Source: Arthrobacter sp. Soc17.1.1.1
GTDB taxonomy: Bacteria > Actinomycetota > Actinomycetes > Actinomycetales > Micrococcaceae
Length of the DNA: 48,026 nt
Direction: 5' to 3'
NCBI RefSeq assembly: GCF_036867195.1
Contig: NZ_JBAJII010000005.1
Location: forward strand, 1 to 48,026
Position numbers and translations under genes: made by a program. Below the pieces are notes generated by a model. The model was not told where the DNA came from and ran no database searches. It saw only the letters and a list, made by a program, of their open reading frames with translations. Numbering within the stretch: position 1 is the stretch's first letter; each line of letters starts with the position of its first letter. Shown piece after piece: positions 1 through 48,026 of the stretch.

Positions 1-1271
1 CACCGGTCATCAGCGCCATCATCAACACCGACAACACCGGCACTCTCAGCATCGACGCCCGGGAAGAGACATTCCGTGGAGAGAGCCACGCCGAGCTCCG
101 CAGCCTGCTGATGGCTCGCGTGATCGAGGAAGCGGGTAGGCGAGGCAGACCCGTACGCGTCAGCACCATGGACGAGTCCGGACTGACCAGTCTGGTTGTC
201 TCTCCCGAGGGTGAGGTCGAGGAGGAGGAATCAGCGCCCGACGGTGCAGTGGAACGGCCGTCGATGGCCACCACGCAGGCTCCCCGCACCCCGGTCGGCA
301 ACCCTGCCGGGACCACCTTCACCGCCGTTCAGACGCCTCCGACCGGGCGACGGGCGCTGCGGGAAGCCGAGTCGTTTCTGACGACGCAGGCAGCTGTGCA
401 GCCGGCCACACGGGGTTTCCGCGGCTGGATGGCATCGATGGGATTCCGCATGGCACCTTCGGCTGAAGAACTAGCTGAGCGTGCCCACATCGACGCCGTG
501 TCCCGGCACTGGCCCGGGACACGCACAGTGATGATCGCCAACCGCAAAGGTGGAGCGAACAAGACACCCACCGTGAAGAACCTCGCAGCTACGTTCGCTC
601 GCTACGGCGGCGGCGGCGTCCTCGCCTATGACGGCAACCCCGAGGTCGGGACGCTGGGCTGGCGCACCGAGCAGGGCGGACACACCGCGACGGTCCTCGA
701 CGTCCTGGACAACAGCGCGAACCTTCTGTCGACGGACGCCGTCTCCGGGCACATGTCCCGCTACGTCCACCACCAGCCCGCCGACAAGTTCGACGTGCTG
801 CGCTCGGATGACAGCCTGGTCGGCACTCACGTCATGACCGGCGACGACGTGGACTTGATCCACCGCGTGGCCGCGAAGTACTACCGGCTCATCGTGATGG
901 ATTCGGGGAACGTCGATCGAGGCTCTGATTGGGCGCGGATGATCCACCACACCAATCAGCTCGTCGTTCCCACGACCACGATGGAGGATCGGGCCGAGGC
1001 CGCACTGTTGACGCTGCGAGCCTTACAGGAACGCGACGAGCACGCCGCGAAGCTTGCCGAAAACGCGGTGGTCATCGTGTCCCAGTGGCAGCCGGGAGAA
1101 GCCGCGATCGCCGAGCGTATCGCTGAGGGCTTCCGACCCTACGTGCGTGAGGTCGTGACCGTGCCCTACGACCCGGCACTGAAATCCGGGCGTATCGTTC
1201 ACGACGCCCTGACCCCGACGACACGGCGGGCATGGCTTCGTGCGACAGCAGCGGTGGCGCAGGGCCTATGA
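1..1271 (+). CDS. ParA/MinD-like ATPase with degenerate Walker A, conjugation operon (3' part)
   Basis: This is the bulk of a 433-residue ATPase whose start is at 47996. An in-frame ATG at 111 is internal, because the frame is open to base 3. Residues 1-185 are a linker rich in Ala, Glu and Pro. The C-terminal half is a SIMIBI NTPase fold: MIANRKGGANKTPT near residues 188-201, and YDGNPEVGTLGW as the switch I equivalent. The usual KGGVGKTT has become KGGANKTP, so the P-loop Gly before Lys is Asn. The signature Lys and the GK-like Lys are kept. Such proteins accompany actinobacterial type IV secretion operons. A role in positioning or assembling the machine is inference. It overlaps the next gene by ATGA at 1268. 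Confidence 0.85.
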   Translation, partial: PVISAIINTDNTGTLSIDAREETFRGESHAELRSLLMARVIEEAGRRGRPVRVSTMDESGLTSLVVSPEGEVEEEESAPDGAVERPSMATTQAPRTPVGNPAGTTFTAVQTPPTGRRALREAESFLTTQAAVQPATRGFRGWMASMGFRMAPSAEELAERAHIDAVSRHWPGTRTVMIANRKGGANKTPTVKNLAATFARYGGGGVLAYDGNPEVGTLGWRTEQGGHTATVLDVLDNSANLLSTDAVSGHMSRYVHHQPADKFDVLRSDDSLVGTHVMTGDDVDLIHRVAAKYYRLIVMDSGNVDRGSDWARMIHHTNQLVVPTTTMEDRAEAALLTLRALQERDEHAAKLAENAVVIVSQWQPGEAAIAERIAEGFRPYVREVVTVPYDPALKSGRIVHDALTPTTRRAWLRATAAVAQGL

Positions 1272-1822
1272 ACATGACGAGCCAGAACACGAACCCGTGG
1301 GTGACGGCAGTCCAAGCTGCCGCACCCACCGCGCCGGCTCCGACGCCCGAAACCATCAGTGAGCCTGCGGTCGTTGAATTGTCCTCACCGAGGCCGCTGT
1401 TCCTCTCAGCGCATGGCGGGGCGGGAGCGACCGTGTGGGCATCCGTGCTCGACGGTCACGATGGAGGCTCTGTCACCACCTGGATGCCCAGCGACTCACC
1501 TCGAGGCGGGACCGTGCTGGTGCTGCGCAGCACCGTCGATGGAATTAGTGCAGCCAAGAAGGCGATAGCCCACCACGGCGCCAATGCCTTCACCTGCGCC
1601 CTCGCGGTCGCAGCAGCTCCCGGACGACCACCACGGGTCATCAGCGACGAGCTGAAGATTCTGGCCGGCGCGGTGCCTCTGGCTCACACACCGTGGGTAC
1701 CCACACTTCTCATCCGACGCGCCGCTCAGGCGACGACGGCTGACATTCCACCGAAAGACCTCACCAAAATCACCGCCGAGCTGACAAAAGCCGGCGTAAC
1801 CCTAGAAGGAGAAATGAAATGA
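1268..1822 (+). CDS. Conjugation operon protein of unknown function (DUF6668-like)
   Basis: A 184-residue soluble protein. I place the start at ATG 1268, in an ATGA overlap with the upstream ATPase, rather than an earlier in-frame ATG at 1232 that would overlap further. Residues 1-35 are Ala/Pro-rich. The core begins with PLFLSAHGGAGATVWA, a glycine-rich loop resembling a Walker-like NTPase entry but without Lys, followed by GTVLVLRSTVDGISAAKKAI and a Rossmann-like pattern. It looks like a degenerate P-loop partner of the ATPase. The DUF6668 comparison is from memory and not verified. It ends in an ATGA overlap with the next gene. Confidence 0.7.
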   Translation: MNMTSQNTNPWVTAVQAAAPTAPAPTPETISEPAVVELSSPRPLFLSAHGGAGATVWASVLDGHDGGSVTTWMPSDSPRGGTVLVLRSTVDGISAAKKAIAHHGANAFTCALAVAAAPGRPPRVISDELKILAGAVPLAHTPWVPTLLIRRAAQATTADIPPKDLTKITAELTKAGVTLEGEMK

Positions 1823-2094
1823 ACAAGGTCTCGACTCTCATCTCTGTCCCAGCCCAGGAGATCGCTCCCCTCCCCGTCGAAGTTCAGCGCGGCCTCGACA
1901 CAGTGCAGTTCTGGATTCAGACCATCGGCGGATCGATCGCTGTCATCGGTCTGATGCTTCTCGCGATGGGCCTGTTCTTCGCTCACAGGAACGGACAGGG
2001 CCCGGAGTTCATGGGCAAGGTCGGCTGGTGGGCTGTCGGCGCGATGATGCTGGGCCTGGCCGGGGTCATCGCCCCGATCTTTGTCGGAATCTAG
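1819..2094 (+). CDS. Small two-TM protein, VirB2/TrbC-like candidate pilin
   Basis: A 91-residue protein with two hydrophobic helices, roughly residues 33-53 (GSIAVIGLMLLAMGLFFAH) and 68-90 (WWAVGAMMLGLAGVIAPIFV), joined by a short charged loop. Size, topology and position before the bitopic and TrbL-like genes fit the VirB2/TrbC pilin slot of a type IV secretion operon. There is no clear cleavable signal peptide. The start overlaps the previous stop by 4 bp, preceded by AGAAGGAG. Function is inferred from topology and context. Confidence 0.65.
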   Translation: MNKVSTLISVPAQEIAPLPVEVQRGLDTVQFWIQTIGGSIAVIGLMLLAMGLFFAHRNGQGPEFMGKVGWWAVGAMMLGLAGVIAPIFVGI

Positions 2095-2113
2095 AGCGGA
2101 GAGCGACGATCCT

Positions 2114-2845
2114 ATGAGTGAAATTTCGGAGACCGAAGAACCGAAGACCAGTGGTGGCCTACGCCCACGGATCACGCTGTGGGCGTCGCTCGCGATCCTC
2201 GCGGTCGTCATCATCATGGCCGTCTTCCTCGTGACCAACCCGGTCCAGGATGAACCTGCAGCGCCCCCGTCGGCCTCACAGGAGTCGACGGAGAGCGCTA
2301 CCGCCGACGGAGAATGCGACGTTCCAGCGGGCGACATATCAGCCATGCCGGACCTACCAGAGGACCTTCGCTGGGAAGCTGCCAACGGCTGGACATGGCC
2401 CGTATCCGATACCTACGGGCCCACGAAGGACGAGGGCGGGTACGGCGTCTGCTTCGCACGCTCACCCCTCGGCGCGGCCCTCATGGGCGTCAGCCTGATC
2501 GCTGAAGGGAACACCGGGAATCAGCCTGAGGCCATCGAGGTCTACATCGCTGAATCTGCAGGCAAAGAGGTGTACCGCAAAACTCTCGCGGGCGAGGCAC
2601 CGGCAACCAGCCCGGCAGTCTTCTCCGGGTTCATCGTTGATTCCTTCAGCGATGACGAAGCTCGCGTCACTCTTGTAGCTGCCAACCCCGGTAGCCCTAC
2701 GGGATACGTCGGTGTCCCCGAAACTTTCCGTTGGATCGATGGGGACTGGAAGCTTCAGGTCCTCGACGACGGAAGGATCTTTCAAGGCCAACCGACAACC
2801 CCCGCCGCCGGCGACTTCATCTCCTGGGGTGAGGCGAATGGCTGA
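2114..2845 (+). CDS. Bitopic type IV secretion protein with extracytoplasmic domain
   Basis: A 243-residue protein starting at ATG 2114 behind GCGGAGAG. A TTG at 2081 would overlap the previous gene more and lacks a ribosome site. It has a short acidic cytoplasmic tail, one TM at about residues 24-46 (WASLAILAVVIIMAVFLV), then an extracytoplasmic domain with WEAANGWTWPVSDTYGP and ending in WIDGDWKLQVLDDG. The W-D-G-DW ending and topology resemble Gram-positive VirB8/TcpC-type scaffold proteins with an NTF2-like fold, but the assignment is tentative. It overlaps the TrbL-like gene by 8 bp. Confidence 0.65.
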   Translation: MSEISETEEPKTSGGLRPRITLWASLAILAVVIIMAVFLVTNPVQDEPAAPPSASQESTESATADGECDVPAGDISAMPDLPEDLRWEAANGWTWPVSDTYGPTKDEGGYGVCFARSPLGAALMGVSLIAEGNTGNQPEAIEVYIAESAGKEVYRKTLAGEAPATSPAVFSGFIVDSFSDDEARVTLVAANPGSPTGYVGVPETFRWIDGDWKLQVLDDGRIFQGQPTTPAAGDFISWGEANG

Positions 2846-4427
2846 TTGCTCGGGCCCACTTGGCGTGATCGGTTGTGCCGGGGAGGTCATCGCCGGCGGA
2901 GCGGTCAGCTCTGCGGTCGATTCCGGGGCAAACAGCCTCGGTGAAGCGATGATGGGCGGCTGGGACAGCCTGATGAAGCAGTTCCTCACTTCATGGCTAG
3001 ATGTGGGATTGCTGGTCAGTCTCGACGGCGACGCTGTGACCTGGCTGACTGATCAGCTGCAGACCATCAGCGTCTTCTTCGCCATCATCGGCATCATGAT
3101 TTCAGCGGTGTGGACGATGATTCATTTCCGCGGAGACAAAGCCGCAGGTGTCGGCAAATCACTTCTCACCGTCGTCCTAGTCACAACGGTGGGAACCGCA
3201 GCGGTACAGCTGGTCCTTACGATCGGGGACCAGTTCTCCGACTGGGTACTCGATAGCGCCGGCGTCACCGTCGACGGTCTCGGCAATCTTGGAACCGCCG
3301 CTGCAACGGTCAGCACCATCGGTCCCGGGCTGGCGATCATCGCGGGAATCTTCGGCATCATTGCCACCGCGATTCAGTGGCTGATCATGCTGATTCGCGC
3401 GACGATTCTGCCGTTGCTGATCGCGGTGTGGCCGCTCGTGGCGTCCGCGTCCATGATCCAGGGCAGTGAGCAGGCATTTTCGAAGCTCACCAAGTGGATG
3501 GTCGCCTTCATCCTCTACAAGCCTGTCGCTGCGATTGTCTACGCCTTCGCGTGGCGCTTGAAGTCCGGGGACGACGGAATCGGCGGGGTCCTGAACGGCC
3601 TTCTCCTGCTGGTGCTTGCAGTTGTCGCACTGCCGGCACTAATGCGCCTCATCAGCCCCGGCACCTCCGCACTTGGTGGCGCTGCAGGCGGATCCATGGC
3701 TCTGGCAGCTGGGGCCGCTGTGGGTAGTGCGGCTGTCTCAGCGGGTGCGGCGATCATGACTGGTGGCGGTAGCGCGGCCGCCACCGCAGGCACCGCGGGC
3801 ACCGCCGGCACCGCCGGCACCGTCAGCACTGCCGGCACCGCGGGGACCGCAGGCACCGGCGGCACCACCATGGCTGGAGAAGGCGCCGCACCCACAGCGG
3901 GCGGTACGTCGGGTACTCCTAGCTTGATAGGAGGTTCGTCGGAAACCCCTTCGGCTCCAGCCGGTGGAGCATCGGACTCTTCGGGCTCGACGCCTGACGG
4001 GGCGATTGGTTCGCCTGAGTCATCGGATAATGCGACCGCCGCGTCTGGGAATGCCGCCTCGAGCGGAACCACGGGCTCGTCGGGCTCCCCTGGATCTGAC
4101 AGCACGGCAGGCGGGGCTGTACCCGCAGCGGACGGCGGGGGCACACCTGCAGTTGACGCCGCGGCTGGAGGAGCTGCGCCTGCAGCGGACGGTGCAATTG
4201 GCAGTGCGAGTGCCGATGCCGGCGGTGGAACCGCTGGGGGCAGTGTCGCCGGTGGAGCCTCTGCCGCCGGTGAAGGAAACGCCGGCACCTCCGTCCCGCC
4301 TACGGGCGGGACCTCAGGGGGAAGTACTCGTGGAGGCGCTGCGGCGCGTTCCGCTATCGAATCAGCAGGCAAGTCCGTCGCGGACGGTGCCAAGGACGTC
4401 AACGGTGAGGATGTGATCGGCGGATGA
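2838..4427 (+). CDS. TrbL/VirB6-like polytopic conjugation channel protein
   Basis: A 529-residue protein starting at ATG 2838, inside the end of the previous gene. The longer frame from 2712 would overlap that gene by 134 bp. The N-terminal half has about six hydrophobic segments, for example ISVFFAIIGIMISAVWTMI, SLLTVVLVTTVGTAAVQLV, LAIIAGIFGIIATAIQWLIM and GLLLLVLAVVALPALM. This is typical of the TrbL/VirB6 inner-membrane channel. From about residue 300 it becomes a low-complexity Ala/Gly/Ser/Thr tail that includes an AGT-triplet stretch coded by 9-bp GCCGGCACC-type repeats. The tail is probably a flexible cytoplasmic extension. It ends in an ATGA overlap with SCO6880. Confidence 0.85.
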   Translation: MADCSGPLGVIGCAGEVIAGGAVSSAVDSGANSLGEAMMGGWDSLMKQFLTSWLDVGLLVSLDGDAVTWLTDQLQTISVFFAIIGIMISAVWTMIHFRGDKAAGVGKSLLTVVLVTTVGTAAVQLVLTIGDQFSDWVLDSAGVTVDGLGNLGTAAATVSTIGPGLAIIAGIFGIIATAIQWLIMLIRATILPLLIAVWPLVASASMIQGSEQAFSKLTKWMVAFILYKPVAAIVYAFAWRLKSGDDGIGGVLNGLLLLVLAVVALPALMRLISPGTSALGGAAGGSMALAAGAAVGSAAVSAGAAIMTGGGSAAATAGTAGTAGTAGTVSTAGTAGTAGTGGTTMAGEGAAPTAGGTSGTPSLIGGSSETPSAPAGGASDSSGSTPDGAIGSPESSDNATAASGNAASSGTTGSSGSPGSDSTAGGAVPAADGGGTPAVDAAAGGAAPAADGAIGSASADAGGGTAGGSVAGGASAAGEGNAGTSVPPTGGTSGGSTRGGAAARSAIESAGKSVADGAKDVNGEDVIGG

Positions 4428-5929
4428 GTTCCACGGTCGAGCAAGACAAGTTCGGTAACTGGCTTCGCCCCGCGGCTCCGGGCCTATACGGATTGAGTCT
4501 GGGCGGACTGATTGTGTCAGGCTCCGGCATCGTGCTGGCGCTGTTGTCGTTCCTACGGCAGCTCTACACACTGGGACTCATCATGATCCTCGTAACCATC
4601 CTTGTGGTGCTGTTGGGGCTCGTGAAGTTCGGCGGATCCTCGATCGCGGAGAAGGTCTTCAACCGGGCGAGTCTGCGAGGACGCCACAAGCGCGGCGAGA
4701 CGTTCTACGTCACCGGGGCTCTCTCCACCCTTCCCCGCGAACACGGGCAGCGGCTGCCTGGGGCGCTGGTCAACGTCGACACCATCTCCGGTGAGGACGG
4801 CCTCGGCCGGGAGTACACGCTCCTGCACCACAAGTCCGTTAAGCAGGTCACAGCCGTGTTCGGCTGCACCCCCGATGGTGCGGCCATGCAGGAGCAAGCC
4901 ACGATCAACAACCAGGTCTCGCACTACGGCGCGTGGATCTCCTCTCTCAGCGTCGAGGCTGGCCTTTCGGGTGCAACGGTCGTCGTCGACTCCGCATCGG
5001 AGTCCTCTGCCGGCCTGTGCGCGGCGGTGCGTGAGGACGTGGCACCGAACGCTCCGGCGTTCGCCAAGCAGGTCCTCGACGAAGCTGTTGGCACGCTGCC
5101 CGCGCGGACGTCGGTCGTGAACGTGTACGCCTCCCTCGTTTGGGACGCGGCCACCCTCGGGGCCACGGATGACAACCTGTCGCCGGCGGTCGCGGAGATC
5201 GCGGCCAGAATGCCCAGCCACACACAGATGCTCTCCAACGCCGGTGCCGGTGCTCCGCGCCCGCTCGTGGAGAAGGAACTGTCGAACGTCGCTCAGCTGG
5301 CCTACCAGCCTTCGCGTGACCAGGAGCTGGCGCTGGACAGCCTCACGGGCATGGAGATGGTGCGGTCGTGGGATCAGTCGGGACCGGAGTTCTTCGACGA
5401 TTCGCAAGGCCGGGTCGTGTACCACGACGGGGTGGCATCCATGACGCTGATGATGACCGTTCCGCCCGAGTCTCAGATCACGGCGCGGTCCTTTGACCGG
5501 CTGTTCGGCCCGAACCCGAAGTTCCTGCGCAAGCGCGTGGCGATCATCTACCGTCCCGTGGATCCCGGCGCAGCGGCCCGCACGGTGAACCGTCTGGTGC
5601 GGACCGCCGAGTGGAAGATCGGCACGAAGAAAGGCCGCGCCACATCGTTCGACACGAAGGTTCTAGCGATGGCCGAGAAGACGGAGCAGGAGCTGGCGCA
5701 GGGCGCGCGTTTGTCGATGTTCTCCCTGATGGTCACGGTCACGTTCGAGGCGAACGAGAAAGCCCATCGTGAGGCTGTGAATCAGGTGAAGTCGCTGATG
5801 AATCAGCTGCTCATGCCGTACAGGTTCGTGGAGCACGCCGGCTCGGCCGCGTTCCACACGACACTGCCCTTCGGCATCCTGCCCTGGAAGTACAGCAACA
5901 AGCCTTTGTGGCTGGAAGGAGTGATCTGA
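4424..5929 (+). CDS. SCO6880-family type IV secretion membrane protein
   Basis: A 501-residue protein with two closely spaced N-terminal TMs (LSLGGLIVSGSGIVLALLSF and LGLIMILVTILVVLLGLV, residues 25-68), then a long cytoplasmic region with RGETFYVTGALSTLP and a C-terminal FVEHAGSAAFHTTLPFGILPWK. This is the SCO6880 family of actinobacterial conjugation loci. The N-terminal hairpin resembles PrgI, which in other Gram-positive systems partners VirB4. The family normally lies directly before the VirB4 ATPase gene, as here. Start and stop overlap both neighbours by 1-4 bp. Confidence 0.88.
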   Translation: MSSTVEQDKFGNWLRPAAPGLYGLSLGGLIVSGSGIVLALLSFLRQLYTLGLIMILVTILVVLLGLVKFGGSSIAEKVFNRASLRGRHKRGETFYVTGALSTLPREHGQRLPGALVNVDTISGEDGLGREYTLLHHKSVKQVTAVFGCTPDGAAMQEQATINNQVSHYGAWISSLSVEAGLSGATVVVDSASESSAGLCAAVREDVAPNAPAFAKQVLDEAVGTLPARTSVVNVYASLVWDAATLGATDDNLSPAVAEIAARMPSHTQMLSNAGAGAPRPLVEKELSNVAQLAYQPSRDQELALDSLTGMEMVRSWDQSGPEFFDDSQGRVVYHDGVASMTLMMTVPPESQITARSFDRLFGPNPKFLRKRVAIIYRPVDPGAAARTVNRLVRTAEWKIGTKKGRATSFDTKVLAMAEKTEQELAQGARLSMFSLMVTVTFEANEKAHREAVNQVKSLMNQLLMPYRFVEHAGSAAFHTTLPFGILPWKYSNKPLWLEGVI

Positions 5930-7422
5930 TGCGGCACATCAAGTCCCCGCGTGGACTCACCGGTTTCGGCGGCGGACGCTGGGGAGCAGTCCCTCAGCCG
6001 CCGGCCTGGTACGCCACCTCGGCCCAGCTGCCCGGTGTCTACCCGTTCGCGGCCGGGACGTCCCGCCCGAACGTGGGCACCCCGTTGGGTCGGGATATGA
6101 ACGTCGGTACGGCGGTGTGCGGGGATATGAAGACCTGGTACGACGCGGGCCTGATCTCCGCGCCGTCCATGATGCTCTTCGGTCTCAACGGCAACGGCAA
6201 GTCATCGTTTGCGCAGCGCATGATGTACTCGATGGCCGCCCGCGGTATCGCGCCAGCGATCTTCGACCCTATCAAGAACGAGCACGGCGAGGCCGTGGAA
6301 GCTATGGGCGGCATACGTATCCGCATCGGCCCCGATAGCGTCCATAAGATCAACTTGCTCGACCTCGGCGCCCTCGGGGACGCCGCCAAGCGCGTCGGAG
6401 GAACCCTGGGCGCGGACATGCGCCGGCAGGCGATCGCGAAGGTCGTTGACCTGGTGGCTCTGGTCGTACAGATCAGCCGCGGGGAGCCGATACGTGACAG
6501 CGAGGACGCAGCCCTGGCCGCGCTGATCCGCTCAGTGATCGACCGTTCGGCCGAGCCATGGCTGGGCGACGTCTTGGCTGCGTTCGACGCGCCGCCACCG
6601 GAGGTCCTGTCCGCTACGGTCTGCCACAGCCCGGAGCAGTTCCAGGAGGAATACCGGATGCTGCACCGCTCCCTTGGTGCGCTGATGAGCGGCACGATGG
6701 GCGCCCTCGTCGGTAACAAGGGCAGCCTGCGCCTCGAGGTCGGAAATCCTGGCGGGTTCTGCTTCGATACGTCCTCCATCCCGGAGTCCAACACCAAGCT
6801 CCTGTCGGCCGCGATGCTCGCGACGTGGACGATTGGCTTCGCCACGATCGATGCCCACTACGAGCTGTCCCGTCATGACCCGTCCATCTACTGGGGCGGG
6901 TACTTCGCGGTGCAGGATGAGTTCTGGTACCCGATGCGCGCCTGTGAGGGCATCATCGACCGCGTCGACCGGCTTGGCCGCACCAACCGCGGACTCGGGA
7001 TCTCGGAGCTGAAGATCACCCACTCGCCCAAGGACTTCCTGTCGCTACCGAACGAGAAGGATCGGGCGACGGCGAAGGGCTTCACCGAGCGCAGCCCCCT
7101 GCTGGGCTTGATGGCGCTCTCACGCGATGACCTGAAGGATCTGAGCGCCATCCAACCGCTCAACGAGCGCGAGATGGACACGGTGGCCGGCTTCAACGCG
7201 CCCCCGTCATGGACGCCCGCCCTCGACGCCCAGGGGCGCCGTCTGCCCCCGCCGGGAGCCGGCAAGATCCTGTTGAAGGTCAACGGCCGGGTAGGCATTC
7301 CCATTCAGACCACGCTCACCAACATTGAGCGCGACAAGCACCCCACGGACGCGCGCAGCGATGTTGAGTCCAACCTCAAGTCGCGCAACGACGCGGACCA
7401 ACTGCAGGAGGAGGCGGCATAG
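5929..7422 (+). CDS. VirB4-like conjugation ATPase
   Basis: A 497-residue motor ATPase. ATG 5929 overlaps the SCO6880 stop and follows GGAAGGAG. A GTG at 5908 gives a longer frame without that spacing. Walker A is GLNGNGKSS at residues 85-93, and Walker B is YFAVQDEFW near residues 325-333. A C-terminal FTERSPLLGLMALSRDD segment is typical of the VirB4/AAA_10 fold. The protein is expected to power assembly of the channel and substrate translocation at the inner membrane. The N-terminal VirB4 membrane-associated domain is short, and in this family it is probably supplied by SCO6880. Confidence 0.88.
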   Translation: MRHIKSPRGLTGFGGGRWGAVPQPPAWYATSAQLPGVYPFAAGTSRPNVGTPLGRDMNVGTAVCGDMKTWYDAGLISAPSMMLFGLNGNGKSSFAQRMMYSMAARGIAPAIFDPIKNEHGEAVEAMGGIRIRIGPDSVHKINLLDLGALGDAAKRVGGTLGADMRRQAIAKVVDLVALVVQISRGEPIRDSEDAALAALIRSVIDRSAEPWLGDVLAAFDAPPPEVLSATVCHSPEQFQEEYRMLHRSLGALMSGTMGALVGNKGSLRLEVGNPGGFCFDTSSIPESNTKLLSAAMLATWTIGFATIDAHYELSRHDPSIYWGGYFAVQDEFWYPMRACEGIIDRVDRLGRTNRGLGISELKITHSPKDFLSLPNEKDRATAKGFTERSPLLGLMALSRDDLKDLSAIQPLNEREMDTVAGFNAPPSWTPALDAQGRRLPPPGAGKILLKVNGRVGIPIQTTLTNIERDKHPTDARSDVESNLKSRNDADQLQEEAA

Positions 7423-9159
7423 ATGAGTGCTCCGAACCGTAAAGGCACCCAGAACTACGCGCAGGGCATCGCGGTCTTCTCGGTTGCGGCTCTCCTGGCC
7501 GCACTTCTGGGCGGATTGTGGGTGTCCCTGCATTGGGGGTCTGCGCTGGCGAACCTGCCAGCGCCACCGTCGAACATCCGCACCCTGATCGAAGGGCTCA
7601 TTAAGGGTGAGACGCCGTGGCCGGTCCAGGCCACGGTCATTGCCGTGTCCCTGGCCGTGCTGGCCGTGGCGGGACTGATCACCACGGTGATCCTTGTGGT
7701 CACCCGCTCGGGCAAGAAAGCCCGCGTGGACAAAGCAGCTCGCTATCTCGGGAAGGGCAAGTCCCTCGAGGCGTACACCGAGCGAGGCGCGAAGGCCACA
7801 GCTCAGCGGCTGGGTGTGACGCACAGCAACGGCATCGTCGTTGGCACGGTGATCTCCTCGAAGCAGACGTTCTACCAGCCGTGGGAAGACCTCAGCCTCG
7901 ACATCTGGGGCCCGCGAACCGGCAAGTCGACGTCGCGGGTGATCCCGGCGATTCTCGATGCGCCTGGCGTTGTGGTGTCGACGTCGAACAAGCGCGACGT
8001 CGTCGACGCGACCCGCGGAGTGCGTGAGCTCACCGCCGCCGTCCATGTGTTCGACCCGCAGAAGATCGCACAGGAAGAACCTACGTGGTGGTGGAACCCG
8101 CTGAGCTACGTCACGGACGAGGACAAGGCCGCGCGCCTGACCTCCCACTTCGCCACCGCGTCCAGGGCGCCCGGCTCCCGCCCGGATGCCTACTTCGATC
8201 CGAAAGCCGAGGACCTACTGTCCTCTTTGTTCCTCGCGGCCGCACTCGATAATCGGACCATCACGGACGTCTACATGTGGGTCACGAAGCAGACGAGCCA
8301 GAAGCCGGTAGAGATCCTCGAGGCTCACGACTACCCGTTGCAAGCCGCGGGCCTGCAGTCCACGATCGATCTGACCGAGAAGCAGCGCGACGGCATCTTC
8401 GGTACGGCCGAGAAGATGGTCCAGTGCCTGAAGAACCGCAATACCCTGCGCTGGGTTACCCCTGCCGGTGGTGTGGCCGCCGACGACCCGCGCCCTCAGT
8501 TCGACCCGAAAGCTTTCGCCCAATCCCAAGAAACCCTGTACCTGCTGTCCAAAGAAGGCGTCGGCACAGCGGCGCCGCTAACCACGGCGCTGACCGTGGC
8601 CGTCGCTGAGGCGCTCGAGGAACGCGCAGAGCGGATGGGCGGCCGGCTGAAGACGCCGGCACTGTTCGCGCTCGACGAGCTGGCAAACGTCGTGAAGTGG
8701 GCGGGCCTACCGGACCAGTTCAGCCACTACGGCTCCCGCGGCATCATCGTCATGGCCATTTTGCAGTCCTGGTCGCAGGGCGTTGAGCTGTGGGGAGAGC
8801 CCAACATGCGTAAGATCTGGTCGGCCGCGAATATCAAGGTCTACGGCGGTGGCGTCGCGGAAGAAGGATTCCTGCGTGCCCTGTCAGACCTCATCGGGGA
8901 CTACTCGTACACGAGCGTCTCCCAGTCCAACGGCAAGAGCGGTGCGTCCCGCTCGAGGCAGGAATCCAAGGAACGCATCTTCGACGTGTCGAACCTTGCC
9001 GAGCTGGACCGCGGCCGCGCCGTCGTCCTGGCCTCCGGTTCCCCCGCAACACTGCTCAAAACCCGACCCTGGTACACCGGGGTTCACAAGGAGAAAGTGG
9101 AGGCGTCACTGGCGAAGTACGCGCCGCGGGAGGATGCGTCACAGGAGGACGCGGCATGA
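7423..9159 (+). CDS. VirD4/TraG-family conjugative coupling ATPase
   Basis: A 578-residue coupling protein that recruits the relaxase-DNA complex to the channel. It has two N-terminal TMs (about residues 15-40 and 72-93), Walker A WGPRTGKST at 162-170, and Walker B ALFALDELAN with the catalytic DE at about 418-419. The TraG/TraD motif region GIIVMAILQSWSQG and a LKTRPWY ending are also present. It starts immediately after the VirB4 stop. The family's usual length and motif order are intact, so it should be functional. Confidence 0.93.
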   Translation: MSAPNRKGTQNYAQGIAVFSVAALLAALLGGLWVSLHWGSALANLPAPPSNIRTLIEGLIKGETPWPVQATVIAVSLAVLAVAGLITTVILVVTRSGKKARVDKAARYLGKGKSLEAYTERGAKATAQRLGVTHSNGIVVGTVISSKQTFYQPWEDLSLDIWGPRTGKSTSRVIPAILDAPGVVVSTSNKRDVVDATRGVRELTAAVHVFDPQKIAQEEPTWWWNPLSYVTDEDKAARLTSHFATASRAPGSRPDAYFDPKAEDLLSSLFLAAALDNRTITDVYMWVTKQTSQKPVEILEAHDYPLQAAGLQSTIDLTEKQRDGIFGTAEKMVQCLKNRNTLRWVTPAGGVAADDPRPQFDPKAFAQSQETLYLLSKEGVGTAAPLTTALTVAVAEALEERAERMGGRLKTPALFALDELANVVKWAGLPDQFSHYGSRGIIVMAILQSWSQGVELWGEPNMRKIWSAANIKVYGGGVAEEGFLRALSDLIGDYSYTSVSQSNGKSGASRSRQESKERIFDVSNLAELDRGRAVVLASGSPATLLKTRPWYTGVHKEKVEASLAKYAPREDASQEDAA

Positions 9160-9605
9160 CCGTTCAGGAGTTCGGGGCTTTCGATGATGTAAGCACGGTT
9201 CCCGAACCCGTGAGCGGAGAAGCGACAGGCACCGCGGCCGCTGACGCGGCTCCACAGCTGGTGTACGGATCCGCGGAGGAGTTCCTGCACGAGCAGCTGC
9301 TACCCACTTTCACCCGCAGCACGCGAGGCAAGCAGTTGCGCTGGTGTAGCCGGTGGTTCCTGCACCCCGAGGCGATCTCCCGCATCACAGCGTTGTGGCG
9401 TGCCTGGGAGACACTGCGCCTCGAGGCGGGCACCGGCATCAGTGACTGGTGGTTGCATCATGCGGATCCGCACATGCGGGTCCTACTGGATCCGGAAGGA
9501 CCGTTCTTCAACTGCGGAGACGGACACTCCACCCCGAAGACACTCGAAGCCGAGATCGCCCCAACCGGCTGGTTCCCAGACGAACGCGACGACCCGGCTA
9601 CCTAA
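9156..9605 (+). CDS. DUF4913 domain protein, last gene of transfer operon
   Basis: A 149-residue protein with an ATGA overlap with the coupling ATPase. The C-terminal half (FLHEQLLPTFTR, LRWCSRWFLHPEAISRI, LWRAWE, DWWLHHADPHMRVLLD, then a GPFFNC motif) matches the Trp-rich DUF4913 family of actinobacterial plasmids and integrative elements. Biochemical role is unknown. Its place after VirD4 suggests an accessory transfer role. Transcription ends at the hairpin at 9612-9664. Confidence 0.85.
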   Translation: MTVQEFGAFDDVSTVPEPVSGEATGTAAADAAPQLVYGSAEEFLHEQLLPTFTRSTRGKQLRWCSRWFLHPEAISRITALWRAWETLRLEAGTGISDWWLHHADPHMRVLLDPEGPFFNCGDGHSTPKTLEAEIAPTGWFPDERDDPAT

Positions 9606-9611
9606 CAGTTC

Positions 9612-9664
9612 CACTCAACGAGAAGGCCGCCCCAGAGCATCTGGGGCGGCCTTCTCGTTGAGTG
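9612..9664. terminator. Bidirectional hairpin terminator between convergent operons
   Basis: Perfect 23-bp inverted repeat, arms 9612-9634 and 9642-9664, with a 7-nt spacer. It sits between the stop of the DUF4913 gene and the stop of the convergent gene at 9685. There is no long T tract, as is common in high-GC hosts. Confidence 0.85.
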
Positions 9665-9684
9665 TTCGCGCGCGAGGTGTTTCC

Positions 9685-10884
9685 TCAGCGGGTGGGTCCG
9701 CTCTTGGTGGTTTCGCGGACCGGCGACGAGGGAGCACGACGGGGAGCTGCTGGAACTTTCACGGTCTGTCGCGTGGCCTCTCGAGGATGGCTTCCCTGGT
9801 CCGCGGCGGCCACGAGCCTGCCCTTGACCTCCTCGGGTGTTCCGGTGCCCTCGAGTTTCACCGCGAATGCCTTCCGGTGCTCGCTCGACCCGTAGGCGGG
9901 TGTCTGGTCGACGGGCATCTGCTGCGAATGGGACGAGACTGGAGTGTCAGGCCGGTCGTTGAGAACGTCGCGCTCGATGTCACGGCCAAGAGCGTCGATA
10001 CGGCTGAACAGGTCTTTCTCGGCTGCCTCGTAACGAGCCTCCAATCCCTTGTCCTGCGTCACGAACCCGCCTTCCGCGAGGACGCGGGCCTCGTGCCAGT
10101 CCTTGGCGGCCGCGACGAATGCGGCGTCCTGGAACAGGCTGTCGTCGGCGCCGGAGTAGCTGCCTCCGATCTCGTCGCGCAGCTGGTCGATGGTGGGGCC
10201 CTGCAGCCCGTCCTCCTGAATCAGATGGACACGCTCAGCCACTACCCGCTCCGCGTCGGTACGAGCATCGACGTCGGAGGCGTCACGCGCCCCTCTGAGC
10301 GCCTCGAGGAGCGTCGAGTCAGCAAGATACGCCTCGGGTACCTGCAGTCGCTCCATCTCGCCTCTTAGCCCCTGCGCTTCGCGTTGCAGCTCCGCTTGTT
10401 GAGCGGCCGCGATCAAAGCCATTGTGTCGTGATGTTTACGAAGCTCCTCCGTGCTGGCGGCGGCGTCCTTCTGCGTCCCGACGGCATCCTGCAGGTAGGC
10501 GCCGTCGCCCTGCAGGTCTGCGGTGTCGATGCCATACCGGGCTTTGACCTCGTCACGGATCCGCGCTGATGCCTGCAGCGCTGCGGGGTCGTAGTCTTTC
10601 CATGCCTCGGCCGCTTCGTAGACGCCGGCGATCCGTTCGGCCGACGCTTTGTTCCACCACTGGAATTCCTCCACTGGTGCAAGCACGGCCCGCATGTCCG
10701 CTCGATCCGCAGCCACCGAGCGCAGGTGCTCCTGCTGTGCGCGCTCCGTTGCCGGTTGCTGGTCCCGCTGGCGCCGGATCAGGTCCTGACGTGCGCGGGC
10801 AACGCGCTCTGCAATCTGCAACGTGGCTGTCAGAAGTTGCCGCATCCCGCGCTCGACCACATCGTCAATTCCATCTTCACTCAT
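9685..10884 (-). CDS. Coiled-coil protein of the mobilisation block
   Basis: A 399-residue, highly charged helical protein with no recognised catalytic motif. The N-terminus (IAERVARARQDLIRRQRDQ, QQEHLRS) and the middle (AAAQQAELQREAQGLRGEM) look like coiled coils. The tail is basic and Ser/Pro/Thr-rich (VPAAPRRAPSSPVRETTKSG). It lies 70 bp after the relaxase gene on the same strand, probably in one transcript MobC-relaxase-this gene, so a relaxosome or accessory DNA-processing role is likely. A plus-strand frame at 9400-10368 overlaps it, but has no ribosome site and poor composition. Confidence 0.7.
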   Translation of the reverse strand: MSEDGIDDVVERGMRQLLTATLQIAERVARARQDLIRRQRDQQPATERAQQEHLRSVAADRADMRAVLAPVEEFQWWNKASAERIAGVYEAAEAWKDYDPAALQASARIRDEVKARYGIDTADLQGDGAYLQDAVGTQKDAAASTEELRKHHDTMALIAAAQQAELQREAQGLRGEMERLQVPEAYLADSTLLEALRGARDASDVDARTDAERVVAERVHLIQEDGLQGPTIDQLRDEIGGSYSGADDSLFQDAAFVAAAKDWHEARVLAEGGFVTQDKGLEARYEAAEKDLFSRIDALGRDIERDVLNDRPDTPVSSHSQQMPVDQTPAYGSSEHRKAFAVKLEGTGTPEEVKGRLVAAADQGSHPREATRQTVKVPAAPRRAPSSPVRETTKSGPTR

Positions 10885-10954
10885 CGTCTACTCCCCATCG
10901 TTGGTTACTTCGAATTCGTTGGTGACTGCAGCTGTCGTGCACCGGGCCGGCGCT

Positions 10955-12613
10955 CTAGCGTTCAGGGCCAGGCTCACCCCTGGCGACGAGCGGTGACTCT
11001 TGCCGGGTACGGGACGGGAGCCTCGTCGGCACGGCACTGCCTGGACGCCACGGCACGTTTCCGCGTGCGGCGATCTGCGCCGGGGTGAGAGGCTCCCCGG
11101 TCTTCCCCGAAACCGGGGCGGGCGGAGCAGGGGTGCCCTGACCCGCCTTAGGCAAGTCTGCGATCAGCGTCGTGTAGGCCGGGCGCAGCTCGTTCATCAG
11201 AACCCTGTTCAGGTTCTGGCTCTCGCGCAGGTTCCGGGATTCGACGTGCATCTCGTAGAGAGCTTTGCTGGTGCGGATCAGCTGCACCATCAGTGCGGCG
11301 TGTGCGGCGCTCTTGCTGTCACTGCCCGCAGCCAGAACGAGCATCGTCGCGCCCGCCAGAGACGGTAGACGTACCGGCTTGGAGTGTTGCCGGCGGTCCC
11401 GCAACTGCGCGGTCTTCGACAACTCATCCGCAGTCGCCGCGAGCGGCCCGGGCGTCGCTTCGCTGTGCAGAGACCACGCGGCAAACACGCCGGAGGCGTC
11501 CCGTGCAGCTTTGGCCCACGTTGCATGGTCGGTCACCGGAATCGAGTGCAGCCGGTCGGCGTATTCTTTTGCCTGAGCGGTGTACTTCTCCCACAGCTCC
11601 GGTGTCGGCGTCCGAGCTGTATCAGTTGTCGTCTCCGGTGTGACGGGTTTGCGGTTTCGTGCAGCGGCGTTCCACTCGGCGGCTGCTTCCGTCGCACCCT
11701 CTGCAGTGTCGCTCCACTGCTCACGCAATTGCCCGAGGCCAAGATCGCCGGCAAGTTTCCCGCCGCCGTACCAGATGGGTCGCTCGCCGGCAGTGGGTCG
11801 TTCGGCTACCGAGTAGCCGACCACGACGTCGGTAGTTCCCTTCTCGTAGCGCGGGCGCATGAGTAGACCGGACTTCCGCCCAGCACGCACGAACTCCGCT
11901 TCCGTGACCGCGCCGGTCGCGGCCGCGCGGACCTTCCGGGACAGGGACGCCCGGTACATCTCCCGCTCGTTGCGCACCGCGGTCTGCGGTTCGGCCCGGT
12001 CGAATCCTCGCGTCGCCCGCAGCGTGGACAGCTGTTCCAGTCCGTGCGTCTTCTCCAACTCCCGGCACACCTCTTGCGAGCGTCGGTAGTCGCCGTGTGT
12101 AGATGCCTTTGTGCCGTCTTCCCGGACCAGTGAGACGGCGATGTGGATGTGGTGGTTACCGCCGGCGCTCACGCCGTGGTCGATGGCTGCCCACCGGCAC
12201 TGTGCTTTCCCGCTTGTCTCGGTGAAGCCCATCTGGTCAACGAACTCGTTGGCGATGTCTCCCCACTCCTGGTCCGTCAGCTCGCGGTCCCCCGCGCGCA
12301 AGCTCAGCGAGCAGTGCCACACGTCGGCCTGCTTCTGCCCGTGGTCGACCTTGCGCTTCTGTACCGGGTCCCAGCGGAGATCCTTCTGCAGGACCTCGAC
12401 GCCGAACTTCTTGTGCGGCTCGTCAAGGTGCTTGGCGATCGCCAGCGCATCTTCTCGGCTGATCGTCCCGTTGTCGTGCCACGCCATGATTGCCGCATCC
12501 CCGGCGACCAGGTGCGGATCCGTGTGCGCGTTCTTTGTCTTGTCCGCGTCCGTCGACGTGAGATACACCATCAGACCGCTCATCCGCGACCCACGGGTGA
12601 TGTTCGGGATCAC
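10955..12613 (-). CDS. MOBP-type relaxase
   Basis: A 552-residue relaxase/mobilisation nuclease. The N-terminus MIPNITRGSRMSGLMVYL resembles the opening strand of the MobA/VirD2-type fold. The metal-binding His cluster is GGNHHIHIAVSLVREDG near residues 150-165. The C-terminal half is helical with a disordered basic end (PTRLPSRTRQESPLV). It nicks at oriT, stays attached to the 5' end and is pumped by the VirD4/VirB4 machinery encoded at 5929-9159. It overlaps mobC by ATGA (12610-12613). Which Tyr is catalytic cannot be fixed by eye. Confidence 0.88.
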   Translation of the reverse strand: MIPNITRGSRMSGLMVYLTSTDADKTKNAHTDPHLVAGDAAIMAWHDNGTISREDALAIAKHLDEPHKKFGVEVLQKDLRWDPVQKRKVDHGQKQADVWHCSLSLRAGDRELTDQEWGDIANEFVDQMGFTETSGKAQCRWAAIDHGVSAGGNHHIHIAVSLVREDGTKASTHGDYRRSQEVCRELEKTHGLEQLSTLRATRGFDRAEPQTAVRNEREMYRASLSRKVRAAATGAVTEAEFVRAGRKSGLLMRPRYEKGTTDVVVGYSVAERPTAGERPIWYGGGKLAGDLGLGQLREQWSDTAEGATEAAAEWNAAARNRKPVTPETTTDTARTPTPELWEKYTAQAKEYADRLHSIPVTDHATWAKAARDASGVFAAWSLHSEATPGPLAATADELSKTAQLRDRRQHSKPVRLPSLAGATMLVLAAGSDSKSAAHAALMVQLIRTSKALYEMHVESRNLRESQNLNRVLMNELRPAYTTLIADLPKAGQGTPAPPAPVSGKTGEPLTPAQIAARGNVPWRPGSAVPTRLPSRTRQESPLVARGEPGPER

Positions 12614-13047
12614 GTGTCAATCCCGTCAATTGTCTTCTCGACGCGCCCGGCGACCTGGCGAATGTAAGCCAGCGCGGCCTTCGCGTCTTGCGGAAACTCT
12701 TCCCCCGCGTTGGCGTGCCTGGCGATCTGGTTGACGTTGTTCGACACTCGCGCAAGGAGCGTGTGCACGGCCATCAGCTCCGCGATAATGGCACGCCGCT
12801 CCGTGGGAGTCTCCACCGTCTCCGACGTCGCCGCTGCGATGAGCAGGCGAGGCACCGACACTCCCTCACGCTCGGCGCGGACCAACAGCAGGGCTTCTTC
12901 CTCCGCGGTGACCCACAGCTCGCGCTTGGTCTTGGTGCCCTTCGGCGCGTTCTCACGCCGCCGCCGACCCAGACGGGACCGCCGCGGTGGCTCCCCCGGC
13001 GCGGTAGCTCCCGTGTCATCCGAGACCGGATCAGACACCAGAACCAC
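12610..13047 (-). CDS. MobC-family relaxosome accessory protein
   Basis: A 145-residue protein with an Arg-rich N-terminus (RRSRLGRRRRENAPKGTKTK), then a ribbon-helix-helix-like core and the MobC signature LLARVSNNVNQIARHANAGEEF. It is expected to bind oriT and help the relaxase open the nick region. GTG 13047 is the longest start. A second in-frame GTG at 13038 fits the AAAGG box better (about 11 bp spacing versus 2), so the true start may be nine bases downstream. It is translationally coupled to the relaxase. Confidence 0.85.
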   Translation of the reverse strand: MVLVSDPVSDDTGATAPGEPPRRSRLGRRRRENAPKGTKTKRELWVTAEEEALLLVRAEREGVSVPRLLIAAATSETVETPTERRAIIAELMAVHTLLARVSNNVNQIARHANAGEEFPQDAKAALAYIRQVAGRVEKTIDGIDT

Positions 13048-13492
13048 CGCCTTTCAAGAAGCCCAGCGCAGCGACCCCGGAACCGGGGACCACACTCCCA
13101 GTGTGCCGCACTCGCCACGCAGTGTCGAGAGCGCTGAGCCAGTTATGCATGCATAATTGTATAGCTTGCTCCGTCCGGGGCTCCGCATGCCCCTTCGAGC
13201 GGCACCACGGGGCTCGGGGTGTCAACGTTGTCATGGGCGCTTCGCGCCTGTCGATTTTTGACCGGCTGCGCCGTTCCGTTTCGGCTGATAACGGTACTGA
13301 CCGCCCTTCTCTTGGCAAGTCTCCGAGCCCGGCTTTCGCGGCATATCCTCGCTGCGCTCCGGTATTCCACGATCCGGGCTCTCCCACTGGCCAATTCACT
13401 TCGCGGCCGAGTGATCACAGGCGTGCCGAAAGGAACTATGACCAAGACAAGATGGGTTCCAGCTGGGGGCGTCAGGGATTAAAGTTCAGGAC
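13048..13492. other. Intergenic oriT candidate region
   Basis: 445 bp without a convincing gene, directly upstream of mobC-relaxase, the usual oriT position. It contains a perfect 14-bp palindrome TTATGCATGCATAA (13143-13156), a small hairpin GGCGC-TTC-GCGCC near 13230-13245, a GGGGC/GCCCC pair near 13177-13193, and GCATATCCTCGC at 13341-13352. The last recalls the YATCCTG-type nick sites of MOBP relaxases but is not identical. The location is good evidence. The exact nick site is a guess. Confidence 0.5.
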
Positions 13493-13804
13493 ATGACAAT
13501 CAACATTGAGAACGTAGAAACTCAAGCCCGCCAACTGCTCGACTCCCGGGTCGCATCCGTGCGTGCGCTGGTGAAGGCTCGGCAGCAAGTCACCGAACTC
13601 CAGGCGCAGCTCGCAGAGGCAGAAAGGGAGGACAAAAAGGCATACGTCCGCGCGACGAAAGACGGCTGGAGTGAGGACGAACTGAAGAAGCTAGGACTTG
13701 ATAACAGCGCGGCCGTCAAGCGACGTACACGCCGGGCGGCGGGGCAGGGAGCTACGTCGCAGTCGTCGGAGGAAAGCCCCGCACAGGTAGCCTCGGTCGG
13801 CTAA
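13493..13804 (+). CDS. Small coiled-coil protein, unknown function
   Basis: A 103-residue protein with an amphipathic helix over residues 20-50 (VASVRALVKARQQVTELQAQLAEAER), then a lysine-rich stretch and a basic KRRTRRAAG segment. It has no recognised family. The composition suits a small DNA- or protein-binding accessory protein. It is divergent from mobC across the oriT candidate region and ends at the hairpin at 13824-13863. Confidence 0.65.
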   Translation: MTINIENVETQARQLLDSRVASVRALVKARQQVTELQAQLAEAEREDKKAYVRATKDGWSEDELKKLGLDNSAAVKRRTRRAAGQGATSQSSEESPAQVASVG

Positions 13805-13823
13805 CCGCCCGCGGTCGAGGAAC

Positions 13824-13863
13824 AGACGAACGGAAACACCGCGTTCGGTGTTTCCGTTCGTCT
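13824..13863. terminator. Bidirectional hairpin terminator
   Basis: Perfect 18-bp arms (13824-13841 and 13846-13863) with loop CGTT, between the convergent stops at 13804 and 13906. Confidence 0.85.
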
Positions 13864-13905
13864 TACAGCTACATCCGGATTATTCGCCAGAGGATTGGAA
13901 ACGGG

Positions 13906-16900
13906 TCAGCGCTCCACACCGTCGTCCCGGTCCTTCCGCTCGGGAGCGGGGGGCTGCTTCGGGCTCTGCTGATCCCCAGGGTTCCGTGGCGGCTGTGCAG
14001 AGGTGTTCCGTCCCTGCTGCGGGAACTGCTCGCGCATCCGCCGGCGGTGGGCTAGCAGTTCCGGGTCGATAGTCGGCTGAGGATTCTCCTCGCCGTTCAT
14101 CGTCCGTGTGATCCGCTCGACATCCCACTTTGCCGCATCAAGAGTCTCCGCATACTTGAACGGCTGGCGCAACGCTGTTGCAGCGTCGCGGTACTCCTGG
14201 CGGGCTTCTTCGATTTTCTGTTCGAGTCGCGCTACCTCGTCGGGGAGCCGCTTTACCTGGTTCTCAAGGCGCTGGATCACGCCCACCGTGGGGAACAATG
14301 CATCGGTCCGTTTCAGCTCGACGGCAACACCTGGTGCGCCGTCGATTTGCAGTTCCACGCGTGACGATCCGAGGTCGACCATCTTGGCCTCTCCCTGCAC
14401 AAACCGGATGTCGTGACCACCAAGGGACGCCATGACTCCGAGATCCCTGGAACCGTGGATTGGAGGGCGACCGGAGGCGTTCCGGTCCGCCCACGTCCGC
14501 AGCGCGTCGACCGCATCAGCTCGCTTGCCGTAGGAGCGTCCGTCGACCGTCATCCGGAAGTCATCGCCACCCACCTCGGGCGACGTGCGAGCTGCAGCGG
14601 CCTTCAACGCCGGGAGGATAGCGACCATTGACTCGCCGTGTTTCTGGGCGCTGTCCTTCCGATAGGTGAGCGCGGCACGGTTGCGTTGGAACGAGGTTTC
14701 CAGCCGCGTGAGGCGAGATAGCTCTTGATCGGCTTTCGACTTTTCCAGGATCAGAGGGTTGCCACTAGAAATCGCTTTGACTTCCGCAAAGGAGAGAGTG
14801 TTGTCGCCAACATCCTCGATCTCGCGGACGTCGAGTCGGCCGCGCATGATCTGGTCGATGAACTTGCTCTTCCGCTCCAAGGTCTGCCACATGAAGGTGT
14901 CGAAGGAGCCCTTGGTGACGACCTGGGAAATACCGACTTCGGGGTTCTGATTGTGCTGCCGTACGACGCGTCCGTGACGTTGGGACACATCAGCTGGGCG
15001 CCATGGAGCGTCGAGGTCGACCAGGTGCACGGCGCGGTCTTGGATGTTCGTGCCGACGCCCATCTTCTGCGTCGACCCGATGAGGACAGCGACGTCGCCG
15101 CTCCTGCAGGCCGCGAACAGCCGGCCTTTCTCTGCGTCGTTCTTGGCCTCGTGCATGAACCGAATCTTGTCTGCCGGCACTCCTCGGTCCATGAGGTCCT
15201 GGGCCAGCTGGTCGTACACATTCCACTTGTCCGACGGTGTGCCGAGGTCGCAGAACACCAGCTGCAAGGCGCCCGGTGTCGGGTGCGGCTCGCCCGTCGC
15301 CGGGTCTGTGTAGATGCGGTTCTTATTCTCCTCGTACACGGTCGTCAGCAGGTCAGCGGTGGCACTGATCTTCGTGGCCCCGATTAGAGCGTCCAGCTGG
15401 GGGTCGACGAGGCGCATGTCGAGGGCGGCTTTCCGTCCGTCACTGGAGATCTTCAGCATGTTGTCTTCGGTTGCGGGAACCAAGCGTGCCTGGATCTTCT
15501 CGGCGCGCTCTGCAATGTCCGCGATGTACGCCTCGAGCTCGATGGATGGTTCGACGGTGATCATGCGCGGCAGGCGGCGGCCGTCCTCGCGTTCCTCGAT
15601 GAGGGGCACCGGTAGCTGGAGGTCCTCGGCCGTTTTCACGTCCGCGAACGTGTGGAACATCTTCAGCAGCTCGGGGACGTTCTGGAACTTCGCGAACCGT
15701 TCCTTCATCTTGAAACTGTCGCCGCCGGCAACGGTCATCTCCATCTCGGAGACCACCTGACCGAACGTCGCAGCCCACGTGTCGAAGTCGTTGATGCCGG
15801 CCTTTTCCAGCAGGTCCGGGCGCAGGTAGCGCTGCATCACATACATCTCGGTCACGCTGTTGGCGATCGGCGTCGCCGTGGCGCCAGTCATCACCCGGTC
15901 GCCGTGCGTGTCGCGCAGGTACTCCACCTTCGCGTGAAGGTCTGAGGCGCGCTTAGAGCCATCGATCGCGGCGTCCCGAATGTTCGACGTGGTCTCGAGG
16001 TTCTTGAAGTCGTGCAGCTCGTCCACGATCAGGTAGTCGATGCCCGTCTGCTCGAACGTGATCCCCGGGTCCTCCGGGTGATCGAGGAGACGTTTGACCA
16101 TCTCCTCATCGGACTGCAGGCGGCTCTCCATCTTCTTCACACTGAGCCGTGCACCTCCGTCTTCCGCCCGTTCTTGCGCAGCGAGAAGCTCGGCGCGTTT
16201 CCGATCCCCTTCCTTGGTCAGGTACGCGGCTTTCGACTCCGCCGACAGTGGGATCCGCTCGAAAGCGGTGCGGGTCATGATGATCGCGTCCCAGTCGTTC
16301 GCGGCCGCGCGGGCCACAAACTGCCGGCGCTTGTCGCCGGTGAGGTCGGCTGAGGACGCGGCAAGGATCTGCGCCTGCGGGTAGATCTGCAACCACTCCC
16401 GAGCGAACTGATCCAGCATGTGATTCGGGACGACGATGGCAGGTTTTCGCGCCATACCGAGGCGTCGTAGTTCCATCGCGCCCATCACCATCTCGCCGGT
16501 CTTACCCGCACCGACCTCGTGGAACAGCCCAACGGACGGCTCAGAAATCATCCGCGCTACAGCGGCCCGCTGGTGTGGTCGAGGGTTCCAGTTCTTCACG
16601 AGCCCGGGCAGCGTCAACCGGTCGCCCTCGACCGTATAGTCGCGCAGCACGAGCGAGTTGAACCGGCGGTTGTACTCGTCCGTCAGAGCTACCGCACGCT
16701 CGGGGTCTTCCCATACCCACTCACCGAACCGATCCTGCATCAGCTGGGCTTTTTCCTGCGCCGCGGTCGTCTCGGTCGGATTGACGATCCTCCGCGTTTC
16801 GGGGTGGTCCGGGTCGGGGTCGGTGACCTGCACGCGCTTTTGCTCGAGCACGTTCTTGAAAATCTCACCGGCCGGCATCCGCACGGTACCCCAGTCGCTG

Positions 16901-19494
16901 CGTGCCGTCAGGATCTGCTTGTTCGCCTGCACATCCCAACTCGCTCCACTGATCCGGTCGACGCGGGCACGGGGATCACGCAGGATCGTGCGCAGGAACT
17001 CCTCGTGGATGACCGGGGAGATCCACACCGACCCGAGGCGCGCCTCGATTTCGTGGGCGCCCAATGGCAGGGGCAGCACGGACTGCAGGTCTGTGACGTT
17101 CCGCTCGAACGCGGGGTTCTCGTCTACTGCGGCGTGTGCGGCGTCCAGTTTCTCGCGGATGTTGCCGCTGAGGTACTCAGCGCGTGTCTCCAACGCGCCG
17201 TCCTCGCCCGGGACGTCGTACACCAGGTCACCCAACGCCGCGCGCGCTGCATCCCGGTCAATCCCCAGTAGTTCGGCAACCGACGACAGATCCACCTCGC
17301 CCACGGTGTCGAGGGTGACGGCCAGCGCCTCAGCGGGTGTGTCGACGCCGCGGACCGGCTGGCGGGGCTGCACCTGCCGTTCGCGCTGCAGGGCCGCTGG
17401 GGACGCCGTCTGGGTCGCCTCGTCGAAGTTCTCGAGCGCCATCACCAGCGGACCGAACGGGTCATTCCTGAGCATCGCCACGGCGCGCGGCGTGATCCTG
17501 GCCATGATGTCGTCGCCGGCGTCATTGGTCTTGCCCGTGCGACGCTCGGTGAAACGGTTGATCGGCCCGAAGGCGTCGACGTAACCGCTGTACGCGGCCC
17601 GCAACTGGTCGCGTCCGGTCATCAGTTCGGCAGTGTCTTCGACGTTACTCGCCTCGATGGACAGAACAGCCCGGGCAAGGTCACGCAGACCTAGCAAGGA
17701 ACGAAGTTCGCGCTCCTGCGTCTTGGCCACGGCCAATGGCGCCACGGCACCGTCGAGACCTACCTGGGTGAACGTGCCGTCTTCCGCGACGGCGATGTGC
17801 CCGACCTGCAGGCCACTGCCCGCCGGGACAATGGCAACGGACTCGATGACCTGCCCGTCCTGACGCTCCACGGCTCCCCTGCCGGCGTCGACGGCGCTCT
17901 GAGCGATGTTCTGTAGTTGGTTGTGCAGCTGCTCCGGGACGGACCGCAGATCCTCGCTGCGGACGGTGAGCGTTGCGGATCCATACATGCCATGACCCAC
18001 CACGGGTTCACCGAGCACTCGCTGCGGGTTCTCGAGGAAGTAGGCGTTCATGCGTGCGACGTCCTCAGCGAGATCCTGCGCGACGTCGTCGACGCCAGGC
18101 ATGACGCGCGATTCCAGCCACTGCGGATCCAGTGGCTCCTCCCCAGGGAGCCGCTTGCGGAACACCAGAACGTCGGTGAGTGCGTCGGTGCCGGCGGCGC
18201 GTCGGTGGGCGCCGGTCGGCAGCCGGACGGCACCGAGCAGGTCAGCTGTCTCGTAGATCTCTCGGCGGGCTGCAGGGTTCTGCGCGTCCATCGTGAACGC
18301 GGAGGAGATGACACCGACTACCCCACCGGGCCGGGTGAGAGCCAAAGACTTGATGATGAAGTGGTTGTGCATCGAGTGGTTGCCAGTGTTGTGTCGCGGG
18401 TCGTGCAGCCTGGTTTTGGCGAACGGGACGTTGCCGACCGCTGCGTCGAAGTAGCCGGCGGGAAGCCGGGTGTCAGCGAATGATTCGGCGCGAATGTCAG
18501 CGTCCGGGTACAGCGCCTGGGAGATGCCGGCGGTAATCGGATCCAATTCCACGCCTGTCATGGTCGCGGACTCGGGCGCGAGGCCAATGAACGTTCCAGC
18601 GCCGGAACCGGGCTCGAGTACGCGGCCGCCGTCGAAGCCGAGCGTATTCAGGGTCTGCCAGATCTCTGTGGCGAGGGCGGGGTCTGTGTAGTGGGCGTTG
18701 ATGACGGTCCGGTTCGCCGCCCGGTACTCGTCGTCGCTCAGCAGCTCGCGCAGTTCGACGCGGTCAGCCTCGTACTCTGGGCGGCTCTCATCGAATACCT
18801 CTGCCACACCGGTGGCCCCCCAACTCCCCCACCGGGCCAGGACCTCACGCTCTGAGGCTGTCGCACTCCTCTCCTGATCCTGCAGCTGGCGCAGCGTACG
18901 AAGCGCGGCGAGATTCGCCTGGAACCGAGCACGGGCACCTGAGGGCGCGAGGTCGTCCTGCCGTACGGGTAGGAAACGGGTGCCGTCTTCTCCTCGTGCG
19001 GCTACGAGGTCTTGTTGTACTGATCCATCTCCTGCTCCCTGTACAGGTCGATCAGATCCTGCCGCTGCCGGTTGATCGAGCGCTGCAACTCCCAGATCTC
19101 CGTCTGCCGACGATCCTCCTCGTCTTCCTCCGAGTCGTCGCCCTCCGTTTCCGTCACGTCCGGTGTCAGCATCTCCGCGCGGACTATCTCCTCGGCCTGC
19201 ATCCTCGAGGCGTTCAGCCGGCCCACCTTCTGCAGGTACGTCTCGTCCTTCGGGTCCGGACCCGCGATCTGGTACTGCAGCTCCCCCACCTGAAACATCG
19301 CCCTCTCCCCCAACTCCCGGAACCACTCCTCCGGATCCGGGATCAGGGCGTACTGCGCCGGTGCGGTCATCTTCCACGTCTCCTGCGCGAACTTGCCGTA
19401 CTTGTTCATCGAGAACCTCCTCTGGTGGTGCGAAAAGAAATGCATCGAGACTTGCCTGACCATCTATCTGGTTGCGCTTGCGCGATCGCGCCAT
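13906..19494 (-). CDS. Giant N6-adenine methyltransferase / SF2 helicase fusion (DarB-like)
   Basis: An 1862-residue protein. The start ATG 19494 has AGGGAG six bases upstream, and the N-terminus has a QASLDAFLF motif. Residues about 35-165 are a Gly/Asp/Arg low-complexity linker. The conserved part opens with RQDDLAPSGARARF. Methyltransferase motifs: EPGSGAGTF (294-302) and NVPF (355-358), an NPPY variant. Helicase motifs: EVGAGKTG (993-1000), DELH (1158-1161), TGATATP (about 1200) and QRHGRVVRQ (about 1503). A coiled coil lies near the C-terminus. Phage P1 DarB and plasmid relatives share this architecture and protect incoming DNA from host restriction, so an anti-restriction role is likely here. 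A palindromic operator lies at 19541-19559. The linker overlaps another gene (19002-19409). Confidence 0.85.
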   Translation of the reverse strand: MARSRKRNQIDGQASLDAFLFAPPEEVLDEQVRQVRAGDVEDDRTGAVRPDPGSGGVVPGVGGEGDVSGGGAAVPDRGSGPEGRDVPAEGGPAERLEDAGRGDSPRGDADTGRDGNGGRRLGGRRGGSSADGDLGVAALDQPAAAGSDRPVQGAGDGSVQQDLVAARGEDGTRFLPVRQDDLAPSGARARFQANLAALRTLRQLQDQERSATASEREVLARWGSWGATGVAEVFDESRPEYEADRVELRELLSDDEYRAANRTVINAHYTDPALATEIWQTLNTLGFDGGRVLEPGSGAGTFIGLAPESATMTGVELDPITAGISQALYPDADIRAESFADTRLPAGYFDAAVGNVPFAKTRLHDPRHNTGNHSMHNHFIIKSLALTRPGGVVGVISSAFTMDAQNPAARREIYETADLLGAVRLPTGAHRRAAGTDALTDVLVFRKRLPGEEPLDPQWLESRVMPGVDDVAQDLAEDVARMNAYFLENPQRVLGEPVVGHGMYGSATLTVRSEDLRSVPEQLHNQLQNIAQSAVDAGRGAVERQDGQVIESVAIVPAGSGLQVGHIAVAEDGTFTQVGLDGAVAPLAVAKTQERELRSLLGLRDLARAVLSIEASNVEDTAELMTGRDQLRAAYSGYVDAFGPINRFTERRTGKTNDAGDDIMARITPRAVAMLRNDPFGPLVMALENFDEATQTASPAALQRERQVQPRQPVRGVDTPAEALAVTLDTVGEVDLSSVAELLGIDRDAARAALGDLVYDVPGEDGALETRAEYLSGNIREKLDAAHAAVDENPAFERNVTDLQSVLPLPLGAHEIEARLGSVWISPVIHEEFLRTILRDPRARVDRISGASWDVQANKQILTARSDWGTVRMPAGEIFKNVLEQKRVQVTDPDPDHPETRRIVNPTETTAAQEKAQLMQDRFGEWVWEDPERAVALTDEYNRRFNSLVLRDYTVEGDRLTLPGLVKNWNPRPHQRAAVARMISEPSVGLFHEVGAGKTGEMVMGAMELRRLGMARKPAIVVPNHMLDQFAREWLQIYPQAQILAASSADLTGDKRRQFVARAAANDWDAIIMTRTAFERIPLSAESKAAYLTKEGDRKRAELLAAQERAEDGGARLSVKKMESRLQSDEEMVKRLLDHPEDPGITFEQTGIDYLIVDELHDFKNLETTSNIRDAAIDGSKRASDLHAKVEYLRDTHGDRVMTGATATPIANSVTEMYVMQRYLRPDLLEKAGINDFDTWAATFGQVVSEMEMTVAGGDSFKMKERFAKFQNVPELLKMFHTFADVKTAEDLQLPVPLIEEREDGRRLPRMITVEPSIELEAYIADIAERAEKIQARLVPATEDNMLKISSDGRKAALDMRLVDPQLDALIGATKISATADLLTTVYEENKNRIYTDPATGEPHPTPGALQLVFCDLGTPSDKWNVYDQLAQDLMDRGVPADKIRFMHEAKNDAEKGRLFAACRSGDVAVLIGSTQKMGVGTNIQDRAVHLVDLDAPWRPADVSQRHGRVVRQHNQNPEVGISQVVTKGSFDTFMWQTLERKSKFIDQIMRGRLDVREIEDVGDNTLSFAEVKAISSGNPLILEKSKADQELSRLTRLETSFQRNRAALTYRKDSAQKHGESMVAILPALKAAAARTSPEVGGDDFRMTVDGRSYGKRADAVDALRTWADRNASGRPPIHGSRDLGVMASLGGHDIRFVQGEAKMVDLGSSRVELQIDGAPGVAVELKRTDALFPTVGVIQRLENQVKRLPDEVARLEQKIEEARQEYRDAATALRQPFKYAETLDAAKWDVERITRTMNGEENPQPTIDPELLAHRRRMREQFPQQGRNTSAQPPRNPGDQQSPKQPPAPERKDRDDGVER
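19002..19409 (-). CDS. Nested 135-aa acidic protein in alternate frame of the helicase gene
   Basis: A complete gene inside the first part of the 1862-residue ORF, same strand, different frame. ATG 19409 follows AGAGGAGG with 6 bp spacing, a very strong ribosome site. Nearly every codon ends in G or C, as in real genes of this molecule, whereas the other frame reads as a Gly/Asp/Arg linker there. The protein begins MNKYGKFAQETWKMTAP, has PDPEEWFRELGE and YLQKVGRLNASRMQAEEIV, and ends in an acidic then Gln/Arg-rich coiled coil. From memory, similar small proteins neighbour these methyltransferase-helicase genes, which suggests a partner. Function is unknown. Confidence 0.75.
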   Translation of the reverse strand: MNKYGKFAQETWKMTAPAQYALIPDPEEWFRELGERAMFQVGELQYQIAGPDPKDETYLQKVGRLNASRMQAEEIVRAEMLTPDVTETEGDDSEEDEEDRRQTEIWELQRSINRQRQDLIDLYREQEMDQYNKTS

Positions 19495-19540
19495 CGAGGT
19501 CTCCCTGATACCGGTGGAATACTGCTTCCACGGTACACAG

Positions 19541-19559
19541 CACTGAAATAGTTTCAGTG
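19541..19559. promoter_or_regulatory. Palindromic operator, copy 1, methyltransferase-helicase promoter
   Basis: CACTGAAA-TAG-TTTCAGTG, 8-bp arms, 47 bp before the helicase-gene start. On the minus strand a TACCGT -10-like box (19530-19535) follows six bases later, so a bound protein would cover the -35 area. The same palindrome occurs at 43041 and twice at 45770-45801. Confidence 0.75.
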
Positions 19560-19589
19560 TCGTTGGAAGCGCTGGGCATCACTGGTCTT

Positions 19590-20234
19590 CTATTGATCAC
19601 TGGCTTGCCCCTTGTAGCCGGTGCCGGCGAGGCCATCTGTGCGCAGTGCGCGAATGATGGTCGACCGGTGAACCTTGAACTGCCTCGCGATGGCCTCGAC
19701 CGTCAGCTTCTCCTTCTCCCGGAGTCTGCGGGCCTCCACGACGTCGTGAGGCTGCAGGCGTGGCGGTCGACCACCCTTACCCGCGGCGACGGCGAGGCCG
19801 GCCTTCGTCCGCTCCCGGATCAGCTCGCGCTCCATCTCCGCGACGCTGGCGATGATGTTGAACATCAGTCGGCCTGACGGGGTGGTTGTGTCGATGCCCT
19901 CGGACAGGGACCGAAACCTCACACCGCGCTCATGCAGTGAGTCCAGTAGTTCCACGAGCCCTCTGACCGTGCGTCCGAGGCGGTCGAGTTTGGTCACGAC
20001 GAGCGTGTTCCCCGGCTGCAGGGCTCTGAGGCACTGCTCGAGTTCGGGGCGTGCCATCGTCGCGCCGGACTTCCCGTGGTCGGCGTAGACGTCGTAGCAG
20101 CCAGCGTCGACGAGCTGGCGGCGCTGCCCCTCGAGGCTCTGGTCGACCGTCGACACTCGGGCGTAGCCCAGAGAGACGCCTGCAGGCACCAGCCGTGGCT
20201 CGTCAACGCCCTCGAGGCGTTCTGGTCGATCCAT
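19590..20234 (-). CDS. Serine recombinase (resolvase/invertase family)
   Basis: A 214-residue small serine recombinase. ATG 20234 is preferred because GGGAGGG lies just upstream. A GTG at 20249 is inside that box. The catalytic region is GYARVSTVDQSLEGQRRQL with the nucleophile Ser in ARVST, followed by TKLDRLGRTVRGLVELL, SPSGRLMFNI-type residues (TTPSGRLMFNIIASVAEMERELI) and a C-terminal HTH (LTVEAIARQFKVHRSTIIRAL). Probable roles are plasmid multimer resolution or inversion. Its site is probably in the palindrome-rich upstream region, but I cannot identify it with confidence. Confidence 0.9.
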   Translation of the reverse strand: MDRPERLEGVDEPRLVPAGVSLGYARVSTVDQSLEGQRRQLVDAGCYDVYADHGKSGATMARPELEQCLRALQPGNTLVVTKLDRLGRTVRGLVELLDSLHERGVRFRSLSEGIDTTTPSGRLMFNIIASVAEMERELIRERTKAGLAVAAGKGGRPPRLQPHDVVEARRLREKEKLTVEAIARQFKVHRSTIIRALRTDGLAGTGYKGQASDQ

Positions 20235-20249
20235 GTCACCCTCCCCCAC

Positions 20250-20629
20250 TCTCTGAGAAGCAGAACCCGTCTAGACCTGCCCTCTCCTTGCATCACGACC
20301 ATACACGTTTCGCACTTGGTTAGAGATGCACAATACGAGACTCCCCCGTTTTTTTCGATGTTGCAGAACCTACTGGCGCTTAAACGATCGTTTATGCACA
20401 CCCCGAGTCACGGTCAGACACGACAAGTTGTCCGCGACGCATGAGGTTCACCTTGGAAGTGGTGAATGCGACACCAAGCCCGAGAGTCAAACGTCAGGTC
20501 TATAGACCGCCTTGCGCCAACGGCAGGAGCCGCACCAGGGGTTCTCCAGGCTTCGCAGGTGAAGACGAACATCGGAGCCACCTGATCTGGCCGCCCGTAA
20601 GTTCAAGAAACCAACGCAACGAAGTATCG
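20250..20629. other. Non-coding region upstream of resolvase with palindromes
   Basis: No gene supported. It contains a perfect 14-bp palindrome TAAACGATCGTTTA (20381-20394) and GACAAGTTGTC (20422-20432), both candidates for resolvase or repressor binding. A run of eight T lies at about 20349-20355. Confidence 0.4.
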
Positions 20630-20685
20630 ATTCCAAGATTCCAAGATTCCAAGATTCCAAGATTCCAAGATTCCAAGATTCCAAG
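20630..20685 (+). repeat. Seven perfect tandem copies of ATTCCAAG
   Basis: Seven uninterrupted copies of the 8-bp unit, followed by a partial ATT. It is adjacent to an AT-rich inverted repeat. It may be an iteron-like protein-binding array or a slippage-prone microsatellite. Frames through it give a repeating 8-residue peptide with no other support for coding. Confidence 0.9.
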
Positions 20686-20699
20686 ATTGATGATCTTAC

Positions 20700-20721
20700 A
20701 AGTTTTACAAAAGTAAAACTT
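20700..20721. promoter_or_regulatory. AT-rich inverted repeat with third half-site
   Basis: AAGTTTTAC-AAAA-GTAAAACTT, perfect 9-bp arms. A further GTAAAAC half-site follows at about 20731-20737 in TTTTGTAAAACC. It is 14 bp beyond the ATTCCAAG array. The arrangement suggests protein binding in an AT-rich island. Confidence 0.6.
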
Positions 20722-20780
20722 ACAGATTTTGTAAAACCAGCAATCTCAACAGGCCTATATATGGCACCACTTAACCTGAA

Positions 20781-20804
20781 AAGCCCGGGGAATACCCCGG
20801 GCTT
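20781..20804. terminator. Hairpin, terminator-like
   Basis: AAGCCCGGGG-AATA-CCCCGGGCTT, perfect 10-bp arms with a 4-nt loop. On the minus strand it runs into TTTTCAGG. No clear gene ends here. Confidence 0.6.
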
Positions 20805-20861
20805 GACAGTATCAATATGCAAGTGTCATTCTAATTACTACCAACTGCATATGCGTTATAT

Positions 20862-21052
20862 GAATCATTGAGGTGTCCAATACCTCGATGATTCTTTGTG
20901 ACCATCTGACGTTGACCCAAATAAGAAAGAAGGCAGAAGTTCAGATGTACATACTTCTTCAGTATCCGAACAGTCTAAGCCAGTCAGTTGCCGGTTCCAA
21001 CCGGCCTGGAGGTCCAGATGGTTAGGCATCAGTAACATCTAAGCCTTCTTTC
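20862..21052. other. Structured AT-richer non-coding stretch, possible RNA
   Basis: About 190 bp with stacked inverted repeats. A 13-bp stem (20862-20874 / 20882-20894) has one wobble pair. A long-range stem GAAAGAAGGC (20925-20934) pairs with GCCTTCTTTC (21043-21052). Within it lie GAAGT/ACTTC and CCGGTT-CC-AACCGG (about 20991-21004). No gene is supported. The nesting suggests a folded transcript or a protein-binding region, but no known RNA family is recognised. Confidence 0.4.
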
Positions 21053-21078
21053 ATCGCCCAGATGAAAGTAGGTAGCAC

Positions 21079-21285
21079 ATGGAAGCAAGACACAGGCAGG
21101 GCAAGGCAGGAAAAACGCGGGCTGCAGCAGGCACCCGGGCCAGGAAGGTCCGAGTAGGACTTCTTCGAGGTTCGATAGTTCAGGTAGTTGGGCGCGAGAT
21201 ACACGCCCTCATGGTTGGCGACCCGAGCATCGTCGTTAGCCTTTGGGAGAAGATTCGCCCGTTACTGCATGACCATCTCTGTTAG
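21079..21285 (+). CDS. Small basic protein, unknown function
   Basis: A 68-residue ORF with a very basic N-terminus (EARHRQGKAGKTRAAAGTRARK) and a hydrophobic-amphipathic second half (VVGREIHALMVGDPSIVVSLWEKIRPLL). The weak ribosome site is GTAGGT before ATG. Support comes from a 12-bp hairpin (21291-21302 / 21317-21328) right after the stop. The product matches no family I know. Confidence 0.4.
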   Translation: MEARHRQGKAGKTRAAAGTRARKVRVGLLRGSIVQVVGREIHALMVGDPSIVVSLWEKIRPLLHDHLC

Positions 21286-21290
21286 GCGCA

Positions 21291-21328
21291 GGGGTGGTGA
21301 GTTCCGGACATCCGAGACTCACCACCCC
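21291..21328. terminator. Hairpin terminator after small ORF
   Basis: GGGGTGGTGAGT pairs perfectly with ACTCACCACCCC across a 14-nt loop, five bases after the stop at 21285. Confidence 0.6.
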
Positions 21329-21379
21329 CACAACCTCGCGTTCCGCGAACTGATGAGGTTGCCGGATAGGGTCACACGC

Positions 21380-22039
21380 ATGACCAGGAAGATGAAGGAT
21401 TCCGAGTTCCGTGAGTCGATGAAACTGGGTGTCCACCTGCCCTTCATCACAACCATCAACACCCTCGTCGAGGATCTCTGGGAGGACGAGCCGCCGACGG
21501 GCCGCGGCTGGGTGCCCTACGTCGCGCCGAACCACGGTGGCGCCGAAGCACCCGTGCTGAGCGTGCTCCGCGACCCCGGTCCGATGACGAGTGAGGACAG
21601 GGGCTCGGGCATGCTGAGCGTCGAGAACGATGACGACACAGCGGCCCTGCAATGTGAGCTGCTCGAGAACGCGGGCTTAGCCCCAAAGGACATCACACCG
21701 TGGAACGCCTACCCCTGGTACCGACACGACCAGAGCTCGGGACTCAGCAGCCGCCAGGTCACCGAGGGCATCGAGCCACTCCGTCGGCTGATCGACCTCT
21801 TGCCGGATCTCAAAGTGGTGCTCCTGCAGGGCCGCGAGGCCCAGTTGCTCTGGAAGCGATTTAGCAGGAAACACTCTGATACCGCAGGCCGCTACGTAGC
21901 GGTTGAGTCGTACCATCCTGGGCGGACCGCCCTTCGACATCCGGATCCGGAAGTGCGCCATGCGCGCGACGCACGACGCCGCGAGGCATTCCACGAGGTC
22001 GCGGGTGTCCTGTCCGGGAAGGGCTCAACTCGACGTTAA
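21380..22039 (+). CDS. Uracil-DNA glycosylase superfamily-like protein
   Basis: A 219-residue protein. ATG 21380 is preferred: a TAGGGT -10-like box at 21366-21371 would give a leaderless transcript. The open frame extends to 21188, but that part looks non-coding. Family-like features are PVLSVLRDPGPMTSED (residues about 55-72), ITPWNAYPWY, LKVVLLQGREAQLLWKR and ESYHPGRTALRHPD. The order Gly-x-Pro/Asp loop, NxYPW and HPG matches UDG-superfamily geometry. It may repair or excise modified bases, and a defence role is possible because a second glycosylase-fold protein lies at 28101. Confidence 0.7.
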   Translation: MTRKMKDSEFRESMKLGVHLPFITTINTLVEDLWEDEPPTGRGWVPYVAPNHGGAEAPVLSVLRDPGPMTSEDRGSGMLSVENDDDTAALQCELLENAGLAPKDITPWNAYPWYRHDQSSGLSSRQVTEGIEPLRRLIDLLPDLKVVLLQGREAQLLWKRFSRKHSDTAGRYVAVESYHPGRTALRHPDPEVRHARDARRREAFHEVAGVLSGKGSTRR

Positions 22040-22070
22040 AATCGGCGAAATCACACCACCTAGGGGCGTC

Positions 22071-22535
22071 TTGAAAAAATTTGCTGTTGTGCTGCTCGCT
22101 AGCCTGCTGCTCACTGGGTGCAGCCAGGGCAGCACGGAGCCCTCTGTGGACCCAGCTGAGTCCACAACGTCTTCCGCCGCATCCAGTTCGCCCAGCGCGG
22201 TATCCAGACCTACCGTGAGCTCATCTCCAAAACCGACCTCCTACTTGGACACCGTGAAGGACCCATACCGGGGACTAGACCCCGATGTCGGTGAGGCGTT
22301 CCTCGACCTCGCTGTAGAGAAAGAGCCGGATCTTGGATACCGAGACATCGGCACGATGGTCGACATGGCACTCGATATCTGCGCCATCTACGGCCGCGGA
22401 GGTATGCGAAAGGAAGTCCTAGAGCGAATTAGTCCCAAGCCCGGAACCTCGTTCAACATCGTGGAGGGCCTAACGATCGAAGCCGTCGGCGTTGTGACGT
22501 TTTGCCCGGAGTACACGGCACAAAGCCGAAGCTAA
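22071..22535 (+). CDS. DUF732-like lipoprotein
   Basis: A 154-residue secreted lipoprotein starting at TTG 22071 behind AGGGG. It has the signal peptide KKFAVVLLASLLL with lipobox LTGC, and then a Ser/Pro/Thr spacer (residues 22-55). The C-terminal domain has a YLDTVKDPY opening and ends in VVTFCPEY, with a paired Cys in LDICAIYG. This is the DUF732 pattern common in mycobacterial and corynebacterial envelope proteins. It sits 31 bp after the UDG-like gene, so possibly cotranscribed. Function is unknown. Confidence 0.75.
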   Translation: MKKFAVVLLASLLLTGCSQGSTEPSVDPAESTTSSAASSSPSAVSRPTVSSSPKPTSYLDTVKDPYRGLDPDVGEAFLDLAVEKEPDLGYRDIGTMVDMALDICAIYGRGGMRKEVLERISPKPGTSFNIVEGLTIEAVGVVTFCPEYTAQSRS

Positions 22536-22539
22536 CCGC

Positions 22540-22704
22540 ATGCTTAACGTCGGTCTTGGTGATCTGCCTCTCAGGGACCTCCTCGCGCTACGGGTGGCCA
22601 TCGACACCGAGATCTCTGGCTGTGTCAACCTTTTTTGGCCCCGGGAGGACGGCTACATATGGCCCCATCAGGAGCCGCGTTTTCCTGTGTGTTGTCCCGG
22701 TTGA
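22540..22704 (+). CDS. Possible 54-aa ORF or gene remnant
   Basis: Starts four bases after the lipoprotein stop. The first part (GLGDLPLRDLLALRVAIDTE) looks helical and protein-like. The rest is irregular and Trp/Pro/Cys-rich. There is no clear ribosome site. It may be a truncated gene at the junction with the Lrp/LysE/RraA module. Confidence 0.25.
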   Translation: MLNVGLGDLPLRDLLALRVAIDTEISGCVNLFWPREDGYIWPHQEPRFPVCCPG

Positions 22705-22738
22705 TGACTAGTGCAGGAGACCGGCTGTGCGGGTTCGT

Positions 22739-23191
22739 TTAGAGGGGTAGTGGTCGGTCTTCTATGACGTTCTTCATGACCAGGGTGGAGCTCAGTCGTT
22801 GGACGCCAGGGAGAGCGGAGAGTTGCTCGTCGTAGAGGCGTTGGAACTCGCGAATGTCGTGGGCCACGACCTGTAGGAGGTAGTCGGGGTCGCCGAAGAG
22901 ACGTTGGACGCGGAGGGCGTTGGGAATACCGGTGATGGCGTCTTCAAAGGCTGCAATCGTGGTGTGGTCTCCGTCGCGCATGGTGACGAACACGAGGGCT
23001 TCGAAGGTCAGTCCCAATGCTTCAGCGTCCACGTGCGCCCGGTAACCGCTGATGGCTCCTGACTGTTCCAGAGCCCGCAGTCGGCGGTGGCACGGCGACA
23101 GGCTCAACCCCACCCGCTCGGCCAGATCGGTCAGCGAAAGTCTGCCGTCGAGCTGCAGCTCAGCAAGAATACTCTTATCCGTCCCGTCCAT
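22739..23191 (-). CDS. Lrp/AsnC-family transcriptional regulator
   Basis: A 150-residue protein. The N-terminal HTH (DKSILAELQLDGRLSLTDLAERVGLSLSPCHRRLRALE) is followed by the RAM ligand domain (LVFVTMRDGD, VQRLFGDPDYLLQVV, YDEQLSALPGVQRL). GGGAGAA precedes the ATG. It is divergent from the LysE-type exporter, the classic arrangement in which an Lrp-like protein senses an amino acid and activates its export. It is likely the local activator acting at the 23192-23312 spacer. Confidence 0.92.
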   Translation of the reverse strand: MDGTDKSILAELQLDGRLSLTDLAERVGLSLSPCHRRLRALEQSGAISGYRAHVDAEALGLTFEALVFVTMRDGDHTTIAAFEDAITGIPNALRVQRLFGDPDYLLQVVAHDIREFQRLYDEQLSALPGVQRLSSTLVMKNVIEDRPLPL

Positions 23192-23312
23192 GAAGAAGAT
23201 TCTCCCTCACCGTCCCGAATGGGACAAAGAAGTTGGAAGCACATTTGGGGCGAACTTCCCTAGGCTCTTCTGAGGTCCAGACGCTTGGGCCGTCACTGGG
23301 AGAGGGAGAGCT
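23192..23312. promoter_or_regulatory. Lrp/LysE divergent promoter region
   Basis: 121-bp spacer. GAAGTT (23229-23234) and AACTTC (23253-23258) form an inverted pair 24 bp apart, a candidate Lrp-type operator. GAGGGAGAG is the exporter ribosome site. Confidence 0.45.
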
Positions 23313-23930
23313 ATGCCGTTAGGGACAGTGGCCGCGTTCTGGGCGGTGTCGTTTCTGTTTGTGCTCACACCGGGGGCGGACTGGGCTTACGCGATTTCCG
23401 CGGGCCTGCGCCATCGGACGGTGGTCCCGGCCGTGGCGGGCTTGTTGGCCGGACACCTGGCGGCCACGGTCGTGGTCGCGGCCGGGGTGGGCGCCCTCGT
23501 TGCCGGGTCGCCGGTCGTACTGACAGTGCTGACCGTGGTGGGATGCGCGTACCTGGTCTGGTTGGGAGTGGGGATGCTCAGGAGCCCTTCAGTCCCGCAC
23601 GCCGGTGACGTGCATATGGGCGGTAGCTGGGGACGGCAGGCTCTCAAGGGCGCCGGGATCAGCGGTTTGAACCCGAAGGTCTTCCTTCTCTTTCTGGCAC
23701 TGCTGCCACAATTTACTGATCCCCATGGTTCCTGGCCGGTTGCTGGGCAGATCATTGCACTCGGGCTGGTCCATGTGGCCAGTTGCGCTGTCATCTACCT
23801 TGGTGTGGGTTATGGCGCCCGCGCCGTGTTGGGCACCCGCCCCGCGGCTGCCCGGACCGTGACCCGTGTTTCCGGTGCGGCCATGATCCTCATCGGCGTA
23901 TTCCTCCTGCTGGAGCGTCTGATGCATTAG
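23313..23930 (+). CDS. LysE-family amino acid exporter
   Basis: A 205-residue polytopic membrane protein with the LysE/RhtB signature near the N-terminus (SFLFVLTPGADWAYAISAGLRH), about six TMs, and SGLNPKVFLLFLALLPQF in the middle. It exports amino acids or similar metabolites across the cytoplasmic membrane. The substrate is unknown. It is paired with the divergent Lrp-type regulator and followed after 89 bp by an RraA-family gene. Confidence 0.92.
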   Translation: MPLGTVAAFWAVSFLFVLTPGADWAYAISAGLRHRTVVPAVAGLLAGHLAATVVVAAGVGALVAGSPVVLTVLTVVGCAYLVWLGVGMLRSPSVPHAGDVHMGGSWGRQALKGAGISGLNPKVFLLFLALLPQFTDPHGSWPVAGQIIALGLVHVASCAVIYLGVGYGARAVLGTRPAAARTVTRVSGAAMILIGVFLLLERLMH

Positions 23931-24019
23931 AGGACAGGCCAGCCATCGGACGATCCAGATTGCCGTGACCGACGCCAACACCTATCCCAACCACTACCCC
24001 AAGAGGAGAACATTCGCTG

Positions 24020-24727
24020 ATGGAATCAGAACAGCTTCACCGGATCTATCTTGACCTCACCACCCCGCACGTCGCAGACGCGTGCATGCGCTTAGGCATT
24101 TCCGTGCGCTGCGCGCCGGCGGGAACCGTGCCGCTATGGAGCGGGGCACACATGGTCGGTCGGGTCCGTCCGGCCCGGCACTCGGGCAGCGTCGACGTCT
24201 TCCTCGAAGCCATCGATCGCGCCGAACCCGGCGAGGTCCTGGTGGTCGATAACACCGGTCGTCAGGACGAGGCCTGCGTCGGTGATCTGGTGACCCTCGA
24301 AGCCAGCCAAGCGGGCCTGAGCGGCATCCTGATCTGGGGCCTGCATCGTGACACTGCTGAGTTGCGGACCATCCATTTGCCGATATTCAGTCTGGGCGCG
24401 TTGCCTGTGGGACCACAACGCCTCGATCCCCGGCACCCGGCCGCCCTGGAGTCCGCGATGTCAGGAGCCCACACAGTCACGAGCGACGACTTCGTCCTCG
24501 GAGACGACGACGGGGTCCTGTTCGTTCCCCTCGACCATGCCGAGGACGTCGCGGAGGCCGCAACATTTATCCGCGACACAGAACGCGCCCAGGCAACTCG
24601 CATGCACCACGGCACCACACTACGAAACCAGGCCGACTTACCCGCGTTCATCGCGTCCCAGGAAGCCAACCCGGAGCTGACCTTCCGGCAGCACCTACGC
24701 TCCATCGGCGGAGAAATCGAAGAATAA
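24020..24727 (+). CDS. RraA-family protein (aldolase-like)
   Basis: A 235-residue protein behind AGGAG. It has the RraA/HMG aldolase pattern: TTPHVADACMRLG at the N-terminus, VLVVDNTGRQDEACVGD, and GLSGILIWGLHRDTAEL carrying the conserved Arg-Asp metal/substrate pair. The family includes 4-hydroxy-4-methyl-2-oxoglutarate/oxaloacetate lyases and RNase E regulators. Here, next to an amino acid exporter, a small-molecule lyase is more likely. The three genes look like a chromosomal module carried as cargo. Confidence 0.85.
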   Translation: MESEQLHRIYLDLTTPHVADACMRLGISVRCAPAGTVPLWSGAHMVGRVRPARHSGSVDVFLEAIDRAEPGEVLVVDNTGRQDEACVGDLVTLEASQAGLSGILIWGLHRDTAELRTIHLPIFSLGALPVGPQRLDPRHPAALESAMSGAHTVTSDDFVLGDDDGVLFVPLDHAEDVAEAATFIRDTERAQATRMHHGTTLRNQADLPAFIASQEANPELTFRQHLRSIGGEIEE

Positions 24728-24833
24728 CTTTCTGCCGCAGATCCCGCACCGGCCCCACTCAGGACTACACCGAGACATGACTCACCCCGCCATTGTCATA
24801 GGCAGTCTTCGACCTAGGAGGGTGGCCAACGTT

Positions 24834-25649
24834 TCAACTGCTTGTCTGGCTGAGGCTGTGGGCGAGGCGGTAGGAATCGGTGCCGGTTTCGATGATGGCC
24901 CCGTTGAAGGTGAGCCGGTCGACGATCGCGGCGCAGAGGCGCGGGTCGGTGAAGGTTCTTGTCCACCCGGAGAAGGACTCGTTGGACGCGATCGCGATGG
25001 AGTTCTTCTCTTCGCGTTCGGTGAGGACCTGGAACAGGAGTTCGGCGCCGCGGCGGTCGAGTTCCATATAGCCGAGTTCGTCGATCATGAGCAGATCCAC
25101 CCGCCCATAGCGGGCGATGGTCTTCGCGAGCATTTTCTCGTCGGCGGCTTCGACGAGTTCGTTCACGAGCCGGGTGGCCAGCGTGTATTTCACCCGGTAC
25201 CCTTTCTCCGCCGCCGCGGTCCCGAGTCCGATGAGGAGATGAGATTTCCCGGTCCCGGAGTCCCCGATGAGGCAGAGGGGCTGGCCTTTGCGGATCCACT
25301 CCCCGGTCGCCAGGGTATGGATCGTGGCGGGGTTGATGTTGGGGTTCGCGTCGAAGTCGAAGTCCCCGAGCCACTTGTCCCTGGGGAAGTTCGCGGCTTT
25401 CACCCGCCGGCTCGAGGAGCGGCGGTCCCGGTCGTCGCACTCAGCCAACAACAACTCGGCCAGGAACCCCTGGTAGGAGAGCTGTTCCTTCCCTGCGACG
25501 GTCAGGGCCTCATCAAGGACAGCGCGGATCGTAGGGAGTCGTAGGCGGCGGCACGCCTGATCAACGGCCGCCACCGCGGCCTGCTCGGTCAGACCACGCC
25601 TGCGCCGCAGCGTAGGAGTCACCGTGGTGGTCGAGGTGGTGGGGCTCAT
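24834..25649 (-). CDS. istB: IS21 helper ATPase IstB
   Basis: A 271-residue AAA+ ATPase with CLIGDSGTGKSHLLIGLG as Walker A and VDLLMIDELGYMELD as Walker B, plus the IstB C-terminal SNESFSGWTRTF segment. It assembles on target DNA and activates the IstA transposase. The start overlaps the istA stop by 4 bp. Intact length and motifs. Confidence 0.95.
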   Translation of the reverse strand: MSPTTSTTTVTPTLRRRRGLTEQAAVAAVDQACRRLRLPTIRAVLDEALTVAGKEQLSYQGFLAELLLAECDDRDRRSSSRRVKAANFPRDKWLGDFDFDANPNINPATIHTLATGEWIRKGQPLCLIGDSGTGKSHLLIGLGTAAAEKGYRVKYTLATRLVNELVEAADEKMLAKTIARYGRVDLLMIDELGYMELDRRGAELLFQVLTEREEKNSIAIASNESFSGWTRTFTDPRLCAAIVDRLTFNGAIIETGTDSYRLAHSLSQTSS

Positions 25650-27421
25650 GAGATGTTCTCCTTCGACATGCTGACAGACGAGCTGCTCGGGACGTTGTTC
25701 GGGTTGCTTGCGGGCGCGTTTGCTGGGTTCACTGGGGAGCGTTTGGCGAGCAGCTCGTCGTACGCGCTGACGGACGGAATCGGCCGGCTGTCGGGTGGGA
25801 GACCGGCGATGACAGCGGCCGGGTCCATGAGGCGGCGCTGGGTGAGACTGACAACCCGCTGCACGTGTTCCTCGACTCGAGCACCACGATGCCCGTCGGA
25901 ATGACGGCCCGAACTGGACCCACCAACCGCTGCCAGATCCTCCGCTCTCAGGTCCTGGTTGCTGGTCAGGTTCTCGGTTACGTGTCGGCGGGCTTCGACC
26001 GCGACGACGTCGGCGCTGACCGCACCCACCGTGAGGGCTGCGCTGATTCCGGCTTCGATGTCCTGGGGGTGCATGAACCGGTGCAGGAGTAAGACATCGA
26101 TGAGTTCCCGGGTCCCATCGGTGTCGCCGTTGACCCGTCGGGACGCAGCCCAGAACGCTTCATGGGCGTTCGTGAACGAACCAGCCTCCCTGGCCCTGGC
26201 CAAAGCAGTGGAGCCGGGAAAGGCTCCGGGCTTGGTTTTCAGGACCTCAAGGTAATGATCGAGCTGCACCGACTGCCCATGCTTGATCGTGATCCGCTGA
26301 TGCCTGGCCGCGATCGTGCGCCCATCGAAGACAACTACCTCGGACGCCCGCAGGGAGACCCGGACCTTCCGGCCGATGAACCGTGCCGGTACCGAGTACT
26401 TCATCATCCGGACGGTGATCATCGAGGACCGGTCCACCCTCGGCGTCAACGCCAACCCGGGATCGAATGCCTCCGCCGGTAAGGGCGCGAGGCGTGGCTG
26501 ATCGGTGTCGAAGTCCTGCCCGACGGTGCGGATCCTGTCGCTGATCCGCCGATTGTCGTCCTCTTCCTCCCAGACCCGGATGCGATCGTTGAGTTCATCC
26601 AGGGACGCGACGACAGGCATCGGGGAAAGCCTGTTGCGGCGGAACCTGCCCACCTCACCCTCGACTCCGCCTTTCTCGTGGGCGCCGGTGATACCGGGCT
26701 GACAGTAGAACGCGTCGAAGCCATAGTGAGAGCGAAACAGCACCCACCGGTCGTTCTCGACCCGCTGCCTACCTTGGCCGAACACCACCGACGTGACCGC
26801 AGCAGTGAGGTTGTCGTACCGGATGTGCTTGGTCGGAACCCCACCCAAAGCGGTGAACGCCTCGATGTGTCCTTCGAGGAACGCCTCCTGCGCCTGCGTC
26901 GGATACACCCGGTGAACGGCTTTCCCGGAGTAGGAAAGCCGGTAGACGAACATGTGACACTTCGTTCTCACCCCGTCCAAGACAACCCAGACCTCACCGA
27001 AGTCCACCTCGGCCTCCGCACCCGGAACATGCTCCTGAGGGACGAACACCTCGACCCGCCGGCCGGCCTCCACGTCGATCTCCGCACGGCGGACCCGCAC
27101 GTAATCCCGCACCGTGGAATATGACAACTCCGTGGCCCCGTGCTCCTCAACCAGCCGGGCAAGAACCCGACGGGCGGTATGACGTTGCTTCCGCGGCGCG
27201 GCCGTGTCCTCGATGAGCATCACATCAATTGCCGGCTTGAACGCCTCCAACTTCATCGATATCCGAACCGGTGTTTTCCGCTCCGGCGGCTTCGCCGACT
27301 CCAGCGCTGCTCGGACCGTTCGACGATGAACGCCATACCGAGCGGCCAGCCCGCGAATAGAGAGGCCCTCCACTCGGGCGTCCCTACGGATTGCTGCGAA
27401 TACCTCCACGCGTGCTCTCAT
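25646..27421 (-). CDS. istA: IS21-family transposase IstA
   Basis: A 591-residue DDE transposase, start at ATG 27421 (MRARVEVFAAIRR). A longer frame begins at 27460. It has an N-terminal HTH (LSIRGLAARYGVHRRTVRAAL) and an rve-type catalytic core with EAEVDFGEVWVVLDG, HIRYDNLTAAV and HEKGGVEGEVGRFRR supplying the DDE residues. The basic, Ser/Asn-rich tail is unusual in composition. It appears full length. Confidence 0.93.
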   Translation of the reverse strand: MRARVEVFAAIRRDARVEGLSIRGLAARYGVHRRTVRAALESAKPPERKTPVRISMKLEAFKPAIDVMLIEDTAAPRKQRHTARRVLARLVEEHGATELSYSTVRDYVRVRRAEIDVEAGRRVEVFVPQEHVPGAEAEVDFGEVWVVLDGVRTKCHMFVYRLSYSGKAVHRVYPTQAQEAFLEGHIEAFTALGGVPTKHIRYDNLTAAVTSVVFGQGRQRVENDRWVLFRSHYGFDAFYCQPGITGAHEKGGVEGEVGRFRRNRLSPMPVVASLDELNDRIRVWEEEDDNRRISDRIRTVGQDFDTDQPRLAPLPAEAFDPGLALTPRVDRSSMITVRMMKYSVPARFIGRKVRVSLRASEVVVFDGRTIAARHQRITIKHGQSVQLDHYLEVLKTKPGAFPGSTALARAREAGSFTNAHEAFWAASRRVNGDTDGTRELIDVLLLHRFMHPQDIEAGISAALTVGAVSADVVAVEARRHVTENLTSNQDLRAEDLAAVGGSSSGRHSDGHRGARVEEHVQRVVSLTQRRLMDPAAVIAGLPPDSRPIPSVSAYDELLAKRSPVNPANAPASNPNNVPSSSSVSMSKENIS

Positions 27422-27553
27422 TCTTGACCTCCACCACTGGAACCAGATCGATGATTCCAACGCTGAGGTGGGGCCACTTCAAACCGTCACAAGAAGCCCC
27501 GCGAGTCGCTAGATGGGTCCAAAACGAACCGCCACAGTGGGGCCACTTGAACC

Positions 27554-27970
27554 TGTCATAGTCAGATCTCGGCGAGAGGCTACAGCCGCACAAGTTCATC
27601 CCTAGCCGGTGAGCTCATGGAACGATGCGTGGCAACGAGCTACAACGGGACGTTGACTGGCGTCGGGACAGAATCCGTTGACATCATCGCCGGCGACGGA
27701 CGTCGCCTTCAGGTCAAGGCACGTTCACTACCGCACGGCGACCTGCGCCATTGGGCTTTTCGTGACCTCGATTTCGACGCTGCCGTGGTCGTTTCTGTGG
27801 ATCGCGACAGCTTCGCGATCAACTGGGCTCGAGAGTTGTCACAGATGGAAGCAACTGCTTTGGCACGTTCTCACAAGCGCGACAACTGGAGAGTGAGGAT
27901 GGCCGCGGCACAGCACGCGGGAGTCGATGTTACTCAACGGCTACAGCTGGCGTATTCGAAACTGTGGTGA
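27554..27970 (+). pseudogene. 5'-truncated nuclease-fold-like gene abutting IS21
   Basis: The frame is open from the IS boundary. ATG 27617 would give 117 residues, but coding similarity seems to start earlier (AGELMERCVATSYNGTL). The core VDIIAGDGRRLQVKARSL followed by RHWAFRDLDFDAAVVVSVD resembles DUF6998/PD-(D/E)xK-type domains that recognise DNA, where D-x(n)-QVKAR supplies the catalytic residues. The N-terminus is missing exactly where the IS21 element ends, so this is probably the surviving 3' part of an interrupted gene. Confidence 0.5.
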
Positions 27971-28100
27971 AAATGGTGCACGCCTGACCGATCGGCTTTA
28001 GCTCCCTCGAGGCGACGGTGGTTCCCGACAGGCTAAGCGGCGCGTCTGCTCGCGCGATAGCCGCGCAGATGAGTAGAGCCGTGGAGTCTAAGGTCGATCC

Positions 28101-28808
28101 ATGATCAATGAAGAGGCGCCCATTCCTGCTGACGTTTTCGCGAACATCCCGACCTCACCGAAGGTTTTCGAGCATGTCGCTCCCGCCAATGGCGCGCGCT
28201 GGCGACGTGAACTCTCGGCGCGATCCTTACCTCCCGTAGGCGGGAAGCTAGCAACCACGGATCTCACGACAATCAGTCGTCAGGAGATTTTTGATCTCGG
28301 TGATGCACCCATCACGGTCGACAACGCGTTCCAGCTGCTCTACTACTCCCTGGCGTGGGGGCTCGGAACGAAGGCACCCTACCTTCACAAACGGCTAGAT
28401 CACCTTGCTGAACAACGGGAGGTAGCCGGCGAACTGCTGGTGTCAGCATGGACGCTCGTCCGGGACGGAGCCTCGCCACAGGAGGCGTACAGCTGCCTGA
28501 CGAACGGGTACGGCAAAGGTCGAATCGGGTGGTACGGCCCTGCCTTCTCCACCAAGTTCCTCTACTTCGCGCAGGGCAATGTTGAATTACCGCGCCTGCT
28601 CATTCTCGATCAGGTGGTTTCTGAGAACCTGCGCCGCGATGTGTGGCCAACGGCCCCAACTGGGGAGTGGTGGCCCGATACCTATGAGCGGTACTGCAAC
28701 CTCTTCGTGCAGTGGGCGGTTCAGGCGACCGAACAACTTGGGCGGGTGCCGAGTGTCCGAGCAGACGAACTCGAGCTCATTGTTTTCAAGCGCCACCTTG
28801 CCGCCTGA
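28101..28808 (+). CDS. 8-oxoguanine DNA glycosylase OGG-fold protein
   Basis: A 235-residue protein. TAAGGT (28089-28094) lies six bases before ATG, suggesting a leaderless transcript. The hallmark is the helical segment GRIGWYGPAFSTKFLYFAQG followed by PRLLILDQVV, as in small OGG-fold proteins with an HhH-like core and a catalytic-type Asp. Excision of an unusual base is possible, but a Lys nucleophile cannot be assigned by eye. The gene lies just before the restriction-modification pair and may be part of the same defence cluster. Confidence 0.7.
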   Translation: MINEEAPIPADVFANIPTSPKVFEHVAPANGARWRRELSARSLPPVGGKLATTDLTTISRQEIFDLGDAPITVDNAFQLLYYSLAWGLGTKAPYLHKRLDHLAEQREVAGELLVSAWTLVRDGASPQEAYSCLTNGYGKGRIGWYGPAFSTKFLYFAQGNVELPRLLILDQVVSENLRRDVWPTAPTGEWWPDTYERYCNLFVQWAVQATEQLGRVPSVRADELELIVFKRHLAA

Positions 28809-28821
28809 CCCTGACCCGAAC

Positions 28822-28850
28822 TGGTGCCGATAGCATGAGCTTTGGCACCA
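28822..28850. promoter_or_regulatory. Inverted repeat at methyltransferase start
   Basis: TGGTGCC (28822-28828) and GGCACCA (28844-28850) bracket TAGCAT and ATG 28835. This may be an operator for autoregulation of the restriction-modification genes, or an RNA hairpin that masks the start. Confidence 0.4.
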
Positions 28851-30007
28851 TTCGCCGGTCTCATCTTGGAATAGAGGAAGCATTGTCAGCGCGCACGCCG
28901 TCACGGAGGACACCACCACGCCCGGTCGAACACCGTGCCGATACCCGTCATCCCACCGGAGCCTTCACATTCCACAGCGGCAACTCGCTGGAAGCGTACG
29001 CACACTGGGAAGCTCCCGACACCATCGTCTCTGACGGCGCCTACGGTGTGCGAGGATTCCGTGGCGACACCGTGGACGCCAGCGGACTCGACGCGTGGTA
29101 CCGGCCACACGTTCAAGCGTGGAGTAAGCACGTCAAACCGTCCACCAGCCTCTGGTTCTGGAACACCGAGGTCGGATGGGCGACCGTTCACCCACTACTG
29201 CTCGCTCATGGCTGGGAGTACGTGGAACTCATCACCTGGGATAAAGGCCTCTCGCACATCGCAGGCAACGTGAACGGGCTAACGATCCGACAAATGCCCG
29301 TAGTTACTGAGGTCTCCGCTCTGTACCGCAGGCGCCTCGAACTCCCCGCAGCCGATGGCCGCACGCTACCGGTAAAGGAATGGCTGAGGACGGAATGGCT
29401 TCGCTCGGGCCTACCTCTGAACCGCTCCAACGAAGCCTGCGGCGTTAAAAATGCCGCAACCAGGAAGTACCTCACTCAGGACTGGCTCTGGTACTGGCCG
29501 CCCGGCTCCATGGTGGAACTGATGGCCAAATACGCACGCACGAACGGGCAGATCACATCCCGTCCTTACTTCTCCCTCGATGGTGAAACGCCGGTCACCG
29601 CGATGGCCTGGGATGAACTTCGAGCTACATGGAACCACGCGCACGGACTCACCAACGTGTGGCAGCGACCTCCGCTGCATGACTCCGAACGGCTTAAAGG
29701 CGCCATGGAACGATCCGCCCCACGAACCTACAAACCGACCCGCGCCAGCGCCACACACCTCAACCAGAAACCACTGGAGTTCATGGTGCGCCAGGTCGAA
29801 GCAACAACCCGCCCAAACGACGTCGTGTGGGAACCATTTGGCGGCCTTGCGTCCGCCTCTGTCGCAGCAGTCAGCACGGGCCGACGTGCTTTCGCCGCCG
29901 AAGTTGACGTCGCCTTTCAAGGACTAGCCTGCGAAAGACTGAACGAAGCAGCAGACCTCTTCGAGGCAGCTCGTGACGGCCACGCGGAGCAGGTGCGTGT
30001 CTCATGA
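28835..30007 (+). CDS. Type II DNA methyltransferase
   Basis: A 390-residue amino-methyltransferase of the permuted (beta-like) class. The catalytic motif comes first (TIVSDGAYGVRGFRGD, a DPPY variant reading SDGAYG), and the AdoMet-binding motif near the C-terminus (VVWEPFGGLASASVAAV). HLNQKPLEFMVRQVEA is the usual pre-motif helix. The start is uncertain: ATG 28835 lacks a ribosome site, while TTG 28883 follows AGAGGAAG. It protects DNA against the nuclease encoded next, with a 4-bp overlap. Confidence 0.82.
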   Translation: MSFGTIRRSHLGIEEALSARTPSRRTPPRPVEHRADTRHPTGAFTFHSGNSLEAYAHWEAPDTIVSDGAYGVRGFRGDTVDASGLDAWYRPHVQAWSKHVKPSTSLWFWNTEVGWATVHPLLLAHGWEYVELITWDKGLSHIAGNVNGLTIRQMPVVTEVSALYRRRLELPAADGRTLPVKEWLRTEWLRSGLPLNRSNEACGVKNAATRKYLTQDWLWYWPPGSMVELMAKYARTNGQITSRPYFSLDGETPVTAMAWDELRATWNHAHGLTNVWQRPPLHDSERLKGAMERSAPRTYKPTRASATHLNQKPLEFMVRQVEATTRPNDVVWEPFGGLASASVAAVSTGRRAFAAEVDVAFQGLACERLNEAADLFEAARDGHAEQVRVS

Positions 30008-30987
30008 CAGATCCGGATGAGCCGACTGATCTCTCCCCGATGGACGACACGGCTTCTAGCTCCCCCGCCGGATCGCCCGCAGGAGACCCCGCGCCGACCA
30101 GGTACGAACTGGACCCGGCTGACAGACGGACGAAACTCCGCGAAAACGTCATCGAGGCAATCAATGCCCTACCGTTCCACTTCGCGAGCCCGATCAACAT
30201 CGAAGGCCTCGACGCAGGCGATCTTTTCCAGCTCAACACTCTTCTCGGCGGCGCGATCGAGGTGCAAACGGTTGACACCCTCAACCGCATCAGATCTGTC
30301 TGGGACCCTGACGACGAGTGGCAGGACTATGGCTTCAAACGGTTCTCGCAGAGCTTCCCAGACGTCCGTCTTGTAAGGGGGGACAACACCCAACAACCCA
30401 TCCTCGGCATTGAGCTCAAGGGCTGGTATCTCCTCAGCAAGGAAGCGGAGCCATCTTTCAGGTACCAAGCAACGGCCGAAGCTTCAAGCGTCTGGGATCT
30501 CCTCGTGTGTGTTCCGTGGACCCTCAGCAACGTGCTCAGCGGCAGCCCAAGAATCCTCGAACCATATGTTGAACAGGCTAAGTACGCCGCCGACATGCGG
30601 ACCTACTACTGGAAGCACCTCCGAGCGGGCGACGCCGGCTCACGGAACAGTGACATCCACGTTCCGCAGGGCGTCACACCATACGCTCCCGCAGGAACAT
30701 CGACATCTGACAAGCCGGCCCAAGATGGCGGCGGTAACTTCGGACGAGTCGCCCGCATTAGAGGTTTGATGTCTAGCTGGATATCAGGGCTCGTGAACAG
30801 TCCTGTGTCCGGAATCCCAGCCAAATATTGGATCGATTTTCTCAAAGCTTTTTCGGAGTCCAACGATCAGGAACAACTTCGCCGGAAAATTACTGCACTC
30901 GTGAGACGGGCAGATACCAGCGCCGAAGAAGCCAAGGCAGAACGCGTGTACGAGCTCCTGTCGGAGCTCCGCCAAACACTGAACTAG
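30004..30987 (+). CDS. Type II restriction endonuclease (PD-(D/E)xK)
   Basis: A 327-residue protein overlapping the methyltransferase by ATGA. Residues 1-35 are acidic and disordered. The catalytic core is visible as FPDVRLV followed by PILGIELKGWYLLSKE, which fits PD-x(n)-ExK with strands of the right length. No close family is recognised and the recognition sequence is unknown. Gene order (methyltransferase then overlapping nuclease) supports a restriction partner. Confidence 0.78.
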   Translation: MTDPDEPTDLSPMDDTASSSPAGSPAGDPAPTRYELDPADRRTKLRENVIEAINALPFHFASPINIEGLDAGDLFQLNTLLGGAIEVQTVDTLNRIRSVWDPDDEWQDYGFKRFSQSFPDVRLVRGDNTQQPILGIELKGWYLLSKEAEPSFRYQATAEASSVWDLLVCVPWTLSNVLSGSPRILEPYVEQAKYAADMRTYYWKHLRAGDAGSRNSDIHVPQGVTPYAPAGTSTSDKPAQDGGGNFGRVARIRGLMSSWISGLVNSPVSGIPAKYWIDFLKAFSESNDQEQLRRKITALVRRADTSAEEAKAERVYELLSELRQTLN

Positions 30988-31008
30988 TTCGTCGTCGGCG
31001 TGCTCGCG

Positions 31009-31446
31009 TTACGCCGGCCACCAATGCAACGGAGGCGGCTCTGCAGTCTGCTGGTCCGTCCCTCCAAGGAGGTTCGAAGAGTGGTGCTGCTCCACACCGA
31101 GGTGCGCTACGGCCGCGAGAACAAGGTCGAGGAGAGTCCTGTCCAGGCCCGGAATCACATCGCCCAGATCGATTCGCACTCCACCGCGACCGATGGACGC
31201 AGCTAACACGAGCAGACGACGTTCCTTCTTGAGCAGTCCCTGGAGGTTGCCCTCGATGGCTTCAAAGTCGACCGCAGGTTTGTATTCGCCGTCGACGATC
31301 CAGGGGTAGGCAGGCGTAGCGAACTGCCCGCTGAAGGCTCTGATAAGTAGTTCCGTCGCAGCCTCACGCGCACGATCGCCATAAGCCCAAAAGCGAAGGT
31401 CAGCGTGATGCTGCTCGGTGTGAGCCTCTACCTCCGGGCTCACCAT
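31009..31446 (-). CDS. Hypothetical protein
   Basis: A 145-residue soluble protein. ATG 31446 has GGGGAG six bases upstream and is preferred over 31482. It has mixed alpha/beta composition with WAYGDRAREAATELLIRAF and a C-terminal LGGTDQQTAEPPPLHWWPA. No family recognised. The stop lies 22 bp from the convergent restriction endonuclease stop. Confidence 0.6.
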   Translation of the reverse strand: MVSPEVEAHTEQHHADLRFWAYGDRAREAATELLIRAFSGQFATPAYPWIVDGEYKPAVDFEAIEGNLQGLLKKERRLLVLAASIGRGGVRIDLGDVIPGLDRTLLDLVLAAVAHLGVEQHHSSNLLGGTDQQTAEPPPLHWWPA

Positions 31447-31491
31447 GGGTTGCTCCCCTGTGGGAGAAGCTGCTGGACACATAGCCCAAGT

Positions 31492-31752
31492 TTACGACCG
31501 GGGGCCGCCTAAGTACTTGTCGCCGTCGTCGCTTGTAGGGTTGCCAGGCTTCCCATCGGCAACTGACTCGCGCTTGGCCTTTAGTGACGCTTTGATCTTC
31601 CGGAATCCCCGCGGACCCCAGTGCACCAAACCCACAACAGCAGCACCTCCAACCGCTCCGACCATCGCCCCAAGTGACCAGTCCCCCTCCTTGGACTGGA
31701 CTCCTTCCTCAAAGCCTTGATGGAAGCCAGCGCCATATGACGGATTTCCCAT
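31492..31752 (-). CDS. Small single-TM protein
   Basis: An 86-residue protein with one glycine/alanine-rich hydrophobic segment at residues 27-45 (LGAMVGAVGGAAVVGLVHW), followed by a basic segment (FRKIKASLKAKRES). GAGGAG precedes the ATG. It may be cotranscribed with the gene at 31446. Function is unknown. Confidence 0.55.
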   Translation of the reverse strand: MGNPSYGAGFHQGFEEGVQSKEGDWSLGAMVGAVGGAAVVGLVHWGPRGFRKIKASLKAKRESVADGKPGNPTSDDGDKYLGGPRS

Positions 31753-31850
31753 GCCTCTTACTCCTCAGTAGGTCCAATTCAGCATGAGCATAGTTGGAAC
31801 TAGCGTCGTGACATAGTGGGCTTACATTCCGAACAATACGAAGGAGAGAA

Positions 31851-32192
31851 ATGGCGCAGCGCGTTCATATCGAACTGGTCGATGACCTCAACGGCGAGAT
31901 TGCTCAGGAGACCGTGCGATTCGGCCTCGATGGCGTCGAATACGAGCTGGACCTCACGACCGAGAACGCTGCTACGTTCCGCTCGGCAGTGTCCGAGTAT
32001 GCGGACAAGGGCCGAAAGGTCACTGGTGGCCGCCCAGGGCGCCGCTCACAGCGTGGGAACCTTCCGGGTAACTCCAGGCGCGAGGAAGTACAGCGGATCC
32101 GTCAGTGGGCCGAGGAGAACGGGCACAACCCAAGCTCTCGGGGTCGCGTCTCACAGTCCATCGTTGACGCCTACAACGCCGCAACGAAGTAG
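31851..32192 (+). CDS. Lsr2-family nucleoid-associated protein
   Basis: A 113-residue H-NS-like protein of actinobacteria. The N-terminal dimerisation domain opens MAQRVHIELVDDLNGE and has VRFGLDGVEYELDLT. The C-terminal DNA-binding domain has EVQRIRQWAEENGHNPSSRGRVSQSIVDAY, where the family expects an RGR AT-hook-like loop (SSRGRV). AGGAGAG precedes the ATG. A plasmid copy may silence AT-rich plasmid genes or limit the fitness cost of carriage. Confidence 0.95.
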   Translation: MAQRVHIELVDDLNGEIAQETVRFGLDGVEYELDLTTENAATFRSAVSEYADKGRKVTGGRPGRRSQRGNLPGNSRREEVQRIRQWAEENGHNPSSRGRVSQSIVDAYNAATK

Positions 32193-32208
32193 CGGCTGCA
32201 GGGTGATT

Positions 32209-32320
32209 GGCCTCCTGCCCACCTGTGCACGGCCCAAGCGCCCTCGCTTCGCTGCTTGGCCCGCACACACCTGGACAGCAGGGACCACCTGACCGCCTGC
32301 ACACACCCACCACGTCACCA
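32209..32320. repeat. Two repeat modules (A: 32209-32270, B: 32272-32320) with inverted copies elsewhere
   Basis: Module A contains the stem GGCCCAAGC (32231-32239) / GCTTGGCCC (32254-32262). It recurs inverted at 40477-40540 with the stem kept and the loop changed. Module B includes 26 identical bases (32294-32319) matching inverted 38250-38275, plus a CTGCTGTCCA match beyond. The order A-B here becomes B'-insert-A' there. The conserved stem with variable loop suggests selection for structure. Confidence 0.85.
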
Positions 32321-32429
32321 TTTGCGCAGAGGTCTCCTCAGGCGAGCGGTGGCCGTGCACAGCCTTGTTGAGTGCCTACTAAAGGTCCAGAGCCGGTGAT
32401 TGTCGGTGTGGGCTCGTACTGTCCCGGCC

Positions 32430-32756
32430 ATGAGTCAGAACGCGAGGTACAAGGCGTTCTACGCGAAGCAGATGGATGATCGGATCGAGGAGTTCGTCAT
32501 GCGCGAGGAGCTGGTCATGCTCACCGCGGCCGAGCTCGACGTCGATAACTGCCGGCCGAGGGACTTCCCGGAACCTCGACGGGTGTACGCGTGGATCCGC
32601 TACCCCTCGAAGGCTGTTCGGGTTCAGGCTCACGCCGTCTCCTACACGAGGACCGCGGTGAAAATCCGGTTCATGGAGCCCCTCATCAAGATCCACCGTG
32701 AGGGGTGGGTATGGCTGAGCGCCGTCACGCCGGCGTCGTCTGAGCCGGGTAAGTAA
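32430..32756 (+). CDS. Hypothetical plasmid protein
   Basis: A 108-residue protein, start ATG 32430 preferred. TACTGT (32416-32421) lies eight bases upstream, a leaderless-type spacing. Features: RYKAFYAKQMDDRIEEFVMREE, then beta-rich RVYAWIRYPSKAVRVQAHAVSY and HREGWVWLSAVTP. It does not match a family I know. The last 32 bases overlap the convergent membrane-protein gene. Confidence 0.55.
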   Translation: MSQNARYKAFYAKQMDDRIEEFVMREELVMLTAAELDVDNCRPRDFPEPRRVYAWIRYPSKAVRVQAHAVSYTRTAVKIRFMEPLIKIHREGWVWLSAVTPASSEPGK

Positions 32757-33348
32757 TCGTCGCGGATCCGTCGTCGCCTGCCTCGACGGTGAGGTCGAAG
32801 CGTTTGAAATCCTCGAGGTAGATCTTCTTGACCGCCGAGTTCTGTGCGTTGATCTGGATCATCGCCCCGGGCATTCCGTCGACGATGGCCGCCAGCCGGG
32901 GCATTACCTCGCCTCTCATCCGACTCCCCTGACCTTCACCGGACTTTCGCACGGTGTGCTGCCGTGGTCGGTAGACAGGCCCTTCGTTGACGACGTCGCG
33001 TTCGATCACGAGGACAGCATCTCCGTCTGCGCTCACATACATCTCGGCGTGGGCCGATCGGCGCGCTCGTTCGTACACACCGACCGAGAGGGCGTAGACG
33101 ACGGTGAACGCCACCAGGAAGAGTGCCGTGGTGTTCACCAGGTGCGGTAGCCACGGGCGGCTGTCGATCACTGGCAGCGCCACGATGGTGGCGATGTACA
33201 CGCCCGCCATGAGGGTGAATAGGACGCGCTGCAGGGGAATCGCCCACTGGCTGGTGAAGGCCCACCATCCGGCCCTGAATGAGTCTTTGACCGTCGCGGG
33301 TAGAACTCCCAGCTCATCTGCTGAGAGGGCGCGAGGCAGCCGACTCAC
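32725..33348 (-). CDS. Two-TM membrane protein of the maintenance operon
   Basis: A 207-residue protein with two hydrophobic helices (LFTLMAGVYIATIVALPVI, residues 43-61, and LFLVAFTVVYALSVGVY, 76-92), then a cytoplasmic domain (MPRLAAIVDGMPGAMIQINA, AVKKIYLEDF) of unknown fold. It is the distal gene of a minus-strand run that begins near parA or nrdH. Function unknown. Confidence 0.6.
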   Translation of the reverse strand: MSRLPRALSADELGVLPATVKDSFRAGWWAFTSQWAIPLQRVLFTLMAGVYIATIVALPVIDSRPWLPHLVNTTALFLVAFTVVYALSVGVYERARRSAHAEMYVSADGDAVLVIERDVVNEGPVYRPRQHTVRKSGEGQGSRMRGEVMPRLAAIVDGMPGAMIQINAQNSAVKKIYLEDFKRFDLTVEAGDDGSATITYPAQTTPA

Positions 33349-33354
33349 GACGCC

Positions 33355-33747
33355 TCAGTCCCGGTATCCCTGGCCAGCAATGGCGTTTTGCGCCTGCGCG
33401 AGCTCGGCGCCGAGCTGCTTGGCGAGACCGGCCGCGCGTGTCAGGTGATCCGTCGCCGTGGCAACTGACTGGACGGGATCGCGGTCCTCGTACTCGTAGA
33501 CGTCGTGGGTATCGAGGGACTTCCCGAGGCCAGCCGCGAGTTGGCCGAGGGCCTGCGAGAGCAGGTACTCGACGCCCTTGAGGTTCCCCAGCACCTTGTA
33601 GGCGACGGGGGCCGGGATAGAGGTTCCGGGAAGACTGTGGTGGCAGATGGTGCGCAGCTCGTCGTAGATCGCGTCAGCGGACGACACGATGACGGGGGTT
33701 GGTTCGTCTTCACGCGGGGAACCGTACTCGTCAAATTCGTCAGTCAT
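33355..33747 (-). CDS. Helical hypothetical protein
   Basis: A 130-residue acidic, helical protein starting at ATG 33747 with GGAC upstream. The open frame continues to 34020, but that part overlaps the ssb gene and is Arg/Ser-rich shadow sequence. Features: IYDELRTICHHSLPGTSIPAPVAYKVLGNLKGVEYLL and a C-terminal LAKQLGAELAQAQNAIAG. It lies between ssb and the membrane gene. Confidence 0.6.
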   Translation of the reverse strand: MTDEFDEYGSPREDEPTPVIVSSADAIYDELRTICHHSLPGTSIPAPVAYKVLGNLKGVEYLLSQALGQLAAGLGKSLDTHDVYEYEDRDPVQSVATATDHLTRAAGLAKQLGAELAQAQNAIAGQGYRD

Positions 33748-33853
33748 GGTGTGGTCCTTCCAGAGGCGTTGTTCGTGGGTGCAGGTCAGCTGGTGAGTGA
33801 TGGGTGAAGCAGGCAAGGGTGGGCGGCGATTGCCGGCCATCCTCAACTCATAG

Positions 33854-34387
33854 TCAGAACGGCGGTTCGCTGTCGGGGCCGTTGCCCCATCCGCCGGCGG
33901 GGTTGCGGCTTGCAGCTTGTGCGCTCCACGGGTCGTCTGCGGGCTGCTGTTGCCACGTGTTGCCTGGCTGAGAGCCTCCCTGCGCTCCCCCACCCTGAGG
34001 TCCGCCGCCGCCGTTTCCACCGCGCTGTGTTCGGGTGACTTTGGCTGAGGCGTAGCGGAGGCTGGGTCCGATCTCGTCGACCTCGAGTTCCATGACGGTG
34101 CGCTTCTCGCCTTCCTTCGTGTCGAAGCTGCGGGACTTCAGCCGGCCCTGAGCCACGACGCGGGTTCCCTTGGTGAGGGTCTCGGCGACGTTCTCGGCCG
34201 CCTCGCGCCAGACGCTGCAACGCAGGAACAGGGTTTCCCCGTCCTTCCAATCATTGGACTGACGGTCGAACGTGCGCGGCGTCGACGCGATGGTGAAGTT
34301 CGCGACCGCTGACCCGCTGGGGGTGAAGCGTAGCTCGGGGTCGTTGGTGAGGTTCCCGACGACGGTGATGACTGTCTCTCCGGCCAT
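33854..34387 (-). CDS. ssb: Single-stranded DNA-binding protein
   Basis: A 177-residue SSB (180 from the alternative TTG at 34396). OB-fold sequence: [52 protein letters not shown] Gly/Gln-rich linker and the acidic tip DSEPPF follow, as in bacterial SSBs that recruit partners through the tip. Plasmid SSBs typically protect the transferred single strand and suppress the SOS response. It is probably cotranscribed with the genes upstream. Confidence 0.95.
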
Positions 34388-34392
34388 GATGC

Positions 34393-34959
34393 TCAACTGC
34401 CTTTCGTATGGGTGCTGGTGTTCTCGTTGCCTGATGGTGATGCGCTCTGGGAGGTAAGGACCTGCCCGTAACTCGTGGGGTCGACCTCGAGTGCCTTGTC
34501 GAAGTACGCGGACGCGGTGGTGGTCTGCCCTCGGTGCCAGCTGAGGAAGCCGAGGAAGTAGTACAGCGGTCCGCGGTCCTCGGTCGGGGTGTAGGTGAGG
34601 ATCGTAGCCAGGAGCTTCTCTGTGACGTCCACGCGGTCCCAGTCGGGCTGTCCCTCGTACTGGCCAGCGAGTATCTGCTGGTAGGTAGCCGCGTCATCGG
34701 TGACGCTGATCGCGTCTGCCATGATCCGGTCTCGGATGGGTCCGATGAACAACCATCCTGCGAGGTCGCACGCCTCGTTCGGCTCGTAGATCTCGCCCTG
34801 CCGTTCGTCGTCCCACTGCATCCGGGCGATGCGCATACTTGTGTGGTTGAAGTCCAACCGCTCCGGTACCCCTCCCCCACGCACGAACCGGGTGAACTCA
34901 ATAACCGTCTCGTGTGCGTCGTCAGTACCAGTGAACGCAGGATCAACAGGGAGGCTCAT
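34393..34959 (-). CDS. DUF4192-like protein
   Basis: A 188-residue protein, ATGA overlap with nrdH upstream. The ending [20 protein letters not shown] followed by [12 protein letters not shown] is a TPR-like helix pair that resembles the C-terminus of DUF4192 proteins of actinobacteria. The centre is acidic ([20 protein letters not shown]). The assignment is by pattern only. Its neighbours (NrdH, SSB) suggest a DNA-metabolism context. Confidence 0.55.
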
Positions 34960-35210
34960 GCGGTCCTCCTAGCGATAACCTGCTTGATCTTGTCAGGGTT
35001 GAGACCGGACCAGTGATCCTCGCTGCCGTCCTTCTCGTACACAACAACGGGCGCCTGGGTGTACCCGAGCTCCTCAGTGATGTAGGCGAGAGCATTGTCG
35101 TTCGTGGTGATGTCCACGGTGGTGAAGCTAATGCCGGCCTCGGTGAACTTTTGCTTGGTCTTGTCGCACCCGAAGCAACCTTCTGGCTTGATGTATAGCG
35201 TGAGTGTCAT
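34956..35210 (-). CDS. nrdH: NrdH-like glutaredoxin
   Basis: An 84-residue thioredoxin-fold redoxin with active site CFGC (residues 12-15), TQAPVVV cis-Pro loop and WSGLNPDKIKQVI, the NrdH-specific C-terminal motif. NrdH normally reduces class Ib ribonucleotide reductase. No reductase is encoded here, so it would serve the host enzyme and may raise dNTP supply for plasmid replication. Its upstream region holds five of the partition-type 9-bp iterons. Confidence 0.88.
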   Translation of the reverse strand: MTLTLYIKPEGCFGCDKTKQKFTEAGISFTTVDITTNDNALAYITEELGYTQAPVVVYEKDGSEDHWSGLNPDKIKQVIARRTA

Positions 35211-35222
35211 TGATCCGTCCCC

Positions 35223-35267
35223 CTTAGATACATTAGGTTTATTAGTACTAATAGTACCAATAGAACC
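35223..35267. repeat. Five tandem degenerate 9-bp iterons upstream of nrdH-ssb
   Basis: Units CTTAGATAC, ATTAGGTTT, ATTAGTACT, AATAGTACC and AATAGAACC in exact 9-bp register. They match the array upstream of parA at 36470-36523, so the same protein probably binds both. They sit 13 bp before the nrdH-like start. Confidence 0.75.
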
Positions 35268-35287
35268 ATCTCACGACAAGGGGATTC

Positions 35288-35665
35288 TTAGTCCAAAGGG
35301 CGCCCAAGACGACCGCTTTTGGGTGCAGCTCCTTCGTATGGACGACCGTCGTTGTACTTCTTCTCGAGCCGTTCGAGTTCGGCTTCCATCACGGCGGCGT
35401 GGAAGTCCGAGAAACTGCGATGGTTCTCCAGATGGGCTGTCGCCTGAAAGGCTCCCCTGATCCTCGCTGCCAGCTCAGCGTCCTGGTAGTAGGCGACCTT
35501 CGTCTTCTTACTCGATGGGCTAGGGGCCGGCGACTGCACTCGAGGAACTGATGTAGTGGTTGGCGGAGCCACTTCGGTCTCAACGCTTGGTGCTGGTTGC
35601 GTCGCTGCGGTTACCGGAGATGTACCGGCCAGGGTGGACTTTCGGGGTGCTGCGCGGTTGGCCAT
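35288..35665 (-). CDS. ParB-like partition protein with C-terminal RHH-like domain
   Basis: A 125-residue protein four bases after the parA stop. The N-terminus is disordered (Ala/Pro/Thr-rich). The C-terminal 70 residues (KKTKVAYYQDAELAARI, SFSDFHAAVMEAELERLEKKYN) look like a beta-strand followed by two helices, as in ribbon-helix-helix centromere-binding proteins of small plasmids. It is the likely binder of the 9-bp iterons and partner of ParA. Confidence 0.75.
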   Translation of the reverse strand: MANRAAPRKSTLAGTSPVTAATQPAPSVETEVAPPTTTSVPRVQSPAPSPSSKKTKVAYYQDAELAARIRGAFQATAHLENHRSFSDFHAAVMEAELERLEKKYNDGRPYEGAAPKSGRLGRPLD

Positions 35666-35669
35666 GGTG

Positions 35670-36458
35670 TTACTTCCTATCCATCAGTACGTCGAGATAG
35701 CTGTCATAGAGAGCGGCGAGTTCCAGTCCGTCGACTCCCAGTTCGTCGAGTCCTTGTGCTGCTTCAGCAGAATCTGCGATGAGCGCACGCTTGGGCATCG
35801 GCGGTTGTAGGAGTGGAAGGTCCCGGACTGTTGTGGCTTCTTGGATCTGCTCTGCCCAGTGGGCTCCCCCGATGGTGCGTGCTTCGTGCTGGTTGACGAG
35901 GATGCCCGCGATACGGAGCTGGGGGTTGTAGTGGGCCTGCACGGCGGCGATGGTGTCGAGGAGCTTGGCGAGCCCGTTGGCGCTCCAGAGCTTTGACTGG
36001 GTGACGACAACGACTCCGGTTGCTGCGGTGAGGCCGTTGATCGTGAGAGTGTCCAGACTCGGTGCGCAGTCAATGAGGACGAGGTCATAGTCGTCGCGCA
36101 CTTCGTGCAGCGCGTTTCTGAGCCTGGCTTCTCTTCCTGCCCCGGCCACGACCAGTTCGTCGCGGACCACTCCGAGTGTCTCCCCTGCTGTGGGCACGAC
36201 GGCCAACCCATCCCAGATTCCGTCGATGGCCACGTCGTTGATTGAGTCCGAGGCTCGCGCGCTGAGGACGTCAGCGAGACCGGCGGCATCGTCTCCGACG
36301 TCCTCTGTCAGGACGCTCGTGATGTTGCCTTGCGGGTCGGCGTCGACCACGAGGACCCGGAGGCCCCTGGTGACCGCGCTGCGGGCAAGATGGAAGGTTG
36401 TAGTGCTCTTGCCTACTCCCCCTTTCTGGTTACATAGGGCGAGGATTTGCGCGACCAT
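35670..36458 (-). CDS. parA: ParA partition ATPase
   Basis: A 262-residue P-loop ATPase with a canonical deviant Walker A (CNQKGGVGKSTTTFHLA, residues 9-25), VDADPQGN and Walker B-like DLVLIDCAPSLDTL. It has no N-terminal HTH (type Ib ParA), so regulation would fall to the small ParB-like protein. It drives plasmid segregation. It is clearly separate from the degenerate ATPase of the transfer operon. Confidence 0.93.
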   Translation of the reverse strand: MVAQILALCNQKGGVGKSTTTFHLARSAVTRGLRVLVVDADPQGNITSVLTEDVGDDAAGLADVLSARASDSINDVAIDGIWDGLAVVPTAGETLGVVRDELVVAGAGREARLRNALHEVRDDYDLVLIDCAPSLDTLTINGLTAATGVVVVTQSKLWSANGLAKLLDTIAAVQAHYNPQLRIAGILVNQHEARTIGGAHWAEQIQEATTVRDLPLLQPPMPKRALIADSAEAAQGLDELGVDGLELAALYDSYLDVLMDRK

Positions 36459-36469
36459 AATTCTCCTTC

Positions 36470-36523
36470 GGTAGGATCGTTAGTAACAATAGAACTAATA
36501 TACACAAGAGTACTTTTAGTGTC
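36470..36523. repeat. Six tandem degenerate 9-bp iterons upstream of parA (candidate centromere)
   Basis: 9-bp register units GGTAGGATC, GTTAGTAAC, AATAGAACT, AATATACAC, AAGAGTACT and TTTAGTGTC, just upstream of the parA start. The consensus is AATAGTACY. The array probably combines the parA operator and centromere, as with RHH partition proteins of other Gram-positive plasmids. Confidence 0.75.
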
Positions 36524-36592
36524 ATCAGAAGCATTGGGGATTGACATCTTCGTCGCTCTCGACAAAGTACCCACCACCAGAGCTACGGCGGT

Positions 36593-36619
36593 GGGTACAA
36601 TACTACTATTAGTACTTAT
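36593..36619. repeat. Three inverted-orientation 9-bp iterons
   Basis: GGGTACAAT, ACTACTATT, AGTACTTAT. Their reverse complements fit the AATAGTACY consensus. They lie 70 bp beyond the parA array and touch the stop of the DUF6349 gene. Confidence 0.65.
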
Positions 36620-37239
36620 GGGGATAGGGTTCCTGCGTCGTAACCTCCGAAGGGGGAGCGGCCGGGGACATGGCGGGTTCCCATGGGTTGGCGGAGGGTT
36701 CGGACGGGGGCTCCCTCGATCTGCCACTCGGTGGGGTAGTCGTTGGGGATCTTCCATGGGCCGTCTTGGCCTTTGCGCGTGATGGTGGGGAGGTTCCTCC
36801 ACCCTTTCCAGCAGTGGTCAAGGTGTTCCTCGACGGCGGCGTTCTCGCTGGCGTGGATGCCGGTGACGTGGCCGCATCCTTCACAGTGCATCCGGTAGAG
36901 CAGATCCCCGACGCAGGAGCATGCGGCGGGGTAGTAGTGGTCACAGCGGGTGTCGGCACTCATCAGGACGGTGGGGTGGTCACCGGCGAAGGTGCGGTTG
37001 TTTCCGAAGTCGTATCCGTTGCAGTGCCACATGTGGGACTTGCCCCAGATTTCAAGGTTCCCATGTTCAATCCTCCAGCGTTCGCAAGCTTTATGGTGCT
37101 CCTCGGGCGTGTAGGGGGCAACGGTGAAGCTGAGGGGTGCGGTGATGGGCTCTGCAAGGGCCAGGAGGTCGAATATGTCGAGCTGGTTGTTGATCTGCGG
37201 GGTGATTCGGCTGGAATGTGAGCGGGTCGTGGTGGTCAT
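36616..37239 (-). CDS. DUF6349-family protein, Cys-rich
   Basis: A 207-residue protein starting at ATG 37239 with GAGAGGAAG six bases upstream. An ATG at 37257 is inside that box. It has cysteine pairs suggesting metal binding (AACSCVGDLLYRMHCEGCGHV), WHCNGYDFGNNRTFAGDHP, and the C-terminal signature QPMGTRHVPGRSPFGGYD that I associate with DUF6349 in actinobacterial plasmids. Function is unknown. Confidence 0.75.
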   Translation of the reverse strand: MTTTTRSHSSRITPQINNQLDIFDLLALAEPITAPLSFTVAPYTPEEHHKACERWRIEHGNLEIWGKSHMWHCNGYDFGNNRTFAGDHPTVLMSADTRCDHYYPAACSCVGDLLYRMHCEGCGHVTGIHASENAAVEEHLDHCWKGWRNLPTITRKGQDGPWKIPNDYPTEWQIEGAPVRTLRQPMGTRHVPGRSPFGGYDAGTLSP

Positions 37240-37257
37240 GTCGTGCTTCCTCTCCAT

Positions 37258-37606
37258 CGCTTTTTGCTGCTGGCGAGCTTGTCTCGCTGCACTCCGCGGA
37301 GAGCTGTCTACCCGTAGGGCCAGGGGCCCAGAAGTTTTTCCAGGAAATAAGCGCAGCGCCTGGGGAAAGTTCTGGGGTCGTCGCGGCGTAGCCGTAGACG
37401 GGTCGGAGGGAGTGCGTACGCTCTTCGGGCAGCTGCAAAAAGGTGTTGATTGTGGAACTGAGCGTCAGCGAAGTGCTGGTACGACCGCGTACCGGGACTA
37501 GTCGGGGGAGTGCCGGTGGTCGCTTGGGGTCTCGGCCGCCGGCTGTCGGTGCGTCTGGGTAGAGTCGGCGCGTGCTACTCACGGGAACGATTCGCCGCGG
37601 CGATGA
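37258..37606. other. Intergenic region, no gene seen
   Basis: About 350 bp between divergent genes. No convincing ORF, repeat or hairpin. It should hold the promoters for the DUF6349 gene and the genes at 37607-38055. Confidence 0.4.
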
Positions 37607-37723
37607 CATAGACACATCGACCACATCGGCGCGGAGGGCGTCGACTACGCGGCCGCGCGGGCGATACTCTTTGAGCGCCTTCCCGACGGGTACAAGATCA
37701 TTGCGATCCGGACGGATCAGTGA
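37607..37723 (+). pseudogene. Short ORF lacking a normal start codon
   Basis: 38 codons reading HIDHIGAEGVDYAAARAILF then ERLPDGYKIIAIRTDQ. The sequence is protein-like and GC3-rich, and the stop overlaps the next GTG start (GTGA at 37720), which is typical of coupled genes. However, an in-frame TGA at 37604 precedes it and no ATG/GTG/TTG lies at its head. ATG 37603 is one frame off, so a one-base change would repair it. It is either a frameshifted gene or a sequencing error. Confidence 0.45.
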
Positions 37724-38055
37724 CAGCTGAACCAGCTCCGAAACCTCCGGCACCCGTGCCGGCGCCGCGTCCTGGGTGGCATGGCATCCCGCCGAGTGCT
37801 GATCGGTTCATCGCTCCGCTGCAGCTCGAAAAACCCGACGACGCCGTGACCGAGCCGGCGAAGGCACGCCCGATCTGGGTCGAGCTTGAATATCCCGACG
37901 GAAGCCGGCAGTCCGCCAAAGGATTTGCGATGGCGTGGACATCGTCTGCGGTGTACGCGCAGTGGGTGGAGTTCTCCCGAGCTCGTGAGGCGTGGGTGAG
38001 ACCCAATCAGTGCACGCGTCGCGAGCTTACTTTTGAGAATCGTCGGGGCCGGTGA
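37720..38055 (+). CDS. Hypothetical plasmid protein
   Basis: A 111-residue protein from GTG 37720, coupled to the short ORF upstream. It has a Pro-rich N-terminus (APKPPAPVPAPRPGWHGIPPS), then a small beta domain (ARPIWVELEYPDG, GFAMAWTSSAVYAQW). No family recognised. A GGGCCGG/CCGGCCC hairpin (38046-38064) overlaps the stop. Confidence 0.55.
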   Translation: MTAEPAPKPPAPVPAPRPGWHGIPPSADRFIAPLQLEKPDDAVTEPAKARPIWVELEYPDGSRQSAKGFAMAWTSSAVYAQWVEFSRAREAWVRPNQCTRRELTFENRRGR

Positions 38056-38248
38056 CCCCGGCCCGCAAGCCATCGCCTGTAGAGACCTTGTACGGTTGAT
38101 TGCGGCAGTCGGTGCTCCGTGTTCTACCCCATTCACGTAGAGCGCCGGCTGTTTTCGTCCCTAATGCCTCTAATAGTGGTAATGGTCCCTGCCGACGTAT
38201 TGAGGTTGTGCACGCCCACCGCTCGCTCAACGTGAGCTGACGATGCGC

Positions 38249-38299
38249 GGGTGACGTGGTGGGTGTGTGCAGGCGATCATGCTGGTTCCTGCTGTCCAC
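38249..38299. repeat. Inverted copy of repeat module B
   Basis: Bases 38250-38275 are the exact reverse complement of 32294-32319. The match continues, less perfectly, through CTGCTGTCCA to 38299, where it stops abruptly. The break coincides with the expected left end of the IS110 element. Confidence 0.85.
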
Positions 38300-38501
38300 G
38301 GTAATGATGGTATTGATCGCGTCACCGGTGTGACCCTTTGTCCACGTGACGTGGCCTCGGCTGCTGTCCAGCACACGACTTGTCCGCCGGTGCGCGATCG
38401 CTTCACACGGAGCGGGTATGACCTCATAGGAGCTTGACTACGTCCCCTCACCGTATTGTCTGCTCGTCCAACGTGTGATGCCCAACCTCAGGAAGGTACG
38501 C
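38300..38501 (+). ncRNA. IS110 left non-coding end, possible bridge RNA region
   Basis: About 200 bp between the repeat break and the transposase start. In the IS110 group this segment encodes a bridge RNA that pairs with target and donor DNA. Length and position fit, but I could not fold it or identify the loops. Confidence 0.35.
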
Positions 38502-39770
38502 ATGTCAGATCAGGAACAACACCAGGTCTTCGTCGGCATCGACACCCACGCAGACACTCACCACGTCGCCATTATCACCGACTACGGGAAACCTCTCACG
38601 GATCAGGAGTTCTCGGCCACCAGCACGGGCTATCGCGCCATCGTCGAGTTCATCACCGCTCACGGCGACGTCGGGGGAGTGGGCATCGAAGGAACTGGTA
38701 CCTACGGGGCGGAATTGACCAGGATCCTCCGTCAAGCCGGGATCTCCGTCACTGAAGTGAATAGACCCAATCGTCAGCAACGCCGATTACACGGGAAGTC
38801 AGACCCACTTGATGCGTACCAGGCCGCTCGGTCAGTGCTCGCGGGGACGAGTACCGCCGTTCCAAAAGCCAAGGACGGACCCGTGGAGTGCTTACGTGTG
38901 CTGCGGGCTGGCAGGGCCTCGGCGCTCAAAGCGCGAACCGCGACGATCAACCAGATCCGCGACATCCTCGTCTCAGCCACCGATGAGATCAGAGCGAAGT
39001 ACCGGGGCATACCAACAGTGCCCATGATCACGACGATGGCGAGATCCCGCCCGGCCGGTCACCTCGCTGACCCCGACTACGTCACTGCCCGAGTGCTCAA
39101 GACCCTCGCTTTGCGGTACCAGCTCCTCACCATCGAGATCGACGCCGCGACAGAGTCGCTGCAGGAGATCCTCGACTCCTACGCACCACTGCTCTGTGAT
39201 CTGCCAGGGGTCGGCACCGACGTCGCGTCGCAACTGCTCGTCACCGTGGGCGATAACAAACAGCGCATCAACAACGAGGCCCAGTTCGCGGCACTCGCCG
39301 GCGTCGCCCCGGTCCCGGCATCGTCCGGTAAATCAACCCGTCACCGGTTAAGCCGTGGCGGAGATCGCCACGCAAACAGTGCGCTCCACCACATCGTCCT
39401 AGTCAGGATGGGCACCGATTCCCGGACGAAGGACTACGTCGACAAGCGAACAGCTGAGGGAAGGAGCAAACGAGAGATCATGCGGTGCCTGAAACGCTAC
39501 GTCGCCCGCGAGGTCTACCGTCAGATCACGAATCCCGTCCCAGCGCCGACGTTCACCGACATACGGCCGCTACGGCATGAGCTCGGCATGACGCTGCAAC
39601 ATGCGGCCGAACACCTTCACCAATGGCCTTCGTACCTGTCGCGCCTCGAGCGCGGACGCACGAGAAACGATGCGTTGCTCAGCCAGTACCGGCAGCTCCT
39701 TGAGGACCACGGTCCGTCAGCAGCTCGTTGCACGGCCGATTCTCGTTCGCTGCTACGCTGCGAACCGTGA
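38502..39770 (+). CDS. IS110-family transposase with C-terminal XRE-like HTH
   Basis: A 422-residue recombinase, start ATG 38502 behind GGAAGG. The N-terminal RuvC-like DEDD domain opens with VFVGIDTHADTHHVAI and has GIEGTGTYGAELTRIL and KSDPLDAYQAAR. The C-terminal Tnp domain has LPGVGTDVASQLLVTVGD and ASSGKSTRHRLSRGGDRHAN, with the reactive Ser region. After the usual end (KRYVAREVYRQI) an extra 70 residues read LRHELGMTLQHAAEHLHQW, then LSRLERGRTRND, an XRE-type helix-turn-helix. Confidence 0.9.
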   Translation: MSDQEQHQVFVGIDTHADTHHVAIITDYGKPLTDQEFSATSTGYRAIVEFITAHGDVGGVGIEGTGTYGAELTRILRQAGISVTEVNRPNRQQRRLHGKSDPLDAYQAARSVLAGTSTAVPKAKDGPVECLRVLRAGRASALKARTATINQIRDILVSATDEIRAKYRGIPTVPMITTMARSRPAGHLADPDYVTARVLKTLALRYQLLTIEIDAATESLQEILDSYAPLLCDLPGVGTDVASQLLVTVGDNKQRINNEAQFAALAGVAPVPASSGKSTRHRLSRGGDRHANSALHHIVLVRMGTDSRTKDYVDKRTAEGRSKREIMRCLKRYVAREVYRQITNPVPAPTFTDIRPLRHELGMTLQHAAEHLHQWPSYLSRLERGRTRNDALLSQYRQLLEDHGPSAARCTADSRSLLRCEP

Positions 39771-39780
39771 CCACTTGAGC

Positions 39781-39945
39781 TGTCCACGGTTGGGGTCAGT
39801 TTGGGTTATCCACGGCTGAATATAGGGAGCCGTAGGGAAAGCTCCCGAGCAGTAGTAGCGGTGGATAGCCCGAAAGAACTGTCCCCGGCTGTGGGCAGAG
39901 GACCGGAGCTCTAGCGGTCGCGCTGTGGGAGGCGCAGCGCTACCC
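39781..39945. other. Candidate replication origin: DnaA-box-like cluster
   Basis: TGTCCACGG (39781-39789), TTATCCACG (39806-39814), the reverse complement of CTATCCAC (39861-39868) and CTGTGGGCAG near 39889. These resemble actinobacterial DnaA boxes (TTGTCCACA type). The cluster is about 600 bp from the end of the replication gene. No gene is supported in 39801-39910. Confidence 0.45.
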
Positions 39946-40054
39946 ACAGCGCGCAGCGGCGGCAGATGAAAACAGTGTCGGTGAGTGCGTGTAGGCGCCG
40001 GCGTGGGTATGGGCGACCACAGCAGGAGCAGTCGAGATCTGGGATGTCAGACAC
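39911..40054 (-). CDS. 47-aa zinc-ribbon-like protein
   Basis: It starts at GTG 40054, overlapping the stop of the upstream thioredoxin-fold gene (GTGTCTGA). It has two CxxC-type pairs (DCSCCGRPYPRRR and FICRRCALW), consistent with one zinc ribbon. A longer frame to 40237 is shadow sequence. The coupling suggests it acts with its neighbour. Confidence 0.55.
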   Translation of the reverse strand: MSDIPDLDCSCCGRPYPRRRLHALTDTVFICRRCALWVALRLPQRDR

Positions 40055-40352
40055 GTGCTGTGAGCGCCGCTTCGATTTGTTCCTGAGTTGGGGATCCGGC
40101 GATGCCGTCGGGAGTGAAGTAGATGCGGCACGCAAGATCGGTGGTGCGTCCCTCGGACGGGAATAGGTCAACACCGTCAACGAGGATCGTTGGCGATCCG
40201 GCGAAGTGCTGGGTCTTTGCCTTCTCGATGGAATCAATCACCGTGGCCTCCACTGACGTGCCAGGAAGCGTCTTGTCGACCGCGACCTGCAGACGGTGGA
40301 GAGTCTGCACCGAGTTCGGGCAATCCTCGATGTAGAGCAGCTCTATCGTCAT
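40047..40352 (-). CDS. Small thioredoxin-fold protein
   Basis: A 101-residue protein. The N-terminus MTIELLYIEDCPNS carries a single Cys-Pro in the redox-loop position, and SPTILVDGVDLFP is the cis-Pro loop. DLACRIYFTPDGIAGSPTQEQIEAAL is typical of small thioredoxin-like proteins often found near mercury-resistance or alkylmercury lyase genes. No mer genes are present. The substrate is unknown. Confidence 0.7.
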   Translation of the reverse strand: MTIELLYIEDCPNSVQTLHRLQVAVDKTLPGTSVEATVIDSIEKAKTQHFAGSPTILVDGVDLFPSEGRTTDLACRIYFTPDGIAGSPTQEQIEAALTARV

Positions 40353-40476
40353 GACTCAGTCCTTCTTCCCACCGTGAGGACCATCGAAGGCGGCCTCAGC
40401 CGGCCGAGGCCTGAACGGGCCCCGTGCTCCGGCTCAATTCTGCCACCGCACGACGATTGACACCTATAGGAGCGTC

Positions 40477-40540
40477 GTGTGTGCGGGCCAAGCAGCGGAG
40501 CGTGGGGGAGCTTGGGCCGTGCCCAGGTGGGCAGGAGGCC
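40477..40540. repeat. Inverted copy of repeat module A
   Basis: The reverse complement matches 32209-32270: the flanks (GGCCTCCTGCCCACCTG and GCACACAC) and both 9-bp stem arms are identical, and the loop differs in length and sequence. It lies directly after the end of the replication gene, where it could also act as a terminator. Confidence 0.85.
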
Positions 40541-40559
40541 GCTCACGACCGTGGGGTCG

Positions 40560-42452
40560 TCAAGCTGCTGTTCTGCTGGCGTTCCATAGGGCCAGGTGGT
40601 GCTTGTGGTCGTCGTCAGCTGGCGGGAGCCAGTAGTCGTCGACGTCGGGGTCATGCACTTCGTGTTCGTTGAGCTGCGGGACCAAATGGCGGTCGAGCCA
40701 GGCGTGCCACGCCGCTCGTTCCTTGCGGTAGCGGCTGATCTGAGCGCTGTAGTCGTCGGTGGCTCCAAGTCTGTCCGCGAGCTGGCGGAGGTTCGTGGTG
40801 GTCGTGATCTGCCAGGCGCCGTGGTGCCGTCGGATCATGCCGAGGTTTTCCATGGTGGCAAGGCGGTCGCTGAGGGTGTTACGACTGATTCCTGTCGCGC
40901 GGGATAACTCAATGGTGGTGGGGGAGTGGCGTGCTCGTTCGATGCCCTCATAGGCGAGAGCTGCAACCTCTCCAAGGGCCCGGAACACGGGCCGGATGCC
41001 GTAAATCTTGCCTTTTCGCCACGGCAGGACGCGTGCGTGCTGCTCGAGGTCGGCGGGGAGGTCGATGGCGTAGGTGTCGGCGTTCCGTCCGCGGCCGCGG
41101 TGGATGCGGGTGATGATGCCGCGTGATGTGCGTTCGAGCGTTGCGAGGAGTCGGGCGACGGTGACGTGGTCCTTGCCTACTGCGACAGCGAGGGAACGGC
41201 AGCCGACGTCGAGGATGTTGGTCTCGTTCGTCCTCATGAATCCGAGGAGTGCACGCATGAGGAATTTTAGCGAGATCCCGATACGGCCTAGCTGGTCGAA
41301 GTGTGAATCAAGGATGGCGTAGTTGATGACCTCCAGATCGTTCACAAGCTGGTGGATCGTTGCCGCACTTGGTATTGAGGCTTGGTTGGGCGAGGGGGGC
41401 GTGAGTTGAGTTTGGCTTGTGTTGTAGATAGGTGCATACCTGTCCCGTGCTCGTTCTGCAGGGGCTTTGGCCGTGACGCGGGCGTGGGCTTTGGCCCACT
41501 CCCCGGGCAACAGGCGATTGATCCGGGAAGTGTCTCCATAGAGCGCTGTAAGGCCGGCGAGCTGGTCAGTCATGCCGGCGCGGACCTGGTCGACGGTCCA
41601 GCCGCAACCGGCGAAGTGGTTGAGGACCGCCATGCGGGCCTCTGAGTCGCTGGGGTAGGTGCTGGTGTCGTAGACACCGGTAATGGCCACGGAACGCAGG
41701 ACAGAGCGTTCTCCCGCCCTCGAGGACGCCCTGAGGGTGGTGTGCCCGGCGGCGGCGGAAGAACGCAGTGTGGCGATCGCGTCAGCCGCGGTGCGCTGCT
41801 GGTGGCCCTTGTTCTGTCCGAGGCGGTGCAGCTCCGGTGCGAGGGTTTGCCTGAGCGCGGTCAGCGCCGCAGTGGGGTTCCGGCGGCGGAGGATGCCGTA
41901 TGCCTCGGTGAGAGGCGTGATGAGAATCTGGTGGCCACCGAGCTTGTGTGGGGAACCTGGAACGCGGATACAGCCGTCTGTGACGTTCTGGTGGGGGTTT
42001 GGGTCGAGGCTCGGGGCGTGCAGTTGCAGTGCCTCCACGAGGCGTCGGGCGTCGGCCGCGGTGATGGGTTCCTGTAGCGGGATGTACAGGTGGCGTCCAC
42101 CGCTGGGGGAACGGTCCTCGACGAACGCTAGGCCAACGCCGGTGAGCAGCTGGCCGAGCCGTGCGGCGTCGGCGTCAACGACGGCGCGCCGGGCGGTCCG
42201 GGATGTGTCCAGGTCGAGGCAGAGAGTTCGGACTGATCCGTCGACATCATGGATCATCACAGCGGCCGGCGCCGCCGGCAAGGTGCCGGTAATGGGTCGC
42301 GTGGCTGACTGCTGATACCGAAGGGCGCCGTTGATCCGGCGGCCAAGCCTGTAGGCAGGCTGACCGGCGATTAGCGGGGCAAGAGCCCAAAGTGCCTTCT
42401 TGGAATCGTTGCGGCGCGGCGCGTCCGAAACGACTGGAGGAGCTTCCAGCAC
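40560..42452 (-). CDS. Plasmid replication protein with AEP primase domain
   Basis: A 630-residue protein from GTG 42452. The N-terminal archaeo-eukaryotic primase-type domain has LCLDLDTS (DxD motif, residues about 78-85), SPSGGRHLYIPL (GxH motif) and DGCIRVPGSPHKLGG (third catalytic segment). Residues 340-560 contain a helical domain and a C-terminal winged helix (TIELSRATGISRNTLSDRLATMENLGMI). Such Rep proteins initiate and prime replication of actinobacterial plasmids. It is the only replication gene in the window, with a candidate origin on its downstream side. Confidence 0.85.
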   Translation of the reverse strand: MLEAPPVVSDAPRRNDSKKALWALAPLIAGQPAYRLGRRINGALRYQQSATRPITGTLPAAPAAVMIHDVDGSVRTLCLDLDTSRTARRAVVDADAARLGQLLTGVGLAFVEDRSPSGGRHLYIPLQEPITAADARRLVEALQLHAPSLDPNPHQNVTDGCIRVPGSPHKLGGHQILITPLTEAYGILRRRNPTAALTALRQTLAPELHRLGQNKGHQQRTAADAIATLRSSAAAGHTTLRASSRAGERSVLRSVAITGVYDTSTYPSDSEARMAVLNHFAGCGWTVDQVRAGMTDQLAGLTALYGDTSRINRLLPGEWAKAHARVTAKAPAERARDRYAPIYNTSQTQLTPPSPNQASIPSAATIHQLVNDLEVINYAILDSHFDQLGRIGISLKFLMRALLGFMRTNETNILDVGCRSLAVAVGKDHVTVARLLATLERTSRGIITRIHRGRGRNADTYAIDLPADLEQHARVLPWRKGKIYGIRPVFRALGEVAALAYEGIERARHSPTTIELSRATGISRNTLSDRLATMENLGMIRRHHGAWQITTTTNLRQLADRLGATDDYSAQISRYRKERAAWHAWLDRHLVPQLNEHEVHDPDVDDYWLPPADDDHKHHLALWNASRTAA

Positions 42453-42504
42453 GTGTAGTAGAATCCTTCTCGTAGTAGCAAACAGGCACAGCGAAAGCAG
42501 TGAC

Positions 42505-42518
42505 TGAGGAGCTCCTCA
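42505..42518. promoter_or_regulatory. Perfect 14-bp palindrome upstream of replication gene
   Basis: TGAGGAGCTCCTCA, 53 bp before the rep start. Candidate operator for the small RHH-like protein encoded just upstream. Confidence 0.5.
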
Positions 42519-42565
42519 CCGACGGATCTTGGCGGATATGCGGTGTGAAGCTCGAAAACTTGGAC

Positions 42566-42592
42566 GAAGGCCCGCCGGCTAGGCGGGCCTTC
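42566..42592. terminator. Hairpin terminator after RHH-like gene
   Basis: GAAGGCCCGCC and GGCGGGCCTTC, perfect 11-bp arms with a 5-nt loop, six bases after the stop at 42598 on the minus strand. Confidence 0.8.
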
Positions 42593-42597
42593 CTCGT

Positions 42598-42834
42598 TTA
42601 ACTGGCCTGCGCCATGGGCAAAGCCTCCGGAATGTTTTCTCGATCTGCCCACGTTGGGAGACCATCAGCGTCGAGCTCTAGATGCTCAAGAATCAACTCA
42701 AGTCCCTCGGAAGCACTGATTCCGAGGCGGCGGGACACATCAGCGAGACGTTGCTTGGACTCCGGCGGGATGATGTAGCCGGCCTGGATGTTGCCCTTGC
42801 TGGTACCGCGTGCTCGCCGCAATGTCTGACCCAT
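42598..42834 (-). CDS. Small RHH-like DNA-binding protein, replication control candidate
   Basis: A 78-residue protein with a basic N-terminus (GQTLRRARGTSKGN), a strand-like AGYIIPPESKQRLADVSR and helix ISASEGLELILEHLEL. This fits a CopG/ribbon-helix-helix fold. It lies directly upstream of the replication gene on the same strand, separated by a terminator and a palindrome, the typical setting of a copy-number repressor. This role is inferred from context. Confidence 0.6.
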   Translation of the reverse strand: MGQTLRRARGTSKGNIQAGYIIPPESKQRLADVSRRLGISASEGLELILEHLELDADGLPTWADRENIPEALPMAQAS

Positions 42835-43040
42835 GGCTCGAACCTATCTATAACTCTTAGGATTAAGTTGGCTGATCGTCAGCGTGTCGGGATTAAACAT
42901 CGTGGACCCTTCGATCGCAGGGTTCGGACCGAACCTCCTGAGATGTCATCTGTGGGCGGTACACTCGGCTCGGTCTTCGTCTACGTACTGCTGGAACGTC
43001 GACCGTCCTGGCCGACATCGTAAATTTCATATTACACATC

Positions 43041-43057
43041 ACTGAAATTTTTTCAGT
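43041..43057. promoter_or_regulatory. Palindromic operator, copy 2, ImmA/IrrE operon
   Basis: ACTGAAA-TTT-TTTCAGT, followed immediately by a TACCGT -10-like box (43056-43061), 75 bp before the start at 43132. Same motif as 19541 and 45770. Confidence 0.75.
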
Positions 43058-43131
43058 ACCGTTGGGGAACGGACTGCAGCGCCCTGTCCTCGGCGGGCCA
43101 CACGACACGTCGAGAACGACAGGAGAAGCAA

Positions 43132-43608
43132 GTGGAGCGATCTGGGGCAGCCCTGTCAGCGTTCGCAACGCTCGAACTTCCTTCGCGGCCGCAGCTAGGC
43201 GACCTATTGGTCGCCGTTGAGAAACGCTATGGGAAGCCTTTGACGCTTCGTGAGGTGCCGGCGGGGTCACTCGGACACAACATCACAGGTCAGTGGACGG
43301 ACTTCGTGACCCACGGCCTTATCGAATACGCAGCGGGCCGACGGGTATGGCAGCTTCACGTAATTCTTCACGAGCTGGGGCACATCGTGCTCGATCACAA
43401 GAGCCACAAGAGCCACCCCATGGCCGAATCTGGCTTTTTTCGTGGAATCGGCAGCCGAAAAGGTGTGAGTTGGATGTTCCGCCAGGTCGACGGACCCACG
43501 AACCACATCGAGTGTGCAGCGGAGGACCTTGCGTTCGTTTTCGCTGATGCGATGTTCGGCTCCACGCAGGGCAACTTAACTGCTGCCGAGCGGATCTTCG
43601 GCTTGTGA
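43132..43608 (+). CDS. ImmA/IrrE-family metallopeptidase
   Basis: A 158-residue protein from GTG 43132 behind AGGAGAAG. The zinc motif is LHVILHELGHIVLDH (HExxH form HELGH), with ECAAEDLAFVFADAM supplying the third ligand region. Family members such as ImmA cleave XRE repressors. A cognate HTH protein lies at 45286. The frame overlaps the next gene by 4 bp (GTGA), so it is first in a cassette with two membrane proteins. Confidence 0.88.
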   Translation: MERSGAALSAFATLELPSRPQLGDLLVAVEKRYGKPLTLREVPAGSLGHNITGQWTDFVTHGLIEYAAGRRVWQLHVILHELGHIVLDHKSHKSHPMAESGFFRGIGSRKGVSWMFRQVDGPTNHIECAAEDLAFVFADAMFGSTQGNLTAAERIFGL

Positions 43609-44594
43609 TCGAGGTTGCCTTCTGGCTGCTCGCAGTAGCGTTTGTCTCCCGTCTTACGTTCGTGATCCGGTTCGGCTCGTCGACGGCGTTCCTCGCGGCC
43701 ATGGGAATCGGGCTCATCGGACTCTTCAGCACCGGCGTCCTGGTTCCCGAGCCGATACTCGACGGACTACTCGGCGGTCACAATGTCCTGCACCTGCTGC
43801 GGAACCTCGCAGTCACCTACGCTGTGTGGCTCATCCGCGACGGAGTGGTGCATGCGTTCGGTGGCGAAGCCGACCGCAGCAGGTTCATCTACCGTCGTTC
43901 ATTCTTGCTTCTTGTCACGGCCGCAATTGTCATTCCCTTCCTGTTCCAACACTTCGTGCCCACCACCGAGCGATTCGTTCCAGAAAACGTCGACCAGCCG
44001 GCAGTTCTGATCTACGCGACGGTATACATGGCTGCACTGGGTTTCCTTGCAGCCTCGGTCGTGAAAACCTGCTTGGCACCTCAGTCGAGTCGAGCCGTCA
44101 GAGTAAGCGCGCGCGGCGTTGCCGTCGGGATGGCGTTCATGGCTGTCGCCTGCATCGACGAAATCGTGTACATGCAGCTGCAGGCTCTGGACGCCGGACC
44201 GGCAGGACTTAGAGCCGTTCTCTACGGTGCCTTCTCCCCGTTGCTCTACGGCGGTGTGCTGATCGTTTCACTCAGCCTCGCCCTGCCCCTGCTCATACGT
44301 GTTGTTCGCACGTTCGATCTGGTCAACCGGCTCACGCTGCTTGTGCTGGAGGTCTCGCCCGCAACTATCAACGACTCCACCAAGGTTCAAAGCTCGTTGC
44401 AGAGGATGAGAGCCGCCTGGTTACACGCCGATCCATCAAGCGCCGTGTACGAACACATCATCCGCGAGAGTGATCGCCGTGTCACCGAGGAACACCGTTC
44501 ATTGCCCGCTCTGACCGCAAGGGCCCTTGCAGCAGCGGAAGACCGGTTCGACAGGTCCTTCGATATGACAGTGAAAGAAAAGGAAATCTTATGA
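43605..44594 (+). CDS. MAB_1171c-like polytopic membrane protein
   Basis: A 329-residue protein with about seven TMs in the first 235 residues (starting VAFWLLAVAFVSRLTFVI; then FLAAMGIGLIGLFSTGVLV, NLAVTYAVWLI, FLLLVTAAIVIPFLF, VYMAALGFLAASVV, GVAVGMAFMAVACI and PLLYGGVLIVSLSLALPLLI). A cytoplasmic helical tail follows. This topology and its pairing with an ImmA/IrrE peptidase match the MAB_1171c family of actinobacteria, usually annotated as transporter or sensor without proof. It overlaps both neighbours by 4 bp. Confidence 0.75.
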   Translation: MIEVAFWLLAVAFVSRLTFVIRFGSSTAFLAAMGIGLIGLFSTGVLVPEPILDGLLGGHNVLHLLRNLAVTYAVWLIRDGVVHAFGGEADRSRFIYRRSFLLLVTAAIVIPFLFQHFVPTTERFVPENVDQPAVLIYATVYMAALGFLAASVVKTCLAPQSSRAVRVSARGVAVGMAFMAVACIDEIVYMQLQALDAGPAGLRAVLYGAFSPLLYGGVLIVSLSLALPLLIRVVRTFDLVNRLTLLVLEVSPATINDSTKVQSSLQRMRAAWLHADPSSAVYEHIIRESDRRVTEEHRSLPALTARALAAAEDRFDRSFDMTVKEKEIL

Positions 44595-45208
44595 GCACTC
44601 AGACCATCAGTGACGAAGTGAGGACGTCCCCGGTGGGCCGCATTGCGCGGACTGCAACTGAGATAGCCCAGCCGCCACTGGTGTTGTCAGTGCTTCTAGT
44701 GTTGGCATCAATTCTTCAGAACCCGGTGCTGCCGTTCGTAATGACCGGCATCATCGCCGCACTGACGATCTGCTTGGTGCCTTTCGCCGTCGTGGTAGTC
44801 ATGGCGCGTCGTGGGCGACTGACCGACCACCACGTAGGGGACAAGCGGCAGCGCCGCGGAGTCATGCTGTGGACCCTGGGATCAGCGCTCGTTGGCGCCG
44901 GCTTACTCACACTCATGGACACCCCACGACCCCTTTGGGGCTTGATTGGTGGCATTTTCGCCGGGATCGTGACGCTGATCGTCATCAGCCCTGTCTGGAA
45001 GGTTTCAGGGCACGCGATGACACTCGGCGGTGCCACGGTCACCTCGTTGCTGATGTTCGGATGGGCAGGGCTGCCAGTACTTATAGCCGCCCCGCTCGTC
45101 TGCTGGTCTAGGGTGTATCTGAAAGATCACTCAGCGGCACAAGTGATCGTCGGCTTTCTCGTCGGTGCTGTTGCATTCGGCATCTCCTATACGCTGATTG
45201 CCGCTTAG
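44591..45208 (+). CDS. PAP2-superfamily-like membrane protein
   Basis: A 205-residue protein with about six TMs. It carries weakened acid-phosphatase motifs: MDTPRPL, KVSGHAMTLGG (SGH) and CWSRVYLKDHSAAQVIVGF (SR-x5-H). The usual Asp after the last His is Gln here and the first motif is incomplete, so catalysis is doubtful. It would act on lipid phosphates if active. It is coupled to the MAB_1171c-like gene. Confidence 0.65.
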   Translation: MSTQTISDEVRTSPVGRIARTATEIAQPPLVLSVLLVLASILQNPVLPFVMTGIIAALTICLVPFAVVVVMARRGRLTDHHVGDKRQRRGVMLWTLGSALVGAGLLTLMDTPRPLWGLIGGIFAGIVTLIVISPVWKVSGHAMTLGGATVTSLLMFGWAGLPVLIAAPLVCWSRVYLKDHSAAQVIVGFLVGAVAFGISYTLIAA

Positions 45209-45285
45209 CTCTAGCATCCACCAGCCTAAGGAGCGTCCACAGCCGTCCCTGTGGCCACTCTTGCATTCCAGTTCTTGCACATTCC

Positions 45286-45753
45286 ATGAGTCGAAATGAG
45301 GTCACCTTGGGCGACGATAATGAGCCGGTTGATCCTCGAACCGACAAGGAAGTTGTCGCTTCGAAGCTGAGACTCTTACTCGACATCGTGCACGAGAAAG
45401 ACGCTGACAGCTTCACCTACGAGGACATCCGCAGAGGCCTCGAAGACCAAGGCTTTACCCTCACCAAAACTCGGTGGCACCGCCTACTTGCAGGATCCGC
45501 AGACAACAGGTGGGACCCACCCCTGTTGAAGGCACTTGCCTATTTCTTCGACGTCGATGAGAACTTCCTGCTGCAGCGCTCAGGCCCCATCCCTGAGCGC
45601 GTGGAAGCGGAGCTGAGGCTCATCGAGGCCTACCGCATATCCGAGGTTGAGCACTACGCCGCCAGGGCGCTAGGCGAGGTCAACATCGACGCCCTGCGAG
45701 CAGTCACTCAAGCCCTCCGCAACCTGCCTCGACGTCCCTCTCAGGAGAACTAG
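45286..45753 (+). CDS. EspR-like helix-turn-helix regulator
   Basis: A 155-residue protein. After an acidic N-terminus comes an XRE-type domain with YEDIRRGLEDQGFTLTKTRWHRLLAG, a wHTH-like turn, and DPPLLKALAYFFDVDENFLLQ, the pattern of EspR and related actinobacterial regulators. The C-terminal helices (AEHRLIEAY-like, AARALGEVNIDALRAV) probably dimerise. It is a strong candidate for the protein that binds the ACTGAAA-N3-TTTCAGT sites and for the target of the ImmA/IrrE peptidase. Two sites lie 17-48 bp after its stop. Confidence 0.75.
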   Translation: MSRNEVTLGDDNEPVDPRTDKEVVASKLRLLLDIVHEKDADSFTYEDIRRGLEDQGFTLTKTRWHRLLAGSADNRWDPPLLKALAYFFDVDENFLLQRSGPIPERVEAELRLIEAYRISEVEHYAARALGEVNIDALRAVTQALRNLPRRPSQEN

Positions 45754-45769
45754 AGATGAACACCCGGAT

Positions 45770-45801
45770 CTGAAAATATTTCAGACTGAAATATTTTCAG
45801 T
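45770..45801. promoter_or_regulatory. Tandem palindromic operators, copies 3 and 4
   Basis: CTGAAA-ATA-TTTCAG (45770-45784) and ACTGAAA-TAT-TTTCAGT (45785-45801) are side by side, centres 16 bp apart. TATGCT (45810-45815) follows, seven bases before ATG 45822, a leaderless-type layout. Confidence 0.8.
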
Positions 45802-45821
45802 TTTGGGTCTATGCTGGGCGC

Positions 45822-46028
45822 ATGAGTTCAGCCGTCCGCTCTGCTGCACTGCGCGCCGGCTTCCGCCTAAATGGTGTGGGTGTCGCCTCGAGCGTTGACG
45901 TATGCGGCGATGAGCGACAAGAGCTTGTCAGCTCGGCGCGCATCCAGGGCGTAGGTAAGAGCTCTCGTCGATCGCTCGCCGGCGGGAAGGTTCGCAGTAA
46001 CGACCCCCGTCAGTTCGAGCTTTCCTAG
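45822..46028 (+). pseudogene. Truncated ORF behind the tandem operator
   Basis: It opens MSSAVRSAALRAGFRLNGVG then loses protein-like character and runs antisense into the winged-helix gene at 45867. An intact operator and -10 in front of a short start suggest the 5' remnant of a gene cut off when the transfer region was joined here. Confidence 0.35.
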
Positions 46029-46217
46029 GCTTTGAGTCAGCACGCTCGCGTTGATGTTCGTCGCCTCTTGGATCTGGTACCGCATCGACGGACCGCTAAT
46101 CCTCAAGTGGCGGATGATCTGCATCCTGACGGCGGTGCCATACGCAACGATGGCGGCATCCAGGTCCTGCGACCACATGGGGTCTTCGGGGCGGACGTGG
46201 CGGGGCATGCGTTCCAT
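45867..46217 (-). CDS. Winged-helix transcriptional regulator of transfer operon
   Basis: A 116-residue protein with an ArsR/MarR-like DNA-binding core: AYGTAVRMQIIRHLRISGPSMRYQIQEATN, recognition helix ASVLTQSLGKLELTGVV and wing. GGAAGG precedes the ATG. It is divergent from the M23 peptidase gene that opens the transfer operon, so probably a repressor of conjugation and of itself. Confidence 0.82.
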   Translation of the reverse strand: MERMPRHVRPEDPMWSQDLDAAIVAYGTAVRMQIIRHLRISGPSMRYQIQEATNINASVLTQSLGKLELTGVVTANLPAGERSTRALTYALDARRADKLLSLIAAYVNARGDTHTI

Positions 46218-46253
46218 TCTGCCGAACCTTCCTATAACGAGCTAATTTCTGTG

Positions 46254-46307
46254 CCCAACTTAGCACTTTAAGTGTGCAGTTGGGTTGTTTATGTGTAAGA
46301 GTTGGGT
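46254..46307. promoter_or_regulatory. Transfer operon operator with three half-sites
   Basis: CCCAACT (46254-46260) and AGTTGGG (46278-46284) form an inverted pair that encloses CACTT-T-AAGTG (46264-46274). A third AGTTGGGT lies at 46300-46307, 22 bp (two helical turns) after the second. It is located between the repressor and the first transfer gene. Confidence 0.65.
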
Positions 46308-46333
46308 CTATCGACACGTATTGAGGGGGAGCG

Positions 46334-47425
46334 GTGCAAGACACAAAGGGCGGGGAACTGATTGCGGTCGTGGCCGCCATCTGCCTCGTTCCACTGATGA
46401 TCGTGATCATCGCGGTCGTCGGCATGACCGGCGCGCCAGCGGCCAGCGGTCTCTGTGCAGCACCCGGAGTTGCCGGTGACGCAAGCACGGTCGAGGGATC
46501 GGTTGCCGGTTTCTCGGGTGTCCAGCTGCAAAACGCTGCAGAGATCATGGGTGTGGCAACCGACCTGAAGCTCCCGGTGTCCGCCCAGATTCTCGGTGTT
46601 CAGACAGCGATCGGTGAGTCCACACTCGAGGTAAAGACTTACGGGGATGCCGCCGGGCCAGACTCTCGAGGACTGTTCCAGCAGCGTGATAACGGGGCGT
46701 GGGGTTCTCTCGAAGACCGCATGAATCCGCGCGTGAGCGCCACGAACTTCTTCAAGCAGCTGATGAAGGTGGAGGGATGGGAAGCGCTCGAGCCGAGCAC
46801 GGCGATCCACCGGGTTCAGCGCAACGACAACCCAAATCACTACACGCAGTTCCGCGGGCCGGCCACTGAGGTCGTCAAGGCTCTTGCCGGCGGCGACATC
46901 GAAGGGATCGACTCCACCGGAGCGTGCCCTGCAGCCAGTAACGCGGTCATTGGGGAGCTGTCGGGCAAGTGGGTGAACCCTCTGCCCGGATCGACGGTGA
47001 CCAGCGGATACGGTCCCCGTGGAGCACCCGCTGGGACCGCCGGCGGCGTCCTGGCTAATTTCCACTACGGGCTCGACCTGTCCAGCACCACAGCCGCTTC
47101 CGGCGGCACGGTGGTGGCGGCCACGGATATGAAAATCACCATCGCCCGGGAGAACGACGGACAGTTCGGTACCCGCGTCAACGGAACCACTCTCGACGGC
47201 AAACTCACGATCGGCCACTACCACCTCGCTGCCGGCAGCTTGAAGGTCAAGGTCGGGGATACCGTCGCCGCCGGCACGCCCCTAGGCACCGAAGGTGGCA
47301 CCGGCAACGTCAGCGGCACCCACCTTCACCTTGAGTTCTTCACAGGAACCCCGGCCGAACCTTCGATCCCGACCAACCCGACCGTCGATCCCGAACCGAT
47401 CCTTCGTAGCAAGGGAGCACTCTGA
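46334..47425 (+). CDS. M23 peptidase with N-terminal lytic-type domain, first transfer gene
   Basis: A 363-residue protein from GTG 46334 behind GGGGGAGC. It has an N-terminal TM (ELIAVVAAICLVPLMIVIIAVVG), then a helical lytic-transglycosylase-like stretch (AQILGVQTAIGESTLEVKTYG, SRGLFQQRDNGAWGS), and a C-terminal LytM/M23 domain with zinc motifs FHYGLDLSS (H, D), GHYHLAAG and THLHLEFF (HxH). It locally opens peptidoglycan for the secretion channel (VirB1-like role). Two wall-cleaving domains in one protein fit Gram-positive conjugation systems. Confidence 0.88.
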   Translation: MQDTKGGELIAVVAAICLVPLMIVIIAVVGMTGAPAASGLCAAPGVAGDASTVEGSVAGFSGVQLQNAAEIMGVATDLKLPVSAQILGVQTAIGESTLEVKTYGDAAGPDSRGLFQQRDNGAWGSLEDRMNPRVSATNFFKQLMKVEGWEALEPSTAIHRVQRNDNPNHYTQFRGPATEVVKALAGGDIEGIDSTGACPAASNAVIGELSGKWVNPLPGSTVTSGYGPRGAPAGTAGGVLANFHYGLDLSSTTAASGGTVVAATDMKITIARENDGQFGTRVNGTTLDGKLTIGHYHLAAGSLKVKVGDTVAAGTPLGTEGGTGNVSGTHLHLEFFTGTPAEPSIPTNPTVDPEPILRSKGAL

Positions 47426-47961
47426 TGCGAATTTCTATCGTCTTCACACGGACGGCCACCGTGGGACTGAGCGCGTTGCTCGTCAGCGGATGCGCTTTGT
47501 TCACGCCCGCCTCCAGCGTCGAAGATGAGGCTCGTTCGTCAACACCGACGTCGCATGAGACGCACCACAGTGGGGACGGCCATGCACACGACGAGTTTTA
47601 CGAGGGCGTCCCCGATGTCACCTGGTCGCCGTCGACGAACGCAGAGGTCGAGGCAGTCGCGGTAGAGGTCATGGATCTGTTCGCACGCCCTGAGGTACCC
47701 GAGCGTCGCTGGTACACGGACCTGCTGCCGCACCTGTCCGAGGAGTATGCGGAGGACGCCCAGTACATCGATCCAGCCAACGTGCGCGTGAACGAGATCC
47801 TGTCCGGTCCGTCTCTGGTTCGGGAGAAGGACAACCCTCTCACCGTGACGGCCGAGTTCTCCACAAACGCCGGTCCATGGTCGGTCCTGCTGCACAGGGT
47901 CGGGCAGGACGATCCATGGCTGGTCGAAGCCATCCAACCCACAGAACCAGCCAATCCGTGA
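47425..47961 (+). CDS. Transfer-associated lipoprotein
   Basis: A 178-residue lipoprotein with signal peptide and lipobox LLVSGC (Cys at about residue 23), then a His-rich spacer (SHETHHSGDGHAHDE). The folded domain ends in WSVLLHRVGQDDPWLVEAI, similar to NTF2-like transfer lipoproteins. It is translationally coupled to the M23 peptidase (TGATG). It likely anchors in the outer leaflet and supports channel assembly. The His cluster could bind metal, but that is a guess. Confidence 0.75.
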   Translation: MRISIVFTRTATVGLSALLVSGCALFTPASSVEDEARSSTPTSHETHHSGDGHAHDEFYEGVPDVTWSPSTNAEVEAVAVEVMDLFARPEVPERRWYTDLLPHLSEEYAEDAQYIDPANVRVNEILSGPSLVREKDNPLTVTAEFSTNAGPWSVLLHRVGQDDPWLVEAIQPTEPANP

Positions 47962-47995
47962 ACCAGCGCTACAACCAAGGAACGAGGTAGGAACC

Positions 47996-48026
47996 GTGCC
48001 CATCAACAAGGAACTTGTTCAGTCAG
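47996..48026 (+). CDS. ParA/MinD-like conjugation ATPase, 5' end (continues at base 1)
   Basis: The first ten codons and one base of the gene that continues at position 1. The GTG start at 47996 follows GAGGTAGGAACC, a good ribosome site, 34 bp after the lipoprotein stop. The encoded start VPINKELVQS plus one split codon (g + ca) runs in phase into PVISAIINTDNT at base 3, which restores one uninterrupted 433-residue protein. This is the direct evidence that the molecule is circular. The product is described under 1..1271. Confidence 0.9.
   Translation, partial: MPINKELVQS

Follow-up and report, generated by a model that had tools for sequence, protein, structure and literature searches.

Conjugation of ICEBs1 from Bacillus subtilis is under protease-repressor control by ImmR/ImmA with RapI-PhrI: an element-encoded HTH repressor is paired with the metalloprotease ImmA, and cleavage derepresses conjugation in a manner gated by a cell-cell signal (PMC6540685, excerpt). 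The CapP-CapH and PprI-DdrO cassettes, in comparison, control defence or DNA repair. CapP answers DNA damage, and neither cassette is known to include a membrane receptor or an enzyme. COG2856-Xre pairs form peptidase-HTH operons on mobile elements (Makarova et al. 2009, PMC2701414, excerpt).

The locus described here lies in the window, i.e. the whole 48,026-nucleotide stretch of Arthrobacter DNA that was analysed, and combines four genes with predicted operators:

19542..19558, no strand: operator 3, ACTGAAATAGTTTCAGT, an exact palindrome 47 bp before the helicase gene, with counterparts before a helicase operon in relatives L010, L011 and L014
43041..43057, no strand: operator 1, ACTGAAATTTTTTCAGT, an exact palindrome upstream of the cassette
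43132..43608, plus strand: ImmA/IrrE-like zinc peptidase, 158 aa, peptidase domain only
43605..44594, plus strand: seven-TM (7TM) protein, MAB_1171c-like, predicted receptor (NF042915, E 4.8e-8, below the family cut-off; AlphaFold model)
44591..45208, plus strand: PAP2-like relative of membrane lipid phosphatases in a swappable enzyme slot (Pfam PAP2, E 6.5e-6, just below cut-off; SGH and SR-x5-H-x3-Q kept)
45286..45753, plus strand: EspR-like HTH protein, likely repressor (profile match to EspR 4ndw, E 1.1e-22)
45769..45801, no strand: operator 2, a tandem pair located past the HTH gene and ahead of the T4SS operon (45769-45785 with two mismatches, 45785-45801 exact)

The gene coordinates bear out the initial annotation, which had described four consecutive genes with 4-bp overlaps among the first three: GTGA joins the ImmA-like gene to the 7TM gene and ATGA the latter to the PAP2-like gene, all on the plus strand, and the HTH gene starts 77 bp past the end of the PAP2-like gene.

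We propose, with a probability of roughly 0.55, that this cassette is a signal-gated conjugation switch in which the 7TM receptor activates the peptidase, the peptidase cuts the EspR-like repressor and the palindromes are freed. The 7TM protein would bind a ligand outside the cell, pass the signal on via its cytosolic tail and thereby activate the ImmA-like peptidase, which in turn would cleave the EspR-like HTH protein. Loss of this putative repressor would free the palindromes at all three places, namely upstream of the cassette, in the stretch separating it from the T4SS operon, and ahead of the helicase gene, switching plasmid transfer on; the input is probably a chemical signal. In the least certain step, the enzyme would produce the ligand by tailoring a lipid of the membrane, which might be an isoprenoid.

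The order of ImmA-like peptidase, 7TM protein, PAP2-like enzyme and EspR-like HTH protein was found repeatedly on actinobacterial plasmids, usually adjoining one family of T4SS operons, so that a search for it in other actinobacteria, suggested as a check by the initial annotation, revealed a conserved arrangement. With adjacency defined as the same strand and a distance of at most 500 bp, the peptidase gene adjoins the 7TM gene in 27/27 Micrococcales loci holding a 7TM gene and in 26 of the 32 loci counted in a phylum sample (36 loci, four of them without a 7TM protein by profile). Cassette genes were present at 20 of the 73 loci of a PAP2-seeded survey, and at the other 53 the PAP2 gene stood alone within the fetched flanks. 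Peptidase, 7TM protein and HTH protein are kept and the enzyme is exchanged: beside one T4SS family the slot is occupied by a PAP2 protein, an alpha/beta-hydrolase or an MpaB-type oxygenase, and further partner types are an amidase and an FAD monooxygenase. Counts for close cassettes refer to 16 cassettes including the window; L047-L051 and L115 were omitted as same-contig duplicates, L121 as a second copy carried by the Fe7 plasmid, and L113 because it stops within the cassette.

The PAP2 family PF01569 scores 26.4 bits on the window protein (cut-off 27.2). In the window protein and those closely related to it, DHHVGDKxxR takes the place of KX6RP, the first motif of PAP2 phosphatases. The active-site motifs SGH and SR-x5-H are intact. 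Gln stands in the place of Asp in the PAP2 motif in 20/20 cassette proteins and in 52/53 standalone relatives, the remaining one lying outside the search pattern, and glucose-6-phosphatase likewise has Gln at this place. The lipid-phosphatase motifs had initially been considered damaged, a view that does not hold given the intact active-site motifs and a near-universal Gln, with only KX6RP being replaced. The enzyme might also act in the same circuit by destroying the ligand. Plasmid-bearing cells would then remove a lipid or ester of their plasmid-free neighbours, and the receptor would report recipients, a self-clearing that has a parallel in the pheromone shutdown of enterococcal plasmids. 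PAP2, alpha/beta-hydrolase and amidase, three of the partner types, are all hydrolases, and the enzyme gene is part of the operon headed by operator 1, an arrangement that would provide negative feedback. However, the oxygenase partners (MpaB, FAD monooxygenase) suit tailoring equally or better, and we regard ligand destruction as possible, if somewhat doubtful.

In the peptidase the zinc motif HExxH (H80, E81, H84) is present in 28/28 members and a downstream glutamate, E127, in at least 90%. Pfam PF06114 (Peptidase_M78) gives E 0.23 and 11.7 bits for the window protein, below the cut-off of 22, and matches 8/28 members at E <= 0.01. The predicted fold is IrrE/CapP-like, and this shared fold is one argument for a different trigger, namely that DNA damage activates the peptidase as it does PprI or CapP, the 7TM protein merely anchoring or restraining it. 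PprI senses DNA damage via ssDNA (PMC10904395, excerpt). Further, L009 and L314 have genes for umuD and a Y-family polymerase in the neighbourhood of the cassette. The class D palindromes found in some relatives resemble actinobacterial SOS boxes, but the operator of the window does not. Moreover, the peptidase carries no added sensor domain and, being 158 aa long, has little space for one, and its 7TM partner, adjacent in 27/27 Micrococcales loci, is most conserved in the first outer loop. These observations make a DNA damage trigger unlikely.

For the 7TM protein NF042915 (MAB_1171c) yields 32.4 bits, compared to a cut-off of 100, and matches 9/10 relatives with a top score of 81.8 bits. The AlphaFold model (pLDDT 85) shows seven long helices followed by a helical tail at the C-terminus; its top structural matches are GPCRs and rhodopsins, by which a GPCR-like fold is at most suggested. 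The 21 positions conserved at >=75% are distributed over outer loops (seven: D53, L56, G57, G58, N60, F124 and Q131), C-tail (six) and helices (eight), with none in the inner loops, and we predict that the protein is a receptor. In one study, knockout of MAB_1171c in Mycobacterium abscessus lowered biofilm by ~50% (PMC8707978, excerpt). If the 7TM or the PAP2-like protein were instead a membrane toxin, released by cleavage of the repressor, the cassette would be a toxin-antitoxin (TA) or anti-phage module. CapP-CapH, for example, controls CBASS. COG2856-Xre pairs, too, were classed as TA-like (Makarova et al. 2009, PMC2701414, excerpt). Comparison with the PADLOC families gave no match for the 7TM, PAP2-like or HTH protein, and for the peptidase only RmrA (E 0.0084); as, in addition, the operators lead to conjugation genes and the PAP2-like protein retains its catalytic signature, we consider such a module very unlikely.

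The palindrome ACTGAAA-N3-TTTCAGT occurs exactly at 19542, 43041 and 45785. Allowing one mismatch at most, it is found in the 4.2-Mb genome only at these three plasmid sites (reversed-pattern control: 0), and with up to three mismatches the window contains four matches as compared to a mean of 0.62 and a maximum of three in 100 shuffles. Immediately ahead of operator 1 the sequence ATAnTACACA is invariant (8/8 aligned). The copy at 45769 has two mismatches, yet its core CTGAAA-N3-TTTCAG is exact, resulting in a tandem pair at 45770-45800; a pair with a spacing of 17 is present, within two mismatches, in the six annotated relatives. The class A core (<=1 mismatch) lies both upstream and downstream of the cassette in 16/16 close cassettes. 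An operator had originally been placed before the first and after the last gene. Both sites are exact, but the downstream one is better understood as a site ahead of the T4SS operon than as the end of the cassette. Further features of the plasmid are:

45867..46217, minus strand: ArsR-like winged-helix regulator, encoded past the cassette and ahead of the T4SS operon (NF033788, E 3.9e-4, below cut-off)
46254..46284, no strand: inverted repeat CCCAACT...AGTTGGG in the gap between the ArsR-like and M23 genes, seen in the sequence
46334..48026, plus strand: start of the T4SS operon, with an M23 peptidase (46334-47425; Peptidase_M23, E 9e-12), a hypothetical protein (47425-47961) and a ParA-like ATPase (47996 to 1271)
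1..9605, plus strand: remaining T4SS operon, including the TraG/D coupling protein (7423-9159; TraG-D_C, E 5e-31)
10955..12613, minus strand: MobA/VirD2-type relaxase (Pfam Relaxase, E 1.3e-15)
13906..19494, minus strand: SNF2/DEAD-type helicase, 1862 aa (Helicase_C, E 1.5e-6; SNF2, E 5e-5), with weak resemblance to BrxHI and DrmD

The ParA-like reading frame spans the contig junction, is continuous once the ends are joined and matches the ParA-like gene of a relative (E 5e-123); the first genes of 1..9605 have matches in relative L013, where their order is the same. Among 15 close relatives of the window, 13 have the first T4SS gene next after the cassette, and the palindrome core after the HTH gene, present in 16/16 close cassettes, is likely a repressor operator ahead of conjugation genes to which the HTH protein would bind. 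The conjugation operon as next transcription unit, the third site at the helicase gene, the swappable enzyme slot and the ICEBs1 precedent were all absent from the initial annotation.

An ArsR-like gene is located near the cassette in 5/6 annotated relatives and 12/16 further plasmids, and the inverted repeat at 46254..46284 is perhaps the operator of the ArsR-like protein itself. The palindromes might, on the other hand, bind this ArsR-like protein, whose gene adjoins the tandem copy, or a host protein, the tandem copy being a terminator: in the window 45770-45800 also scores as terminator-like hairpin with a T-rich tail (three such sites versus 2.5 expected). After the tandem pair, however, the six aligned relatives have TAGACT or TAGGAT and no T run, the ArsR-like protein of the window is, judged by eye, far more divergent than the HTH protein with the operator unchanged, and cassettes lacking an adjacent ArsR-like gene (L058, L061, L065) nevertheless have a palindrome at one place. 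Together with the covariation of HTH protein and palindrome across clades, described below, this renders that assignment very unlikely.

A family scan of the window HTH protein by itself returned no HTH family match; its homology to EspR emerged from a 20-member profile, of which positions 37-169 align to 20-148 of 4ndw, covering the HTH and the C-terminal region. Among the 16 close cassettes HTH identity is 74-98%. More distant cassettes and clades have other palindrome classes, which track the residues after RW/KW in the likely recognition helix:

x-Arg: half-site TGAAA
His-His: half-site GGAAC
Ser-Leu: half-site TCACAC
x-Tyr-Leu: half-site TGAAC
x-Tyr-Met: half-site TGGAC

This pairing holds although class A HTH proteins are, in the mean, no closer to class B (42%) than to class G (42%). 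Classes B-G were defined by inspecting loci; as a later test, the rule was scored on 16 newly fetched loci, 15 of them scorable, after it had been widened to allow any residue ahead of Arg or Tyr (Trp-Arg, Phe-Tyr and others were previously unseen). The expected palindrome was present at 11/15 loci, which include the near-duplicates L307/L312 and L309/L310, and in 1/420 trials with shuffled flanks; the x-Tyr-Leu helices of L315, L317 and L322 fail and are counted within the 15. Because of this covariation, and because Arthrobacter FB24 harbours two plasmids with different palindromes (L010, L309), the palindrome tracks the HTH protein rather than the host. The original idea, a switch from membrane signal via peptidase to repressor, is thus supported in part, by the conserved gene order and the covariation of palindrome and HTH protein, its damaged phosphatase motifs being the part that fell away.

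The two FB24 plasmids also differ in their enzymes (PAP2 with class A on plasmid 3, MpaB with class F on plasmid 1), and in the source strain plasmid C5 (PAP2, class A) co-resides with contig C4 (hydrolase, class E). If the enzyme tailors the ligand, each enzyme type would define its own signal, and different operators would insulate plasmids sharing a cell. We tentatively extend the switch model, with less confidence than in the switch itself, to GPCR-like bacterial receptors that read plasmid-specific signals, probably enzyme-tailored isoprenoids or lipids, and relay them by proteolysis to conjugation, so that swaps of enzyme, recognition helix and operator would create plasmid 'mating types' with separate channels.

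As far as the open-access literature searched goes, the timing of transfer in large soil-actinobacterial plasmids is undescribed, and in this literature we recognised no description of the cassette. If the switch model is true, an ImmA-type protease is under the control of a receptor in the membrane, and small-molecule chemistry that can be interchanged feeds into one class of conjugation operon. It would also give uncharacterised MAB_1171c proteins a role and EspR-like regulators a binding-site rule, in a testable circuit.

Compared with known systems, the 7TM protein is homologous to the MAB_1171c/NF042915 family, which is annotated as putative transporter, whereas the evidence here suggests a receptor that scores below the family cut-off. 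EspR, related to the HTH protein by profile, was deposited as nucleoid-associated ESX-1 regulator; the HTH protein here is inferred to act locally, through an operator that is a short palindrome. For the COG2856-Xre pairs a TA-like function was proposed, and the excerpt concerned mentions neither a 7TM partner nor an enzyme slot (PMC2701414). ICEBs1 is an integrative element using RapI and the peptide PhrI, whereas on these actinobacterial plasmids the signal would enter via a 7TM membrane protein, with an enzyme in the cassette and an EspR-like HTH protein; a family scan of the four cassette genes revealed no Rap-type regulator or Phr peptide among them. By analogy, the system likely follows the ImmR/ImmA logic of ICEBs1, except that RapI-PhrI gives way to a receptor in the membrane plus an exchangeable enzyme.

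As the initial annotation had it, the first three cassette genes (ImmA-like peptidase, 7TM protein and PAP2-like protein) overlap by 4 bp, and the palindrome ACTGAAA-N3-TTTCAGT occurs exactly before the first gene (43041) and after the last, the EspR-like HTH gene (45785). This list of operators was incomplete, as a third exact copy at 19542 precedes a helicase gene; no further site with ≤1 mismatch was found in the whole genome. The copy at 45785 has a tandem partner (core 45770-45784), and the three palindrome places are located before the cassette (operator 1), between the cassette and the type IV secretion (T4SS) operon (operator 2), and 47 bp before the gene of the 1862-aa helicase (operator 3). 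The helicase (13906-19494, minus strand) weakly resembles BrxHI and DrmD and, in the region of residues 250-400, methyltransferases.

The window is contig C5 in its entirety (48,026 bases) and belongs to a 4.23-Mb genome of five contigs. The contig ends do not overlap, and joining them creates a single continuous ORF of 433 aa that matches a gene of a relative (E 5e-123), so that C5 is most simply read as a complete circular plasmid. It encodes a TraG/D coupling protein and a MobA/VirD2 relaxase, and the genes running from 46334 over the contig junction to about 9605 are T4SS-like, as judged by order and homology. The cassette is located directly upstream of this run, with an ArsR-like gene on the opposite strand in between. 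An inverted repeat (CCCAACT...AGTTGGG, 46254-46284) lies between this gene and the T4SS operon and perhaps adds a second layer of control. An AT-rich stretch at about 20632-20690 carries a short head-to-tail array of ATTCCAAGA-like copies of about nine bases each, possibly iterons. Further features are:

Mobile-element and methyltransferase genes of the window
25646-27460, minus strand, Mu-type transposase
28712-30984, plus strand, DNA methyltransferase (N6_N4_Mtase) next to a protein similar to type II restriction enzymes, likely a restriction-modification pair
38475-39770, plus strand, IS110-type transposase

The cassette is also present on six annotated Arthrobacter and Pseudarthrobacter plasmids (loci L009-L014). 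In all six the palindrome core is exact upstream of the cassette and the tandem pair follows downstream within two mismatches; the palindrome also precedes a helicase operon in L010, L011 and L014, and none was found there in the fetched stretches of L009, L012 and L013. On pLDW-10 (L013) the peptidase is not annotated; its ORF (8500-8889, 129 aa) lacks the C-terminal part, and the rest of the cassette is complete. Directly before operator 1 the sequence ATAnTACACA is invariant (8/8 aligned) and may be a promoter sequence; a sigma-70 consensus scan of this site found nothing.

Sixteen close cassettes (HTH 74-98% identical) carry the core of ACTGAAA-N3-TTTCAGT (class A) both upstream and downstream with ≤1 mismatch. 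More distant HTH proteins accompany other palindromes at one or both of these places (CTGAAAC-N3-GTTTCAG, CTGAAAC-N4-GTTTCAG, TGAACATGTTCA, GGAACATGTTCC, CTGGACATGTCCAG, TCACACATGTGTGA), and for many of them no second palindrome was found. The half-site sequence goes with the residues after RW/KW of the likely recognition helix, a label taken from the sequence pattern and not from a solved complex. Among the later-fetched loci (15 of 16 scorable) the expected palindrome class was found with ≤1 mismatch in 11, at both places in two and upstream only in nine, as compared to 1/420 trials with shuffled flanks; it was absent in L315, L316, L317 and L322, and two loci also had an off-class match downstream. 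Although computational, this is good evidence for the HTH protein of the cassette itself as the binder of the palindrome.

Conservation of gene order, the check proposed initially, was evident: the HTH matched 51 plasmid records, 22 of which were examined by annotation, and peptidase, 7TM and HTH genes were present on the six plasmids and in all 16 records hand-picked for diversity. HTH matches occurred in 83/295 genomes of the family, many being paralogues, which also exist outside cassettes; when 24 loci surrounding such matches were retrieved, 20 contained the 7TM gene and four lacked it. The 7TM protein itself matched 8/72,556 plasmid records, no phage record and, by sequence alone, 5/394 genomes of the class sample including the window's own. 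Its family, NF042915 (MAB_1171c), was detected in 34/396 genomes of the phylum sample, in 12 over the cut-off. A custom profile recovered the 7TM protein in 32 of 36 fetched phylum loci, with an adjacent peptidase in 26 and an HTH of the cassette profile within 3.5 kb in 19; sampled loci share descent, and the counts are therefore not independent events. One 2-Mb contig (G143:C19) carries four MAB_1171c-family genes. A PAP2-based search gave 73 loci. Cassette genes were present in 20 of them, and in the other 53 the fetched flanks showed PAP2 only. The cassette is cut off at the start of L132 and at the end of L113; L115 and L121 are two places in one plasmid record (Pseudarthrobacter sp. Fe7), a duplication or an assembly artefact.

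The enzyme gene is swappable. The 16 diversity-picked plasmids encode PAP2 (4), an alpha/beta-hydrolase (7), an MpaB-type oxygenase (4; on the opposite strand in L315 and L317) or no recognised enzyme (1). Among ten neighbours scanned in or near the phylum loci were an amidase, three FAD monooxygenase-like proteins, one MpaB-like oxygenase and two alpha/beta-hydrolases; only some of the ten lie next to the 7TM gene and on its strand. Another plasmid-like contig of the window's genome (G000:C4:6264-9335, L062) harbours a cassette with an alpha/beta-hydrolase in place of PAP2 and GGAACATGTTCC upstream; the chromosome has one exact copy of this 12-mer as well. On pACHL01 (L321, 5515-9411) two peptidase-7TM pairs in succession, followed by an MpaB-type oxygenase, lie behind a single HTH gene.

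A sensor domain would hardly fit into the peptidase, whose natural input would be the 7TM protein encoded next to it. In the most economical circuit a ligand would act via the 7TM protein to activate the peptidase, which would cleave the repressor; the cassette, the T4SS operon and the helicase gene would then be expressed. Transcripts from operator 2 would cross the ArsR-like gene in antisense orientation on their way to the T4SS operon and could at the same time silence this second regulator. Judging by the enzyme slot, the ligand may be a small hydrophobic molecule or a derivative of one; we take the PAP2, rubber-oxygenase-type and FAD monooxygenase chemistry of the slot to be compatible with isoprenoid lipids.

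Protease-repressor pairing is known from CapP-CapH, which has another output. Our searches of open-access literature found no description of a 7TM input, a swappable enzyme, an EspR-type repressor that follows a helix-to-operator rule or a link to actinobacterial plasmids. PprI-DdrO shows the same pairing with a different output (PMC10904395), and ICEBs1 controls its conjugation through a cell-cell signal, together with an HTH repressor and the metalloprotease ImmA (PMC6540685). For the cassette described here there is a substantial chance that the sensing half is new in category.
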